Shown here: positions 1-64,000 of the stretch, piece after piece
How the letters are laid out: the number at the start of each line of letters is the position of its first letter
Position numbering within the stretch: the stretch's first letter is position 1
From: Sulfolobus sp. S-194
Lineage (GTDB): Archaea > Thermoproteota > Thermoprotei_A > Sulfolobales > Sulfolobaceae
Direction: 5' to 3'
DNA: 64,000 nt
Assembly (NCBI RefSeq): GCF_012222305.1
Contig: NZ_CP035730.1
Location: forward strand, 1,364,001-1,428,000
Translations under genes and position numbers: made by a program
The notes under the pieces: model-generated
Told to the model about the DNA's origin: nothing
The model's database searches: none
The model's input: the letters and a program-made list of their open reading frames with translations, nothing else

Positions 1-47
1 AGAGAACCATCTTTTACGTTTTTAATAAACGTAAATGTGAGTGTGCC

Positions 48-75
48 CATAATGTCGCCATTATGTTATAAATTC
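48..75. repeat. Degenerate end of the 124-bp MITE family
   Basis: This stretch matches the first 28 bases of the intact MITE at 287-410 with about two mismatches: an inverted-repeat-like end followed by the ATGTTATAAATTC core. No matching second end is seen nearby, so it is a truncated or eroded fourth copy. Seen directly in the sequence; the relation to the MITE is inference from the shared core. Confidence 0.5.
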
Positions 76-99
76 TGGGGTTTAGCCTTTTTCGCGTTC

Positions 100-283
100 T
101 GTGTGTCCAACAATTTCATTTGTTTCAGATTTAGTTAAAAAATCTAGATAGTCTCATCTTGTTAGTATCTTTTTTAACAAAAATTATTTATTAACATGAT
201 TTTCATAAAATCTTACGTTAAATTGAAAGCATTTTCTTTAATTTATATGATAAATATTAAACTAACAATATAGTTGGACACAC
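100..283. repeat. 184-bp inverted-repeat element related to the IS at 41 kb
   Basis: The ends TGTGTGTCCAAC and GTTGGACACAC form terminal inverted repeats around about 160 bp of AT-rich non-coding DNA. The same end sequence, extended through ACAATTTCATT, bounds the decayed insertion sequence at 41141-41854. This is therefore probably a non-autonomous derivative (MITE) of that element, carrying the ends without a transposase. Its right end lies only 3 bp from the next MITE. Confidence 0.55.
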
Positions 284-286
284 TCA

Positions 287-410
287 TAGTGTCGTCATTA
301 TGTTATAAATTCATTAGCGGAGTTTATCTCTAGCTAGAGAAGATGCTAAGATAAAGTTCTTGTTCTCCTTATTTTAATATAGAAATATAAATACCATTAT
401 GACGACACTA
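287..410. repeat. MITE copy 1, 124 bp, ends TAGTGTCGTCAT
   Basis: The element begins TAGTGTCGTCATTATG and ends CATTATGACGACACTA, a nearly perfect 16-bp terminal inverted repeat. The interior is shared with copies at 18925-19048 and 32713-32838, including a small palindrome around TCTCTAGCTAGAGA and a block reading AGATGCTAAGATAAAGTT. It has no coding capacity, so a transposase must be supplied in trans; none with these ends is present in the window. The sequence GACACACTCA occurs on both sides, 2 bp further out on the right, possibly a target duplication. Confidence 0.8.
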
Positions 411-598
411 TCGACACACTCATCACAATCCCCAATAATAGTTTACTTATCTGATTATCCATTGTAATACCTGAATATAGAATATATTTTCTTTCTTCCC
501 ATAAAATAGTAATGATAAATATTTCTTAGAAAGTTTTACTATATAGTTACAGAAATTAAAATAATTTATTAAGCACTTAGAGAAAACTATTATATTAC

Positions 599-1577
599 GT
601 GATAGCCGTAAAAGGGAAATTGTTCGGAGGGAAAAGATTATAGAAAAAGATGTTGCAATAATTGATAAGGTAAAATAGTAAAGGTAGGAAAGGACTTAGA
701 CACCTCTGACCTAAAGACAATTGAAGAAAAATTCATAACCCCCAGATTAATAGATGCTCACGTACACTTCTTCGGTGCAGTTAATGACAACGTGTTGGAA
801 TGGAATATAACTCCTGAAGGCTTTCTACTGCCAGAAGCGTTTCAGACATGATTAGGTTGCTTTCAGCCGGGTTTACAACAGTAAGGGATTTAGGGAGCAA
901 ATCCGAGATATACTTAAGCAAAGCTGAAAAGGAGGGGACAATAATAGGGCCTAGAGTAATAGCTTCATGTTATTCAATAGCCGAAACGGGAGGAAATGAC
1001 GATCCCACAGACTTACCTTTAGATATGGCGCAAAGGCTTTCCTACTCATTTTTATTGTGATTCACCGTGGGAGTGCAGAAAAGCCGTTAGGCTCGCTATA
1101 AGGCAAGGTGCTGAGGTGATAAAAGTTTACGCTTCGGGTACCTTTTCTCAAGGTGGAAAGATTAAGGTGGATAACAATAGATTATTTAAAGGCTATAGTT
1201 GACGAAGCCCATAAGGCTGGTTTAAAGATTGCTTCACATGCTTATGGTGAGGAGGCTATTTCCAATAGGATTGAGGCTGAGGTAGATATTATTGAGTACG
1301 GGCTAGGTTTACTGAAGAACCGGCTAAGGAGATGAAGAGTAAGGGGATTTGTTATATTCCGACTTTAACAACTAACGAAATTAATCCTAAAATAAGGAAG
1401 TTAGATGAGGAAATTAATGCTAAGAAGAAGGAGTTAATAAAAAGGCATTTCACAGACTATATGAGGATTGCTGTAGAAAATAGGTTGAAAATTGAAGCTG
1501 GTACAGATTACGTAGGTCCTTCTGAAAGAGCTCACAGTATGAATTGCAGATTGTTTTACTTAGCAAGTAAAGGTTAG
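599..1577 (+). pseudogene. Broken metal-dependent amidohydrolase (imidazolonepropionase/prolidase-like)
   Basis: Reading across frames from the GTG at 599 gives a recognisable amidohydrolase. It starts with a beta-strand N-terminal domain, followed by the metal-binding motif RLIDAHVHFFG (about 755-780), then LLSAGFTTVRDLGS, then a VIKVYASGTFSQGG segment and an IASHAYGEEAI histidine motif. It ends near IEAGTDYVGP. An early stop near 640 and at least three frameshifts (near 675, 845 and 1040), plus a junction near 1335, break the frame. The product stops at 1577 without the last part of the barrel. The gene is dead; its original substrate cannot be told, but peptidase-type (Xaa-Pro dipeptidase-like) relatives share the TTVRDLG signature. 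Confidence 0.7.
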
Positions 1578-1678
1578 CTTAGCTCTATTTTTCATCTTAG
1601 GCTAGAGAATAAAACATCGACATCTCAAAACCTTCAAAACTACTAGGAAAAAAGAAATAAAAGCTATTGTTAGTGCAT

Positions 1679-3241
1679 CTATTTTCCCCTTTTCCTCAAG
1701 TATACAACTCCACTTACTAGAAATCCAAATAATGAAGAGTAAACGTAATATTCGGAAATAAATGAATATATGTTATCCACTTGATAATAGTACATAGATA
1801 TCCCTAAAGTTAATAGGAAAAGTAGTAAAGCAGATAATACTAGGAATCTCTTCTTAACCCCAGCAAATAGTAATGCAAAAGCTATTACCTCTAGTGGTAA
1901 TAAGAAAGATATTGCTGGTGCAGGATAATTTTGTGCATATGAAGTATAATTAGGTACTTTTGCAATATAACCATAATGAATTGTGTATTGTAATGGAATT
2001 GGATAAGTCCAGTTATCTGGAGCTAATATTATTGGAGGTCTTGGAGATGAGGAGAAATTAAATGCCTCTAATAACCCTTGTACATCGCTATTTTCAACCC
2101 ATTGAGTAAGCCAAGGCAAACCCCAATTATAGTCAATAAAGGCTAATAAAGTATAACCACTTAAGGTGTAGTTATCTACCCATCCTTCCTTAGCGTAAGG
2201 TGATATGATTAGAAGCGGTATTCTTTGACCTAAACCATAATGATTAATTGCTGGAGGTACAACCTGGTCAAAATAGCCTCCACCCTCATCGAAAGTTATG
2301 AAAATAACAGTAGAGTTCCAGAATTTACTTTCCATTACAGAATTTATTATCTTAACTAATTCAATCTCACCAACAGTTATATTGTATGGCGGGTGCATAT
2401 CATAATAATCGCTACTACAACCGATTAGCATAACCCAACTTACTTCTGGTAAATTTCCAGACTTCAAATCGTAGAAGAAATTGGAGAGAGAATAAATATT
2501 ACTCTTTGCTTGATTCATATGAATAAAAGCATTTAGAGGCCAAGGAATACCTCCTTTATAATCGTAAACATAGTAACCCCAGCTTATGTCGTGAGAGGAG
2601 AGCTGATAGAATATTGTATCGTTATAGGGAATAGCATTTGAAGCTTCATCTGAGTAAAAGTTTGGTGGGAAACCAGTTAAATATGCAACTCTATTAGGTT
2701 CTGTTAATCCTAAAACTGGAGCAAAATAATCGTCAGCCAGAACATATTCTTCGGCGTAATCCCATAAGATCCAAGCTTGTTGATAGGAGAAGTAAGCCAT
2801 TGATTGTGAGCCGGAATAATAAACAAAACCTATAGGATTACCAAACCAATAGTCTCCGTGATAAGCGTTCCACCCTTCATAGGGATCCACAGTATCGTAA
2901 GCGTTAGCGTAATATGGATGAGAATAACCTAGTATTGGCAACCAAGGGACGTTTGGAACGTTAATCCATGATAATACACCATTTTTACTTTTCTCAAGCT
3001 GAGTATAATTATTATATAACCCATCTACCCACATTACTGATAAAGTGACATTATTAATTATTGGGGGCCAACCAAATGGATAAGTACCAAAGAGGTTGTC
3101 AAAAGAATGGTTTTCCTCAATTATTATAATAACATGCTGAATAGGAGTCTTTGTAGCGCTTGCATGAGAAATAGTAGTTAAGAGAAAAAGTGTGCATAGA
3201 ATCACGATAAGATGTCTCTTCATTATCTTCACCTTATTCAT
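1679..3241 (-). CDS. Secreted, membrane-anchored phosphoesterase (phospholipase C/acid phosphatase family)
   Basis: This 520-residue protein has an N-terminal signal peptide beginning at MKRHLIVIL (residue 7, an alternative start). The phosphoesterase-family motifs follow: HVIIIIEENHSFDNLFGTYP (about 38-57), LTEPNRVAYLTG, FITFDEGGGYFDQVVPP and RIPLLIISPYAKEG. The C-terminus has two hydrophobic segments and ends LRKRGK, which should anchor the enzyme outside the cell. PF04185-type enzymes cleave phosphomonoesters or phosphodiesters at acid pH. The ATG overlaps the stop of the transporter gene upstream (ATGA), so it is the last gene of the ECF operon. I infer that it releases phosphate from a phosphorylated vitamin before uptake; general phosphate scavenging is the alternative. 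Confidence 0.8.
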   Translation of the reverse strand: MNKVKIMKRHLIVILCTLFLLTTISHASATKTPIQHVIIIIEENHSFDNLFGTYPFGWPPIINNVTLSVMWVDGLYNNYTQLEKSKNGVLSWINVPNVPWLPILGYSHPYYANAYDTVDPYEGWNAYHGDYWFGNPIGFVYYSGSQSMAYFSYQQAWILWDYAEEYVLADDYFAPVLGLTEPNRVAYLTGFPPNFYSDEASNAIPYNDTIFYQLSSHDISWGYYVYDYKGGIPWPLNAFIHMNQAKSNIYSLSNFFYDLKSGNLPEVSWVMLIGCSSDYYDMHPPYNITVGEIELVKIINSVMESKFWNSTVIFITFDEGGGYFDQVVPPAINHYGLGQRIPLLIISPYAKEGWVDNYTLSGYTLLAFIDYNWGLPWLTQWVENSDVQGLLEAFNFSSSPRPPIILAPDNWTYPIPLQYTIHYGYIAKVPNYTSYAQNYPAPAISFLLPLEVIAFALLFAGVKKRFLVLSALLLFLLTLGISMYYYQVDNIYSFISEYYVYSSLFGFLVSGVVYLRKRGK

Positions 3242-4221
3242 AATCCTACATATGGTATACTTCTACCAAATCCAATCATATTAGCTATTATATCTAAAAT
3301 CACTAAGCTAATAATTATACTAAACATTATATAATCATATTTTGTTATTTGCGGTTCTTTCAATAGCGTTCTTTTTGGATAAGCCCTAAATCCTCTAGTA
3401 TCTGCTGAAATTGCTAAACTCTTTGCACCCCTAAAAAGATAAACCATTGTGGGTACAATAGCCATAACTGCACCGATAATGTAATAAAATGACCTTAATA
3501 TTCTAGGCTTACCATATCCAAGACCTCTTAGGATTTGCATTTTTAGTGATGTATCCAACAGTTCAAAAATCGTTGGAATTGTCCTAAAACCTACCATAAG
3601 GGAAAATGTTATAGCTAAAGGTACCTTAATTTGAGTAAATGATTTAAATAAATCAGATACTGAAGTAGAAACAACTAATAAGAGAGCCGAAACTAATGTT
3701 ACAGTAATTCTAAATGCTGTCTGTAATCCGTAATAGATTGCTTGAAATGTTAAATCTGGTACATATCCCATGATAGAGAAGTAACTTGGCCAAACCCACA
3801 CTGTAATGGGATTCTGATTGGGGAATACTTCATTAAGAATATATGGTGGTGTATATGGTGCTATTGCCCATGTAGAACCTATTAAAGATGACAATGCAAG
3901 CATTAAGACATAACCAAATTTCTTTAAACCGTTATTTAACGTAAGGTAAAGCGGTAATATTGCAAATGTTAATAAAGCTCCAATCCACCATATAGTGGTT
4001 GATGCAACTGCCATTATGACTATTCCGAAGAGTATCTTAGTAATGGGATTCATTTTGTATAAAAAGGATTCGCCTTTTTCATATCTCGTTAGTTCAACAA
4101 ACCCCTTTAATCCTATCCACCAAAATATTAAAAGTACTGGTAAGGCTATGCCAAAAAGGACCAAATACCAACTTATTATATTCTGAGTTATGGGATTTTC
4201 ATATAGAAAAGATAGATCCAT
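3238..4221 (-). CDS. ecfT: ECF transporter transmembrane (T) component
   Basis: The 327-residue product has about six membrane spans. It has the cytoplasmic coupling helices typical of CbiQ/EcfT proteins, including the segment LRGLGYGKPRIL, and a late segment SLAISADTRGFRAYPKRT that matches the usual 'ARGF' coupling region. It transmits ATPase movement to a substrate-binding S component. Its start overlaps the end of the ATPase gene by 23 bp, and its stop overlaps the phosphoesterase start by 4 bp, so the genes are translationally coupled. Family assignment is firm; the vitamin carried is not shown by this subunit. Confidence 0.85.
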   Translation of the reverse strand: MDLSFLYENPITQNIISWYLVLFGIALPVLLIFWWIGLKGFVELTRYEKGESFLYKMNPITKILFGIVIMAVASTTIWWIGALLTFAILPLYLTLNNGLKKFGYVLMLALSSLIGSTWAIAPYTPPYILNEVFPNQNPITVWVWPSYFSIMGYVPDLTFQAIYYGLQTAFRITVTLVSALLLVVSTSVSDLFKSFTQIKVPLAITFSLMVGFRTIPTIFELLDTSLKMQILRGLGYGKPRILRSFYYIIGAVMAIVPTMVYLFRGAKSLAISADTRGFRAYPKRTLLKEPQITKYDYIMFSIIISLVILDIIANMIGFGRSIPYVGL

Positions 4222-5764
4222 GCTTACTCACCAGATATTCCGTAGGAGGATAAACATCTAGATCTTCTTTACAAAAAATCTCCTCTGGTCTACCTTCAGC
4301 AATAATCTTACCTTCATTCATAACTAAAACCCTATCACAGAATCTATCAACGAAACGAGAATCATGAGTTACAATCAAAAAAGTAAAGCCTTTATCCCTT
4401 AATTCTTGTATCTCCTTCCCTAACATGTATCTATGATACCAATCTTGTCCACTTGTCGGCTCATCCATAAAAACTATATCAGCACCAGATGTAATTACTG
4501 AAGCCATTGCAACCCTTCTCCTTTGTCCCATAGATAAAAGTAAAGGATCTTCTTTTCTTATGTCATATAAAGAGAACATTTTTAATATTTCATTTAGTCT
4601 TTCCGTAGAAAAAGACTTTCTATTCTTCATAGAGAAAGCTACCTCATCCTCAACAGTCCTTTTCACTAACATGACATCAAAGTTCTGTGGTAAATAAGCA
4701 ATATACATTCCTCTTTCTGGTATGCTAGCTTTTGATATATCTTTACCTTTAACCATAACTTCGGCCTCACTCACCAGCTTTTTAGCATCTATTAAACCCA
4801 TAATTGCTTTTAACAAAGTCGATTTTCCAGCACCATTATTTCCCATCAAAGCAACTATTTCGCCTTTCCTTAGCCTTATCTCAGTATTAACTAAATTTTT
4901 CCCAGTCTTCCTAACCCAAACTCTTACCTTAGCATAGAGAATTTCCTCTTTTCCCTCCTTCCTAGGTGGAGGATAATATTTATAAGACTTAACATCACCG
5001 TACTTTTTCATATGGAGATAATACTCTGGTATTTCAACCCCGGCCTCATATAAATTATCTGCCTTATCAACTAATTCATCCTTCTCTATATCAAAGACAA
5101 GCTTACCTTTATCAATTAAAATAACTCTGTCAACATATGGAAGAACTCTCTCTAATTTATGCTCTACAATAATTAGGGTCCTTCTCTCCTCTCTAAAATA
5201 TTTTATGAGATTGAAAATCTGGGCTGTTCCTTTAGGATCAATATTGGATGTTGGTTCGTCTAAGATTAATGCTTTAGGCTCCATTGCTAAAACTGAGGCA
5301 ATTATTGTTCTCTGTAACTCACCACCAGATAAAGTCATAGTATCCCTATCAAGTAAATGGTAAATACCAGTTACTTTAGCTGAATTTTCAACTCTTCTCC
5401 CAATTTCTTCCTTAGGTAACATTAAGTTTTCAGGTCCAAAAGCTATTTCGTCTTCAACCGAGTAGTTAAAAGATTGCATTTCAGGATCTTGTAACACGGT
5501 TCCTATATACTTGGAAAGCTCATAAATTGGCGTCTTTCTAGGGTCTTTTCCGAAAACTTCAACTTCACCTTTAACATCGGCAAAAATCATACTTGGAATA
5601 ACTCCGTTCAAGACATTTACTAACGTAGACTTACCAGAACCTGATTTGCCGACAATAAGTATAGACTCTCCCTCTTCAATACTGAGATCTTCAATAGTTA
5701 ATGAAGGAGAAAATCTTCCTTGATAAGTAACTTCTAAGTCTCTTATTCTAATCATTAACCACAC
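4199..5764 (-). CDS. Double-domain ECF ABC ATPase
   Basis: The 521 residues hold two complete ABC cassettes. The first has Walker A GKSGSGKS (about 38-45), signature LSGGE and Walker B ALILDEPTS. The second has Walker A GNNGAGKS, a degenerate signature LSMGQ and Walker B IVFMDEPTS. Fusion of the two EcfA ATPases in one chain is typical of YkoD-like and archaeal ECF systems. The longest frame starts at a GTG one base after the S-component gene; an in-frame ATG three codons later (MIRIRDLEV) fits an ABC N-terminus better and may be the real start. It powers uptake together with the two neighbouring membrane subunits. Confidence 0.9.
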   Translation of the reverse strand: MWLMIRIRDLEVTYQGRFSPSLTIEDLSIEEGESILIVGKSGSGKSTLVNVLNGVIPSMIFADVKGEVEVFGKDPRKTPIYELSKYIGTVLQDPEMQSFNYSVEDEIAFGPENLMLPKEEIGRRVENSAKVTGIYHLLDRDTMTLSGGELQRTIIASVLAMEPKALILDEPTSNIDPKGTAQIFNLIKYFREERRTLIIVEHKLERVLPYVDRVILIDKGKLVFDIEKDELVDKADNLYEAGVEIPEYYLHMKKYGDVKSYKYYPPPRKEGKEEILYAKVRVWVRKTGKNLVNTEIRLRKGEIVALMGNNGAGKSTLLKAIMGLIDAKKLVSEAEVMVKGKDISKASIPERGMYIAYLPQNFDVMLVKRTVEDEVAFSMKNRKSFSTERLNEILKMFSLYDIRKEDPLLLSMGQRRRVAMASVITSGADIVFMDEPTSGQDWYHRYMLGKEIQELRDKGFTFLIVTHDSRFVDRFCDRVLVMNEGKIIAEGRPEEIFCKEDLDVYPPTEYLVSKHGSIFSI

Positions 5765-5765
5765 C

Positions 5766-6503
5766 TTATTGTCCTACAGCCCTTACAATTCTTAATGCTA
5801 AAAGTCCAGCAATAATACCAAACACTATATCAGCTGGAATAAAAGCAAATAAATCGAATACAATATGTGCCCAATTAGGAGCATAAGCATATATAAACGG
5901 ACCAAAGAAACCAGAATAAAATATAGGATCTGGTATAGCCCACAATAATCCTAAAATCCCACCTTCTACAATAGCCAAATATCTAGAAATCAAATTAGCT
6001 CTTTGTAGACTACTTCCTCCATTCTTAGGAGTAACTCCGATTCCAAAAATTTTACCTCCAGTAGCGGCTATCATTAGATCTATAAAGAGCCCATAAGTCA
6101 GAGATTCATATATAGTGAACATCGGTTCACCACCGAAACCGTAATAGAAGATATCACTAAGCAAATTAAATATAAGTAATGTTAGCATTCCCGCACCAAC
6201 TTTTCTGACTAATGCCGCTACAATAAATATAATTACTAGTCTTCCCCAAAATCCTACATCGATAAACGGTGAATTCGGTAAGAATTTGCCTATGTATCTA
6301 CCGATAAAAAACTCCCATGCTACTGAGAATGCTGCACCAATACCTATATAGACTAAGTCTAACGTAGAGAAAGCCTTTAAGCCACCAGTCTTTTTACCAT
6401 AATAAAAGACAAAAAATAACGCTAAAATAAAGTATAATAAAACAATTTCCCAAGGAATTTGCCCTGGTTCATTTATTGCTCCAGATATTCCGTTAAAACT
6501 CAT
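5766..6503 (-). CDS. Probable ECF substrate-binding (S) component, YkoE-like
   Basis: A 245-residue hydrophobic protein with about six predicted spans and no recognisable enzyme motif. It is the first gene of the operon leading into the ATPase and T subunits, and every group II ECF cassette needs an S subunit, so this is the natural candidate. The arrangement S, double ATPase, T matches the ykoE-ykoD-ykoC thiamine/hydroxymethylpyrimidine cassette. The nearby TenA-like gene also points to thiamine precursors. A purine-rich GAAGGA stands 2-7 bases before the ATG and supports the start. The substrate is inferred from context only. Confidence 0.6.
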   Translation of the reverse strand: MSFNGISGAINEPGQIPWEIVLLYFILALFFVFYYGKKTGGLKAFSTLDLVYIGIGAAFSVAWEFFIGRYIGKFLPNSPFIDVGFWGRLVIIFIVAALVRKVGAGMLTLLIFNLLSDIFYYGFGGEPMFTIYESLTYGLFIDLMIAATGGKIFGIGVTPKNGGSSLQRANLISRYLAIVEGGILGLLWAIPDPIFYSGFFGPFIYAYAPNWAHIVFDLFAFIPADIVFGIIAGLLALRIVRAVGQ

Positions 6504-7117
6504 ATTCCTTCATGACTAGTAATAATTACAACTATATAATAATTATCTTTATAATCTATATAAACTTTTTAATCTACATAGATACAAATAAACTATATAA
6601 AGCTATATAAAAAATAATAATGTTTGCGTGATACGGTAATTTACCTATTAGGGTCAGCATTGAGCTATTTCTAAAAATTTCCATCATCAGTAATACCTTA
6701 ATACAGTATTTATACTCTATGTAAAGAAAGTTCATTTAATAAATTTATATACTAATAATGACACTGTGTTTTACCCTTGAAAATTTACAATAATTTACGT
6801 ATAAATATTATAAATATCCAATTTAACATCTTACTTTTATTATCAGTTTCTTAACTATTTTCAGCTTAAAGATTATATTTTTCCAACTTTTTTAACGTGA
6901 AGTAAAAGAATTTTCAATAAAATTTGTTAATTACTTCACGAACAATATTTATCATTACAAAAATTGCGTCCAATAAAACTCAAATCTGTTTTTACATTAC
7001 GATATAATTTATACTTTTTAAAATGAAGGATAGTATAATGTTTATAATATTTATATTTAAAATTATAATTATCAAGTGGAGAAAGAAATTTAAGCAAGCA
7101 ATGAAATATATGAAAAT
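6504..7117. other. Non-coding, very AT-rich stretch between divergent genes
   Basis: About 610 bases with no supported gene. It must hold the promoter of the ECF operon on the left and of the regulator gene on the right. Several TATA-like runs are present, for example around 6580-6605, but none can be singled out. The only frame here, on the minus strand at 6936-7139, has biased composition and no family resemblance. Confidence 0.4.
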
Positions 7118-7567
7118 ATGGAGAAAATGGAAATACCAAAAGAGCTCAAACCTCTAACATTTATTTATGATTTAAATGAAAGAGAACTAGAAATTTTTCT
7201 ATATTTAGCTAAGACTAAAGAACAACTTAATGCAGATGAATTATCGGAAAAATTAAATATAAGTAGATCTTGCATCATGGGTTACATTAAAAAGCTAGAA
7301 AATAAAGGGTTAATATTAAAGAAAAGAGATGTTAGAACAATTAGAAGAGGAAAACCACAATACTTATATTATGTTGATAATACCAAAGTTAGAGAGAAAA
7401 TCGTAAACGATATAATAGAATTAGCAGTAGAGGTAAGAAAATCCTTCATAAATTATCTCAATGACCTAACAGCAACAGCTTGGCCTATTAAGAAAAGTAG
7501 TGAAAATGGTACTTTACCTAGAAGCACTAGAAGTAATATAGAAATAGAACAGAGTAATGAAGCATAA
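7118..7567 (+). CDS. Winged-helix transcriptional regulator (MarR/TrmB-like)
   Basis: The 149-residue protein carries a winged helix-turn-helix at about 20-85. The recognition helix lies in LSEKLNISRSCIMGYIKKLE and a basic wing in KKRDVRTIRRGKPQYLYYV. A helical segment follows (VREKIVNDIIELAVEVRKS), probably for dimerisation. The last 35 residues are polar and low in order, and are encoded on DNA that also codes the end of the convergent membrane protein (115-bp overlap). A second possible start is Met4. It sits between the ECF operon and the TenA-like gene, so a role in vitamin control is possible but unproven. Confidence 0.7.
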   Translation: MEKMEIPKELKPLTFIYDLNERELEIFLYLAKTKEQLNADELSEKLNISRSCIMGYIKKLENKGLILKKRDVRTIRRGKPQYLYYVDNTKVREKIVNDIIELAVEVRKSFINYLNDLTATAWPIKKSSENGTLPRSTRSNIEIEQSNEA

Positions 7568-7932
7568 TTTAGGTTTTTTATACGGTAGTCAACATATATC
7601 CAATAGTATTCAAAACTTATTCCCACAAATCCAGAAATTAAAACTAAATAGCCTGGGAATCCTATTTGTGGAAAAGCAAATGATAAAATTATTAGTGGAG
7701 AAGCAATAATGATTAGAAGTGATGAAATATATCCTACTCTATGCCCTGCACTTAACCTTGAGAAACCTTGTCTAAAACTTAATCCAGCTAATACTGAAAT
7801 TAACATTGCTACAACTAATAAAATGTTAAAATACTCAGAGATTCCAAAGAATATTGAAAATATGAAAAGGTAGAGAGCCCCTCTGCCTATATAGTTAAGA
7901 CCTATATTATATACTCCCTTTTTTCTCGACAT
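7453..7932 (-). CDS. Small polytopic membrane protein of unknown function
   Basis: The 159 residues form four to five hydrophobic segments separated by short basic loops (for example SFRQGFSRLSAGHRVGY), with a basic N-terminus MSRKKG. No family is recognised. The start overlaps the end of the TenA-like gene by 26 bp, so the two are co-transcribed and probably translationally coupled. The end overlaps the convergent regulator by 115 bp, which suggests that one of the two genes may really end or be regulated differently. A partner of the TenA-like protein is conceivable. Confidence 0.65.
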   Translation of the reverse strand: MSRKKGVYNIGLNYIGRGALYLFIFSIFFGISEYFNILLVVAMLISVLAGLSFRQGFSRLSAGHRVGYISSLLIIIASPLIILSFAFPQIGFPGYLVLISGFVGISFEYYWIYVDYRIKNLNYASLLCSISILLLVLLGKVPFSLLFLIGQAVAVRSLR

Positions 7933-8482
7933 CTCTTAATCCCTCCCAAAATTCATACTCGTAATATTGAATCATCTTTGCAATTTCTAAATATCTTCCT
8001 TTATATCTATTTATAATTTCTTCAGCCTTTTCCTCATCAACTTTAACATTTGCAAACAATTCCAAAAAACGTACATCATACTTATCTTTAAATTTTTCAA
8101 CTAATCTTTTACAATTATAAGACCATATTGGAAAGTTAACAACTAAACCTAGAACTTGTTCACCAGGATTAGCGTAGCTAGCCAACCATGCTAAATAATG
8201 AGTATAAGAAACAACTGATGGAATAGGCTCCCTTTTCTTTTCAGCAATCACTCGAAGAATCTTTAAACCTTCATAGTCGCCCTGAAGCGCACTAACAAAG
8301 AAATCAATTTCATCCTGTTCCTTTGCTCTAGAAATCATTATTGCTAATGACCTTAAATCATGATTAACTATATACCACTGTTGGTCATAAAATAACTTTA
8401 AGGTTTCAATTGAATCGAAAAGCTCATGAGATAAAATACGTGAATTTAACTCAGATATTTCTTTTCTTATTTCGCTTAACAT
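7907..8482 (-). CDS. TenA/THI-4-like protein lacking the catalytic cysteine
   Basis: The 191-residue all-helical protein has the TenA layout: DSIETLKLFYDQQWYIVNHDLRSLAIMISRA early (Asp42 at the position of the substrate-binding Asp) and a C-terminal YYEYEFWEGL helix with the usual Glu. At the place where true thiaminase II has P-C-Y-W, this protein reads NFPIWSYN, with neither Cys nor Glu. The protein is therefore a diverged member, perhaps a ligand-binding or oxidase-like relative, unlike the canonical TenA at 60292-60942. It is coupled to the downstream membrane-protein gene and lies close to the ECF operon. Confidence 0.7.
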   Translation of the reverse strand: MLSEIRKEISELNSRILSHELFDSIETLKLFYDQQWYIVNHDLRSLAIMISRAKEQDEIDFFVSALQGDYEGLKILRVIAEKKREPIPSVVSYTHYLAWLASYANPGEQVLGLVVNFPIWSYNCKRLVEKFKDKYDVRFLELFANVKVDEEKAEEIINRYKGRYLEIAKMIQYYEYEFWEGLRDVEKKGSI

Positions 8483-8545
8483 AATTAACTATCATCACAC
8501 AGTTTAATAAATTTCGATTAATCATTTTTACCTCTATGCTAATAT

Positions 8546-9805
8546 ATGTATGTGAAAATACTAATAGTTACATTTTGGAGTGATATCAATTTTTCAAATG
8601 AAAAATTTTTTGTATTTGATGAAAAAGGTGAAAGAACTTCTGTTGAGTATGAAGGATTAAACGAAACATTAGCTGAAGCAGAATTTCTTAAAGACAACAA
8701 TGATGTTAAAATAGTAGCATTCTTACCAACAACGTTATCACGAGTCTTATCAGATCCTCCACCAGATTATAATCAACTAACCCGGCGACTTGAGGAAGAA
8801 GTAAAAAATAGAGTAAAAGTAGATTATGTTCACGTTTTGCCCTCTGAAGGAGCAATAGGAAACCACGTTCATCGTGAAGGATTAGGAAATTTCCATTTTT
8901 TCTTTTACCTTAGACTTTATGAAGACTTGCTTAAGGAAAACCCAGATGTTGTATTATTAGATTTAAGTAGAACTTTCTCATATTATGAGAATTATGCAAT
9001 CTCTGCTACACAGTTAGCTTTGGATGATTACGTTATTACTACTAACGGAAAAAACACTATACTAATTCAATATGCTAGAATAGATAATGCATTAGTACCT
9101 CTATTTGTTAAAGATTTCAAGAAAGTTAGGATATATGATTACTTAACTGCTAACATTAAGCTTTCTAAGGAAAAAGGATTTAGTACACAAGGTAAATCTG
9201 AAATTTATGGTATAGGAAAATCGTTAGAATTAGGCTTTCCCTTAGTTTTAATTTATTTGCTTAAGAATGCAAATAAATTAGTTCCCCTAGATGAATTTGA
9301 AAAGATGATTATAAACGCTATGAAAGTAAATAAAGGAGAAAAATACGAGATTGTAACTAGTTTTGAAGCTCATGAAACAGCACCATATTACTTCATAGGA
9401 TATCATTTCGTTAATTCTTATAAGAAAATAGCTGAGGAAAGTGAAATAACTCTTGACTCTTTAGAAAAACTACTTGAGTTATTTGAGGATCCACAAAGAA
9501 AACTTATCTCTAGAGAGATAGAAATTCTAAAGGATTTTAGCAAGTTAATGAAAGATGAAGAAGAACACTTATTAGATTATTTAATAAGAATAGGAAATGC
9601 CAGAGTTATAGATTGGATGAAAGGAGAAGTTTCTGAAGATGAGAAAGAAGAATGCAATGTTGATGAAGATGAAATGTATTCGCACGCAGGCTTAGGGAGA
9701 AAATTCACCAAAATCATGGTAAAAGGAGGGAAAATAGTAGTTAAATATGCCGAGGGCTGTGTTGATGAAATTTTAAGTTGGGTGAAAAATATAGGGAAAG
9801 AGTAA
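8546..9805 (+). CDS. CARF-domain protein of the Csx1 (MJ1666-like) type with altered active-site motifs
   Basis: The 419-residue protein starts with a Rossmann-like CARF domain: KILIVTFWSD, then VKIVAFLPTTLSRVL, then PDVVLLDLSRTFS at 134-145, which sits where the family has the D-x-T-H-G motif. A helical C-terminal half ends with MYSHAGLGRKF (His380), the place of the HEPN R-N-x4-H ribonuclease motif. Here the Arg-Asn pair is replaced by Asp-Glu. Csx1 proteins bind cyclic oligoadenylate made by type III CRISPR systems and cut RNA. No CRISPR or cas gene is near, and the gene leads straight into the NurA-like gene (37-bp gap). Either a silent sensor, or a diverged effector. Confidence 0.65.
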   Translation: MYVKILIVTFWSDINFSNEKFFVFDEKGERTSVEYEGLNETLAEAEFLKDNNDVKIVAFLPTTLSRVLSDPPPDYNQLTRRLEEEVKNRVKVDYVHVLPSEGAIGNHVHREGLGNFHFFFYLRLYEDLLKENPDVVLLDLSRTFSYYENYAISATQLALDDYVITTNGKNTILIQYARIDNALVPLFVKDFKKVRIYDYLTANIKLSKEKGFSTQGKSEIYGIGKSLELGFPLVLIYLLKNANKLVPLDEFEKMIINAMKVNKGEKYEIVTSFEAHETAPYYFIGYHFVNSYKKIAEESEITLDSLEKLLELFEDPQRKLISREIEILKDFSKLMKDEEEHLLDYLIRIGNARVIDWMKGEVSEDEKEECNVDEDEMYSHAGLGRKFTKIMVKGGKIVVKYAEGCVDEILSWVKNIGKE

Positions 9806-9842
9806 CGAAGCAGTTTAAATATTTTTAATCTAAACCTATTTT

Positions 9843-10988
9843 GTGCCAAGTTCAGCTTATGAGATTAAGAAAAAAGTAGAAAAAATCGGTAAACAGATTA
9901 GCGTTATTAAGAGAAAGTTCACTGGAGTAGTAGATATTACTGGAAATCCTGATCACCCATTGTTCGAGGCTGAAACAACAGTATCAAGCTTAGACAAAAA
10001 CATCTTTCACAAGATGGAAGAGAAAAGAGAACACATTAACATAGCTTCCATAGACTCTTCCTCTAGATATTTAAGAGATCCTTCAATAAATATGGTATTT
10101 GTTGGTTTAGGAGTATATAGCAGTATTAAAGGAATTAGAGTAGGTCCGTTTGATATTGACATCAATTTTATGGCAATAGGGACTTTCGAGAACTTATTAA
10201 AGGAATTTAATCAAGAGAGCGGTATAAGAGTAAAAAATTATGTTAATGAATACTTTACTGAGGACTATAAGATAGATGATATTGCAGACGAATTAAGATT
10301 AGAGGCAGAGAATGTTGGGCTAAGAGAGACAAGGGATAACCATGATTTAGTGATAATTGATGGGCCACTATTTCCAACACCGTTAGAATTAAGTGATTTA
10401 GAACTACAATCTGAAGGAAGGAAAAGGCATCAAGAAGCCTACTTACAATTAACGAAAGATAGAATCTCCATACTTAGAAATAATGTTATAGGAGTTGTAA
10501 AGAGACTTGAGACCTCACAAAAACTTTACAAAGTAGATAAAGTAAAACAACTTTTAGGTATACGTTATCCAATAAATGATGCTGAAGTACTAAACCAAAT
10601 AAGGATTAAAACGGGATTCAAACAAGGATTATTAGGCCCATTTAAAATAGAGTTTAAATCTAAATATTTTACCCCACCAACCCGTTATGCTTACTATTTA
10701 ATTTTGACAAATCCTATTGGAATGAGTAGTTATTTCAGAATTGAATCTTTATCCTTAGACTCATTGGAAGAATTAACACCACATATTGTAAATAGAATTA
10801 GTGAGAGATTAATCCCGACTTATATAGAGATTGTTGATAATTTAAGCAAAAGGATCTCAGCCTCACTCTTCATTACAGCTTACCAGGTTTTAAGCAGTAT
10901 AATAAGTGTAGTTCATGACGACAAACTGGCATATTATAATGAGGTTAGATCTCTTTCAGAGTCTTTATTACGACATCAGAGAACTTAA
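9843..10988 (+). CDS. nurA: NurA-family 5'-3' nuclease
   Basis: The 381-residue product begins at a GTG. NurA hallmarks are ASIDSSSRYLRDP (Asp71), a central acidic segment DELRLEAE (about 149-156), VIIDGPLFPTP (Asp173) and a VVKRLETSQKLY segment, in the spacing expected of the RNase-H-like metal site. NurA resects DNA ends together with the HerA translocase, normally next to mre11-rad50 in Sulfolobales; those genes are not here. The gene follows the CARF gene by 37 bp on the same strand and overlaps the convergent herA-like gene by 44 bp. It may be a second, specialised NurA. Confidence 0.8.
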   Translation: MPSSAYEIKKKVEKIGKQISVIKRKFTGVVDITGNPDHPLFEAETTVSSLDKNIFHKMEEKREHINIASIDSSSRYLRDPSINMVFVGLGVYSSIKGIRVGPFDIDINFMAIGTFENLLKEFNQESGIRVKNYVNEYFTEDYKIDDIADELRLEAENVGLRETRDNHDLVIIDGPLFPTPLELSDLELQSEGRKRHQEAYLQLTKDRISILRNNVIGVVKRLETSQKLYKVDKVKQLLGIRYPINDAEVLNQIRIKTGFKQGLLGPFKIEFKSKYFTPPTRYAYYLILTNPIGMSSYFRIESLSLDSLEELTPHIVNRISERLIPTYIEIVDNLSKRISASLFITAYQVLSSIISVVHDDKLAYYNEVRSLSESLLRHQRT

Positions 10989-12792
10989 TTGACCTAATTA
11001 CACCTAAACCTGCTGGGGCAGTTAAGAGAATATCAGCATAATCTTCAAAGCCTAATTTTTCTAAAACATTCTCCTCGTTCCTCATTACAATTTTTGTATT
11101 AGATAATTGGAGTACTAATGGATTCAAATCGTCTGGCATATGAGTAGCAAGAATAACAGATATTTTACGAACCCTTCCTAACCTCATTAGCCTATTTAAT
11201 AGACCTTCTATGATAGATTTTGACTCCTCATCCCTAGTTTGTGGGAAGTATTCATGAGCTTCATCTAAAGCTAGGATGGTCAGTGCATTAACACTCTTCT
11301 TCTTTTTGTATAATTCATCCTTATATGAGTAAAAGTCTGAAAGAATAGAATAAGCAACTATTGCTATTGCCTCCACTGATGCTGTGTAATCTAAAATCCA
11401 ACTTAAGTCAACAACAGTTTTCTTTTTAAGTCTCTGAAAGTCTAAATCGAAAGTACCGTTAACATTAAAGATCCCAAATTCACTTACACTCCTTACTGCC
11501 CTTATTATTGCATCTTGAGTTTGAAAAGCTAAATCTAGAGGTGATAAGTTCTTATCTAATTGTTTCAAATACGTTTCCGAATTTTTATCTTCACCCATAA
11601 TATGTCTAAATAACTTACTTGTGTGGATTACAATATAATCGTCATTATAACTATAATATATTAAACTTTTAGAATTTCCATTCTTTTGAAATTGTAGCCT
11701 TACATCTTCATTAAGTAGTGAGGAAGGAGTAAGGAGCTTGAAAATCTCTGACTCAATTCTCTCCTTCGGTAATAAAAGTCCGTGAGCTATATTTTCTGCA
11801 ATCTTATCTATTCCTTTCTTAAAATTATTCATAATTACCGGCCAAAATACTCTAGCCATTGGTGACATGTAAGGAGTTAATTTATGCATATAGTCAATGA
11901 CTTTAGTAAAATTAATCGAATAAGGTATTAAATGAACTATTGACTTATCACATTCTAAAAGAATCTCATTGTCTCTAATATCTCCAGAAACTGGTGTGGT
12001 ACAACCATATCTTTCAGCAAACTGAGTACCTAGCTCTAGGCTAGCCCTACTTGATGGAACATCATTAATCATCATTACAACGCTGGGCATGACAACAGAG
12101 AACTCTTCACCCCTAGATATTAAATGCCTTACAAAATCTCCTTGCCTATCAAAAAATAGAGCGTTTAAATTCTGAGATAATATAGTCTTTAACAGAGTAG
12201 TCTTTCCAGAGCCTGTAGTACCTATAACTAAGATATGATGAACTAAGCTTTCTTCGTCTAGATTCACATAGGCATCTATTTCTTTACCTCCAGAAAAGAT
12301 CTTGCCAATTTTGATACCTTCATGAGGAATCCCTAAAGCGTCTTGCAACAAATCTTCTTTTGGTCTAAAAACTGGCGATTGAGGATCAATAGGTGTGACT
12401 GCCGGTCTTTTTACGCTGTTTTCAATCTCAGAGATTGGTTTAAGCTCAAGAAAAGTTTGTGTCATTATAGTTGTAGGATCCCTAGGAAACGATGATTCTC
12501 TAATATTAAACTCGGCAAGCATATCTGCCCTTTCAATAGATACAACTTCTCCAATAACTACTACGGGAGATACAATAGTCCTTATCGCTAAATACTCTCC
12601 TTTTTTAACGTTACTGTTCATATAATCTAGAAATGCTAGGTCAATACCTATATAACTTTTCTCGCCTAATCTTATAGTCTCAAATCTAGTAACCCTACCT
12701 AAAATTTTATCATCAATACTATTTTGTAAGGCAAAAGAATCGGCTTCCTCTAATTTCTTTGACAACTCTTGAACCAATAAATCTTCGTCCAT
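10945..12792 (-). CDS. herA: HerA-like hexameric DNA translocase ATPase
   Basis: I start the gene at the ATG at 12792 (MDEDLLVQEL, 615 residues). The 13 residues upstream are hydrophobic and the DNA there looks like a TATA region. An N-terminal HAS-barrel-like part (about 20-150) precedes Walker A GTTGSGKT (about 191-198), Walker B TILALDEAHEYF (about 520) and a sensor segment LATHMPDDLNPLVLQ. The ATPase pumps DNA to NurA. At 615 residues it is longer than the usual 500 or so, and it is encoded convergently with, not beside, its nuclease. This points to a non-canonical HerA/NurA pair. Confidence 0.8.
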   Translation of the reverse strand: MDEDLLVQELSKKLEEADSFALQNSIDDKILGRVTRFETIRLGEKSYIGIDLAFLDYMNSNVKKGEYLAIRTIVSPVVVIGEVVSIERADMLAEFNIRESSFPRDPTTIMTQTFLELKPISEIENSVKRPAVTPIDPQSPVFRPKEDLLQDALGIPHEGIKIGKIFSGGKEIDAYVNLDEESLVHHILVIGTTGSGKTTLLKTILSQNLNALFFDRQGDFVRHLISRGEEFSVVMPSVVMMINDVPSSRASLELGTQFAERYGCTTPVSGDIRDNEILLECDKSIVHLIPYSINFTKVIDYMHKLTPYMSPMARVFWPVIMNNFKKGIDKIAENIAHGLLLPKERIESEIFKLLTPSSLLNEDVRLQFQKNGNSKSLIYYSYNDDYIVIHTSKLFRHIMGEDKNSETYLKQLDKNLSPLDLAFQTQDAIIRAVRSVSEFGIFNVNGTFDLDFQRLKKKTVVDLSWILDYTASVEAIAIVAYSILSDFYSYKDELYKKKKSVNALTILALDEAHEYFPQTRDEESKSIIEGLLNRLMRLGRVRKISVILATHMPDDLNPLVLQLSNTKIVMRNEENVLEKLGFEDYADILLTAPAGLGVIRSIKFSDVVIKTLKEI

Positions 12793-12980
12793 AAGAATAT
12801 AATAGAAATAAAGAATAATTAAGTTATTCACGGTAAGAACGCAATATCAATTTCAAATGAATTGAAATTAACGATACTATTGCTACTGAAAAAATAAAAA
12901 CTACTAATTTCCTAGCATCTGTATGTATTCGATAATTAACATCATAAAAAAATAAATATAACTTTATTTACTATTCTCAT

Positions 12981-13919
12981 ATGAGTGGACAAACTGAACT
13001 AGAAGGAATTAAGTCAGTAAGAAGTGGTGTACTATTCGAAATAATCACCGCTTTGCTAGTTGGAATAGGAATCATAGTGCTTTTAACATCAGGGGTTTTA
13101 TTAACTGGTTTCTCTGGTTCTGCTGTGGGAGCTGCTAGTGGTATTGTTGGTACCCTCATTGGGTTAATTGTACTAATAATTATTGGAGTCGTAATCGGAA
13201 TTGTAGGACTACTAAGAATTAGGAGTGGTTTTAATATATTAAAGGCTGTGGGAAGAGATGTTGGAATTGGTGGAACTGGTGTTACATTACTACTTGTTGG
13301 ATATATACTGATGGTAATTGGAGCCATTCTATCAATTGTTTTTATTGGTATACCTATCCTTTTTATCGGTGCTATATTAGCATTAGTAGGTCAAATATTG
13401 CTTGGTATAGGATTTTATAGGATCGGAGAGATTTACAATACTGGTTTAGTTAAGGTTGGAGGAATCTTAGTAGTTCTATCAATAATCACGGATCTTTTAG
13501 GTTTTATTGGATACATATTAGTTTATGTTGGACTTGGAAAAATAGTAAATAATCTGCCCATATCCACATCAGCACCAATGCAAACTTATTATCCTCCAGC
13601 AACACCTATGCCACAACTCGGTCCACAAGCTCTTCAAGTTTACCAAGTTGGTCAGGGAGTTTTAAGGAGTGATGGCTATGCACAGTTTACATTATATACA
13701 ACAACGCAAACAACAATTGTTTCAGCCTCTATTGAAGGAACTAATCTACAAGCAACATACATTAACCCAATCATTTTACAAGCAGGGAATAACAATATAA
13801 CGGCTTACTTCGGAAACATAAGCAATTTAACTCCAGGAGTAACGTACATGATCAACTTGGCTATTAACGCCCAAGGAAATATGATGAATATAAAAGTAGT
13901 AGTAGTTTACCAACCATAA
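12981..13919 (+). CDS. DUF973-family membrane protein
   Basis: A 312-residue protein with about six glycine- and valine-rich membrane segments in residues 15-190, containing the family-typical SVRSGVLFEIITALL start and GLLRIRSGFNILK loop. A Pro/Gln-rich linker follows, then a beta-rich C-terminal domain of about 100 residues (GVLRSDGYAQFTLYTTTQ onwards) probably outside the cell. DUF973 proteins are restricted to Sulfolobales-type archaea and have no known function. It stands alone, with about 190 bp to the divergent HerA gene and decayed IS DNA downstream. Confidence 0.8.
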   Translation: MSGQTELEGIKSVRSGVLFEIITALLVGIGIIVLLTSGVLLTGFSGSAVGAASGIVGTLIGLIVLIIIGVVIGIVGLLRIRSGFNILKAVGRDVGIGGTGVTLLLVGYILMVIGAILSIVFIGIPILFIGAILALVGQILLGIGFYRIGEIYNTGLVKVGGILVVLSIITDLLGFIGYILVYVGLGKIVNNLPISTSAPMQTYYPPATPMPQLGPQALQVYQVGQGVLRSDGYAQFTLYTTTQTTIVSASIEGTNLQATYINPIILQAGNNNITAYFGNISNLTPGVTYMINLAINAQGNMMNIKVVVVYQP

Positions 13920-14021
13920 GTCATTATTTTTTATTATTACAGTATTGGATTCTTGATTAGGCTTTGAAAGACAAGACTTTTTTAACCTTCTTTGATTTTA
14001 AGTTATTATTTTTAAATAATA

Positions 14022-14240
14022 CTTTAGACCCCCAGCTCATCACCCCGAAAATAATTCATGAAAGTTAAAAATTGGATAAAATAATTTAACTGAATATTCT
14101 TGTATAATAATAATAATAGTATCTTGTAGGAACAAGATAAAGCGGAAGTTCTCTTTACTCGTTGGTCCATTGAGGAAGTGTGTAGATTGCATTGCTAGGA
14201 TAAAGATGAAGAAGCGGAAGAGCCAGGTTCTTGTTAGAAT
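14022..14240. mobile_element. Eroded end of the ISH3-like element
   Basis: About 220 bp matches the first 220 bp of the intact element at 22433-23600: an end reading TTTAGACCCCCAGCTCAT, then CACCCCGAAAATAATTCA, and further blocks. It carries substitutions and small gaps throughout. It holds the 3' part of a transposase on the minus strand, with no open frame. Old remnant. Confidence 0.75.
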
Positions 14241-14841
14241 AGCATTTTACGTAAAAATCCTTCGTTGAAATAGTTTTTAAACAAATATGATTCTATTGTA
14301 TAAAATTTTCATCTAATACTGATAAATTTGTTCTCTTTGAGATGAAATATAGTATAAATATCTATGATATCTTTTGAAATAATTATTCACTACAAGGATT
14401 TTCCGATAAACGCTATCTGGTGCTTATCTAGTTATACTCAAGAGGGGGTGTTGAGACTGCTTTTAGTTCTTTGGATTTAGGACTTGTGATGTTAAAAAGG
14501 ATTTGGTTCTTCTTTCTTATTTTCTCTTGAATGTTTAGTTCTTTCTTGGATGAGGTTGTGGGAGTTTTGTGAATTGGAGGGGGCTCGAGTTATCGCATAT
14601 TTCAAGAGGTAAAATGGGTAGGGTGTTATCAAGGAAGTGTTTTTCCCTTAAGTCCGGCTGATTCTATGCTTCCCTCTTCTGCAGGCGTTGAATAAATTGT
14701 ATATCTCTAGTATATTTAAGGAAAATATTATTTATTAGTTACAATAGGCTGAAATATATAATATTTTATCGTAAATTACTGTGTTAAATTCAGTTTACTA
14801 TAAGTTTTAATTTATCTTGCAATAAATGAGATTCCCATACT
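14241..14841. other. Unassigned decayed DNA between two IS fragments
   Basis: No gene of support. The part around 14440-14690 is richer in G than its surroundings and reads like fragments of an old coding sequence with many stops in every frame. It is probably more transposon debris, but I could not match it to another element in the window. Confidence 0.35.
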
Positions 14842-15136
14842 GACGTAAATAGGAGTATGGTTGTAAAATGGTATAACAAAGTTAGGACACTAATAGAAAC
14901 ATCATACAAGTTAATCGAGTCATTTCTAATCTTCACATCATCAAGGAATTGGCTATTCCGCCTGTTCATCTTCGTCTTAGCAATGTTAATCTATACACTA
15001 TACCTGCTCCTTAAGGGTGTTACAAGTAAAGAAGACTTCCACTTGATACTAATTTATCCTGTTTTTACAAGAAAATATTTATCCAATTTTTAACTCTCTT
15101 GAGTTATTTTCAAGGTAATGAATTTAGGGGTCCAAA
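14842..15136 (+). mobile_element. 3' fragment of the ISH3-like element, inverted
   Basis: A plus-strand frame from 14857 gives 78 residues matching the C-terminal third of the transposase at 22451-23473: MVVKWYNKVRT, ETSYKLIESFLIFTSS, then RLFIFVLAMLIYTLY. It frameshifts after DFHLILIY. The fragment ends in a recognisable terminal repeat (GAATTTAGGGGTCC near 15121-15134). It represents the same part of the element as 14022-14240 but in opposite orientation, so at least two separate insertions occurred here. Confidence 0.8.
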
Positions 15137-15255
15137 GAATAATTACTATTATACTAATCGCAGTTTAAAGGACAGTAATAGTTCTTAAAGTTATATAACA
15201 TGAAATAATAAGTCAGTAAAAAGTTTTTAATCGCTCAATTTGATATTATATTCTA

Positions 15256-15507
15256 ATGAGCAAAAAAGATATACCAATTAAATTACCTATAATCGATGAA
15301 CACTTATCAGTGTCTCCTGTAAAGTTAACACAATATGAGACTGAAATAATGCTGAGATGTAAAATTTGCAACCAGCTAATTCCAGCATCAGGGGCATTAG
15401 AACATCAATTATTTCATAAAAATAAAGGAGAAGATGCTTGTTTTACAGTTGAAGCACCATCAGTAAAAGGAGAAAGAAGAAATAGCAGCCCTACTGAGAT
15501 TATGTAA
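15256..15507 (+). CDS. Small C2H2 zinc-finger-like protein
   Basis: The 83-residue product contains one clear metal-binding pattern, C-K-I-C then H-Q-L-F-H (about residues 35-55), a C2H2 arrangement. Flanks are polar with no membrane segment. Such tiny zinc-finger proteins are common in Sulfolobales and may bind nucleic acid or a protein partner; no specific family is recognised. It is a single gene convergent with the permease at 15560. Confidence 0.6.
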   Translation: MSKKDIPIKLPIIDEHLSVSPVKLTQYETEIMLRCKICNQLIPASGALEHQLFHKNKGEDACFTVEAPSVKGERRNSSPTEIM

Positions 15508-15532
15508 AGTTAGTTTAAGAAAAAAGGGAAAA

Positions 15533-15559
15533 ATATTTTTCTTTCTTTTTATCTTTTTT
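15533..15559 (+). terminator. T-rich transcription stop between convergent genes
   Basis: The plus strand has repeated T runs (TATTTTTCTTTCTTTTTATCTT and on) directly after the zinc-finger gene. This is the usual form of an archaeal T-tract terminator. Inferred from sequence only. Confidence 0.4.
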
Positions 15560-17140
15560 TCATTCTGGTGGTATTTCAGTGAAAGTATACTTTATATCAA
15601 TACCTTCTTTCCTTAGCCTATACCATCTCATAACGTAATAAATTACAATACCGACAATGAACGGAGAAGCTATTATGGCCCAGGTTTCTGGATTCATAAC
15701 TATTCCTAAATACACCGTAGAATTTCCGAACCAAATATAACCGTATAAACTCATGACAACAAGATCGATTGCAGATATTGCTAGCATTAGTCCTCTATTC
15801 CCTAACTCCATCCCATTACCTCTTATATTAGCTACTATAGAAGCGATAATCACTACAATAAATCCGAAAAGTAATGCCATAGCATCAGCTGTATCCATAC
15901 CGTAGAAGAATACCGCACTTAATGGTGTTACAGTTATTGCTACTAAACTACCTATAGTTATTACCTCATCAATTAGATGAGCAACAACTGGAGAGTGAAA
16001 TCTTTCGCTAACATAAGAAACTATAGTTGGCATTGCTTTATCAAACGCTATAGCCATAAAATACCTTGAAACAAATAATGCTACAGCAAACATTATTGCT
16101 AGGTACCAGAAATAAGAGCCTATTACTAGAAATAGATCTAACGGTAAACTCTTAAATGCAACAACTGTATCAAATATTGGATTTAATAATGCTGAGTAGG
16201 AAGAAGATGTAGAGGATAACACTCCGGCACCTATAAAGAACGATGGTTGTAAAGAGCTAACAGAGGAAGCAATAAAGTAAGTTATTAACAGACCAGATAC
16301 TACTAAAGCTCCAAAAACTCCTATCTTAAAGGATCTACTACCTCCCCTTACTTCACCGGCTACAGAAGTCGCACCATTTACAAATGGTAAGAAAGACGCA
16401 GTAAATACCATTAAGCCTAATGTTGCAAGAATCGGGTTTGTAAATAGTGGTACAGCCTTAGATGCAGAAGAGACTATAGAAGAGTAATCAAAACCAGCGG
16501 AATTTATTGCTGAAGAAGTAACAAAATGCATTAAGGCTCCAGTCAAAATAAATGTTATTAGTGCAATTATGGTAACCCCTCCCATTATATGATTCGTATA
16601 TTTAGGTAAGAATATGTTTATAGCAATTACAGTACTGAATGTTAACGCACCAACTAGCAGTATTACATAAGGATTAGATAAAGTGGAAGCAATAGATGTA
16701 TAAGGATTACCAAAATTAACAGCCAGTGCAGAAAATCCAGTTTGTAACTGACCAACACCATCATAAACTATAGCTGCATCGAAAATCATTTGAGATATTC
16801 CAAATACTAAACCCACTCCTACGCCTATGGCTGGTGGTAAAACTCTACTGGCGAAAACATAGTCTGCTGCAGATCTTTGGTATTTTTCAGAAATTTTAGT
16901 CCATAGATAAGAATGTGGTAATAATACGATCCAACTTAATAATGCTCCTAAAACTATTAAACCGTTAGGAGACACAGAAAGACCTGTTAAATAAGATATT
17001 GGTAAGACATAAAAAGCTATAAAACCCATACTAATAAACATAGCCGTTATCCAATTTATTTCTCTTACTAAACCTGAAGATTCTCTTGCAAAAAGTAAAC
17101 TTTTTACTTCTTTTTTATCACTTTTTTTATCTACAGCCAT
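15560..17140 (-). CDS. APC-superfamily amino-acid permease
   Basis: Starting from the ATG at 17140 (MAVDKKSDKK) the protein has 526 residues and about 12 membrane spans. A TATA-like ATATTTATAAG lies about 30-40 bases upstream, which argues against the longer frame to 17188. It shares with two other permeases in this window an N-terminal signature RESSGLV (residues about 20-26) and a C-terminal tail KEGIDIKYTFTEIPPE. The transporter imports or exchanges amino acids. It is divergently placed from arginine deiminase, with a 330-bp spacer, so arginine or a product of its breakdown is a plausible substrate. Confidence 0.8.
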   Translation of the reverse strand: MAVDKKSDKKEVKSLLFARESSGLVREINWITAMFISMGFIAFYVLPISYLTGLSVSPNGLIVLGALLSWIVLLPHSYLWTKISEKYQRSAADYVFASRVLPPAIGVGVGLVFGISQMIFDAAIVYDGVGQLQTGFSALAVNFGNPYTSIASTLSNPYVILLVGALTFSTVIAINIFLPKYTNHIMGGVTIIALITFILTGALMHFVTSSAINSAGFDYSSIVSSASKAVPLFTNPILATLGLMVFTASFLPFVNGATSVAGEVRGGSRSFKIGVFGALVVSGLLITYFIASSVSSLQPSFFIGAGVLSSTSSSYSALLNPIFDTVVAFKSLPLDLFLVIGSYFWYLAIMFAVALFVSRYFMAIAFDKAMPTIVSYVSERFHSPVVAHLIDEVITIGSLVAITVTPLSAVFFYGMDTADAMALLFGFIVVIIASIVANIRGNGMELGNRGLMLAISAIDLVVMSLYGYIWFGNSTVYLGIVMNPETWAIIASPFIVGIVIYYVMRWYRLRKEGIDIKYTFTEIPPE

Positions 17141-17472
17141 AAGTAAGTAGAGGTTTAAATCTCTTATAAATATGAATTGATTTCTCACAAAAAATTTTCA
17201 TTTATAAAAACTAATTTTTAAACACTTATCATTTTTACCTTAAATCTCTAGACCACTTTTTACGTAAATGTTTACTTTCAACTTTAAAAATAAAATATAA
17301 TTATAAATTAACCTTACAAATTCACATAAGATCAGTGGATATTATACGTTCTAAATATATAGAAAAGAAGAGTAATAAACATTGTTCAAAAATTACTAAA
17401 AATAGTTAAGTATGTCTTACGTAACTTTTTAGCATATTTCATTAAACATTTTTAAAGGAATCATGAGGATTC

Positions 17473-18609
17473 ATGTTTATGCTGGTTAATGTTAAAGCAG
17501 AATACAGCCCCCTCAAAAAAGTTGTTGTAGCATCTCCAGGGGGTGAAAAATACAAATTAACACCAAGAACAATATATGAACTACAATATGCGGAAATTCC
17601 AGATCCAGTGGAATTAAAGACTGAACATGAGGAATTTATTAAAAAACTTAAGGATAATGGAGTAGAAGTGGTGAATTTAAGAGAAGAAATAAAGAAATTA
17701 GATAGAGAAACTTTAGAAAAATTAGCTTTGCAGAGAAGTGAATGTAAATTAAAGTTAGATAGTCTTAATATGGAAGAACTAGCGGATATACTTATCTCTG
17801 GTTTATCTGCACAAGAAGCAAGAGAATTAGGCACAAACTTACCAGTAGCTGAAAGCGAAGAATTCTGTGTTAAACCATTGGTTAACGTAATGTTTACAAG
17901 AGATCCGGGAATGGTTATAGGGGAAACTTATATTATGGGAAAAATGAGATGGGAATCAAGAAGAGATGAACCCTTAGTATTTAAAGAAATCCTAAAACCA
18001 GAAAACGTATTAGAAGTTAAGAACGGTTATTTTGAAGGTGGAGATTTCTTCCCTCTTGACGGAAAATTATTAATGGGGTTTGGGACAAGAAGCAGTGGAA
18101 TAGGAGTAAGTTATGTTGTACCTAAATTAATCGAATTGGGAGAAATTGATGAAGCAATACTTGTAAAGCTTGAAACTCCCGAATTGCATCCAAATAAAGG
18201 AATAGGACATTTAGATACTGTATTCGGAATACCCTCAAAAGATGTCATAGTCTATTATAAGTCATTGCTAGATAGCATGAAAGTTTATATTTATAAAGGG
18301 AAGGATATAGTAAGAGATCAAAGACCTTTAAGGGAAGTACTTAAAGACTATCTATCTAAGGATTTAAGAGTAATTAACATAGGAAACGCTGAATATTTCT
18401 CTGAAGAAAGAGAGCATTGGCTATTGGCGAGTAATATAATAGTTATAGATAAAAGTAAGATAATAGCATATGAGCATAATAGAATTACTAATAAACTTAT
18501 GGAAGAAGCTGGAATAAAAGTAATAACTTTTAAAGGAAATGAAATAATAAAGGAAGGAGGAGAACGAAGCGGACCTAGATGCATGACTTTACCAATTGAA
18601 AAGTACTGA
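17473..18609 (+). CDS. arcA: Arginine deiminase
   Basis: The 378-residue protein shows the guanidino-group-modifying enzyme fold motifs: MFTRDPGMVIG, YFEGGDFFPL (the E-G-G-D site), GIGHLDTVFGI (catalytic His) and, at the end, GPRCMTLPI with nucleophile Cys370. It converts arginine to citrulline and ammonia. A GAGG sequence lies six bases before the ATG used here; Met3 is an alternative. No ornithine carbamoyltransferase or carbamate kinase follows, so the reaction may serve ammonia release or pH control rather than a full ADI energy pathway. Divergent from the permease at 15560-17140. Confidence 0.85.
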   Translation: MFMLVNVKAEYSPLKKVVVASPGGEKYKLTPRTIYELQYAEIPDPVELKTEHEEFIKKLKDNGVEVVNLREEIKKLDRETLEKLALQRSECKLKLDSLNMEELADILISGLSAQEARELGTNLPVAESEEFCVKPLVNVMFTRDPGMVIGETYIMGKMRWESRRDEPLVFKEILKPENVLEVKNGYFEGGDFFPLDGKLLMGFGTRSSGIGVSYVVPKLIELGEIDEAILVKLETPELHPNKGIGHLDTVFGIPSKDVIVYYKSLLDSMKVYIYKGKDIVRDQRPLREVLKDYLSKDLRVINIGNAEYFSEEREHWLLASNIIVIDKSKIIAYEHNRITNKLMEEAGIKVITFKGNEIIKEGGERSGPRCMTLPIEKY

Positions 18610-18772
18610 AATAAAAATTGAAAAATATAATGAAAAAGGATTAACAAAAGGACTGAAAAAGAAAAGATTTTTTAAAAATTGTCATTTATGACTATATATT
18701 TTTACAGTTTAAATTTTGTAAATATGTACACCATACATGAAAAACTACTACAAAAAATAAGTAAAGTACAAA

Positions 18773-18871
18773 CTATTTTTTAAGTTTTTTACTTTTTTTA
18801 GCTAAGATATATGAAATAACAAAAACGAATCCCAAAACACTAATGGTAGCAATTATTTGTGACAATAACAT
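18773..18871 (-). CDS. Possible 32-residue single-span membrane protein
   Basis: A short frame from ATG at 18871 encodes a hydrophobic stretch IIATISVLGFVFVISYIL followed by a strongly basic tail AKKSKKLKK, a classic single-span, positive-inside mini-protein. No homology can be claimed. It lies between arcA and a MITE, and its upstream region is AT-rich. Composition alone could produce such a frame in this AT-rich DNA, so confidence is modest. Confidence 0.35.
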   Translation of the reverse strand: MLLSQIIATISVLGFVFVISYILAKKSKKLKK

Positions 18872-18924
18872 GAGCTAATATTAGTAAAATAATAAAAAAT
18901 GTTTTTAACTTGTAGTCCTGTCCA

Positions 18925-19048
18925 TAGTGTCGTCATAATGGTATTTATATTTCTATATTAAAATAAGGTATATAATAACTTTATCTTAGTGTCTTCTCTA
19001 GCTAGAGATAAACTCCGCTAATGAATTTATATACAAATGACGACACTA
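18925..19048. repeat. MITE copy 2, 124 bp, inverted relative to copy 1
   Basis: Begins TAGTGTCGTCATAATGG and ends CAAATGACGACACTA. In reverse complement its interior matches copy 1 (287-410) at most positions, including the TCTCTAGCTAGAGA palindrome. Same length as copy 1. It separates the mini-protein from the remains of a permease gene. Confidence 0.8.
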
Positions 19049-19202
19049 TCTCCTATATAAGTTTTATTAGCCGTACTCTCCTAAAGATCTCGATATGTAA
19101 ATATAATGTCCCATCGATCTAGGTATATACTTAAGAAGAAAAACATTAAGGCTATCAGGAACATTATTATAGCTCCGATTATTCCAGAATCCAACATTAA
19201 AT

Positions 19203-19319
19203 TTAAGAATAATTATTGGAGTACCAATAGTTTCTTATATTCTACGAAGTTATAAAAAGAGTACGAGGAAAAAAGGTATAGATCTATCTTTAACATTTAA
19301 GGAAATACCACCAGAGTGA
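19203..19319 (+). pseudogene. C-terminal remnant of an APC permease
   Basis: A plus-strand frame ending at 19319 reads a last membrane span (IIIGVPIVSYIL) and the tail RKKGIDLSLTFKEIPPE, the same C-terminal signature found in the three intact permeases of the window. Everything upstream is missing or shifted, and the MITE at 18925-19048 lies just before it. This is a fourth member of the family, now a relic. Confidence 0.7.
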
Positions 19320-19343
19320 GATTAGATTGAATTATTTAATTGA

Positions 19344-19763
19344 TTATATAATTTTTTTTTCTTTTTCTATTAACATATTTGCTAAATTATTATATGCGTC
19401 TTCCCAGGCTTTTAACACATTTTCTGGTGGGTTTAATATTTCTTTTATTGCTTGCAATAACGATTCCCCAACTAATGGATAGTGTTCTGGTTTCACACCT
19501 GCTCTTACATGACTTCTAGCTACTATGTCTAATATCTTATTAATCTTCTCTATATTTTCTATGTTAACAGCATATAAATAAATTAGGTTTGCTAATTTCT
19601 GATGTTGATTAGATGGAGCATTTTTGAATAATTCTTTAGTTTCTGGATATTTAGTGAAAAGTATTTCATACATTCTTTTAGCTATTATTTCTCCTTTAGT
19701 TTCTAGTATAGGTAATGTATTTTTAACTACTTTTATAGTATCACTTTTTATCTCGACTTGCAT
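19344..19763 (-). CDS. Single-domain globin (Vitreoscilla/flavohaemoglobin-like)
   Basis: The 139 residues align by eye with bacterial haemoglobins: proximal His85 in ARSHVRAGVKPEHYPLVG, Tyr95 of the same motif, Gln53 at the E7 position and a B-helix Tyr32. No FAD/NAD reductase domain follows, so it is the haem domain alone. Such globins bind O2 and NO; flavohaemoglobin relatives convert NO to nitrate. The position next to nitrite and nitrate reductase genes supports a role in handling NO made from nitrite. Confidence 0.85.
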   Translation of the reverse strand: MQVEIKSDTIKVVKNTLPILETKGEIIAKRMYEILFTKYPETKELFKNAPSNQHQKLANLIYLYAVNIENIEKINKILDIVARSHVRAGVKPEHYPLVGESLLQAIKEILNPPENVLKAWEDAYNNLANMLIEKEKKII

Positions 19764-20133
19764 TTTACTCTCGTATTTTATAGTTATTAAACATCTAATT
19801 AAATGTTGCCTCCTTTTCAGTTTTAACTCTTTTAATTGTCATTATTAATTCACAGCAAAATAACTTAAAAAAAAAGATGACATTAAAAAATGTTTAATGT
19901 CACATAGCTATAATTTATATTAAGAGTCTTATATGATGTTATTTTGTTACTTTTAAGAAAATAAGAGAGTACTAAATCTCTTTAGATTATGTGAGGCATA
20001 ACTAAAAATTTTTCAAATATCGTATTTATTTACATATCTTCTTATGATAAAATATCATTATAGTTGAACACTAACTCGCCAGAAAGATCGAATGATATAA
20101 AAATTATTTAAAAGAAAATAAAAAGGGAAGAAA

Positions 20134-21471
20134 ATGAAATACTCTGATAAATTTAAGCTACTATACCCAGAAAGATTTAAAGGAATTTATAGCAGTAGAG
20201 GAGATAATGATTTAATCTCAATAAGGATAAGACAAGGAAAAGAAAGAGATCCTTCTACTTGGTGGTATTATCAGCTAGAAACTTTAGGAGAAATATCAAA
20301 AAGATTTGGAAATGGTAAAGTTCATTTTACAACTAGAGGAGACGTGGAGCTTTATGGTATTCATTTAAGTGATAAAGAGAAAGTGTTAAAACTACTTGAA
20401 AGTGTTGAATTAGACCCTAGAGACTCTTGTGGTGCATCTGTAAGGAATGTGTTACCTTGTCCATCTTATCTATGCCCTTACGCAAAAATTGATGCCACTA
20501 AAGCTGCATTAGATATTGCAATTTTCTTTAGACATAATCCTGAGTATGAATATCCTAAGCTACCTAAGAGGATAAAAATTTCCATTTCAGCTTGTGAGAA
20601 GGGTTGCTCTGCACCAGTAATTATGGATGTAGGTATAGTAGCTAGAGGGGAACACATCTTTGATGTGTATATAGGTGGAGGAATAGGAGATCATGATTTT
20701 GAGGGAGTTAAATTATTTGAAGGAGTTACATTAACTGAAGCTAAAAAGATTTCAATAGCTGTAGCCAATATCCTAAAGAGAGAGAATGAGAAAAGAGGAT
20801 TTAAATGGGTTGTACAAAAATATGGTATACAAAAAATAAAGGAGTTAATTAATGAAGAAATGAGAAAAATCGAAATTGAGGAAGTAAAGGCTATCCCCCC
20901 TAAGGCTCTCAATGCAAAAATCATGGTTGTTAGGACTAGAGGTGGTTGGTTAGATTGGGAAGATGTAATAAAAGTAGCTGTAATTTCAAAAAAGAACTTT
21001 GGTTTTGTTTCCCTATTTAATACACAAACAATATTTATTCCAGTGAAGGAAATTCCTAAAGATGCTGAGATAATAGATTATCCTTATTTAGAAAGAGAAG
21101 TAGAAGCATGTATTGGTGATGATTTTTGTCCACCAGCAATAATTTCTACTACGCGAATAGCTGAGGATGTTTTAAAAATAATTGGAGATAAGAAAATAAA
21201 AATTCACATTTCTGGTTGTTCTCATTCTTGCGGGAGACATCAAATAGCAGATATAGGTTTTGTAGGAGTTATTAGAAATGGAAGGAAAAGACTGAGAATT
21301 TACGTGAGCGGTAATAATTATAAACTGGGTAAAGTTGTAGGAGAAATAGATTTAGAACATTATTATATTGTCGTAGAAAAATTGAAAGAAGTTAATGTAA
21401 ATGATATAACTAAGATAAAGGAGGTACTTGAGCAAATACCTAATTTTACACAAGTGAATGAAAATGAATAA
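20134..21471 (+). CDS. nirA: Ferredoxin-type nitrite (or sulfite) reductase, sirohaem and 4Fe-4S
   Basis: The 445-residue protein has two ferredoxin-like repeats. The sirohaem/4Fe-4S cysteines are visible as EACIGDDFCPPA and SGCSHSCGRHQIADIGF; the first half contains CGASVRNVLPCPSYLCPY and SACEKGCSAPVIMDVG. Six-electron reduction of nitrite to ammonia is favoured over sulfite because the gene sits before a NarK-like transporter and NasA. A TATA-like ATTATTTAAAAG lies about 20-30 bases upstream and GGGAAG just before the ATG. Its end overlaps the transporter start by 14 bp, making one operon. Confidence 0.85.
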   Translation: MKYSDKFKLLYPERFKGIYSSRGDNDLISIRIRQGKERDPSTWWYYQLETLGEISKRFGNGKVHFTTRGDVELYGIHLSDKEKVLKLLESVELDPRDSCGASVRNVLPCPSYLCPYAKIDATKAALDIAIFFRHNPEYEYPKLPKRIKISISACEKGCSAPVIMDVGIVARGEHIFDVYIGGGIGDHDFEGVKLFEGVTLTEAKKISIAVANILKRENEKRGFKWVVQKYGIQKIKELINEEMRKIEIEEVKAIPPKALNAKIMVVRTRGGWLDWEDVIKVAVISKKNFGFVSLFNTQTIFIPVKEIPKDAEIIDYPYLEREVEACIGDDFCPPAIISTTRIAEDVLKIIGDKKIKIHISGCSHSCGRHQIADIGFVGVIRNGRKRLRIYVSGNNYKLGKVVGEIDLEHYYIVVEKLKEVNVNDITKIKEVLEQIPNFTQVNENE

Positions 21472-22432
21472 AGGTTTAGTTTCTGGTACACTAGCTTTCT
21501 TTTCTGGCTTCTCTGCAATTGCGCTCTTCGGCATAACTATATTAAAAGTAGGACCTATGTTAAAATTAAATCTTATCGAAAGTTCTTGGCTAGTTGCAAT
21601 ACCTTTAGTAACCGGAGCTTTCTTAAGAATACCTTTTTCTCTTCTAGTAAATAAACTAGGTAAATGGGTATTATTTATACAGCTATTTATTGGACTAATT
21701 GGACTTGTAGGCATTATATTTACTTTAATCGATATTCGTACACTACCTAATGCATATAATTTGTTACTACTATTTGGCGCAATCGCTGGAACTGGGATCT
21801 CGACATTTTCAAGTGGTATAACATACGTTTCCTATTTTTATCCTAAAAGAAAACAAGGAACAGCATTAGGTATATTCGCAGGTTTAGGTAATACTGCACC
21901 TGGAATATTTACGATAATACTACCATTAGCCTTAGCAAAATTAGGACTGATATACTCATATATCGCGTGGGCCCTATTTTTAGGATTAATGATAATACTT
22001 TTTGTAATTCTATCTCCATGCCCACCATATCTAAAATATTTAAAGAAAATAAAAAGCGAAGATAGAATTAAAGAACTTTTAAATATAGAAGGACTAGATA
22101 TAATACCCTTATCTTCACCAAAGGAATCTATAAAAGAAAGTACAAAAAATCTTAGAGTATGGGCTTTAGTCCTAATGTACTGGACTTCTTTTGGCGGATT
22201 TGAGGCATTAACTGAATGGTTACCTACATATTGGAAAGAGTTCATGCATATACCCACAATAGAATCTGGTATATTAACTGGAGTATTGTATTCTTTACTA
22301 ACAGCACTAATAAGAGTCCTAGGTGGATGGTGGTCAGATATTTATTCTGGCGAAAGAGTAACCGTTATTTCATTTTTAACTATGATCATAGGGAGTTTAA
22401 CATTCGTTTTAGCGTATTCATTTTTAATTGGT

Positions 22433-23600
22433 CCCTAGACCCCAAATTCATCACCCCGAAAATAATTCAAGTGAATTAAAAAGTGGATAAAATATTTTAA
22501 CTAAATATTCTTGAATAGTTGTAATATTATCCTGTAAAAACAAGGCGATTAGGAGTAAGCGAAAATCTTCCTTGCTCGTCGTCCCCTTGAGGAGCAAGTA
22601 TAGTGTATAGATTAACATTGCTAGGACGAAGATAAACAAGCGGAATAAGCGACTCCTTGATGACGTGAAGATTAGGAAAGATTTGATCAACTTGTATGAT
22701 GTTTCTATTGGTGTTCTAACCTTGTTATACCACTTTACAACCATACTCCTATTTACGTCTAGGTTTGTCCCTTTAGCCAGGTACTCCTTTTCCCTACCAT
22801 GGTGTATTATTAGTCTGAATTTTGCTTTTTTGCCTCTTGATTTTGCAGTGTAATCGCCGTCGAAGTTTCGATGTATTCCAACCTTTTCCACGGGTACTCC
22901 GATGATGAAGTTAAACCTTGATAAGTAGTTGATTACATCTACTGAGTAAAATCCGGCATCTAGTGCTATTAGTTCTATTTCTAGGCCCAATGCTAGTATT
23001 TGTTTTACTAGGTTTTCAACTATCTCTAGTCTGGTCATTCCTTTTTCTACGCGTGTGAATGCTAGTATTAGTGTTTTTCCCTTTACTCTTGTTGTTGCTG
23101 TCGCGTAGTTCCATGAGTAACCTTGTTTTGATCCGCTTGTTCCTTCTACGGGTTTTCCTTTGTATTTTATTGATGTCCAGTCTATTGAAATTTTTACGCG
23201 TTTTCTTTCGCTTAGTTGCTTGATGGAGATTGTTTTGATCACGTTTAGCATTTGTTCTATTACTTGTGGTTGTTCTTCCACGTAGTTTCTTACTGTTTGT
23301 GGTGATATGTCAAATTCTTTTGCCTTGTTTTCCACGGAATCTTTTGTTAGTGCTGCTGTTACAAGTGTTTTCTTGACTTCTTCTGCCTTTCTTCCCTTGA
23401 AGTTTATGATGGAAAATATTTTTTCCTCGATTTGTACACGTATTTTAGGGTAGATGTAGTCTGGTGTTTTCAAGTGTTTCTCCCCTAAAGTAATACCAAA
23501 CTACATCTACCCTAAACTTTTTCTCTAATTACAAAATTTTCAAGATAATAGATAATTATTCCCTGTAATTATTTTTGTAAAATGAATTTGGAGTCTAGGG
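22433..23600. mobile_element. Intact ISH3-like insertion sequence, 1168 bp
   Basis: Ends read CCCTAGACCCCAAATTCAT on the left and, as reverse complement, CCCTAGACTCCAAATTCAT on the right: a 19-bp inverted repeat with one mismatch. The 4-bp target duplication TGGT is at 22429-22432 and 23601-23604. One transposase gene is on the minus strand. Older, damaged parts of the same element lie at 14022-14240 and 14842-15136. The clean duplication and intact transposase suggest a recent, possibly active insertion. Confidence 0.9.
22451..23473 (-). CDS. ISH3-like DDE transposase
   Basis: The 340-residue transposase has an N-terminal helix-turn-helix region (DISPQTVRNYVEEQPQVIEQ) and DDE-type strands: KISIDWTSIKYKG (first Asp), IELIALDAGFYSVDVI (second Asp) and the late helix RTPIETSYKLIKSF (the Glu). 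It ends with a hydrophobic segment RLFIFVLAMLIYTLYLLLK. This order matches the IS4-superfamily ISH3 type; family naming is by eye. It is expected to be functional, as no frameshift is seen. Confidence 0.8.
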   Translation of the reverse strand: MKTPDYIYPKIRVQIEEKIFSIINFKGRKAEEVKKTLVTAALTKDSVENKAKEFDISPQTVRNYVEEQPQVIEQMLNVIKTISIKQLSERKRVKISIDWTSIKYKGKPVEGTSGSKQGYSWNYATATTRVKGKTLILAFTRVEKGMTRLEIVENLVKQILALGLEIELIALDAGFYSVDVINYLSRFNFIIGVPVEKVGIHRNFDGDYTAKSRGKKAKFRLIIHHGREKEYLAKGTNLDVNRSMVVKWYNKVRTPIETSYKLIKSFLIFTSSRSRLFRLFIFVLAMLIYTLYLLLKGTTSKEDFRLLLIALFLQDNITTIQEYLVKIFYPLFNSLELFSG

Positions 23601-23876
23601 TGGTGTAATTGCTGAAATAATAATGGCACTTGGAATGGGCGTAGCTAACGGGGCTATTTTCAAATTAGTACCCAAATATGCAAATAGAGCTATTAGCGGT
23701 GCTTCTGGATTAGTAGGAGGTTTAGGATCTGCAGGAGGATTATTAATTCCCCCAATTATGGGATATATTGCAAGTATGTCTAATTTTTCATTAGCATTTA
23801 CAGTTTTCTTATTTTTAGGTGCAATATCACTTTTCCTTTCATTAAAACTGTTAAAAATAGATAGGGTGAGAGAAGC

Positions 23877-25820
23877 TTGAGTACTATATGCCCTTATTGT
23901 GGAGTTGGTTGTAAGTTAAAAATTAAGGATAATAAGATATTTCCAGATAACTATATAACTAATAAGGGAATGATGTGCGTTAAGGGAGCAACGCTATTAG
24001 ATACAATAGATTCTGGTAGAATACTTCATCCTTTGCAAGATATGAAGGAAATATCCTGGAGTAAAGTCACTGAAATAATTTCAATAAAATTCAGAAAATT
24101 CTATAAAAAAGATAAAAATTCCATAGGGATATACATTGGTGCACAAATACCTACTGAAGATCAATATCTAGCTGTAAAATTAGGTAAGGGATATATAGGC
24201 ACACCAAATTTTGATTCTAATGTTAGACTATGTATGGCTAGTGCAGCTTATGCCTTAAAATATTCCTTTGGAGATCCATCACCTACAGCATCTTATGATG
24301 AAATAGAAAGAGCTGAAACATTCTTTCTTGTTGGTGTAAACCCAGTATCTTCTTTTCCAGTATTATGGAATAGAATAATCTCATCAAGAAAGAGAAATGG
24401 TGGAAAAATAATAGTAATAGATCCTATACTTACGGATACTGCATCACAAGCAGATATTTACATTAAGATTAAGCCAGGAAGAGATATAATACTCCTAAAC
24501 TCAATAGCTAATGTTCTTTTGAATAATCCTAAAATTATTCCAGAGGGTTTTGATGAATTTAAAGAGATAGCAACTAAGTACGTCCCAGAAAGAATCTCTA
24601 AGATTCTAAACATAGACGAGAAACTAATAATTTCAATTGCTAACAGAATTAATGAAACTAAAACGCTTTTTATGTGGGGAATGGGAGTAAATCAGACTCC
24701 TAGAGGTGTTGAGACTGGAATCTTAATATCTACATTAGCTATTCTATCCGGCAATGTAGGTAAACCGGGTACTGGTGTTTTGCCACTAACTGGACAACAT
24801 AATTCTATGGGTGCAAGAGAAGCTGGAGCATTAGCTGGAATGCTACCAGGTTTAAGATATGTTACTAACGAGAAAGAAGTTATTGAAGTCGAAGATTATT
24901 GGGATTTGCCAAAATATTCAATCCCAAGAACATTTAACACGATTACAGAAATGTATAAGTTGATGGAAGAGAGAAAAATCCGTGGGCTATGGATAATAGG
25001 AACTAACCCAGTAGTTTCTTTACCCCAATCAAGAAGATTTAAAGATCTACTCTCATACGTAGATTTAGTGGTAGTTCAAGATGCATATTTTACCGAGACA
25101 GTAAATGAAGCAGATATCGTTCTACCAGCTGCTAGCTGGTTAGAAAGAGAAGGTATACATACTACAGGAGATAGAACAGTTAGCTATTTGCCAAAACTAA
25201 AAGAACCTATAGGAGAAAGTAAACCTGATTGGGAAATAATAAGAAATATAGGAATAGAGATGGGATTTCCACTTTACTATTCGTCGATAGAGGAAATATT
25301 TAATGAGTTTAAAGGTTTAACAAAAGGAAGAATTGATGATATATCAAGTTTAACTTATAAAGATCTTGAAAAAGGATATAGATGGCCAAATAATCAATCA
25401 GTAGTTATACCTAATATTTTTAGGACTAAAGGAATAGATTATGAATTAGAATTTGAAATAGATGATGATTCAATATATATTATAACTGGAAGAACAGAGA
25501 TACATTGGAATACTAGGAGTAGGTCTTCAAGGAGTTGGCTATTGCAAAGACTAGGACAAGATAATTATGTCTTTCTAAGCAATGATCTGTGCGAGAAGCT
25601 AAAGATAATATCTGGAGAAGAAATTGAGTTAAAAACAAGAGAAGGATCGATTAGAGGAATAGCAAAGTGTAGTGATAGAATTTCTGGAAATATACTCTTT
25701 ATGCCATTTCATTGGGGTAAGGCAAATACTATTATGGACTGGCAAGTAGATCCAATAAGTAAAGAACCAGCATTCAAAATGCTTAAAGCTTATATCTCAA
25801 ATAAACTTTTACCAAACTAA
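23877..25820 (+). CDS. nasA: Assimilatory nitrate reductase, molybdopterin catalytic subunit
   Basis: A TTG start overlaps the TGA of the transporter gene. The 647 residues begin with the 4Fe-4S motif CPYCGVGC plus MMCVKG, then LCMASAAYALKYSFG where the cysteine of L-C-M is the expected molybdenum ligand of Nas/Nap-type enzymes. MGVNQTPRGVETG, DIVLPAASWLEREG and a C-terminal MopB-binding barrel (ITGRTEIHWNTRSRS, then MPFHWG) follow. It reduces nitrate to nitrite with ferredoxin-like electrons. The extra C-terminal iron-sulfur domain of many bacterial NasA is absent. Its promoter is shared with nirA, so the IS upstream could reduce expression. Confidence 0.85.
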   Translation: MSTICPYCGVGCKLKIKDNKIFPDNYITNKGMMCVKGATLLDTIDSGRILHPLQDMKEISWSKVTEIISIKFRKFYKKDKNSIGIYIGAQIPTEDQYLAVKLGKGYIGTPNFDSNVRLCMASAAYALKYSFGDPSPTASYDEIERAETFFLVGVNPVSSFPVLWNRIISSRKRNGGKIIVIDPILTDTASQADIYIKIKPGRDIILLNSIANVLLNNPKIIPEGFDEFKEIATKYVPERISKILNIDEKLIISIANRINETKTLFMWGMGVNQTPRGVETGILISTLAILSGNVGKPGTGVLPLTGQHNSMGAREAGALAGMLPGLRYVTNEKEVIEVEDYWDLPKYSIPRTFNTITEMYKLMEERKIRGLWIIGTNPVVSLPQSRRFKDLLSYVDLVVVQDAYFTETVNEADIVLPAASWLEREGIHTTGDRTVSYLPKLKEPIGESKPDWEIIRNIGIEMGFPLYYSSIEEIFNEFKGLTKGRIDDISSLTYKDLEKGYRWPNNQSVVIPNIFRTKGIDYELEFEIDDDSIYIITGRTEIHWNTRSRSSRSWLLQRLGQDNYVFLSNDLCEKLKIISGEEIELKTREGSIRGIAKCSDRISGNILFMPFHWGKANTIMDWQVDPISKEPAFKMLKAYISNKLLPN

Positions 25821-25836
25821 GAAAAATGAGAAAAAT

Positions 25837-26814
<978 letters not shown>

Positions 26815-27110
26815 AAAAGAAAATCATAATTGCAATATATAAATTTGAGTTTAAATAATCGCCAGTAGTAACCTATCAATAGCTATAAAGTATAATTTTC
26901 ACCACGTTTATTGAATATGACAAATTATGTTAATGTTCAGTCTAAGAGTTGGATAATTCAACTATATTTAAACTATCTGACGTAAATTGGAACAATTTTT
27001 ACCCGGTGAAAATATTTCATTTTTTACATTTTAAAATTATAATTATATAACCTTACTAGTTCAATATTATGTTTAAGAAAATGAATATTGTTTAACATTT
27101 TGCGAATAAG

Positions 27111-27154
27111 ACTTAAATATTAATTTAAAATATTCACGTATGTAGGTTGAAAAA
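27111..27154 (+). promoter_or_regulatory. Urease operon promoter and ribosome-binding site
   Basis: TATA-like sequence CTTAAATATTAATTTAAAAT lies about 25-45 bases before the ureAB ATG, and GGTTGA stands 6-11 bases before it. The 340-bp spacer to the divergent phosphoesterase gene contains no other gene. Assignment is by eye. Confidence 0.4.
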
Positions 27155-27814
27155 ATGTTTCTAACGCCTAGGGAGCAAGAAAAACTACTTATTTCATGGG
27201 CAGCAGAAGTTGCAAGAAGGAGAAGAGCTAAAGGATTAAAGCTAAACTATACAGAAGCTATGGCAATTATAATAGATTATATTTTAGAAAAAGCTAGAGA
27301 AGGAGTTAAGATGGAAGATATAATTAAAGGTGCACAAGAATTATTAACTGAGAACGACGTTATGGAAGGTGTGCCAGAACTTCTTGACCTAGTTCAAGTA
27401 GAAGCAACATTTCCAGATGGCACTAAATTAGTTACAGTTAGAAATCCAGTAAAAAGTAGTAAAAAAACATTAAATACTTATGTAATTAAACAAGGGGAAA
27501 TAGAAGTTAATGGAGAAGAGATAGAATTAGAGGTAACTAATACTGGTGATAGACCTATCCAAGTAGGCTCGCATTTTCACTTTTTTGAAGTAAATAAGGC
27601 TCTAAAATTTGATAGAGAAAAAGCTTATGGAACGAGATTATCAATCCCTGCAGGAACAGCCGTAAGATTTGAGCCTGGGCAAACTAAAATTGTTAAGCTA
27701 AGAAAGATAGGAGGTGGAGGAAGGGTTACTGGATTAAATGGTTTAACAGAAGGTTCTCTAGAACATAATAAGGAAGAGGCTATTAAAAGAGCAAAGGAGA
27801 GGGGATTTGCTTGA
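27155..27814 (+). CDS. ureAB: Urease gamma-beta fusion subunit
   Basis: Residues 1-100 are urease gamma ([20 protein letters not shown], then [30 protein letters not shown]). Residues from about 120 are urease beta ([33 protein letters not shown], then [12 protein letters not shown]). Gamma and beta are fused in one 219-residue chain as in Helicobacter UreA, though the fusion also occurs in archaea. It forms the frame around the nickel subunit. The stop overlaps the ureC TTG start by 4 bp. The operon order is ureAB-C-E-F-G-D. Confidence 0.95.
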
Positions 27815-29484
27815 GAATAAGTAAGGAAAGATATTTTGAGCTATATGGACCAACTGAAGGAGACAAGGTTAGGCTAGGAGATACTAATCTTTACATAACG
27901 ATAGAAAAGGACTTAATTGCAAAAGGAGATGAACTGGTTTTCGGAGCCGGAAAAACTGCTAGAGATGGTTTAGGATTATTGCCAAACGTCAGAGAGGAGG
28001 AGGCGATGGATTTAATAATTACTAATGTAGTAATTCTTGACCCTTTATTAGGAGTTATAAAGGGAGATATTGGGATCAAAGATAATCTAATTATTGGGAT
28101 TGGTCATGGTGGTAATCCTTTTACAATGGATGGTGTAAATTTTATTTTAGGTTCTTCAACTGAAATTATTTCTGGAGAAGGGTTAATTGCAACGCCAGGT
28201 TTTATTGATACTCATATACATTGGGTTGCTCCACAGCAAGTTTTCGACGCTTTGTCGGCCGGATTTACAACACTAATTGGTGGTGGTACTGGACCAGCTG
28301 AAGGAACTAAGGCAACCACTGTAACTCCAGGAAGTTGGAATATTAAAATTATTGCTGAAGCACTTGATTATTTTCCATTAAACTTTGCATTAACAGCTAA
28401 AGGTTCGTCTAGTAGGATTACTATGGAAGAAGTATTAAGAAATGGTGCGTCTGGTTTTAAGATTCATGAAGATTGGGGGGCTATGCCTAGAGTAATAGAT
28501 GAAACTTTAACAGTTGCTGATGAATACGATGTTCAAGTAACAATACATACTGATACTTCAAATGAAAGTGGTTACTTAGAAGATACACTTAATGCCATTA
28601 ATGGTAGAACAATTCACGCTTATCACGTAGAAGGGGCAGGAGGAGGACATGCTCCAGATATTATTAAAATATGTGCAGAACCAAACGTTTTACCTTCATC
28701 AACAAATCCTACAAAGCCTTATACAATACATACTTATGAGGAGCATTTGGAAATGTTAATGGCTGTACACCATTTAAATCCAAAGGTCCCTGAAGATGTT
28801 GCTTATGCTGAATCGAGAATTAGGGAAGAGACAATGATGGCAGAGGATTACTTACACGATTTAGGAGCAATAAGCATGTTGTCCTCAGATTCCCAAGCTA
28901 TGGGAAGAGTTGGAGAAACCGGAATGAGAGCTTTTCAACTTGCACATAAAATGAAAGAACTAGGATTAACCCAACTAAGTGATAATGAAAGGGTACTAAG
29001 ATATTTAGCTAAAATAACAATTAATCCAGCAATAACCCATGGAATTTCTGATTACGTAGGCACTTTAGCACCAGGACATATTGCTGATATTGTACTATGG
29101 GATCCAAGATTCTTTCCAGTAAAGCCTTACATGATTATTAAAGCTGGTGCAATTGCTTGGGCATTAATGGGGGATACAAATGCTTCAATTGCTTACGCAC
29201 AACCAGTACTTTACAAACCAATGTTTGGATATTACTCTGCTAAAAGTGTTTCATTCTTCTTCTCTGCAATTGATGGAGTAAAGAACTTATCGAAGATTGT
29301 AAGAAGAAGAGTCTTACCAGTCAAAAATACTAGGCATCTAACTAAAAAGGACATGAAATATAATGATGTTTTGCCAAGGATTGAAGTTGATCCAGATACC
29401 TATGAAGTTAAAATTAATGGTATCGTGCCAAAAGTTCCTCCTTCAAAATCATTGCCGTTAACTCAATTATATTTTATGTATTAG
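27811..29484 (+). CDS. ureC: Urease alpha (catalytic nickel) subunit
   Basis: TTG start, 557 residues. Nickel ligands appear as THIHW (His135/137), GFKIHEDWG (carbamylated Lys217, His219), [10 protein letters not shown] (His246), [13 protein letters not shown] (His272) and SSDSQAMGR (Asp360). These are nearly the same numbers as in Klebsiella urease. The mobile flap reads MLMAVHHL: His320 is kept but the usual Cys319 is Val. The protein hydrolyses urea to ammonia and carbamate. Everything else needed for activity is present, so the enzyme should work, with altered flap chemistry. Confidence 0.95.
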
Positions 29485-29493
29485 GGTGGTATC

Positions 29494-29973
29494 ATGATTT
29501 TGACTAAAAAGTTGGGAAAAGAAAGTGAAACACTTGAGTTAATAGAGAAGGCTAAGACATTAGGAATTTTTAGAATAGTAGAGCTTTCTAGAGAATGTTT
29601 TGAGAGGCAAAGATGTAGAGGTAAGACTGATAAAGGAGAGGAAGTCATAATAAACTTGAAAGGCGTACCAATTTCTGACAGCGATGTTTTTCAAGCTGAT
29701 AATGGCTATATTATTCTGCTAAAAGAGAAAGAGGAGAAAGTTATAGAGTTCAATATAAATGATTTTACTTCTTTCGTTTTAGGTTATATTATAGGAAATT
29801 ATCACATGAGGGTTATGGTTAATGAAAACAAAGTTTACATACCAGCGGAATTAGGCGAAGATTATTTGACACAAAAATTTAAGAATTTTAATCCTAAAAT
29901 TACTAAAATAAAATTTAATCCAAATGTAGATATGCCAGTACAATCTGTGGTGGTTGATTTTGCTAACACCTAA
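29494..29973 (+). CDS. ureE: Urease nickel metallochaperone UreE
   Basis: The 159-residue protein has the UreE N-terminal beta domain and the metal-binding domain core FVLGYIIGNYHMRVMVNENKVYIPAE, where GNYH carries the conserved bridging histidine. The His-rich tail seen in some bacteria is missing; the C-terminus ends VVVDFANT. It delivers Ni2+ to UreG. It starts 9 bp after ureC and its 3' end overlaps ureF by 20 bp. Confidence 0.85.
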   Translation: MILTKKLGKESETLELIEKAKTLGIFRIVELSRECFERQRCRGKTDKGEEVIINLKGVPISDSDVFQADNGYIILLKEKEEKVIEFNINDFTSFVLGYIIGNYHMRVMVNENKVYIPAELGEDYLTQKFKNFNPKITKIKFNPNVDMPVQSVVVDFANT

Positions 29974-30556
29974 AATATTTCAATTATTTGATAGCGCATT
30001 ACCAGTAGGTTCCTTTAATTATTCTTTCGGTGTAGAAGAAGCTTATATGAAGGGATTTGAGATAAGGGGATTTATTAGAGACATTTTCTTTAATGTGATT
30101 ATGAAGGGAGATATTGCAATAATAGATTTAGCTTATGAAGACCCAGAAGAAGCTGATAAAATACTTTACGCATCAAAACTTCCCAAAGAATTAAAAGAAG
30201 CAAGCGTTAATATGGGTTTATCCTTAGCTAGGCTGGAACTTTGTGATGACTATTATATTAAAAAAGTTAATAATGGTGAAGGTATAGGAACTTATCCAGT
30301 TATTATAGCGAGATGCTGTAAATCTTTAGGAATTAGTAAAGAGGACTGTAAAGCCGGTTTGGCTTATACTGAACTATCCCAATTGGTTTTCAGCGCAGTA
30401 AGGCTAAGGGCTATAGATTTTATTGAAGGACAGAAAACCATTTGGTGTTTGCTTTCTCAATATAAGGAGGAGAAGGAGTTTGAACCATTCAGTCCAGTTC
30501 TTGATATTTTATCAAAACTTCATGAAGAAAGAGAACCTAGGGTGTTTCTCGCATGA
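29954..30556 (+). CDS. ureF: Urease accessory protein UreF
   Basis: A 200-residue, helical protein opening with the UreF signature [23 protein letters not shown]. Later segments [20 protein letters not shown] match the family's C-terminal part. UreF bridges UreD-bound apo-urease and the UreG GTPase. I take the TTG at 29954, inside ureE; other TTG codons a few bases on (29960) would serve equally. Stop overlaps the ureG ATG by 4 bp. Confidence 0.85.
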
Positions 30557-31182
30557 TTAGAATTGGAGTTTTAGGTCCAGTTGGTAGTGGTAAAACAACA
30601 TTAATAGAATTCTTAGCAGAATACCTAGTAAGGAAAGAAGGACTTTCAGTGGGAATAATAACTAACGATGTTGTGTCCTCTCATGACGCTCTAAGAATTT
30701 ATCAGAATTTAGTGTTAAAAGAAAAGTTATTACCAAAAGAAAATGTAATAGGAATTGTAACAGGAGGTTGTCCACATACGGCAATAAGAGAAGATCCTTC
30801 AGTAAATTTAAGAGCATTAGAAACTTTAATAAAGAGAACAAGTTTAGATGTTATATTTATAGAAAGTGGAGGAGATAATGTTATGTCGACATTTAGCCCA
30901 GTGTTGGCTGACTATACAATCTTCGTATTAGATACAGCAGCTGGCGATAAATATCCTGGAAAAGGAGGGTTAGGGATTCAAGAAAGTGATTTACTTGTTG
31001 TGAACAAAATAGATTTAGCACCTTTTGTAGGAGCTGATTTAGAGAAAATGAGAAGAGATGCAGAAAAAATAAGGAAGGATAAACCTACAGTCTTTATTAG
31101 TTTAAAGACAGGAGATGGAATAGACGATTTAATTAAAATTATAAGAAGTGAATTAGAACTTGAGGGGCTTATTAGAAGTTAA
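30553..31182 (+). CDS. ureG: Urease accessory GTPase UreG
   Basis: SIMIBI-class GTPase of 209 residues: P-loop GPVGSGKT (8-15), the invariant nickel site [11 protein letters not shown], switch region [13 protein letters not shown] and base-recognition NKIDLA. It couples GTP hydrolysis to insertion of nickel into urease. The N-terminal His-rich stretch of plant/bacterial forms is absent. Its 3' end overlaps ureD by 23 bp. Confidence 0.95.
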
Positions 31183-31759
31183 AAAAGGTTTGATAAAAAG
31201 AAACGGTCCTCTATCTTTTTTTGAATCTCAAGGTTTTGGAATATTAGTTAATCCTTCTGAGGTTTTAGCTAACAATGATGAAGTGGAAATTTACATAGAA
31301 AGAGATAGGGGCATAATTACTGACCAAGCATATACAAAAATATTATCTAGAAGTAATGTAAGAATGCACATTAAAATAATCGCTAATGTATTATATTATT
31401 TTCCTCATCCTATAATTTTTTACAATAAAGCTAATGCAAAAATTGAAACAGAGATTTACATAAATGACTTTGGAAAGATTGTTGAGGCATATATTTTAGG
31501 TAGAAAGTTTCACAATGAGGAATTTAAAGAAGGAGATATAAAGAGCATTACGAAAGTATACTATAAGGAGAAACTATTAATTTATGATATTTTTAGAGTT
31601 AAAAATGAAGATTATAAGAGTAAAAATATCATGGGTAGTGAGGCCTTACTTACAGTTTTAGATATAAAAAATAGTGGAGAATACGATTTCAAAAGATTAA
31701 TAACTTCTTCAGAAAAAATTGACAGCTTATGGAGAGAGGAAACTAAAATTTGGTTTTAA
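31160..31759 (+). CDS. ureD: Urease accessory protein UreD (short form)
   Basis: This beta-rich 199-residue protein is identified mostly by place, as the last gene of the ure operon. It also has segments such as [17 protein letters not shown] (matching UreD's 'Q-x-T-K' region), [24 protein letters not shown] and [14 protein letters not shown]. UreD normally has about 270 residues, so this is a compact version. The start is a TTG inside ureG. It scaffolds the UreFG complex on apo-urease. It ends 3 bp from the convergent cyanase gene. Confidence 0.8.
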
Positions 31760-31762
31760 CTT

Positions 31763-32209
31763 TTACCATTTAGAATAGTATAACCATTTCCCATTAAAAG
31801 TTAACACCATTCGTGGATAATTGTTTTCGATGACTTTATCAACATAAATTTTTACATCAATCATACTCATTATGCCATCGCCAAATAATTCATGAGCAAC
31901 ATCCTTAATTACCGGTCCATATAATAACACACCTTCATAAAGCCTATATATAAATGGATCTGTAGGGGGCCATGGTTGAGCTGGAGTTCTCATTGGAGCA
32001 TCTAACAATACTGGTTTAAACTCATTGGGTAAATCTAGCAAAGTAATTATCTTATCAGCTTCTTCCTCAGTAGCTTGTGCATAACCATATAATAACATTG
32101 CTGCATATACTTTATCCTTTCCTAAATACTTTCCAATTTCTTCCCATGTTAATCTTTTTTCCCTTTTCTTCTTTAGACTAATTTCCCTTAGCTCTTTTTT
32201 ATCAATCAT
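31763..32209 (-). CDS. cynS: Cyanase (cyanate hydratase)
   Basis: The 148 residues match cyanase along the full length: a helical N-terminal domain (TWEEIGKYLGKDKVYAAMLLYG) and the catalytic C-terminal domain with YRLYEGVLLYGPVIK and GDGIMSMIDV. The catalytic triad falls at Arg89, Glu92 and Ser115, the E. coli numbers minus seven. The enzyme turns cyanate plus bicarbonate into ammonia and CO2. It lies tail-to-tail with ureD; urea and cyanate are in chemical equilibrium, so the pairing makes sense in hot acid. Confidence 0.95.
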   Translation of the reverse strand: MIDKKELREISLKKKREKRLTWEEIGKYLGKDKVYAAMLLYGYAQATEEEADKIITLLDLPNEFKPVLLDAPMRTPAQPWPPTDPFIYRLYEGVLLYGPVIKDVAHELFGDGIMSMIDVKIYVDKVIENNYPRMVLTFNGKWLYYSKW

Positions 32210-32246
32210 ATATAAATATTATGAAAAGTATTATATAAATTTTTCG

Positions 32247-32697
32247 TTAAAAGATAATTATATTTGACGATTCTTTAATTATTTTAGCAACAACTTATGT
32301 AGAAGTCCTTTCAATCTCTGGAATACTCATAACTCTTTCTAAGAATTTTCCATGAACTCCTCTCTGGTTTTATATCTAGACATTACGATAAAATCATACC
32401 CACCTAAAACAAAATACACTCCCCAAACTCCTAGTATTTGTGCTAACTTATTACCTAACTCCACGTGATAATTTTTACCATACTTAGCTTTTACCGAAGT
32501 TATTACCATGTAATCAAGGTTTAATGAAGCTGGATTAATATATGCATAATAACCCTTAATCACACCATCTTTTTCCAACTTCTTAATCCTATATGCTAAG
32601 ATAGACTTGGGAATCTGATTTCCCTAGCCGTCTCATCTAAAGAATATTTTACATTATTTTAAAGAATTTTTAAAATTCTTAAGTCTATCTCATCCAT
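32247..32697 (-). pseudogene. Broken Lrp/AsnC-family regulator
   Basis: From ATG at 32697 the frame reads MDEIDLRILKIL and then a stop; it continues as NNVKYSLDETAREI, shifts, and resumes as RIKKLEKDGVIKGYYAYINP, the classic Lrp helix-turn-helix end and linker. The RAM ligand-binding domain follows (VITSVKAKYGKN, then VYFVLGGYDFIVMSRYKTREEFM), with another frameshift near 32340 and an in-frame stop near 32300. At least four lesions. The MITE at 32713 sits 15 bp before the start codon, in what was the promoter. It probably once regulated neighbouring nitrogen genes. Confidence 0.75.
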
Positions 32698-32712
32698 AGA
32701 TAAGTGTGTCGA

Positions 32713-32838
32713 TAGTGTCGTCATTTGTATATAATTTCATTAATTTAGGCTAATCTCTAGAAGAGAAGATGCTAAGATAAAGTTATTGTACACTTTTTAT
32801 CTTAACATAGAAATATAAATATCATAATGACGACACTA
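32713..32838. repeat. MITE copy 3, 126 bp
   Basis: Starts TAGTGTCGTCATTTG and ends CATAATGACGACACTA. Interior blocks AGATGCTAAGATAAAGTT and AACATAGAAATATAAATA match copies 1 and 2. The left-hand flank GTGTGTCGA also appears beside one end of copy 1, so the true repeat may extend further. Lies immediately upstream of the dead Lrp gene. Confidence 0.8.
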
Positions 32839-33125
32839 CGAGTATGTACAACAATTTTGTTAATTCAATATGAATTATTTTATTTATTTTAGGAAAATTG
32901 TTTATAATAATACTTTTTGGTGAGTAAGGGGATTTTTATTGGGGTAAGTAATGGGCAACTCTACCAGGTGGAGTACTCCAGTGCTCCCCAAGTTCTTTTA
33001 AATTTTATAGAGTATACTAATCCTGGGCCTAGGTAAGGTTAATAGAATACATTGATAGAAAGCTTTCAAATAGTATTTATGAATTTTTATTATTAATATA
33101 AATTGAATATCTAAAAAGATTAGAA

Positions 33126-34118
33126 TTAAATTTTTGGATAGTATTTGGGTTTTGAATAAGTAATAGCTTCAATAAGTTTTTTAGTTTGAACAGGATCTTT
33201 AACCCACATCTTATAGAAATCAAATGGACTTTCTGCAATTCCATCATCGCTTTCACCAGCCATTTTAGTAGCAGTATAACCGCGGTGTAATAGCTTATAT
33301 AAGTGATTTTCAGCCGTCCATTTTTTTCTAATTCTTCTTATTTCTGGTACTGAGAGTTGTGCATAAATTATTTCACCTGGTGATTCTCCAGCTTCTCCTA
33401 GAACTCTACCATCAAAACTTACTATCATAGAATGTCCAAAATAATAGTATACTCCATCATATCCGGCAAGATTAGATACCGCTACATATGAATTATTGGC
33501 CCAGGCCATCGCTTTTGACATTATAGATACCTGATCCCTTGGAGGATACATATAGCCTTGTACACGGATTATTAGTTCAGCTCCCTTAAATGCAAGATCT
33601 CTCCAAATTTCGGGATAATTTCCATCATCACATATCATTACTCCAAGTTTAATACCTTTTGGACCTTCAGTAACATAGGTTGCATTGCCTGGATACCAAG
33701 GTTCCATAGGCACCCATGGCATAATTTTTCTATATTTTAAAACTATCTTTCCCTCATTAGAGACCACTAAAGCTGTATCATAAGGATTTTTCTTAGGATC
33801 TTCATTTATTTCTCCAGTAAGAGTAAAGACAATATAAACTCCATTAGACTTACTTGCTTCACGTATAATATCTACGGCTTCTGAGTCTACACTTAAACTT
33901 AATTCTCTCCACTTCTTTGGATTAAATCCTTGTAACGAATATTCAGGAAATACAATTATATCTAATCCTGGTAATCCGAGTTTAGTGTTACTTATCATCT
34001 CAGCAATTTTCTTGGCATTTTCAATTACTTCTCTATAAGAATTTATCTTTGGAGCAGGATAATTTATTACAGCTATACCAACTGATTCCTCATCTGAAGA
34101 TATATCTCCCATACTCAT
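33126..34118 (-). CDS. amiE: Aliphatic amidase (nitrilase superfamily)
   Basis: The 330-residue protein resembles Pseudomonas AmiE strikingly from end to end: MGDISS start, VGIAVINYPAP, LPGLDIIVFPEYSLQG (catalytic Glu59), KYRKIMPW (Lys131), MICDDGNYPEIWRD (nucleophile Cys163), then AMAWANNSYVAVSN and HLYKLLHRGY. It hydrolyses short aliphatic amides (acetamide, propionamide, perhaps formamide) to acid and ammonia. The C-terminal tail of AmiE is shortened. The start could be Met1 or Met3. Single gene with a 290-bp spacer to the MITE. Confidence 0.9.
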   Translation of the reverse strand: MSMGDISSDEESVGIAVINYPAPKINSYREVIENAKKIAEMISNTKLGLPGLDIIVFPEYSLQGFNPKKWRELSLSVDSEAVDIIREASKSNGVYIVFTLTGEINEDPKKNPYDTALVVSNEGKIVLKYRKIMPWVPMEPWYPGNATYVTEGPKGIKLGVMICDDGNYPEIWRDLAFKGAELIIRVQGYMYPPRDQVSIMSKAMAWANNSYVAVSNLAGYDGVYYYFGHSMIVSFDGRVLGEAGESPGEIIYAQLSVPEIRRIRKKWTAENHLYKLLHRGYTATKMAGESDDGIAESPFDFYKMWVKDPVQTKKLIEAITYSKPKYYPKI

Positions 34119-34499
34119 AGTTGATCGTTATATCCTCTTTAAAACTACTTTTAAAGATTTTTACATGCTAATTTAAAAATAAATTATAGCTTAAGCTAAT
34201 AGACTATATGTATATTCAATTTTAAACTAATTCTTAATTATGATTTTTTAGTAATATTTACGTTATACTATTTCTATATAATTTAATTATATATAATTAA
34301 GAAATAACAAGATAATATTACTATTAGAAATAATTAATATTTTATTATTTTTAAATAATTTACAACGAAACTTAAGAACTAGTGTGTTCTCATACAGTCA
34401 TTAAATTCGATATCCCGAAATAAAATTATATCAAAATTATAGATTTTACAAATAGTCGTTCCGATTTAGGAGTAGCCGTGGAGTAAGGCATGTAAGACT
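34119..34499. other. AT-rich non-coding spacer
   Basis: About 380 bases without a supported gene, extremely AT-rich in its first 250 bases. It should contain the amiE promoter near 34119-34170. The right part merges into the IS1-like remnant, whose exact end I cannot fix. Confidence 0.35.
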
Positions 34500-35430
34500 T
34501 TTAAGAAGGCTTATGTGAGAGGATTGTGAGGTTTTAATGGAGGTGGCGAGATGGACCTCGTAACCCTCGCACAATTAATACTTATGATTCTAAGAAATTA
34601 AGCCGAGAAAGCACGAGTTAGAAGACATTGCATACACAATAGTAGCCTACTTGCTTGGAATACATAATCAACATTACACGAAAAAACTTGGGATAAAGAG
34701 AAGAAAAGAAGAAAACCACATTATCATGCAAATCAAATAGAGACGGATCATTAAGAGGAAAAACAAAATACAAGTGCAAAACTTGCGGAAGAACATCCTA
34801 CCAAACACTTAACCACAAGAACAGAGGGAGAGAATCTTAAAGGAGTACTTGAACAGGATGAGCATGAGGGCAATATCCAAGAGTTGAAGGTAAACCATTG
34901 ACTACTGTTTACAGCCTAGTGAAGAGAAAAGGAATAGAAGTATACGCTTACCTACTAGTACTACAAGAACGACTAAAGAGGTTCACTGCAAGCTGTATTT
35001 GATGGAAGTTGGACTTACGTTAGGCATGGTATCAAGATGATAGCTTGTGGATATGGAATGCTTTTACTGATGATGCACCTTTCTTCATTCCGGGTAATAG
35101 GGATTACAAGACTTTTAGTTTACACTATAGATATCTTCCCTAAGAATGAGGTAAATTACACTGACTGATTATTAGTCTGTTTACCAAGCCTTTGATAATC
35201 ACATCGTGGACAAGGAGTATACTTACATTGTGGAGATTTATAATTCTTATTGTAGGTTTCACTTGGTTAGGTTGGCAAGGGATACTAGGGCTTTTAATAG
35301 GAGTGAGAGAATGGTTGATTATAGTCTTGCCTTGTTGAATGTCATTTATCCCGTATTCACGGGAGAAGACACCCTTAAATGAGGCTTACTTGAAGGGAGT
35401 ACAGTATATTAGAGAGAACTTGATATAATA
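34500..35430 (+). mobile_element. Degenerate IS1-family element
   Basis: Conceptual translation across many stops and shifts gives an IS1-type transposase. It has a zinc-ribbon part reading RGKTKYKCKTCGRTSYQTLNHKNR, a segment KGIEVYAYLLVLQERL, and the C-terminal stretch RMVDYSLALLNVIYP followed by NEAYLKGVQYIREN. IS1-family elements of about 800 bp occur in Sulfolobus. No open frame remains, so it is immobile. A fragment of a sister copy, inverted, lies at 39491-39690. Boundaries are approximate. Confidence 0.7.
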
Positions 35431-35656
35431 TTACAAATACTTCTTGAATTTCAAGACTATTTGAGAACCCTTCCAAGAACTATATCGTAAGTCTATCGAT
35501 TAAGTATTTCTTCCCTATATATTCGCCTCTCAGATATTTTAAATAAATTTATTTAAAAAAGATTATATTATATTACTAGATGTATATTAAGGTAAGTAAG
35601 ATTTATTAGCTAGAAAAGAAATAGAAATAAAGCAAGGTGTGTGAACTACGAAAGTC

Positions 35657-36067
35657 TTGGTAGCTTATGATTTCTCGAATCATTCAGATAAGGCAGTTAA
35701 ATATATCTTAACTAAATTTAATGATAGAATAACCGAAATAAACTTATGTCATGTAATAGATTATAACAAAATAGTTAATTTACCTAAAGAGGAATTATAT
35801 CGATACAAAGCAGAAATATCTAAAAAAATAGAAAATTATATCGATGATTTAATTTCAAATAAACTAAATAAAATGTGGAAGATCAATTATTGTGTAGATA
35901 TTAGCGATGACATAGCATTAAGTATAGTAGATTTTGCTAAAAATAACTCTTATGATTTAATAGTAGTAGGAAGAAGGGGGTTAAGTAAAGCTGAATATAT
36001 TTTTATAGGCAGCATATCTAGAAAAATAGTAGAAAGATCATCAATACCCGTACTAGTGATACCTTAA
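35657..36067 (+). CDS. Universal stress protein (UspA family)
   Basis: The product has the Usp alpha/beta fold: VAYDFSNHSDKAVKYIL at the N-terminus and the nucleotide-binding signature VVGRRGLSKAEYIFIGSISRKIVERSSIPVLVIP at the end (G-x2-G-x9-G-S type). The family's normal start, K-V-L-V-A-Y-D, is encoded four codons earlier than the TTG start given here. The codon before it is ACG where ATG would be expected, and an in-frame TGA lies three bases further upstream. Translation must begin at TTG 35657 or at the unusual ACG, so expression may be poor. Confidence 0.75.
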   Translation: MVAYDFSNHSDKAVKYILTKFNDRITEINLCHVIDYNKIVNLPKEELYRYKAEISKKIENYIDDLISNKLNKMWKINYCVDISDDIALSIVDFAKNNSYDLIVVGRRGLSKAEYIFIGSISRKIVERSSIPVLVIP

Positions 36068-36128
36068 TATAATATATTTTAAAAAGACAAGGAAAACCCC
36101 AAAAAAATTATATTTGATATTAAATTTC

Positions 36129-37406
36129 CTACTTTAATTCTACTGTTCTTTCGCTCCATACGCCTATATCCATACCACTAACCCAATAATCTTCAAATAT
36201 ATCAAGAGGAAATATATAAGTCGCTAAAATATTCGGAACATCCACTATACCTGATAGTCTTAGCTCTCCTACTATACTACATAGTGCGAATGCTTGTTCT
36301 TTTGTTAATCCAAATCTTTTCTCTAAATATTCAATTATGTTTAGTAATGCATTTCTTACAGCTAGATTTGCATCTTCACTGGTATTAATTAGAGCTGCAT
36401 ATTCACCGTGAATCCCTTTTAAATATTGGTATTGTGGTATAACTTCACCCTTTTTCTTTATAGGTATACCAGTGGAAGCTATAACTCTTCTATAAGATAT
36501 TCTCTTCATTACTTCATCAGGAATTTCATAAAATGTATGCCAATTAGTTAGCTTAGCACCTCCTTTTATTATTTTAAATCTACCAGTAAATGTAGCTGGC
36601 ATTTCTATTGGTGTAATTGCTACTTCTCCATCACCTTGATGAAAATGAGCATCACCAGTAGAAAATAGTCCACCTTCCATCCATACTGGGAAGTAAACTT
36701 TTACTCCTTTTTGCAATAATCTATTGTCCATATTTCCACCATTTTCTCTAGGGGGTAATGTCCTTAGACCATTTCCTACCCTAGTATTATTACGTAATGA
36801 TAATGGTACAGCTGTTGAAGGCTCTGGGGGAAATACTAACCCTCCGGTTTTTCTTAGCTCTTCTTCTCTTTCATATATTTCTTTTTGTTTTTCTGGAGAG
36901 AACGCCGTGCCCATAACTCCCATGAATGGTTGAGCAGGAATTCTAACTTTAGGAATAGCTTCAGAAGTTGCATATATTTTCTTGCTTAAATCCCACACTG
37001 CAAGCCATGGATTCGGAAATAGATCTCGTAAAAAATTAAACCCTGGTATAATTACTGTCCAACCTTTTTTACCAGGATCAACATCCAAAATTTCGACTTC
37101 TAATAGATCTCCAGCTTCAGCTCCTTTTACATATATAGGTCCTGTTAGTGGGTGTGCAAGTGTAAGATCAAGATCTTTTATTTTATCTACCGAAAAATCC
37201 GGATCTAAAGGTTGTCCATCTAGGAAATCTCTAGTTTCCATAGATACTATATCTCCGGGTTCTATATCCAAAATTGGTTCTATATCTGGATCCCATCTGT
37301 TATGACAAACTGGATCATCCTTGCACCTTCTAGCATTTTCATTAATTTTAATATAATGGTGTCTTTTATATGAAGTTATTATTTGTTCTGAAGTTTTTTC
37401 TACCAT
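36129..37406 (-). CDS. fmdA: Formamidase/acetamidase (FmdA/AmdA family)
   Basis: The 425-residue protein has the family's blocks: VCHNRWDPDIEPILDIEPGD, LTLAHPLTGPIYVKGAEAGDLLEVEI, IPAQPFMGVMGTA, then GGNMDNRLLQKGVKVYFPV and FSTGDAHFHQGDGEVAITPIE. It hydrolyses formamide (or acetamide) to ammonia and the acid through a zinc-type site distinct from nitrilases. A second amide hydrolase, amiE, is 2 kb away. Neighbours are a stress protein and an NCS1 permease. Start at ATG 37406, followed upstream by a long AT-rich spacer. Confidence 0.9.
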   Translation of the reverse strand: MVEKTSEQIITSYKRHHYIKINENARRCKDDPVCHNRWDPDIEPILDIEPGDIVSMETRDFLDGQPLDPDFSVDKIKDLDLTLAHPLTGPIYVKGAEAGDLLEVEILDVDPGKKGWTVIIPGFNFLRDLFPNPWLAVWDLSKKIYATSEAIPKVRIPAQPFMGVMGTAFSPEKQKEIYEREEELRKTGGLVFPPEPSTAVPLSLRNNTRVGNGLRTLPPRENGGNMDNRLLQKGVKVYFPVWMEGGLFSTGDAHFHQGDGEVAITPIEMPATFTGRFKIIKGGAKLTNWHTFYEIPDEVMKRISYRRVIASTGIPIKKKGEVIPQYQYLKGIHGEYAALINTSEDANLAVRNALLNIIEYLEKRFGLTKEQAFALCSIVGELRLSGIVDVPNILATYIFPLDIFEDYWVSGMDIGVWSERTVELK

Positions 37407-37758
37407 ATCGATTACTTAACTTTAATGAACAAATTATAAACATTGCTCTTATCAGTAGTTAAAAAAGTATAATATTTAATATGTCCTTACTAATAAATTT
37501 TTAATTTTTACTAATTCCATTAATATTTGTATTTACTTAATAAATACAATTTAGTTGTAACTTAAATCTTTATATCATAGTTTTATCTAATATTATTATT
37601 TAAATTTTTAATATATTAAATTTTATTTCAATTAAAGTAGATTTATTAGGCCTTAACTTTAATCCTCAATTTTAATAATGTTAAATTTCTAGTAATCCTC
37701 AATGTTTTCAATTTTTAAGGTTTTTAAATTAAAAGTTATTTTAGTTTTTTGGCTACAA
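37407..37758. other. Long AT-rich divergent promoter region
   Basis: About 350 bases between fmdA and the divergent NCS1 permease with no supported gene. It is extremely AT-rich with many T runs. Both gene promoters must lie here; only the one for the permease can be pinned to a TATA box (next entry). Confidence 0.4.
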
Positions 37759-37768
37759 CTTTATATAT
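37759..37768 (+). promoter_or_regulatory. TATA box of the NCS1 permease
   Basis: CTTTATATAT lies 33-42 bases before the ATG at 37801. With the usual 25-base spacing this gives a leader of about ten bases, typical of Sulfolobales, and argues for the shorter protein start. Confidence 0.5.
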
Positions 37769-37800
37769 TGATAAAAAGTAGTAGACAAAGAGAGATACGT

Positions 37801-39447
37801 ATGGTAGAAAGAAAGGAAAAAAATAGTATAAGTAATAAAAGAAAATATAATAAACTAGTTTCTACTCCAGAAATAGAGGATTATTCTCTGCGATATGCCC
37901 CTAAAAAATTTAGAAAATGGAAAGAATTTACAGTAGCTAATGCTGCTATGGGTGGAATAGCTTATCTAGCAGATTTTGCTATAGGGGGCTCATTAATAGT
38001 GTCTTACGGATTTGCTAATGCTACTTTAGGTATTTTAATAGCAGCAGTAATAATATTTCTAACAGGAATACCGATAGCTTATTACGCTTCAAAATATCAT
38101 ATTGACATGGACTTATTAACAAGAGGAAGTGGTTTTGGATATTTGGGTTCAACAATAACATCTATAATCTATGCATCCTTCACCTTTATTTATTTTTCTC
38201 TTGAAGGATCTGTTATGTCACAAGCAATAAGCTTATATTCTGGCATACCATTAAGAATATCCTATTTAATAGCCGCCTTAATTATGATCCCTCTAGTAGT
38301 ATATGGAATGACATTCTTATCCAAATTACAATTGTATACGCAACCATTATGGTTTAGTTTAATGCTCGTTCCTTTGATAGGGATATATATAAAAGATCCA
38401 ACTAGCTTATCTACGTGGACTTCTTTCGGAGGCGAAGCTAAGACAGCTTCCTTTAATCCATTATTTACAGGACTAGCAGCGGGTGTAGTATTATCTTTAA
38501 TAGCGCAAATAGGCGAACAAGTAGATTATCTGCGATTTATGCCCGATAAAGAACCATCTAATTCAAAGAAATGGTGGTTATTTGTAATATTAGCTGGACC
38601 TGGCTGGGTAATACTAGGTGCATTTAAGGAATTATATGGTTCATTCCTTGCTGCGAATATAGCATCTAAAGTAGGATACGTGGATGCTACAGAACCAATC
38701 TATCAATTTCTATTTGGTTACAATATAATACTAGGTTCTGCCTTTGCTGCACTAACAATAGCAACAATATATGTACTATTATCTCAAATCAAGATTAATG
38801 TAACAAATGCTTATTCAGGATCATTATCATGGTCTAATTTCTTCTCTAGAATACTTCATATCCATCCTGGTCGTGTTATATGGTTAGTACTAAATGTTTT
38901 GATTGGCCTAACTCTGATGGAACTAGGTGTATTTTATGAATTAAACTTCGTTCTTGGTTTCTATTCTAATGTAGCAATAGCTTGGATAGGTGCTGTAGTA
39001 TCTGATTTAGTAATAAATAAAAATATCTTAAAAATATCTCCACCCTATATTGAGTTTAAGAGAGGACATCTTTATAAGATAAACCCAGTTGGATTTGTAC
39101 CTATGATAATCGCATCAATAATATCGATCATGGCATTTTTTGGGTTATTTGGTTATGCAGCTCAATCATTTTCTCCATTCATATCATTAGCTATATCGTT
39201 TATGTTAACACCGATAATGGCAGTACTAACTAAAGGTAAATATTATATAGCAAGAACATCTAATATACAAAAAACAGAAGATACATGTGTTGTCTGTGGG
39301 TACAACTACGAGAGTGAGGATCTTTTGTATTGTCCATATCATCAAGGAAATATTTGTTCATTATGTTGCACATTAGATAAGTCATGCCATGAAATATGCA
39401 AAACTAAAATTGGTCCTCAAAACAATGACTTCAGATTAAAAATTTAA
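37801..39447 (+). CDS. NCS1-family nucleobase/allantoin permease with C-terminal Cys-rich domain
   Basis: From ATG 37801 the protein has 548 residues. The frame could extend to 37702, but a TATA box lies inside that extension. About 12 spans follow the NCS1 pattern, with ANAAMGGIAYLADFAIGG in span 1, GFGYLGSTITSIIYASFTFIYF and NVTNAYSGSLSWSNFF. The last 45 residues form a separate cysteine cluster: CVVCGYNY, YCPYHQGNICSLCCTLD, CHEICK, about nine Cys and two His, probably zinc-binding on the cytoplasmic side. It imports purine/pyrimidine-like bases, allantoin or hydantoins by cation symport. Placed between formamidase and a Rieske oxygenase. Confidence 0.8.
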   Translation: MVERKEKNSISNKRKYNKLVSTPEIEDYSLRYAPKKFRKWKEFTVANAAMGGIAYLADFAIGGSLIVSYGFANATLGILIAAVIIFLTGIPIAYYASKYHIDMDLLTRGSGFGYLGSTITSIIYASFTFIYFSLEGSVMSQAISLYSGIPLRISYLIAALIMIPLVVYGMTFLSKLQLYTQPLWFSLMLVPLIGIYIKDPTSLSTWTSFGGEAKTASFNPLFTGLAAGVVLSLIAQIGEQVDYLRFMPDKEPSNSKKWWLFVILAGPGWVILGAFKELYGSFLAANIASKVGYVDATEPIYQFLFGYNIILGSAFAALTIATIYVLLSQIKINVTNAYSGSLSWSNFFSRILHIHPGRVIWLVLNVLIGLTLMELGVFYELNFVLGFYSNVAIAWIGAVVSDLVINKNILKISPPYIEFKRGHLYKINPVGFVPMIIASIISIMAFFGLFGYAAQSFSPFISLAISFMLTPIMAVLTKGKYYIARTSNIQKTEDTCVVCGYNYESEDLLYCPYHQGNICSLCCTLDKSCHEICKTKIGPQNNDFRLKI

Positions 39448-39490
39448 TTTGTAATTTTTTCTCTACAAAATATTTTTAGAAAATTTACTT

Positions 39491-39690
39491 TACTCCCTTC
39501 AAGTAAGCCTCATTCAAGGGTGTCTTCTCCCGTGAATACGGGATAAATGACATTCAACAAGGCAAGACTATAATCAACCATTCTCTCACTCCTATTAAAA
39601 GCCCTAGTATCCCTTGCCAACCTAACCAAGTGAAACCTACAATAAGAATTATGACTCTCCACAAGATAAGTATACTTCTTACTCGCAACA
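39491..39690 (-). mobile_element. Fragment of the IS1-family element, inverted
   Basis: In reverse complement this segment is nearly identical to 35214-35405. It keeps an uninterrupted reading (RFHLVRLARDTRAFNRSERM, then NEAYLKGV), so it is less decayed than the longer copy. Only the transposase C-terminal part is present; the rest has been deleted. Confidence 0.75.
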
Positions 39691-39868
39691 CAATTAGTAT
39701 TTATTTGGAAATCGTTATATTTAACAATTATAAGGTTTAATAAAAAATCTATATTACAAAACCATATTATTTCATTGTAGAGATTTTACGTAAAATGCTA
39801 ATTGTATTTTTACACTTCAAGATTGTTAGAGACTTCACATGTGAAGCCTTGCATTTATATTTAATAGA

Positions 39869-39961
39869 GAGCTTTCAGATAAGAAAAAGCCGAATTTAAT
39901 AGGGATTATTAAATATGCTATAGATCCGTATAATATCCTTAACCCTGGAAAACTACTCTAA
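39869..39961 (+). pseudogene. C-terminal stub of an FAD-linked oxidase
   Basis: Thirty codons end in IIKYAIDPYNILNPGKLL then stop, the invariant C-terminus of the FAD-oxidase C-terminal domain in glycolate oxidase and D-lactate dehydrogenase-type proteins (D-P-x-x-I-L-N-P-G-K). Nothing of the gene remains upstream, where the IS1 fragment sits; it was probably deleted with IS activity. Confidence 0.65.
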
Positions 39962-39993
39962 ATATTTAAATACTAAAAAGAAAATCTTAACTT

Positions 39994-40932
39994 ATGTATA
40001 ATGAATGGTTGCCAGTCGCTTTTTCAGATGAGGTTAAGGATATATATGAAACAAACGTATTAGGACACGATATAGTTATAATTAGAAAAAATGGAAAGCT
40101 TTATGGATTAAGTAATAGATGTCCTCATAGGTTAGCTAAGTTATCTAAAGGAAAAATTATTGAAGATGAAATTCAATGCCCATATCACGGTTGGAGATTT
40201 AATTTAGAAGGAAAATTAACTATTGTGCCTTCATTGAGTAAAAAGATAAATGTAAATTTAAGAAAATACTACGTAAAGGAAAAATATGGTATTATTTGGA
40301 TATCTGTTGATGAACCAAAAGATGATTTACCAGAAATTAAAGAGTGGGAAAGTTTCAGAAAAATTAAATGTGGTCCTTACTATATAAACGCAAATCCTTT
40401 TAGAGTATTAGAAAATTTATTTGATGTATCTCACTTCCCCTATGTTCATGAAAATTACTTAGGGAACCCTGAATATCCTTATATACCAGAATATAATGTT
40501 GAAATTACTGATGAAGAGATTGTAGCAAAAAATATCCAAGTTTATCAACCCAATCCAGACGGAAGTCATATCGGAAGGTATGAGACCTATACTTACATTG
40601 TATATAGACCATTATTCTTGTATTTTACAAAAAATGATGAGAATAAAAGAACATTTTCTATGATTTTTACGATTAAACCAGAAAGTAAGAATAAAAGTGT
40701 AATCTTTGCATGGATTTTCGTGAACTACGGTTATGAAACAAATGAAGATGTAATTAGAAATTTTGAAGACACAATAATTATGCAAGATAAAGAGGTTTTA
40801 GAAACACAACCAGATATATATTACCTTGATTTATCAAGGGAAATTCATGTTAAAGCAGATAAGCTATCAATATTTTACAGACATTATCTAAAAAAGAGAA
40901 TTGGAAAGTTTCCAGCGTTGGGTTTACTATGA
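39994..40932 (+). CDS. Rieske non-haem iron oxygenase (oxygenase component)
   Basis: The 312-residue protein carries the Rieske cluster in CPHRLAKL (Cys43, His45) and CPYHGWRF (Cys62, His65), and the mononuclear iron site N-x2-D-x2-H-x4-H in LENLFDVSHFPYVHEN (Asn141, Asp144, His147, His152). It resembles the vanillate demethylase/HpxD branch. It needs an external reductase, not present here. Its stop overlaps the ATG of a cyclic amidohydrolase (ATGATAA), so the pair acted together, most likely oxidising a heterocycle or amide-containing ring before hydrolysis. Substrate unknown. Confidence 0.85.
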   Translation: MYNEWLPVAFSDEVKDIYETNVLGHDIVIIRKNGKLYGLSNRCPHRLAKLSKGKIIEDEIQCPYHGWRFNLEGKLTIVPSLSKKINVNLRKYYVKEKYGIIWISVDEPKDDLPEIKEWESFRKIKCGPYYINANPFRVLENLFDVSHFPYVHENYLGNPEYPYIPEYNVEITDEEIVAKNIQVYQPNPDGSHIGRYETYTYIVYRPLFLYFTKNDENKRTFSMIFTIKPESKNKSVIFAWIFVNYGYETNEDVIRNFEDTIIMQDKEVLETQPDIYYLDLSREIHVKADKLSIFYRHYLKKRIGKFPALGLL

Positions 40933-41140
40933 TAATAAAAAATGTGAGAATAATAACAAAGAAAGGAATTACGGAAGCTGAAGTTAAAATAGAAGAAGAA
41001 AGGATTGTTAAAATTAGTAAAGATATTCAGACTAATGAAAAAGTTTTAGATGGAGAGAGTAAACTCCTTTTTGCTGGGAGAGTTGATAATCACGTCCATA
41101 TTTATAAAAAGTATTTAAAAGGTTCAAAACATCTGATACG
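40929..41140 (+). pseudogene. 5' fragment of a hydantoinase/allantoinase-type amidohydrolase
   Basis: The first 70 codons give MIIKNVRIITKKGITEAEV, EERIVKISKDI and the metal-binding RVDNHVHIYKK, the usual start of cyclic amidohydrolases. The frame then runs into the insertion sequence at 41141 and ends within it. No further part of this copy is seen on the far side of the IS, so an adjacent deletion removed the rest. The start is translationally coupled to the Rieske gene. Confidence 0.75.
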
Positions 41141-41854
41141 TGTGTGTCCAACAATTTTTGTTTTTCGTATAATATTTTATAGGGCGATGAGGTGGTAATA
41201 CTAGGGGTAAAACATGAACAAGAGATTTAGCCAACTCATCGCCCTTATGATAAGTTATGTTTTTTCATCTTTAAACCTTTCACCACGTTTTTATACCTAG
41301 GGATGAGGTTACTAGGGATTTAGCAGCTTATTATTTAGGTCTTTCACTGAGGAGGGTTGAGGCCATCTTCCACGTGTCTAACTGTCCATTACTATTAGAG
41401 GAGGTTGGCTGATTACACTTCTCCTCCTCTCAGCGGTTATTACACTGTTGACGAAACTGGTATTAGGGTAGTCCACGCTGTGCTTTACTGGTTGTGAGTT
41501 TTAAGGGATATGAACACGGGGAAAGTAGTAGCAGTGAGGCTATCAGAAACTAGGAGCGGATTAGACGTTATACTACTCTTCGTGGGATTAAGTTGAGGAA
41601 ACAAGGGAGATACCCCACGACGGCAGGCCGTAGTATAACATAATTTCAATACTAGGTGTTAATCACAAACACATCACATTCTAGAGGAGGAATTTAATTG
41701 AACAAAGTGTTTAGGAGTTTAAAACTGAGGCTGGTAAGCATGGACAAACGCTTCCCACATAATGCGAGCAAAGCTTCAATAACAAGGTGGGTAAAGGTGT
41801 TCTTCACCTTATACGACCTCTTACAATAACGTAAATGAAATTGTTGGACACACA
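41141..41854 (+). mobile_element. Decayed 714-bp IS with TGTGTGTCCAACAATTT ends
   Basis: Perfect 17-bp terminal inverted repeats TGTGTGTCCAACAATTT bound the element. Inside, a plus-strand transposase can be read in pieces: DLAAYYLGLSLRRVEAIFHV, then YYTVDETGIRVVHAVLYWL, then LRDMNTGKVVAVRLSETRSG with a DDE-type V-D-E-T start, then stops. Size and layout suggest an IS6-type Sulfolobus element (like ISC774), but I am not sure of the family. No target duplication is visible. The same ends bound the 184-bp element at 100-283. Confidence 0.75.
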
Positions 41855-41966
41855 TTTGCTAGTTCTATTTGCCTTTCTATGTTATCCTTTTTATCCCAAG
41901 TCATTTAGGTTTGAATAATGACAAATCGCATTAAAATATAATCATAAAATAAAGTAAATAAATTAT

Positions 41967-43163
41967 AGCAGTTGTTCTACTTTAACGTAGCTTAAACATT
42001 TTCATCAGACCCGGTGCACCTCCTAAATGATTTTCAATGAACTTGAGGAGCTCCTCCACGCTCTTCAGCTTAAGGGACCCGATCAGGTCCCTTACCGCGT
42101 TGACCACCATCACGAAGAGGAGCAGGTAACCGTGAAACCTTTGCCTCTTGAGGAAGGAGGAGTCCTGCATGTCCAAGGCCTTCACGTCCCTATGCAACTT
42201 CTCTATCTCCCACCTGATCTTCCAAGTCCTCTCTATCTCCTCATCCCTCAAGTTAAGGTCAGTAGTGTACAAGTTCAGCCTATTATCTTTATATTCCAGT
42301 ACTAACAACTTTATAGTAATAACTTGGTCTCCTAGGGTCAAATCAGCCAAGTAAGACCCAGGAGGGAGATCTCCGACGTGGGGGTGCCCCTCCACCCCCA
42401 ACGTCCCCTCCAAAGGCCTAACCCTTAGAAGCCTCCTATTAGACTTCAACTCAGAAACCACACCACCCCCCACCAACTTCTCAGACCAATACCAAGAGTC
42501 GAAAACAACCCTACATACGGGGAATAGCCCTTTGAGGGTCTCGATAATTTCCGCAGCCATCTCGATCTTGGTCTTGAATTCACTCACCATCCCGCTCTCC
42601 CACATCTTTCTTGTTGCGTAGGGGAATGCGCCGACTAAGTGGCTTTTTCCCGTGGCTAAGTCGTATAAGGCTATTGTGAGGACTTGTATGCCTGGTTCGA
42701 ATCTCTTGTGTATGGAGCACCAGGCGAAGTAGTTCCCGTGCTTGCTTGCTATGCCCTCTATTCTGGAATAGGGTTTGTGGTCGAAGGTATCGTCAATTAT
42801 TACTACTACGGGCCCAACTATCACTTTTCTTAACTCCTCAAGGTAGTCTCTCCATGTGTTCTCTAAGTCCTCTAGTGCTTTTAGTAGGTTGGCGTAGTTT
42901 AATCCGAATGTGATGGATGTGTTTCTGATGCTGGCCCTCCCTCCTATCAAGGCCATGAGTGTTAAACCTAGTGATACTTTTCTGCTTAACCCGTTCATTC
43001 TCAGTATTCCGACTAAGGAATTGAAGGACTTGATGAACTCACTCCTCGCAATGTCGAGCTTTTTCTCGGACTTCACAGTTTTTAATCAACCAGATGCAAA
43101 ATTAAAAACTTTATCGATAATACCGTGAACTTTGTATTACCAAGGGAAATTAGAATAACTGCT
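41967..43163. mobile_element. Intact insertion sequence, 1197 bp, with 9-bp target duplication
   Basis: Target duplication ATAAATTAT flanks the element at 41958-41966 and 43164-43172. Ends are AGCAGTTGTTCTA (left) and AGCAGTTATTCTA (right, reverse complement), a 13-bp inverted repeat with one mismatch. The interior is much more GC-rich than the host DNA, pointing to recent arrival from another background. One intact transposase on the minus strand. The right duplication includes the stop codon of the permease gene, which is left intact. Confidence 0.9.
41982..43076 (-). CDS. DDE transposase, ISC1217-type
   Basis: The 364-residue transposase has the DDE core: VVVIIDDTFDHKPYSRIEG (first Asp), CRVVFDSWYWSEKL (second Asp) and RWEIEKLHRDVKAL (the Glu helix), within the IS4-like superfamily. 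Segments such as YFAWCSIHKRFEPGIQVLTIAL are shared with the damaged transposase at 49206-50253. I name the ISC1217 family with moderate confidence. GC-rich codon use differs from neighbouring genes. Confidence 0.75.
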   Translation of the reverse strand: MKSEKKLDIARSEFIKSFNSLVGILRMNGLSRKVSLGLTLMALIGGRASIRNTSITFGLNYANLLKALEDLENTWRDYLEELRKVIVGPVVVIIDDTFDHKPYSRIEGIASKHGNYFAWCSIHKRFEPGIQVLTIALYDLATGKSHLVGAFPYATRKMWESGMVSEFKTKIEMAAEIIETLKGLFPVCRVVFDSWYWSEKLVGGGVVSELKSNRRLLRVRPLEGTLGVEGHPHVGDLPPGSYLADLTLGDQVITIKLLVLEYKDNRLNLYTTDLNLRDEEIERTWKIRWEIEKLHRDVKALDMQDSSFLKRQRFHGYLLLFVMVVNAVRDLIGSLKLKSVEELLKFIENHLGGAPGLMKMFKLR

Positions 43164-43168
43164 ATAAA

Positions 43169-44764
43169 TTATTCTGGTGGTATTAACTTGAAGGCTAAAT
43201 TTATATCAATACCTTGACGAAGTCTATATTCCTTTGATTCAAAATAAAATACTAAACCTACAACTGGTATTAACCCTATGACTAAGTAATCGATAATTAG
43301 ATTACCAATCACCATTGATGCGTACAAGCTATTCACACTAGCATACCAAATCGAGAAGAACACTGAAATAGCTAAAACTATAGATGCTAGGGAACCATAA
43401 ATTAGAAACTCTATCTTGTCCTTCTTACTTAATTCCTCACCTGGTATTCCCTTAATTCCTGCAACAATAGCTGAAACGGTAGCTAACAAGAATTGATATA
43501 AGAATAGTATACCTATAAGGACTATTGTTGAAACTATAAAGATTCCGTTTATAGTAACATATTCAAAGATTAATGCTAATGCCAATACAAATATTGAACT
43601 TATTAAAGGTGTCTTTAGCTTTAGATTTACATAAGCAAACTTCTCTGGAATTAATCTGTCAAAAGACATAGCTAAAAGAACTCTACTTGGAATTGCTAAA
43701 GATAACGGACCAGCTACGAATTGTATACCTAAATTTAATATTGCAACAAGAAACGCTAAAATGGGACTACTTAATGCTAGTACTCCACCCCAGGCTATAA
43801 ATCCAGAAGAAGCTTGAAGCGGTATTGAACTGCCCCAACCATTTAATGAAACATAATTAAAGAATGGTATACCCATTGAATATTCTGTTCCAATGACAAG
43901 TCCGAGTATTATTGCAGAAGCTATAATATATCCGCTTAACATTCCCATTTTTATTGATCTCCCGGGGACTTTATATTCACCAGCAAAATAGGATGGAGCA
44001 AAGAACCATACGAATAACCACATAACCATCAGTATCATCCAAATTAATGTTTGCAATGGATTTACAATAGGGGAATAGTAAGAGAGACCTTGAGAGTATA
44101 GAGAAGAGTAAGTAGGGCCAGAGAACTCATCATACAAAGAATTGAAAGCTGGAGCAAAAGCTTTAGGTCCTTCAAGTAATAATGCTACTATTAAGATTCC
44201 TCCTATTACTTGAAGCGAAGCAATTATAAACAAGAAATTCGACATATATCTCGGTGGTAAGATACTAATTACCCAGAATAGGATAAGAGAAATGAATGAA
44301 GCTATTTCGAAAGTAGTTGGGTTTACTAACATATTAGTACCTAAATTAAGTAGTAGTGAATTATGAAGGGCTAAACTAATTACTTGAAATGCTGGAGCAA
44401 TACCAGCAGATATCTCTATTTGGGATAAAATCGCAGCCAATAAAGGTGTTGAAAATATATTGGCAACTGCTTGGATACCACCTAATGCTGGGTTTAAGAT
44501 TCTAGTTATATAAATATACTCACCAGATGATCTAGGAATGTGCTCAGCTAATTTTAGATATGTTAAAAATATTGGTAAAGCTACTATAGAGGCTAATATT
44601 ATACCTAAAGTCCAGTTTGCACCAGGCAATGCTGGAGAGTAAACCATTGTGTAATAAACAGATATTGGAACAATCATTGCTAAAACTTTTGCAAATGCAT
44701 GCCTACTGCTCATTTGCCTAACTAGACCAGATGATTCCCTAATGAATATTTTCTTTTCAGCCAT
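43169..44764 (-). CDS. APC-superfamily amino-acid permease
   Basis: A 531-residue, 12-span transporter with the local family's signatures: N-terminal KKIFIRESSGLVRQMSS and C-terminal RLRQGIDINLAFKLIPPE. Span 1 region shows MIVPISVYYTMVYSPALPG. Insertion of the IS next door occurred exactly at the stop codon; because the target was duplicated, the coding sequence survives. The gene is preceded by a short AT-rich promoter region and is not obviously part of an operon. Substrate unknown, presumably an amino acid or peptide-derived amine. Confidence 0.8.
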   Translation of the reverse strand: MAEKKIFIRESSGLVRQMSSRHAFAKVLAMIVPISVYYTMVYSPALPGANWTLGIILASIVALPIFLTYLKLAEHIPRSSGEYIYITRILNPALGGIQAVANIFSTPLLAAILSQIEISAGIAPAFQVISLALHNSLLLNLGTNMLVNPTTFEIASFISLILFWVISILPPRYMSNFLFIIASLQVIGGILIVALLLEGPKAFAPAFNSLYDEFSGPTYSSLYSQGLSYYSPIVNPLQTLIWMILMVMWLFVWFFAPSYFAGEYKVPGRSIKMGMLSGYIIASAIILGLVIGTEYSMGIPFFNYVSLNGWGSSIPLQASSGFIAWGGVLALSSPILAFLVAILNLGIQFVAGPLSLAIPSRVLLAMSFDRLIPEKFAYVNLKLKTPLISSIFVLALALIFEYVTINGIFIVSTIVLIGILFLYQFLLATVSAIVAGIKGIPGEELSKKDKIEFLIYGSLASIVLAISVFFSIWYASVNSLYASMVIGNLIIDYLVIGLIPVVGLVFYFESKEYRLRQGIDINLAFKLIPPE

Positions 44765-44829
44765 AATACATATTTATATAAACAGAAATATAAAAATTTG
44801 TTTAAAAAAGTAAAAACTTTTTATTTACC

Positions 44830-45294
44830 TTACTCGACAACAACGTCTAATCCTAGAGAAGATAGAAAAACCTTAATATGGTCATTTATTATATGCTTAA
44901 CTAATTCTGAGTACGATTTACCTCCAAATATACTTTTTTTAACTTTAATATTATCAATAAATAGTAACTTCTTATCTTGTACTAGAATTTCAAAGTCACC
45001 ATTTAATGTGTTATCAAAAGTTTCTATGTGGTAAATTATTCCAGAGAACTTAGGGTATACTATCATAATACCTCTATTAAACTCAGCAGACTCATGATCG
45101 TAAACAATAAAAACTTGATATTTAGATAGATCTGGCTCCTTAGCTTGACTTAAATTAACATAAGATTTCATAGATCGATCAAAAATTTTGCTAATTAGCA
45201 AATGCCCAGTAATACCAGAAAATAAAAAGGGATTAAACAAGAATTGCTTCAATTCAACTTGCTTATTTAGTGTTAAAGAATAGCTGCTTACCAT
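44830..45294 (-). CDS. Uncharacterised 154-residue protein, possibly SRPBCC fold
   Basis: A soluble protein of alternating beta strands (FEILVQDKKLLFIDNIKVK) ending in a long helix (YSELVKHIINDHIKVFLSSLGL). That shape, with a 'hydrophobic cup' composition, is reminiscent of START/SRPBCC proteins such as DUF3211 of Sulfolobales, but I cannot identify the family by eye. It begins 1 bp after the metallophosphoesterase gene, so both are in one transcription unit and may share a function. Confidence 0.55.
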   Translation of the reverse strand: MVSSYSLTLNKQVELKQFLFNPFLFSGITGHLLISKIFDRSMKSYVNLSQAKEPDLSKYQVFIVYDHESAEFNRGIMIVYPKFSGIIYHIETFDNTLNGDFEILVQDKKLLFIDNIKVKKSIFGGKSYSELVKHIINDHIKVFLSSLGLDVVVE

Positions 45295-45295
45295 T

Positions 45296-46222
45296 TTAAC
45301 CTCTACCCAATATTACACTCTTTACTTCAAACTTCTTTATGTATGCCCTTCCAAAACCTTTAGACTCTTTCTTAATTACTATTAGTGCATAATTTAATAT
45401 TCCATCTTTATAATTACTTCCCGGATTTACAACCATTGTATTCCTAATTTTATCAATGTTAGAAGATTCATGAATATGCCCATGTAATCCTAATAAGGGT
45501 TGATACTTTTCAATCAGCTCTCTAACTGTTTGCGATCCCACATGAATATTCTTACTATTCATATTTGCAATATCTAGCTTAGTATTATAAGGTGGTGCAT
45601 GGAAATTAAATATTGCAAATTCTGGGTTTTCCAATTTTGTTATCTTATCCATTAGCTTATTATACAGTGTTGACTCTGGTAATTCCCTATAAGTATTCCA
45701 AGGGGTCGGGTTTACGTAACCGCTACTTATCATAATTAGATCATTAATTTCAATAAGTTCATTTTCAGCAACCTTTATCCCATACCTTTCTAAATAAGAG
45801 TCTACTTCTAATGGATCATCATTACCTGTATTCCAAATTGTTTTAAATTTAGTATTCTTAGTTTTTTCCTCAAATATCTTGATCCAAGAGTCTATTTGAC
45901 CTTGAATAAAGTCTAAGATTTTCTCTCTCCTAAACTGCTGATTAGAATGAAATTCATCTAGCTCGTCTTTCGATTCGAAAAATAAAGGAGCTAAACCAGA
46001 GTTTTTATACGCTTTTTCGATTTCATCGAGAGAAACTTCTTTTTCGCCTAAATATATAGAATTGCCATTCTTTAAATATAATGCAAAATCCTTAGATACT
46101 AGATCTCCACCAAGAATAAGGTAATCTACAGAAAACATTTTGGCAGCATTCAAAGCCTTTCTAAATACTACCTCAGAACCATGAATATCAGAGACGAACA
46201 ATATTTTTGTTTCATTTCCCAT
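45296..46222 (-). CDS. Metallophosphoesterase (calcineurin-like), paralogue B
   Basis: The 308-residue enzyme has the two-metal site: FVSDIHGSE, ILGGDLVSKD, NTGNDDPLEV, FNFHAPPYNT and GLHGHIHES, with NPGSNYKDG closing the barrel. It is a paralogue of 25837-26814, sharing the special block [18 protein letters not shown] and an HVGSQTVRE loop that other phosphoesterases lack. Substrate unknown. It is followed within 1 bp by the 154-residue protein. Confidence 0.8.
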   Translation of the reverse strand: MGNETKILFVSDIHGSEVVFRKALNAAKMFSVDYLILGGDLVSKDFALYLKNGNSIYLGEKEVSLDEIEKAYKNSGLAPLFFESKDELDEFHSNQQFRREKILDFIQGQIDSWIKIFEEKTKNTKFKTIWNTGNDDPLEVDSYLERYGIKVAENELIEINDLIMISSGYVNPTPWNTYRELPESTLYNKLMDKITKLENPEFAIFNFHAPPYNTKLDIANMNSKNIHVGSQTVRELIEKYQPLLGLHGHIHESSNIDKIRNTMVVNPGSNYKDGILNYALIVIKKESKGFGRAYIKKFEVKSVILGRG

Positions 46223-46320
46223 ATCATAGAATGAGAGTAAGTCTATATAAGTTTAAATTTAGATAAAATGATATTAAATTTAAATTTGTTATACAGTATT
46301 TCTCAAGATTTAAATTACAA

Positions 46321-47381
46321 TTATAATGAATTATTTAAGTTATCCCTATATAATTCTCTTATTAAATCTACTGGATTTAAATCTAATATTTTCATTTCTA
46401 CAGTAGATTTAGCAACAATTTTCTCCCTCCTAAAAACCAGGTGTCTTGTCATCATTGGGAATAAAAGTTCTTTAACATCTTTCAAATCAACTAAGATATA
46501 ATCTTCGTTTTTATTTCCAAATTCTTTTTCTGAATTCGTAGTTATTAAATCTAACCATGAAATATCAAATGTTTTTTCTATATTCATTAGAAGCCATAAG
46601 ACTTGAAGCATGTCACCTACACCAGCTGGATAAAACGGGTTTTGTATATCATCATGACCTAAGCAAACATTTATATTCTCTTTTAGTAATTTTTTACTCT
46701 TGTGACCCCTCTAAACATCGGATAAGAATTACCACCATTAAGATAGAAGGCTGTTAACGGTGAGCTAATTACACTTATATTCTTTTCCTTAATCATTCTT
46801 ATTAACTTTTTAGCATAATTTTCAGAATAAAAATGTAAAGCAGTTAAATGACTTAAGGCTAAATGAGTTTTAGCAACTTTCAGCATATACTCACTATGTT
46901 TGGTTCTCTCATCATACTGATCAATATGAACATCTATAGGCTTTTGAAGCTTGTATGCCAATTCAGCTATAAAATCCATATGAAGGTAAGGGTCTTTATC
47001 AGCCTCAGGCTTTCCTCCAATTATATCAACCATTGAAGAATATCTTACAAAATCTTCTTTTGAACAATTAAATATACCTTGCTCGGGAAATGATACAATT
47101 TGGAAATCAATGTGTTCTTTCAATTCATCTTTTGCTAAAATAGCTGCTTTTAAACTATTTTTAGAACAAGTATCTGCATGGACTCTTATGTGAGTTGTAC
47201 CATAAAATAGTTCTATTAAAGCTGCTTTCTCAATTCTTTTCTTTATCTCTTCAACTGTCATCTTATCTCTTATTTTGCTCCATATTTCTACAGCTTCTTC
47301 TAAACTTTTAGCACCTTCATTACCAATGAAAGCATTTTCTAAATGAGAATGCATATCGTAAAAATCTGGTATTTTTATCAA
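46321..47381 (-). pseudogene. Cytosine-deaminase-like amidohydrolase with one frameshift
   Basis: The first frame (47381-46683, 232 residues) starts DFYDMHSHLENAF (H-x-H metal motif) and continues IRVHADTCSKN, DVHIDQYDERTKHSEY and LALSHLTALHF. It ends falsely as VTRVKNY. Adding one A to the A-run near 46692 continues the gene as KKLLKENINVCLGHDDIQNPF, with the conserved G-H-D-D loop, down to 46321. So a single-base loss in a homopolymer kills the gene, or the run is slipped through, or is a sequencing error. It is 6 bp downstream of the xanthine-dehydrogenase-type gene. Confidence 0.75.
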
Positions 47382-49131
47382 TATTACACCCTCTTCATAG
47401 GTATTTCACAAACTGGAATAAAGTCTGAAATTGCGTTTGTAATAGATGCATAAGCACCGGAAATGCTGTTTTCTCCAACTCCTCTGAATCCGCCTGGAGT
47501 ACTTGAAGGTGTATTAAGTAACTCTACTTTAACTTTAGGAGCCTCTTTCGCTGTTGGTATTAGATAATTATAAGGTTCATTAATATTCTCGTAAAGAACT
47601 CCACCTAATGCTTGTATTATTCCTCCAATTACTTGTCCTTTGACCTTATCCTCATCTGCAGGAACTCCTATATCAATAATTATATAATTCTCTCTTAGGT
47701 AGAAATTTGTACCGTTATACTCAACTACACTTATTTGAGCACTTATTGCACCTATTGATTCTTCTGGCTCATAACATTTTATTGAGTATAGCTCTTTTTC
47801 TTCTAATTCTCAGGGTGAATTATTTAATTTTTCTAAAACCCTTTTTATCCCACCAAGTTTATCGATCTTCTCTTTTAACTCCCTAGCAGCTAAAAGAGTA
47901 GCGTTTCCAGCAGTAATTACACTCCTACTGGCCCAACTACCAAAACCATTAACATCTTGTGAACCACTATAAACAACTATTCTTTCATAATCTAATTCTC
48001 TCTTCACTATTTCTCTTAAAACATCGCTTATTCCTTGACCCATATCAACTATAGTAGTTTTAACCTCAACTATGCCATTACTAGTTAACCTTAATGAGAC
48101 ACACTCATATCCACCAACAAATGATTTTTCCTCGCTTATTAAAACTTTAGATGTAGGCGAGGCGTAATGAACGTAAAGTGAAACTCCTATACCAACCTTA
48201 TATTTATTTTTATATTCATTATATTTCTCCCTTAATCTCTCTAAAACCTTTTTTACATCTCCTATATCATTAGTGATTTTCCCTAAATTCCTCTCTCTAA
48301 TACTAATAGGGTCAATTTTTATCCTTCTGCTAACTTCATCTATAATTCGTTCTATAACAAATAACGCTTCTGGTCTACCAAAACCTCTGAAAGCTCCTTG
48401 TGGCGGATTATTAGAGGCAACGACTTTTACGTTAGTTTTTATTTTTATATCATACACATTCTTTAAATTCATTAAGTGTAACATATAAGGGTGAAATACC
48501 AGACCATGGTAAAGGAAAAGCACCCATATCATAAGTTATGTTATCTGTAATTCCCGTTATTTTTCCATTGCCGTTATAATAAACAGTCACATCATGCTGT
48601 TGACCCCTGCCTTGTGATGTCATAATATGTTCTGACTTTCTTTCAATCCACTTTAAGTTTTCCCCTGTCACATAAGATAAAGCTATTACGGCTAATTCTT
48701 CCATTACAATATCTTGTTTAGCACCAAAACCCCCACCTACTCTAGGTACTTTAATTTCAATTTTTTCCTCAGATAAATCCAGCATAGTTGAGACTATTTT
48801 TCCAACAACTGTTGGTGCTTGTGTTGAAATTCTTATTATTAGTCTTCCATCCTCATGAGTTGCAATTACACCTCTTCCTTCTAAAGGAGCCGGGGATTGT
48901 CTATTAAATGTAAGCTTTAACGAGAAAGAATTTTCACCAAATTCATAATCTCCTTGAGAAAACGTATGTACTACATTATCTGGTTCATAAATCGGACCAG
49001 TTAAATCTTCATACTCTACTTCAACTCCCTCTTTTTTATCTTCGGCATCATACTCGTCTTCTCCTATAACCATTCCTAACGGTTGACCAATATATAATGC
49101 TCTATCTTTTGCTAAAAGTGGTATTTCTATT

Positions 49132-50259
49132 AGCACTTGTCGGAAAATCCGTGCAGACCAAGGAGACCTTGAAAACTTTTTAAAATTAACCCGGATGAAA
49201 TATGCATGGATAAAAACTCAGAAAAACAAGCGTATTACAAAGCGTTGGAGAACGCAATAATCATAACACTTACCCCACTAGCGGGCTTAAGAAAAAGCAC
49301 AGCAGCAAAACTAATACTAGGGGGAGTAATAGGTTGCACAGCATCAGAAATAGCACAAGAAATAAACATGGACTATGAGACAACACTAAAAAACTTGGAC
49401 AAGATAGCAAACACTAGCTTAATAAAAGCAGTAAAGGAAATAGTAAAAGACCACCCGGTACAACTAATAGTAGACGACACACACGACCACAAAGAATACG
49501 CGAGAGCGATACCAGTATCGAGAAACTGCACACAAGTATACTACTGCAGAGAACACAAGAGATACGAGCCGGCAATACAACTACTAATAATAGTATTAAA
49601 GGACTTGAGAACAAACGAATCATACATAGTAGCAATAACACCCTACATACCGCAAAAGGTTGCGGAAATACTTAAGGAAAGGGGTGAAGAGGCAGAGTTC
49701 AAGACAAAAATCCAGTTATACCTAGAGTTACTACCGATACTCTTAAGTGAGTTCAATGTTGTTATTATCTCCTTCGACTCTTGGTATGTTAATTCTAATA
49801 CTGTGGGGGAACTCAAGTCCAACGCGCGGGTCAACGAGGGTGGTAGATCCGTGCCCGTTGGCGAGTTCCCCCAAGGGGAATACCTAGTTGAGTATCTAGG
49901 TGTTCCCATAAAGTTACTTGTAGTAGATGATTATAAGGGTTTGGGTAAGAGGTACTTCTTCTCTACTAATGTAAATGATACTTCAGAGGACATAATAACT
50001 TCATGGGAGAGTCGTTGTTGGGGTTTTGATTAGGGAGTTAAAGGCGTTGGGGTTGGATAAGGGTTCTTTCCTCACTTGGGTTAGGAATAAGGGTTTCATA
50101 ACCCTTAAAGCCCTCTCCCTCCTCTTCGTTCTCTTATTCAAATACTCCCTTGGTTTACACCTCGGTGCCAAGAGAATTGCTAGATTGATAAAAACTGTTT
50201 ATCAAGAATCTGGAGGGATAAAGAAATTGTTTAAGTGGAGGAGAAAAACATAAACTGCT
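49132..50259. mobile_element. Damaged ISC1217-type insertion sequence inside the XDH gene
   Basis: Ends AGCACTTGTCGG and, reverse complement of the right end, AGCAGTTTATG resemble the ends of the element at 41967-43163. Target duplication is imperfect: on the minus strand AGATAGAAT and AATAGAAAT share ATAGAA, so the copies have drifted. About 1128 bp long. Plus-strand transposase is frameshifted. It is older than the 42-kb copy and only moderately related to it. Confidence 0.75.
49206..50253 (+). pseudogene. Frameshifted DDE transposase
   Basis: The first frame (49206-50033) carries LIVDDTHDHKEYARAIPVS (first Asp) and VVIISFDSWYVNSNTVGELK (second Asp) and stops after WESRCWGFD. The second frame (from about 50026) continues as IRELKALGLDKGSFL, FITLKALSLLFVLLFK and LFKWRRKT, the normal C-terminus. 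The Glu helix lies exactly at the break near 50010-50030, so the enzyme is inactive unless frameshifted. Confidence 0.75.
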
Positions 50260-50528
50260 ATTCTATCTCTTTTAACTTTCCCTCATTATCAAAGATTTTT
50301 GGAATAGTGAAATTTATATCCTTCCACGTATAGACCTTTCCCCTAATACTAAATTTAGCATAAGGCTTATTTGATCTTATAAAACTTACTACTTTATATT
50401 TACCCCTAATATCATCTACGTAATAATATAGCATTAAATAAAATAAAGAGTATTGTTATTATATCTTTTTCTTATCTTAACTAAATAATTTCTTACAAAA
50501 GAAAAAAGAAGGAATTTACTTAATTAAG

Positions 50529-52046
<1,518 letters not shown>

Positions 52047-52159
52047 AATAGAAAATATTTTAGAGTGATTTAAATAGATTTATGTTCATTATATAAATTC
52101 TATAATCAGATAAAAAATAATGTTCATATTATTACATTAAGATACACTTTATATGATAT

Positions 52160-53414
52160 TTAAAAATGCTAGAGTGATAATGCCTATAAGGAATTATTGA
52201 AACAGATTTTAAGGTTGAAGAAGGAAAATTAAGAAGGATATAGTAGGTGAAGGAAAAGACTTGACTGGTTATTATGCATTGCCTAGTGTAATTAATGGAC
52301 ATACGCATTTTAACTCAAGATATTTGGGGGCTAAAGAAATAATTCCCACAGTAGATGATTATAAAAGTGGTAGCGAAATGGCAATAGCTGGCGGAATAAC
52401 TTCTATAATAAACTTCATTATCTTTAAATAGAGAAGAATAGAGGCAGTTAAAGATGAGATAAAAAAGCTAAAAGTACTACTGGAATTAATTATTCCTTTC
52501 ATTTAATTATTAAAAAGAAAAAAGATCAAATTAACTATTTACCAGAAGTTATTAAAATGAGTGTAAAGAGCATAAAAATGTTTATGGCATATAAAGAAAG
52601 CATGCAAGTTGATGATGAAACAATGTATCTTGCAATGAAGAAAGCTAAAGAGTTAAGTGTGACTGTTGCAATACACGCTGAGAACGGTGATGTTATAGAA
52701 GTCTTACATAATGAGTACAAAGATAAGAAGGAAGCAATATAGCACTTACAAGACCAGTTGAAGTTGAGGAAGAAGCTGTTAATAGGGCTTCTATGTTAGC
52801 TTATTTAACTGGTGTTAAAGCCTATATTGCGCTCATTTCTTCTCTTACATCCCTAATATCTTAATGGAAAAAGAAAGGAGCTAAAATTTTTGGCGAGACT
52901 TGCCCACATTACCTTATTATTTAATGATAGTTATTATTTAAGATCAGATGAAAATAAATTTATAATGTCACCTCCATTGAGAAGAAAAGAATTAAGAGAA
53001 GAACTTGTAAGAAAACTTCATATGGTAAATACTTCAAGAAGTGATTACTCTGGTTTTATGTCTGTTATAAGGATAAGGCACTAAGTTACATTGAAGTTCC
53101 AAATGGTTTATTTTCAACAGAATTTTTAGTCCCTAGAATTATGTCTTTTCTTTTTGACAACTTAATAACACCAGAAAAAGTTTTGCTAAAATAACTTCTT
53201 ATAACCGGATAAAACTTTATAACTTAAAGGAAAAGGATTCTATGAAGGAAAAGATGCCGATTTTACAGTTATAAAGAGAGAAGAATGGATTGTAAAAGAT
53301 TTGCACGGTAAGATGGATTACTCGATTTACGAGGGTGCAAAATTCAAAGCAAAAGTTACTCAAACCTACTTGAGAGGCGAATTAACCTTTGATGAGGATT
53401 ATAAAGGTAAATAA
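52160..53414 (+). pseudogene. Shattered hydantoinase/dihydropyrimidinase/allantoinase gene
   Basis: Pieces in several frames line up as a cyclic amidohydrolase: TGYYALPSVINGHTHFNS (metal H-x-H), SGSEMAIAGGITSIINF, MSVKSIKMFMAYKES, VTVAIHAENGDVIEVL, then ALTRPVEVEEEAVNRA, the C-P-H region, KFIMSPPLRRKELREE, FLVPRIMSFLFDN and a C-terminal YEGKDADFTVIKREEWI with KVTQTYLRGEL. More than six frameshifts or stops. It is a second, more decayed relative of the fragment at 40929. Together with the dead XDH and cytosine-deaminase-like genes it marks a lost heterocycle-degradation set. Confidence 0.75.
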
Positions 53415-53604
53415 GGAAAAGTATTGGAAAGATGAACATTGTAGTTTTTTATAATGATAGTTTTTGATGTTAAAATAAAATCTATTCAGTAGGTTATAGC
53501 TATCTATGAATACTTCTTAATTTGATGGTTTAATTTAATGGAAATTAGTTATAAGAATTTTTCTAAGATATATTATGATGATAATTAGGTCGTTATTTAT
53601 CGTA

Positions 53605-53714
53605 TTAATAAGGAGATAAAAAATAATTAGAGTGAAAGAGATAAAAAATAAACATCTTTCATGATCCCCAACTATATCCGCCACCAGATCCCTAGAACTT
53701 GATGTTGAAGAACT
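53605..53714 (-). repeat. 110-bp duplicate of the tail of the Ser/Met/Gly-rich gene
   Basis: Nearly identical to 55930-56041, covering the last part of the small membrane protein gene at 55984-56235 and its downstream flank. One G is missing (CCCTAG against CCCGTAG), and homology stops after GAACTA. It is a direct repeat 2.3 kb apart, so a partial duplication followed by decay. Confidence 0.8.
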
Positions 53715-54139
53715 ATCTATATAGGTTCTATTAGTAGTTGAATACTCCCTAATTGAGAAAATAAGGACTAGATGAAAAGTGAAGAAAAGTCTTCGTACAA
53801 TGACTTGACTAATCCCTACTGTCTGACTGAACATTGCGAGAAAATCCGCTATATGAGAAACGTGAATACCTTTAGTTGTGAGGTTTGAAAATTTTTACAT
53901 ATTTGTACAATTATTTCCAATTATATCGTTTCACATATTATAGAGTTCTTTTCTACATAATTTAATGTATGGTTGTACAGCATGAAATAATATGATTATG
54001 GTAATTTTCCAATTTATACCTAGTCTTTACGGTTTATTAAAATTGAAATTTAAATATCTTAAGAACTCATGTTTCTATGAATAATTATCTTTATACTTAA
54101 ACATAGATTTATTTAATTATTTGCATTTAAGATTATATT
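53715..54139. other. Non-coding decayed spacer
   Basis: No supported gene. A minus-strand frame spans 53535-53834 but mixes the duplicated fragment with unrelated sequence, and no family is recognised. The part from 53880 on is AT-rich and lies downstream of vapC. Confidence 0.4.
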
Positions 54140-54538
54140 TCAACTATGTAGAATTATTGTGTTTTTATATACTCTTTTAATCTCAGAGTCCGTAGTATAT
54201 ATTACAGTATTCTCTTTTTCAGCAAAGGCTACTAGAAAACAGTCCACTATGGAAAGGTTTTGGTACTTAACTTTGAGCTCACCTGCCCTTAAAGCAAGTT
54301 CCTTATTAGTACTAACAATCTTTATTGGTGAATTTAGAATTAAGGAGAGTCTAACATTAGCTTCTTCTACCCCATTAAGTTTGCCATAAGTATAAAGGAA
54401 CTCCGCTAAATTAAGATCTAGAGTATAACCTACACTTTTACCCGTATAAACTTCTTCCACAGCTTTCTTAGCCTCTTCATTAAGCCCGGAAAAATATACG
54501 TGGAAAAAACCGGTGTCAAACAGAATTTTCCTTCTCAA
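54140..54538 (-). CDS. vapC: VapC-type PIN-domain toxin ribonuclease
   Basis: A 132-residue PIN protein with acidic site residues visible: Asp8 in KILFDTGFFHVY, a Glu in LNLAEFLYTYG, Asp in LSIVDCFLVAFA and Asp in VIYTTDSEIKRV. PIN toxins cleave tRNA or mRNA when free of antitoxin. The start overlaps the end of the vapB gene by 23 bp, standard for the pair. In Sulfolobales there are many VapBC pairs, often among mobile DNA as here. Confidence 0.9.
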   Translation of the reverse strand: MRRKILFDTGFFHVYFSGLNEEAKKAVEEVYTGKSVGYTLDLNLAEFLYTYGKLNGVEEANVRLSLILNSPIKIVSTNKELALRAGELKVKYQNLSIVDCFLVAFAEKENTVIYTTDSEIKRVYKNTIILHS

Positions 54539-54752
54539 CTTCCTCTTTCCTCAGCTTTTCCAACTCCTTTACAGCAGAATCTCCCATCTCTTTATCTATG
54601 CCGTAAGCGTCCAAGAGGGTTAATTTACGTTTTAAAATAATCTTATCACCCTCAACTTCCAACTCTATAACAGAACCCTCTTTAATATTAAGCCTCCTTC
54701 TAACCTCAGCGGGGATAACTATAATCCCTTTCTTGTGAACTTTTACCTCCAT
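54516..54752 (-). CDS. vapB: VapB antitoxin, AbrB/SpoVT family
   Basis: The 78-residue protein opens with an AbrB swapped-hairpin DNA-binding domain: KVHKKGIIVIPAEVRRRLNIKEGSVIELEVEGD. A helical C-terminal tail follows (VKELEKLRKEEVEKE) that would wrap the toxin. It binds its own promoter and neutralises VapC. First gene of the two-gene operon; the promoter lies just right of 54752. Confidence 0.9.
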   Translation of the reverse strand: MEVKVHKKGIIVIPAEVRRRLNIKEGSVIELEVEGDKIILKRKLTLLDAYGIDKEMGDSAVKELEKLRKEEVEKENSV

Positions 54753-55929
54753 GAGATATATTCATTTAACGATTATTAAAGTTTAACTTACAATAGAGTT
54801 AAACCATGAGGCAAGTTTAACTTAATCAGAAAACGTCCAGGAAAAGGATAAGTAATGTCTAAAACCCATTTTAATCTTCATTTATGTTTCGTAATACAAA
54901 AAACTATTCTACGCACTTTTTAACTCTTTAGATTTTTTTGCATGAGGAGTAAGGAATCTACGGAAGGATTTTCCTAATAAATGCTGATTATGACACAAAT
55001 AAAGGTACGACTAACGCTAAATCTTTAATAAAGCTTACTTTGCTACTGCAGAGCCTTAGGTATGGGACGAAAGAGTGTAATGAGAATGAGTGGTTGAATA
55101 TAAATCTACAAATTTAAATGGAAATAGATCTATATGGACATTCTAATTTAATTCTGCTGTAACCAAATTCCTCATATACATGGTTAAAGCTTACTATTTC
55201 CTAGCTAGAGAATACTACATGAAAAACGTCAAATACTCATTTGTTCTCTAGCATAAGAATTGAGCTTTTAAGATTCTTTCCTCAAAGCTTCTAGTAATCA
55301 CCATAACAGATGCAATAATCTTAACTGGATCTAATCTGAATTTCTTACTTAATAGATTTAGTTCTAAGTAGTAGTTAAGGAAGTCAATATTTTACCCTTA
55401 TATTCTCCTAGAGTAAAGGATCTGTTTAAGGTATTAGAAGGTGAGGAAAAGCTCTCTAATCTTGGCATTAAGGAGTTTGAAGAAAATAATTAGGGAAGAG
55501 GCTGAGTAGGAAATTGGTTACTGATTTCTTTCTTGCATTACTGAAGATTAGCTAAAAAGGAAAAAGCTTTATCAGTTCTAGGGATCAACATTATTCCTTA
55601 TTCAACAATGCAAAACTCTTTGATTTAGTCTTTTCCCTAATCTCCTTTGGCCAAATAAATTCTCCCCTTATCAGTCATAATTTCAATATAGTGGAAAAAA
55701 TTAAATACTTTTCTCTGTAAACATTTAAAACCTTACTTATAAGATAATGAGAAACTAAAATAATAAGTATTAGTAGCCCAATTAAGTCTAGAAGCTACTA
55801 TTCACAGCTAATAAATTTATGTGAAAAGAAAGAGATAAAAACCTCCAAGCTTGAAGGAGTCTAATGAGCCGAGGATTAAGCCTCTACTCTAGATTATGAA
55901 CATAAAATGTAGATACGAACGGTATAAGG
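54753..55929. other. 1.2-kb gene desert with decayed coding traces
   Basis: No intact gene. Short readable pieces include a minus-strand stretch DFLNYYLELNLLSKKFRLD then VKIIASVMVITRSFEERI near 55270-55385, and a plus-strand VKDLFKVLEGEEKLSNLGIK near 55410-55480. They look like relics of real proteins, but I do not recognise the families. The vapBC promoter is at the left edge. Confidence 0.4.
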
Positions 55930-55983
55930 TTAATAAGGAGATAAAAAATAATTAGAGTGAAAGAGATAAAAAATAAACATCTT

Positions 55984-56235
55984 TCATGATCCCCAACTAT
56001 ATCCGCCACCAGATCCCGTAGAACTTGATGTTGAAGAACTACCCATTGATGAACCCGTATTTGACGTTGAGCTATTACTCATGCCAGACGTTGATGAACC
56101 CATCATTGATGAACTACCCATTGATGAATTGTATGTTGAAGAATGGTTTAAGACAACGGCACTTACTACAACAGCTACAATAACTATCGCTAGTACCCCT
56201 CCTATTATTCCCGCAAGCTTTTTATTTATCTTCAT
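55984..56235 (-). CDS. Small membrane protein with Ser/Met/Gly-rich extracellular tail
   Basis: The 83 residues comprise a basic N-terminus (MKINKKLAG), one membrane span (IIGGVLAIVIVAVVVSAVVL) and about 50 residues made almost only of Ser, Met, Gly, Thr and Asn in repeats like SSMGSS, ending GGGYSWGS. The tail should face outside. The Met-rich low-complexity tail could bind copper or serve as a linker or adhesin, but this is speculation. It is divergent from a Tat-exported molybdoenzyme. A duplicate of its 3' end lies at 53605-53714. Confidence 0.7.
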   Translation of the reverse strand: MKINKKLAGIIGGVLAIVIVAVVVSAVVLNHSSTYNSSMGSSSMMGSSTSGMSNSSTSNTGSSMGSSSTSSSTGSGGGYSWGS

Positions 56236-56347
56236 CTTAATAGCGTAACCTTATTTACTAAATTTAAACTTTTTCCCAAAATTTTTATTTCAATATAATT
56301 TTAGATTAGGGTAAAAACTTTTTATAAAAAAGACTTAGAAGTAACAT

Positions 56348-56974
56348 ATGAAAAGGAGAGACTTCCTAAAGGCACTATTTATTTCAACCTCGCTTCTAGT
56401 TATTGGTAGATTATCAGTATATGAATATAGTAATTATCAACATTTACAAAACGCATTAACGCCCTTCGGGTCATGGTATGTCGTTCAGATAGCCGGAACA
56501 CCAGAAATTAGTGTGAATAATTACGTCTTAACTGTTGATGGCGAAGTAGAAAATCCCATCAGACTTACTTATCAAGATCTTCTTAAAATGCCTTCAATAG
56601 AGGTTAAAGACACAATACAATGCGTTTCCGATCCTTATTTTTTAAAAGCAAATGTAGTATGGACAGGAGTACCCTTGAAGTATATAATAGATACGGTTAA
56701 ACCTTCACCAAATGTGGTTAAAATTGTAGGTTACGGTGCTGAGGGATATACCGCTGATCTTCCAATCTCAAAAGCAATGGAACCAAATGTAATTATTGCT
56801 TATATGGCTGATGGAAAACCTTTACCACAAGTTCACGGTTACCCAGTAAGGTTAGCTGTTCCCGGTTGGTGGGGATATACTTATGTTAAATGGTTAGTCA
56901 GACTTTACTTCACTTCTAAAAACATTTTAGGTTACTGGGAGTCTAGGGGGTACCCGGACTATGCAAAGAAGTAA
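56348..56974 (+). CDS. Tat-exported sulfite-oxidase-family molybdoenzyme
   Basis: The 208-residue protein begins with a Tat signal (MKRRDFLKALFISTSLLVIG) and contains one oxidoreductase molybdopterin-binding domain: YVLTVDGEVENPIRLTYQDLL, then DTIQCVSDPYF with Cys92 as the expected molybdenum ligand, VWTGVPLKYIID, GAEGYTADLPIS and VHGYPVRLAVPGWWGYTYVKWL. It lacks the haem and dimerisation domains of sulfite oxidase, like YedY/MsrP. It acts outside the membrane; substrate may be sulfite, sulfoxides or another oxo-anion. Coupled (14-bp overlap) to a membrane haem protein gene. Confidence 0.85.
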   Translation: MKRRDFLKALFISTSLLVIGRLSVYEYSNYQHLQNALTPFGSWYVVQIAGTPEISVNNYVLTVDGEVENPIRLTYQDLLKMPSIEVKDTIQCVSDPYFLKANVVWTGVPLKYIIDTVKPSPNVVKIVGYGAEGYTADLPISKAMEPNVIIAYMADGKPLPQVHGYPVRLAVPGWWGYTYVKWLVRLYFTSKNILGYWESRGYPDYAKK

Positions 56975-57434
56975 TCTAATTACTATTTCAGCAGTAATTC
57001 CTCTCTTTACATTCATATTCCAACCAGTCTGGATAATTGGTCTAGGAATTTCAATGGCTTCATCAAAAGCTTTTGATCCATATTTTAAAGATTCAATTTA
57101 CACACCAAATTTTAGGAGAAAAACATCTATAGGATTACTCATTCTCTCAATCTTAGAAGGAATAACTGGATTCGGTGCAGGCCCTACAACCTCAAACTTT
57201 ATTACTGAAATAACGTTAGGCTTACTTAATAGAGGAATTTCACTAGAACTACACTTAGCATTGATAACACCATTAGCGTTATTCTTTGTAATACACACAG
57301 TTTCTGGCCTTGGTTCCATTCTCTTATCTAAAGGCGTGAAAAACCTAGTGTTATATAAATATGTTATCCCTATCATTTGGTTAGCTATGTATCTCATTGC
57401 GGTTTATTTAGATTTAAGCTATTTTATAACGTAG
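56961..57434 (+). CDS. Membrane partner of the molybdoenzyme, probable b-type haem protein
   Basis: 157 residues with four membrane spans. Two histidines within spans, in SLELHLALITPLAL and FFVIHTVSGLG, are about 14 residues apart, a pattern suited to haem b ligation as in YedZ-like or cytochrome b561-like proteins. It overlaps the molybdoenzyme gene and should carry electrons between it and the quinone pool. Family not firmly identified. The 3' end overlaps the convergent alpha-mannosidase gene by 21 bp. Confidence 0.65.
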   Translation: MQRSNLITISAVIPLFTFIFQPVWIIGLGISMASSKAFDPYFKDSIYTPNFRRKTSIGLLILSILEGITGFGAGPTTSNFITEITLGLLNRGISLELHLALITPLALFFVIHTVSGLGSILLSKGVKNLVLYKYVIPIIWLAMYLIAVYLDLSYFIT

Positions 57435-60269
57435 TCGTAAGGTCAATATATCCCTATTTTTGAAACTGACTCTTACCTTGTTACCCTCAACTTTCACCAT
57501 TCTTGGAACCTTATTTAACTCAAGAAGATCTAAACTTTCGACAGACAAAACCTCAAAGGGTAAATCTATTTCGCATTCATCCCTTACATTCTCTACATCA
57601 TATAACCTAAATACTAAACTATTATCATCTTCAGCAATTTTAACAGCTTCTAAAATCAGCTTATCAATCTTTACTAAACTCTTTTCCTTCTCAACACTTT
57701 TACCCATAATAACCTTTATTGGAATATTCAGTTCATAAGCCTTTTTAATAACCTCGGCCTTACGCCAATCACCTAGATGAGGATAAAGAGAATAAGTAAA
57801 TATGACTTCTTCTAGATCTGTTGTTGGATCTGGGTATAGTGGAGTTTTACTCAAACTTAGACCTACAGAAGTCCCGCGTAAAGAAACACCGTATTTACCC
57901 TCACTTAGTAACGCTATACCATAATTTCCTTCAGAGAAATCAACAAACTTTTGAATTGGAACCTCAAACCTAGCCTTATCCCAACTGGTATTTTGCCAAG
58001 TAAACCTTTCAATTACTCCAAAAGGAATATCAGAGACCGCTTTATCAGTATTAACGTCAAAATTAAACCACACTTTCAGAAGTAATTCTCTATCCCTCAT
58101 CCTTAAAGTCGTGATAAAATCAATTCTTCTATAATCTGGATAAATCCTTACAGTCTGGTAAATCTCTGAGTTTCTAAATTTATAAGTGTATTTAACATCT
58201 ACAATAGTATCCTTTATGATAGTTGAAGAACTTGCCTTAATCACAAACTTAGTCTCCTCATAACCTTTCTCAATATCCCAAGCATCCGCCCACCCGGGAA
58301 TATTTTCATAAAATATAAGTACATTACTTGGCCCTTTCAACACTTCTCTTCCAGCTTCCTTGTCATACAGTGAAAGTAATTCCCCATCTTTTCCTAGCTT
58401 TAATATAAAAAACTTATTTTCGATCTGATAGCAATCTTCAGACTCTTTCACATAAACCTTTTCCTTTATCTTTCCTGGCTTCAACACAGTGAAACCTATT
58501 GAAGGGACTTTAACCTTGTAAAACTTACCATTAATCTCCACATATTCATCTCTATCCCAGTTGAGAGAATTAAACAAGTAAACCTCTTCACCTTGAGAGC
58601 CTAGAAGTTTAAGCATCGACTCCTTGGCAATACTTTCAGCCTCTTCAATCACTTTCTCTAACTCTTCATATGCTACCTTGTACACGTCTTTAATTGCCGA
58701 ACCTGGTAGAACATCATGAAATTGATTCTTTAATACAATCTTCCATAGGCTCCTAAACCTTTCCTTATTATAATTATTAGCCAAAGAAGACCACAATTCA
58801 GCTTCTCTCAGACTAACCTCAGCCTTCCTATTAAGCAATTTCATCTTTGAATGAGAGGTCAATACACCCCTATGAGTTTCTAAATATAGTTCTCCTCTCC
58901 ACTCATTAATGGGGTTAACTTTTATCTCCTCAAACTTCACACTAGGTAGGATCGGAAGTAAATCTATAGCCTCAGCCCTAATTAGCATTTCTTCATTTGG
59001 TCCTCCTCCTCCATCACCATAGCCAAAAGAGTAAAGTACAGGCTGATCCTTTTCCCTCCAGTTCTTGTATTGCTCTAAAACACTAGAGGCCGAGAAATCA
59101 GAATTGTAACCGCCTTTACCATTTCCGAAAGCTACCGAAGGTAAATATTCGTTATTTGGTGAAACCCATTTGAACACGTTATATGGGAATTTGTTAGTAT
59201 CATTCCAGAAAACTTTATGAGTAGCAAAAAGCTCGATACCACCTAACTTAGCAATTTGTGGTAAAGAGGCGGAAAAACCGAATGTATCTGGTAACCATAA
59301 AATTTTAGCAATTTTACCAAAATTTTCTAAGTAAAATCTCTGGGAATATAATAGTTGTCTAGATAGTGACTCACCAGAAACCATATTTGTATCAGATTCA
59401 ACATAAAATGCACCTAACTCCCATTTATTCTCTTTCACTTTCTCTTTTATCTTCTCAAAGAGTTTAGGGTAACTTTCCTTAACCCATTCATAATAAAGGG
59501 CGGAACTCTGAATAAATCGGAAATTATATTTATCAAGAAGTGTTAAAACAGTAGAGAAAGTTCTTATAACCTTTCTTTTAGTTTCATCAAATGGCCATAG
59601 CCAAGCTGTATCAATGTGAGCATGCCCAATTCCTATCAAAACACCTCTTTTACCGTATTTTTCCCTAACTTTAGATAATTCCTCCTTCAAAACTTCTAGT
59701 CCTCTTCTATATTTATCTCTATTCTTATCTTCCTCCATACTATATTCTAATTCATTATAAATCCTGTTAAGATCTAATGACGTTTTAGCCAATTTAGATA
59801 TTATAAATAACTGGTCATTTGAAATAGTTTCAAAATAAGCCTCCTTCAAAGCCTTTGTTAAAGCGTGAACCAAATCATTTCTCAATTCCTCATCCTCTAC
59901 ACTTTTTATTAGATCAAGAACTTGTATTCCGTATACATAGAGTCTGTACGCGTTAAAATCTAAGTCCACATAGTAAGGAATTCCAGGAGATGAGCGAACC
60001 CTTTCTCCAAAATCCTTATATTCACTCATCTCAACACTTATCTTATGCTTACCAACTGGCAAAGGAACAATTACATGATAGTTATCTAGCTCAAAATAAG
60101 GTTCCCCATCAATTTTTATAATACCCGAACCTTCGTGATCTAAAATTATGAGATAAGAATTTTCCTTTCCCTCAACTTCTAAATCAACCCAGTTTAGTCT
60201 CTTTACATTTACGAAAGAATTTCCATAAATAAGCGTTAACCTAGCTTCAATCTCGTTTAGAGTTCTCAC
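57414..60269 (-). CDS. Alpha-mannosidase, glycoside hydrolase family 38
   Basis: The 951-residue protein has the GH38 catalytic core: IGHAHIDTAWLWPFDETKRK (zinc His/Asp), QSSALYYEWVKESYP, GAFYVESDTNMVSGESLSRQ and KILWLPDTFGFSASLPQI with the nucleophile Asp. The later ATHKVFWNDTNKFP is also conserved. A beta-rich C-terminal half of about 400 residues follows (from LNWDRDEYVEI). The enzyme removes alpha-linked mannose, probably from glycans of the cell's own glycoproteins or from food polysaccharides; no signal peptide is seen, so it is cytoplasmic. First gene downstream of tenA (about 20 bp), same strand. Confidence 0.9.
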   Translation of the reverse strand: MRTLNEIEARLTLIYGNSFVNVKRLNWVDLEVEGKENSYLIILDHEGSGIIKIDGEPYFELDNYHVIVPLPVGKHKISVEMSEYKDFGERVRSSPGIPYYVDLDFNAYRLYVYGIQVLDLIKSVEDEELRNDLVHALTKALKEAYFETISNDQLFIISKLAKTSLDLNRIYNELEYSMEEDKNRDKYRRGLEVLKEELSKVREKYGKRGVLIGIGHAHIDTAWLWPFDETKRKVIRTFSTVLTLLDKYNFRFIQSSALYYEWVKESYPKLFEKIKEKVKENKWELGAFYVESDTNMVSGESLSRQLLYSQRFYLENFGKIAKILWLPDTFGFSASLPQIAKLGGIELFATHKVFWNDTNKFPYNVFKWVSPNNEYLPSVAFGNGKGGYNSDFSASSVLEQYKNWREKDQPVLYSFGYGDGGGGPNEEMLIRAEAIDLLPILPSVKFEEIKVNPINEWRGELYLETHRGVLTSHSKMKLLNRKAEVSLREAELWSSLANNYNKERFRSLWKIVLKNQFHDVLPGSAIKDVYKVAYEELEKVIEEAESIAKESMLKLLGSQGEEVYLFNSLNWDRDEYVEINGKFYKVKVPSIGFTVLKPGKIKEKVYVKESEDCYQIENKFFILKLGKDGELLSLYDKEAGREVLKGPSNVLIFYENIPGWADAWDIEKGYEETKFVIKASSSTIIKDTIVDVKYTYKFRNSEIYQTVRIYPDYRRIDFITTLRMRDRELLLKVWFNFDVNTDKAVSDIPFGVIERFTWQNTSWDKARFEVPIQKFVDFSEGNYGIALLSEGKYGVSLRGTSVGLSLSKTPLYPDPTTDLEEVIFTYSLYPHLGDWRKAEVIKKAYELNIPIKVIMGKSVEKEKSLVKIDKLILEAVKIAEDDNSLVFRLYDVENVRDECEIDLPFEVLSVESLDLLELNKVPRMVKVEGNKVRVSFKNRDILTLRLRYKIA

Positions 60270-60291
60270 GAACTAAAATGTGAAAAGAAAG

Positions 60292-60942
60292 TTAAAAATC
60301 AAATGGAAACTTTTCTAACCTATAAGCCATATCCCAGAACATATACTCAAACATTGACGTAATCCTAAAATGTCTCTTAACAGCCTCTTTTTCCTCTTTA
60401 GTTAAACTAAATGAGTTAACTAAATTTATCACAGCCCTTACTCCCTTCTCATATTCCTCACCGCCATAAGTCTCTATCCAACGCCTATACAAAGGATTTG
60501 GAGAGCCATTCTTTAGTAATTCCTTCCCAACTTCCATATATATCCAATAACACGGAAGAACAGCACTTACGCCTTCATAAAATGATCTCGAATAAACCAC
60601 TGAAAGTAAATATGATGTATAAAGAAGATTTGTGGGAGAAGGCTTAACTTTACTAACATCAATATCCCAGAAAGAAATAAAATATTCATGAAGACTTCTT
60701 TCTACCCTTAATACATCACTAACATGAGTAGCGAAAAGGATTGAATCATCTTGCTTTTCTGCCTTAGCAGATAGTATTGCTAATGCCCTACTAAATTCTC
60801 GTAGATACAAAAAATCTTGAAGGATATAGTATTTAAACTTCTCTTCCTCTAGTGTCCCATCCGTTAATCCCTTAATAAAAGGATGTGATAATATTGCAGA
60901 ATAAATATCTGAAATCGAGTTCCAAAGTTCATCTGATAACAT
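60292..60942 (-). CDS. tenA: Thiaminase II / TenA (canonical)
   Basis: Starting at ATG 60942 ([14 protein letters not shown], 216 residues), the protein has the whole active site: [13 protein letters not shown] (Asp43), [20 protein letters not shown] with catalytic Cys131, and a C-terminal [11 protein letters not shown] Glu. I reject the longer frame starting at 60975 because its first 11 residues are hydrophobic and lie in AT-rich DNA. TenA hydrolyses aminopyrimidine from degraded thiamine so it can be reused. Compare the Cys-less relative at 7907-8482. It lies between an MFS exporter and the mannosidase on the same strand. Confidence 0.9.
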
Positions 60943-60976
60943 AAAAATAAAATAGGAGAAGGAGATAAAAAGCAAA

Positions 60977-62413
60977 TCATTCAGCTATTCTCATTGCAGT
61001 CCTAAACTTATAATTCTTAGTCCATAAAGCAACTATTAAAGCTAACGTCATCATAGTCATTCCGAATATTGCAATATAATTAAATGCTGTTGCAGAAGGT
61101 AAGAATCCCATAACATAAATTTGATTATTAAACATCATTATAATAGGATCTTGATAAGTCTGCATAAACACTGTAGCAACAACTGGTCCGATTGAACCAC
61201 CTATAGTCCTTAATAACGTATTCATCCCCATTCCGGTAGTCCTATATTGATCTGGTAAAGATAATGCAACCATGTTAACTAGAGGTACGATAAAAGCCAC
61301 TAAACCTACAGAAGAAATAAAACCGTCAAGCAAAACCTCATCTGGTGTACTCCTAAAAGTTAGTAATAGTAGATAGGAAAGATCTGTCAAAACACCACCT
61401 AGAATCATTATAGGCTTAGGCCCAATTCTTGGCATTAATCTTCCTAAAATGGGGCCGAAAATTATCATCCCTAAAGCTACTGGAGACATTAGTAAACCAG
61501 ATTGAATTATTGATAGGCCTAAACCGTATGGTTTAGGCAATTGAGAATAATAGACTAGGAAAATGAAATTAGCAAACATACCAATACCAGATATTAAACC
61601 AACAATATTAGCAACAGCGAAATTTCTTATCTTAAACAACTCCAATTTCATTAAAGGTTCTATTGCAACCCTCTCATAAGCAATAAAAGCACCGTATAAG
61701 ATTAAACCCACAATTAACATCCATAGATTATCTAAAGCAGCCCAACCTAAAGTCGGTCCCTCAGTTATATAAACTAAAACTAAAGTAGTTGCTAAACCTA
61801 TTAAAGTAGCCCCTATATAGTCAACTCTCTCCTTTAACCTTGTTCCAGTATGAGGTAAGTACTTTAAAGAGATAAAGAAAACTATAAGGGAGAGAATTGC
61901 AGCAGTATGAAAGGCATAAGGCCAACCCAAATCTTCTACGATATAAGAACCTATAAGTAAGCCTAATGCCGGACCAATACCAATCGTTGCACTCAATATT
62001 GATTGAGCAAAAGCAACCCTTTCTTTTGGATAAATATCAGTAATAATTGCAATTGCTATAGGAAACATTGAGAAACCGACTCCTTGAATCGCTCTAGCTG
62101 CAATTAAAACCCAAATATTTGGTGAAAAACCAGCTAATGCTACAGCAATAATGTAGAATACAATAGCTATTATATACATTCTAGTCTTACCATAAGTATC
62201 TGCTAGCTTACCCATTAAGGGTGAAGTAGCAGCGGCAACCAGCAAATATGCTGAAGTTATCCAACCTGCTAAAGTTGATGAAATTGAAAAATCTGACTCA
62301 ATAGTAGGCAAAGCCGGAATAACCATTGTTTCTACGTAGTTAACAATCAAGAGCATAGCTGATAATATGAGCAGTGTCTTACTTTTATAATCCATGGATA
62401 AAGGGAAAGACAA
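60977..62413 (-). CDS. MFS multidrug-type exporter (DHA2 family)
   Basis: The 478-residue protein has 14 predicted spans with DHA2 motifs: [24 protein letters not shown] near span 1-2, [13 protein letters not shown] (motif A) and [22 protein letters not shown] (motif B/C region). These antiporters export hydrophobic compounds against protons. It shares the strand with TenA and the GT-C-like protein (9 bp apart), possibly one operon. Substrate unknown. Confidence 0.85.
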
Positions 62414-62421
62414 GCCACCTA

Positions 62422-64000
62422 TTAAATTTTTCGATATATCTTTTTCACTGTAACTGACAAAAATCCATTTACGTTTCCATAATACGCATTTATGATTATC
62501 TCTCCTAAACCAACATTAAAAGCTGGAGAAGGGGACTTAATAACAACAATTTCCCACTCTCCACTCTTTATCCAGGTAGAGTTTGAAAGCCAAAGTATAC
62601 CATTTCCATCGTGGATAGCATTAACAGAAAACAACCTAAAGAATGGTTTAACCTCACTTAAGGGACCTTCGTAAGATACATTCAAAACCATCATATAAAC
62701 TTCATTAAACTTTGTGTAAACATGAAGAACTTCAATCTTTAAGCCGTTATAGTAAGAAGAAAAGGCATAATGAAATACCAATGCTGATAAGAGTATTAGC
62801 AAGAAAAGGACAGATAATGGCTTTACCACTTCCTTATTTATCTTCATCTTCTCATCTACGCTTCCATCTAAGTAATTAAGAAATGGTATATACATTACAT
62901 AATTCCATAACATTCTGTACATAAAGAGCATTATAAAATATATACCACCTAAGTAATTGGAAATCTTACCTTTTAAATAAAGATACAAAAACGTAGAAAA
63001 GATAAGAAGTTGAGATACCAAGAAGAAATCTTTATACTCATAAAACACGCCTATTACTGAGAATATATCAAAACCAAAGCCAATTTGCAACAAATTATCA
63101 AACACCGGCGTAGTTATATCGTGGAAATAGTAAACTGGAGAAGAAATGATAAAGTAAATGTTCAAGAAGATAAAAGTCATTACCCACGATAATAGAAATT
63201 GATAGATATTTTTTCTTTCGCTACGCAACTGTATAAGATAAAAAGGTAGGAAAATTAATGGATCTTGCTTAAACGAAACTGATAAACCGTAAAAGAAACC
63301 CTTAACCCACTCCCTACTCGATATGAAAGATAAAATAAGAAAAGTAACCCAAATAATATCATCAATACCTCCAGTAGAGTAAAGTAAGTAGTAAATATTA
63401 AATAGATAGGATGATATAAATAGAAGAAAAGTTGTTCTATCGAGCTTATACCAAAGTATAAAAGGTAAAAAAACATAGAAGAAAAGAATAATATAATTAG
63501 GATTAAAGTGGAAAATAACAGCTGGAATATAAAGTAAAAAGGACAATGAAGGGTAATTTAAATTTGTCACAACACCTCCAGTTGTACAAGGAGTACCATA
63601 AATCTCTGATGAGAGATTATAAATTTGATAAACATTACTTGTAACTGAAGGTATATAAGGGTTCAAACCGTGAAGAAATTGATAAGCTGAATAATAGTCA
63701 ATCATTAATTCATCAGTACCAAAAGGTTTTGCTACTCTAGATGAAATAGCTACTAAAACAACTGCAATAAGTGAAGCAATATCAAGTCGTCGCAACAATA
63801 ATCCAGCTAGAAAAATAAAATATAAGATAAAAAGAAGATACAACTTGTGGAAAAAATACCAATATTCAATAGGAACCAGAAACAGTTCAGTGTAAATAGC
63901 TAATTTTACAAATCCGGAATCACCTTTAAAGAAAAGAAGAATACCAGCAAGAGAAAGTAGAACAACTATTAAAATATCACTCCATAGTGTAGGATAATAA
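62422..64000 (-). CDS. Polytopic GT-C-type glycosyltransferase-like protein, 5' end beyond the window
   Basis: The frame stays open from the stop at 62422 to the right edge of the window. A TTG at 63843 is possible, but the upstream codons also encode clean hydrophobic segments ([34 protein letters not shown]), so the true start is probably outside. About ten or more spans follow, with an acidic first-loop motif [21 protein letters not shown] typical of GT-C enzymes that use polyprenyl-linked sugars. A beta-rich C-terminal domain of about 110 residues ends KKIYRKI. Proposed role: glycan transfer at the outer membrane face; weak evidence. Confidence 0.6.

What the first reader, a model, noticed from the sequence alone, without database searches (positions are those of the whole stretch)
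39994..41140. Rieske oxygenase translationally coupled to a cyclic amidohydrolase, beside NCS1 permease
The Rieske gene stop overlaps the hydantoinase-type start (ATGATAA). HpxD-type Rieske enzymes oxidise purines in bacterial hpx clusters, and with XDH-type, allantoinase-type, formamidase and urease genes nearby this resembles an oxygen-dependent purine breakdown route. It would be a new combination in archaea. The amidohydrolase is now cut off by an IS.
Basis: partly seen in the sequence, partly recalled or inferred. Interest (0 to 1): 0.55.

Follow-up and report, generated by a model that had tools for sequence, protein, structure and literature searches.

The report
Decayed archaeal ring-opening catabolic gene island
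The gene pair is the remnant of a conserved set of genes in hot-spring archaea that probably oxidises and then opens a nitrogen-containing ring, perhaps purine-like, for use as nitrogen; relatives keep it intact, but here most of its enzyme genes except the oxygenase are broken.

Summary
The Rieske gene (39994-40932), the ATGA overlap and the truncated cyclic amidohydrolase are real. The neighbouring "NCS1 permease" is not recognised as NCS1 and is not part of the island. Five related genomes hold an intact Rieske - amidohydrolase (HyuA_a) - GlcD1 series inside a conserved Sulfolobaceae island: XDH large subunit, a second HyuA, CodA-like hydrolases, a CN hydrolase, permeases. Here six other island enzyme genes and the AsnC regulator are truncated, frameshifted or deleted, so the window holds a relic whose oxygenase is still open. 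The Rieske protein is not an HpxD orthologue (AU p = 0.018); the reductase domain PF00175 was not detected in any island genome, nor OHCU decarboxylase in 31 Sulfolobaceae genomes, so the canonical urate/allantoin route is unlikely. A purine-like substrate is still favoured: sister Rieske genes lie near PnrA-type or xanthine transporters in four lineages, and the best-characterised relatives are SxtT and NdmA. Best reading: an oxygen-dependent hydroxylate-then-hydrolyse module for an N-heterocycle. The substrate is unproven; residue changes in HyuA_a, CodAa and CodAb argue against hydantoin and cytosine.

The parts
39994..40932 (+). Rieske non-heme iron oxygenase, 312 aa, open; Rieske CxH/CxxH and DxxHxxxxH iron-site motifs kept
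   Evidence: pairwise dN/dS 0.20-0.22 against G131 and G078
40929..41140 (+). N-terminal remnant (about 64-70 codons) of cyclic amidohydrolase HyuA_a; its ATG overlaps the Rieske stop (ATGA)
   Evidence: intact 413 aa in L016, L070, L071
41141..41854 (.). 714-bp insertion sequence with 17-bp terminal inverted repeats, sitting in place of the rest of HyuA_a, all of GlcD1 and most of the CN hydrolase
   Evidence: gene order of G131
41855..41931 (-). first 26 codons of the CN hydrolase (N-carbamoyl amidase-like), the other side of the deletion
39851..39958 (+). C-terminal remnant (36 aa, 50% identity) of GlcD2-like FAD oxidase upstream of the Rieske gene
   Evidence: intact GlcD2 directly upstream in G130
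43169..44764 (-). AA_permease_2 family permease (perm2), open, 63% identical to the island permease of G114
45296..46222 (-). metallophosphoesterase MPE2, open; at the same place in G078, G130 and G131
46324..47387 (-). CodA-like amidohydrolase CodAa, frameshifted
47387..50434 (-). XDH-type molybdopterin large subunit, cut by an insertion (about 49131-50260) and frameshifted
50529..52046 (-). permease perm4, open
52153..53432 (+). second cyclic amidohydrolase HyuA_b, frameshifted; 58-70% identical to G131, lower than the other broken genes (81-98%), so an older decay or another origin
32250..32697 (-). AsnC/Lrp-type regulator of the island, in three frame-shifted pieces
27155..31759 (+). urease cluster, close to the island in the window, G078, G114 and G090 (association only; not in the fetched stretches of G130 and G131)

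Best explanation
The pair is the remnant of a Sulfolobaceae island that degrades an N-heterocycle. Shown: gene content, linkage in relatives, motifs, and decay in this genome. Inferred mechanism: the Rieske enzyme, fed by a ferredoxin and not by an HpxE-type reductase, uses O2 to hydroxylate a carbon beside a ring nitrogen of a purine- or imidazolone-like compound. This makes a cyclic amide (lactam) that the co-translated HyuA_a opens by hydrolysis. GlcD1, next in line, oxidises the resulting hydroxy-acid, and the CN hydrolase and CodA-like enzymes release ammonia and CO2. A parallel module in the same island, XDH large subunit - HyuA_b - CodAa, follows the same hydroxylate-then-hydrolyse logic with a molybdenum hydroxylase. 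In this genome an IS-associated deletion, an insertion and frameshifts have disabled the other catabolic enzyme genes of the island; two permeases and a metallophosphoesterase stay open. The route is therefore dead here and presumably alive in relatives.
For: Pair adjacent in 5 of 6 genomes holding both intact. HyuA_a and GlcD1 orthologues occur in exactly the same 9 of 31 genomes, and the Rieske orthologue (>=52% identity) in 6 of those 9 and in no other genome but the window's, where the partners are lost (Fisher p 1.4e-4 over the 30 other genomes, not corrected for kinship). XDH_L - HyuA_b - CodAa lie together, with the CN hydrolase divergent, in G011, G066, G096, G114 and G090. Catalytic metal ligands kept in the Rieske, HyuA and CodA-like proteins aligned. 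Purine-like substrate: best PDB relatives SxtT/SxtDIOX (4e-40) and NdmA (2e-25); sister Rieske genes next to PnrA/BMP ABC transporter genes (archaeal G015, Leptolyngbya), near one with an ORF between and divergent (Paraburkholderia), or 24 bp after a PbuX-like xanthine permease (Niallia).
Against: Substrate not shown. Other members of the same Rieske clade lack an adjacent purine gene as far as seen: Pantoea, Rhodococcus (downstream side cut), G412, and Mycetohabitans, where a 'purine nucleoside permease' is annotated but 7 kb away; for the G050 and g6 copies only five neighbours were scanned. In G011 the pair is split between contigs, and g6 has HyuA_a and GlcD1 without the Rieske orthologue. 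HyuA_a differs at hydantoinase Tyr155 and Asn336, CodAa and CodAb at Glu217 (recalled numbering), though CodAc keeps the Glu, so the real chemistry may differ. No small or medium XDH subunit was seen among the 20 island proteins scanned.
Confidence: 0.5

Rival explanations
1. The Rieske enzyme is an HpxD-type, molybdenum-independent xanthine hydroxylase that feeds urate into an allantoin route.
For: Same broad superclade: shared C-terminal motif (E-h-x3-D-x-x-s-x-x-YR) with HpxD and Ndm proteins; purine context of HpxD relatives.
Against: Separate HpxD clade 97/99 and p-AU 0.018; 28% identity to HpxD against 31-36% to the bacterial members of its own clade; PF00175 not detected in island genomes; OHCU decarboxylase in 0 of 31 genomes.
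Confidence: 0.07
2. The island acts on a non-purine ring such as a hydantoin, imidazolone, creatinine-like or oxidised pyrimidine compound.
For: HyuA, CodA-like and N-carbamoyl amidase-like hydrolases are the classes used for such rings; formamidase in the g7 islands.
Against: Sister Rieske genes lie near purine-type transporters; a separate PreA - dihydropyrimidinase - CN hydrolase set already covers reductive pyrimidine breakdown in G130, with like sets in G011 and parts in g6.
Confidence: 0.28
3. The Rieske enzyme is a VanA/DdmC-like demethylase of aromatic compounds, and its linkage to HyuA_a is incidental.
For: VanA_C Pfam domain at 1e-19; AU test does not reject joining the Sulfolobaceae rows to two VanA-like rows, p 0.351.
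Against: The ML tree puts it in another starred clade; the C-terminal YR motif is absent from the two VanA-like rows; DdmC scores far below SxtT and NdmA; conserved linkage to ring hydrolases.
Confidence: 0.1
4. The Rieske enzyme N-demethylates methylated purines or other N-methyl heterocycles, as NdmA and NdmB do.
For: NdmA and NdmB among the best PDB hits; purine-type transporters near sister genes.
Against: Ndm proteins form a separate 100/100 clade and joining is rejected, p-AU 0.006; PF00175 reductase domain not detected in island genomes.
Confidence: 0.1

Closest known systems
hpx system of Klebsiella (hpxDE, hpxO, hpxR, uraH, uraD; seen in L108)
   Same: Rieske oxygenase within a heterocycle nitrogen-scavenging cluster; distant homology (28%) and shared C-terminal motif
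   Different: Rieske not orthologous; no PF00175 reductase and no OHCU decarboxylase detected; ring presumably opened by HyuA-type hydrolases instead
SxtT/SxtDIOX and NdmA/NdmB Rieske monooxygenases (PDB 6wn3, 6wnc, 6ick, 6icl)
   Same: closest solved relatives by sequence (4e-40 and 2e-25); same iron-site motifs in the Ndm rows
   Different: no ring-hydrolase neighbour is known for them to me (recalled); joining with Ndm rejected by AU test; SxtT was not put in the tree
E. coli yge-ssnA-xdhD uric acid cluster (recalled; a paper passage on ygeW-ssnA seen)
   Same: XDH-type enzyme, hydantoinase-type and deaminase-type amidohydrolases together (recalled)
   Different: no Rieske, no CN hydrolase, no GlcD enzymes there (recalled); used without oxygen (recalled)
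Reductive pyrimidine pathway (PreA, dihydropyrimidinase, ureidopropionase)
   Same: cyclic amidohydrolase plus CN hydrolase chemistry
   Different: separate gene set in G130 (enzymes scanned) and G011 (permease scanned as PF02133), distinct from this island

Membership tests
Rieske non-heme iron oxygenase, alpha subunit | CxH...CxxH [2Fe-2S] motif and 2-His/1-carboxylate iron site | tested here: met
   CPH...CPYH, DVSHFPYVH and QDKEVLE present and aligned with NdmA/HpxD; role of each residue recalled
HpxD | groups with HpxD proteins in a tree | tested here: not met
   HpxD clade 97/99 excludes it; p-AU 0.018
HpxD | HpxE-type FNR reductase partner | tested here: not met
   PF00175 found in 1 of 31 genomes, G119, which has no Rieske or HyuA_a match; 10 of 14 controls ring. 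PF00175 does hit the reductase beside the Paraburkholderia Rieske gene; HpxE itself was not scanned
HpxD / urate-allantoin route | OHCU decarboxylase downstream of urate | tested here: not met
   PF09349 in 0 of 31 genomes; 4 of 14 controls ring; uricase and HIU hydrolase not searched
HpxD | hydroxylates (hypo)xanthine | not testable with these tools
   no assay
VanA-type O-demethylase | VanA_C domain | tested here: met
   71.6 bits, cut-off 23.5; a broad family
VanA-type O-demethylase | groups with VanA-like rows | tested here: inconclusive
   ML tree separates them, AU p 0.351, long branches, only two such rows
D-hydantoinase / dihydropyrimidinase (HyuA_a) | binuclear metal ligands and carboxylated Lys | tested here: met
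   HxH, Lys, His, His, Asp kept in 9 of 9 orthologues aligned
D-hydantoinase / dihydropyrimidinase (HyuA_a) | substrate residues Tyr155 and Asn336 (recalled numbering), curated NCBIfam score | tested here: not met
   both columns differ in 9 of 9, though a Tyr lies one residue beyond the Tyr155 column; 237 bits against cut-off 393 for the G114 copy
Cytosine deaminase (CodAa, CodAb) | catalytic Glu217 (role recalled) | tested here: not met
   Gln in 8 of 8 CodAa; Tyr or Phe in 5 of 5 CodAb aligned; metal ligands kept; CodAc keeps Glu in 7 of 7
NCS1 permease (window 37702-39447) | PF02133 match | tested here: not met
   no hit at E<=1, while a g7 protein scores 1e-56

The most novel reading that the evidence does not exclude
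An oxygen-dependent purine (or imidazolone) breakdown route in Sulfolobaceae that bypasses urate and allantoin: a Rieske oxygenase and a lone molybdenum hydroxylase each prime a ring for its own dedicated cyclic amidohydrolase.
Probability: 0.3. Interest if true: 0.65.

Novelty: new variant of a known kind. Interest (0 to 1): 0.42.

Why it matters
Archaeal breakdown of purines and related rings is, to my knowledge, poorly mapped. An intact island in relatives, one of them probably S. tokodaii, makes a defined set of about eight genes testable. If a Rieske oxygenase primes a ring for a co-translated cyclic amidohydrolase, this would be an oxygen-dependent ring-opening route that does without urate oxidation. 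The window also shows how such an island decays, with an IS at the site of a deletion, leaving an orphan oxygenase that an annotator could misread as a functional aromatic dioxygenase.

Tried and rejected
HpxD orthology: rejected by tree, AU test, undetected reductase domain and undetected OHCU decarboxylase. NCS1 permease as a partner: rejected. Aromatic ring dioxygenase of the PF00848 type: the window protein is not hit by that model, whose only match in this genome is another gene at 258 kb. The search for related loci in genome contigs gave one weak bacterial locus and was not pursued. Paper searches on purine breakdown in Sulfolobus, HpxD, archaeal Rieske oxygenases, Sulfolobus hydantoinase, Sulfurisphaera purine clusters and a Rieske-hydantoinase link: no title or abstract start listed pointed to this island (two searches listed 20 of 24 and 12 of 19 papers); the library lacks most subscription journals. 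I saw passages of PMC7373994 and PMC4016543, and of the others only search listings.

The tree holds 43 rows. Not used as rows: split Ndm-like genes (L090, L112), the G032 pseudogene, L014, L015, L111, and second Rieske genes in L087 and L091. The first script returned empty or tiny proteins for six loci lying on the minus strand; these were re-read. SxtT/SxtDIOX were left out of the tree by choice (saxitoxin-tailoring enzymes), so their place rests on phmmer scores alone. G412, Paraburkholderia largidicola and Variovorax rows carry over-long N-termini from the first-start rule; columns filled under 50% were removed. The motif check used 37 of the 43 rows: six long-branch rows were left out. 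Groups for the AU tests were fixed after the tree had been seen.

Full report
OBSERVATION. The window lies in a single-contig genome of 2.79 Mb. ORF 39994-40932 encodes 312 aa with Rieske and VanA_C domains. Its TGA overlaps the ATG of the next frame (ATGA, 40929-40932). That frame, read from its second codon, matches N-termini of allantoinase/hydantoinase-type enzymes and codons 1-64 of a 413-aa gene of G131 at 89%. Homology stops at an IS of 714 bp with 17-bp inverted ends (41141-41854). On the far side lie the first 26 codons of a CN hydrolase (down from 41931), so, by the gene order of G131, the rest of HyuA_a, all of GlcD1 and most of the CN hydrolase are gone. Upstream, 39851-39958 is the C-terminus of a GlcD-like oxidase.

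WHAT THE INTACT LOCUS LOOKS LIKE. In G078, G131 and G130 the order is Rieske - HyuA_a - GlcD1, facing the CN hydrolase, then permease, metallophosphoesterase, CodAa, XDH large subunit, permease and HyuA_b; G130 also has an intact GlcD2 directly upstream. In G114 and G090 (genus g7) the order is Rieske - HyuA_a - GlcD1 - CodAb, CN hydrolase, XDH_L - HyuA_b - CodAa, AsnC regulator, with formamidase, GlcD2, DUF1177 and permeases beside it, and the urease cluster close by. G011 (g2) has most genes, but HyuA_a lies on another contig. G066 and G096 (g6) have XDH_L - HyuA_b - CodAa with the CN hydrolase, and all three g6 genomes have XDH_L, GlcD1 and HyuA_a, without the orthologous Rieske gene.

CO-OCCURRENCE. 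Of 31 Sulfolobaceae genomes searched, Rieske orthologues at >=52% identity occur in 7 (four g1, two g7, one g2), HyuA_a at >=63% in 9, GlcD1 at >=52% in the same 9, XDH_L in 11 including the broken window copy, and CodAb at >=60% in 7. Six more genomes have weaker Rieske matches (26-47% identity; one is a pseudogene, G032). Without the window's own genome, Rieske orthologue against HyuA_a gives Fisher p 1.4e-4 and GlcD1 against HyuA_a 7e-8; these are not corrected for shared ancestry and rest on four genera. In a phylum-wide sample of 398 genomes the Rieske protein is rare: 13 genomes with a match at E<=1e-20.

DECAY IN THE WINDOW. Compared with G131, XDH_L is cut by an insertion and a frameshift (one search also reports a TGA inside), CodAa and HyuA_b are frameshifted, the CN hydrolase keeps 26 codons, and against G078 AsnC is in three pieces. 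GlcD1 is not found in the genome at E<=1e-60, and no HyuA_a match reaches E<=1e-30. HyuA_b is 58-70% identical to G131 where the other broken genes are 81-98%, so its decay may be older or its origin different. The Rieske gene is still constrained: pairwise dN/dS is 0.20-0.22 against G131 and G078, compared with 0.13 between those two and 0.07-0.12 for UreC, perm2 and MPE2; against G130 synonymous sites are saturated. That fits mild relaxation after a recent loss.

RIESKE PHYLOGENY AND CONTEXT. By phmmer the best solved relatives are SxtT/SxtDIOX (141 and 139 bits) and NdmA (93 bits); DdmC gets 51. In a 43-row tree the Sulfolobaceae rows lie in a 20-row clade (98/93) with Niallia, Mycetohabitans, Pantoea, Rhodococcus, Paraburkholderia, Leptolyngbya and other archaeal sequences; HpxD rows form another clade (97/99) and Ndm rows a third (100/100). 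Holding the Sulfolobaceae rows together with HpxD or with Ndm is rejected (p-AU 0.018 and 0.006); with two VanA-like rows it is not (0.351). The groups were fixed after the tree was seen. Neighbours within the 20-row clade: BMP/PnrA-type ABC transporter genes directly beside the Rieske gene in archaeal G015 (L020) and Leptolyngbya, and divergent with one ORF between in Paraburkholderia; a PbuX-like xanthine permease (370 bits, cut-off 414) ending 24 bp before the Niallia gene. No adjacent purine gene was seen for Pantoea, Rhodococcus (downstream side cut), G412, or Mycetohabitans, where a purine nucleoside permease is annotated 7 kb away. For the G050 and g6 copies five neighbours were scanned, none purine-related. 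Outside the clade, HpxD-like rows sit in an hpx cluster or beside guaD and hpt or hpxO, while others show no such neighbour. The record's feature name for HpxD is molybdenum cofactor-independent xanthine hydroxylase, and hpxDE are described as oxidising hypoxanthine and xanthine (PMC7373994, passages read).

ENZYME DETAILS. The HyuA_a and HyuA_b rows aligned keep the metal-binding residues and the carboxylated lysine, but HyuA_a differs at the columns of hydantoinase Tyr155 and Asn336 in 9 of 9 (numbers recalled; a Tyr lies one residue beyond the first). CodAa has Gln (8 of 8) and CodAb Tyr or Phe (5 of 5) in place of E. coli CodA Glu217, while metal ligands and Asp313 are kept; CodAc keeps the Glu in 7 of 7. 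XDH_L shows GGGFGAK, AFRGFG and GVGE motifs in sequence in G078 (motif meaning recalled), but no small or medium subunit was seen among the 20 island proteins scanned. PF00175 was not detected in any island genome, so the electron donor of the Rieske enzyme is probably something else, for example a ferredoxin or sulredoxin (inference). OHCU decarboxylase was not detected in 31 of 31 genomes; uricase was not searched. A separate PreA - dihydropyrimidinase - CN hydrolase set is found in G130, and a like set with a PF02133 permease in G011.

MECHANISM. The island contains two parallel modules, each with a hydroxylase and its own cyclic amidohydrolase: XDH_L with HyuA_b, and Rieske with HyuA_a. 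Hydroxylation next to a ring nitrogen produces a cyclic amide, which is what a cyclic amidohydrolase opens; a GlcD-type enzyme next in line could oxidise a hydroxy-acid product, and the CN hydrolase and CodA-like enzymes could release nitrogen. This is inference from enzyme classes and gene order. A purine- or imidazolone-like substrate is my first choice on the transporter context; hydantoin, creatinine-like or pyrimidine-derived rings are the main alternative (the two readings overlap at imidazolone). In this genome the route is dead.

VERDICT. Observation largely right, permease label wrong, HpxD and the urate-type purine route not supported, purine-like substrate plausible but unproven. 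The finding is a relic of a new variant of known N-heterocycle catabolism, and the intact relatives, not the window, are the place to test it.

Noticed in passing
window 33126-39447: Block with aliphatic amidase (PRK13286 above cut-off), formamidase family protein and a 581-aa permease without family hits; not in the fetched stretches of the three same-genus genomes. Looks like an acquired amide-utilisation cassette.
   Followed up: partly
window 20134-25820: Nitrite/sulfite reductase-like ORF (48% to a g7 protein with NIR_SIR domains) and a molybdopterin oxidoreductase resembling formate dehydrogenase / assimilatory nitrate reductase; no counterpart in the fetched 60 kb of G078.
   Followed up: no
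window 31763-32209: Cyanate lyase next to the urease cluster, conserved in G078 and present in the same 60-kb region of G090.
   Followed up: no
window 49206-50253 and 41982-43076: Two related insertion elements (ORFs of 275 and 364 aa grouped by BLASTP), one inside the XDH large subunit gene, one beside the island deletion.
   Followed up: no
L012 (G032:C1:1617502-1617855): A Rieske pseudogene with three stops inside in another Sulfolobaceae genus, perhaps a second loss.
   Followed up: no
L074 7076-11920 (G130): PreA-like dihydropyrimidine dehydrogenase and dihydropyrimidinase, both above their curated cut-offs, a CN hydrolase and an unscanned 462-aa transporter-like ORF: a probable reductive pyrimidine pathway in Sulfolobaceae.
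   Followed up: partly
L026 367-2860 (G114): Unexplained conserved trio of ORFs (143, 266 and 437 aa) beside the island in both g7 genomes; by eye the 266-aa one looks transglutaminase-like and the 437-aa one ATP-grasp-like (not scanned).
   Followed up: no
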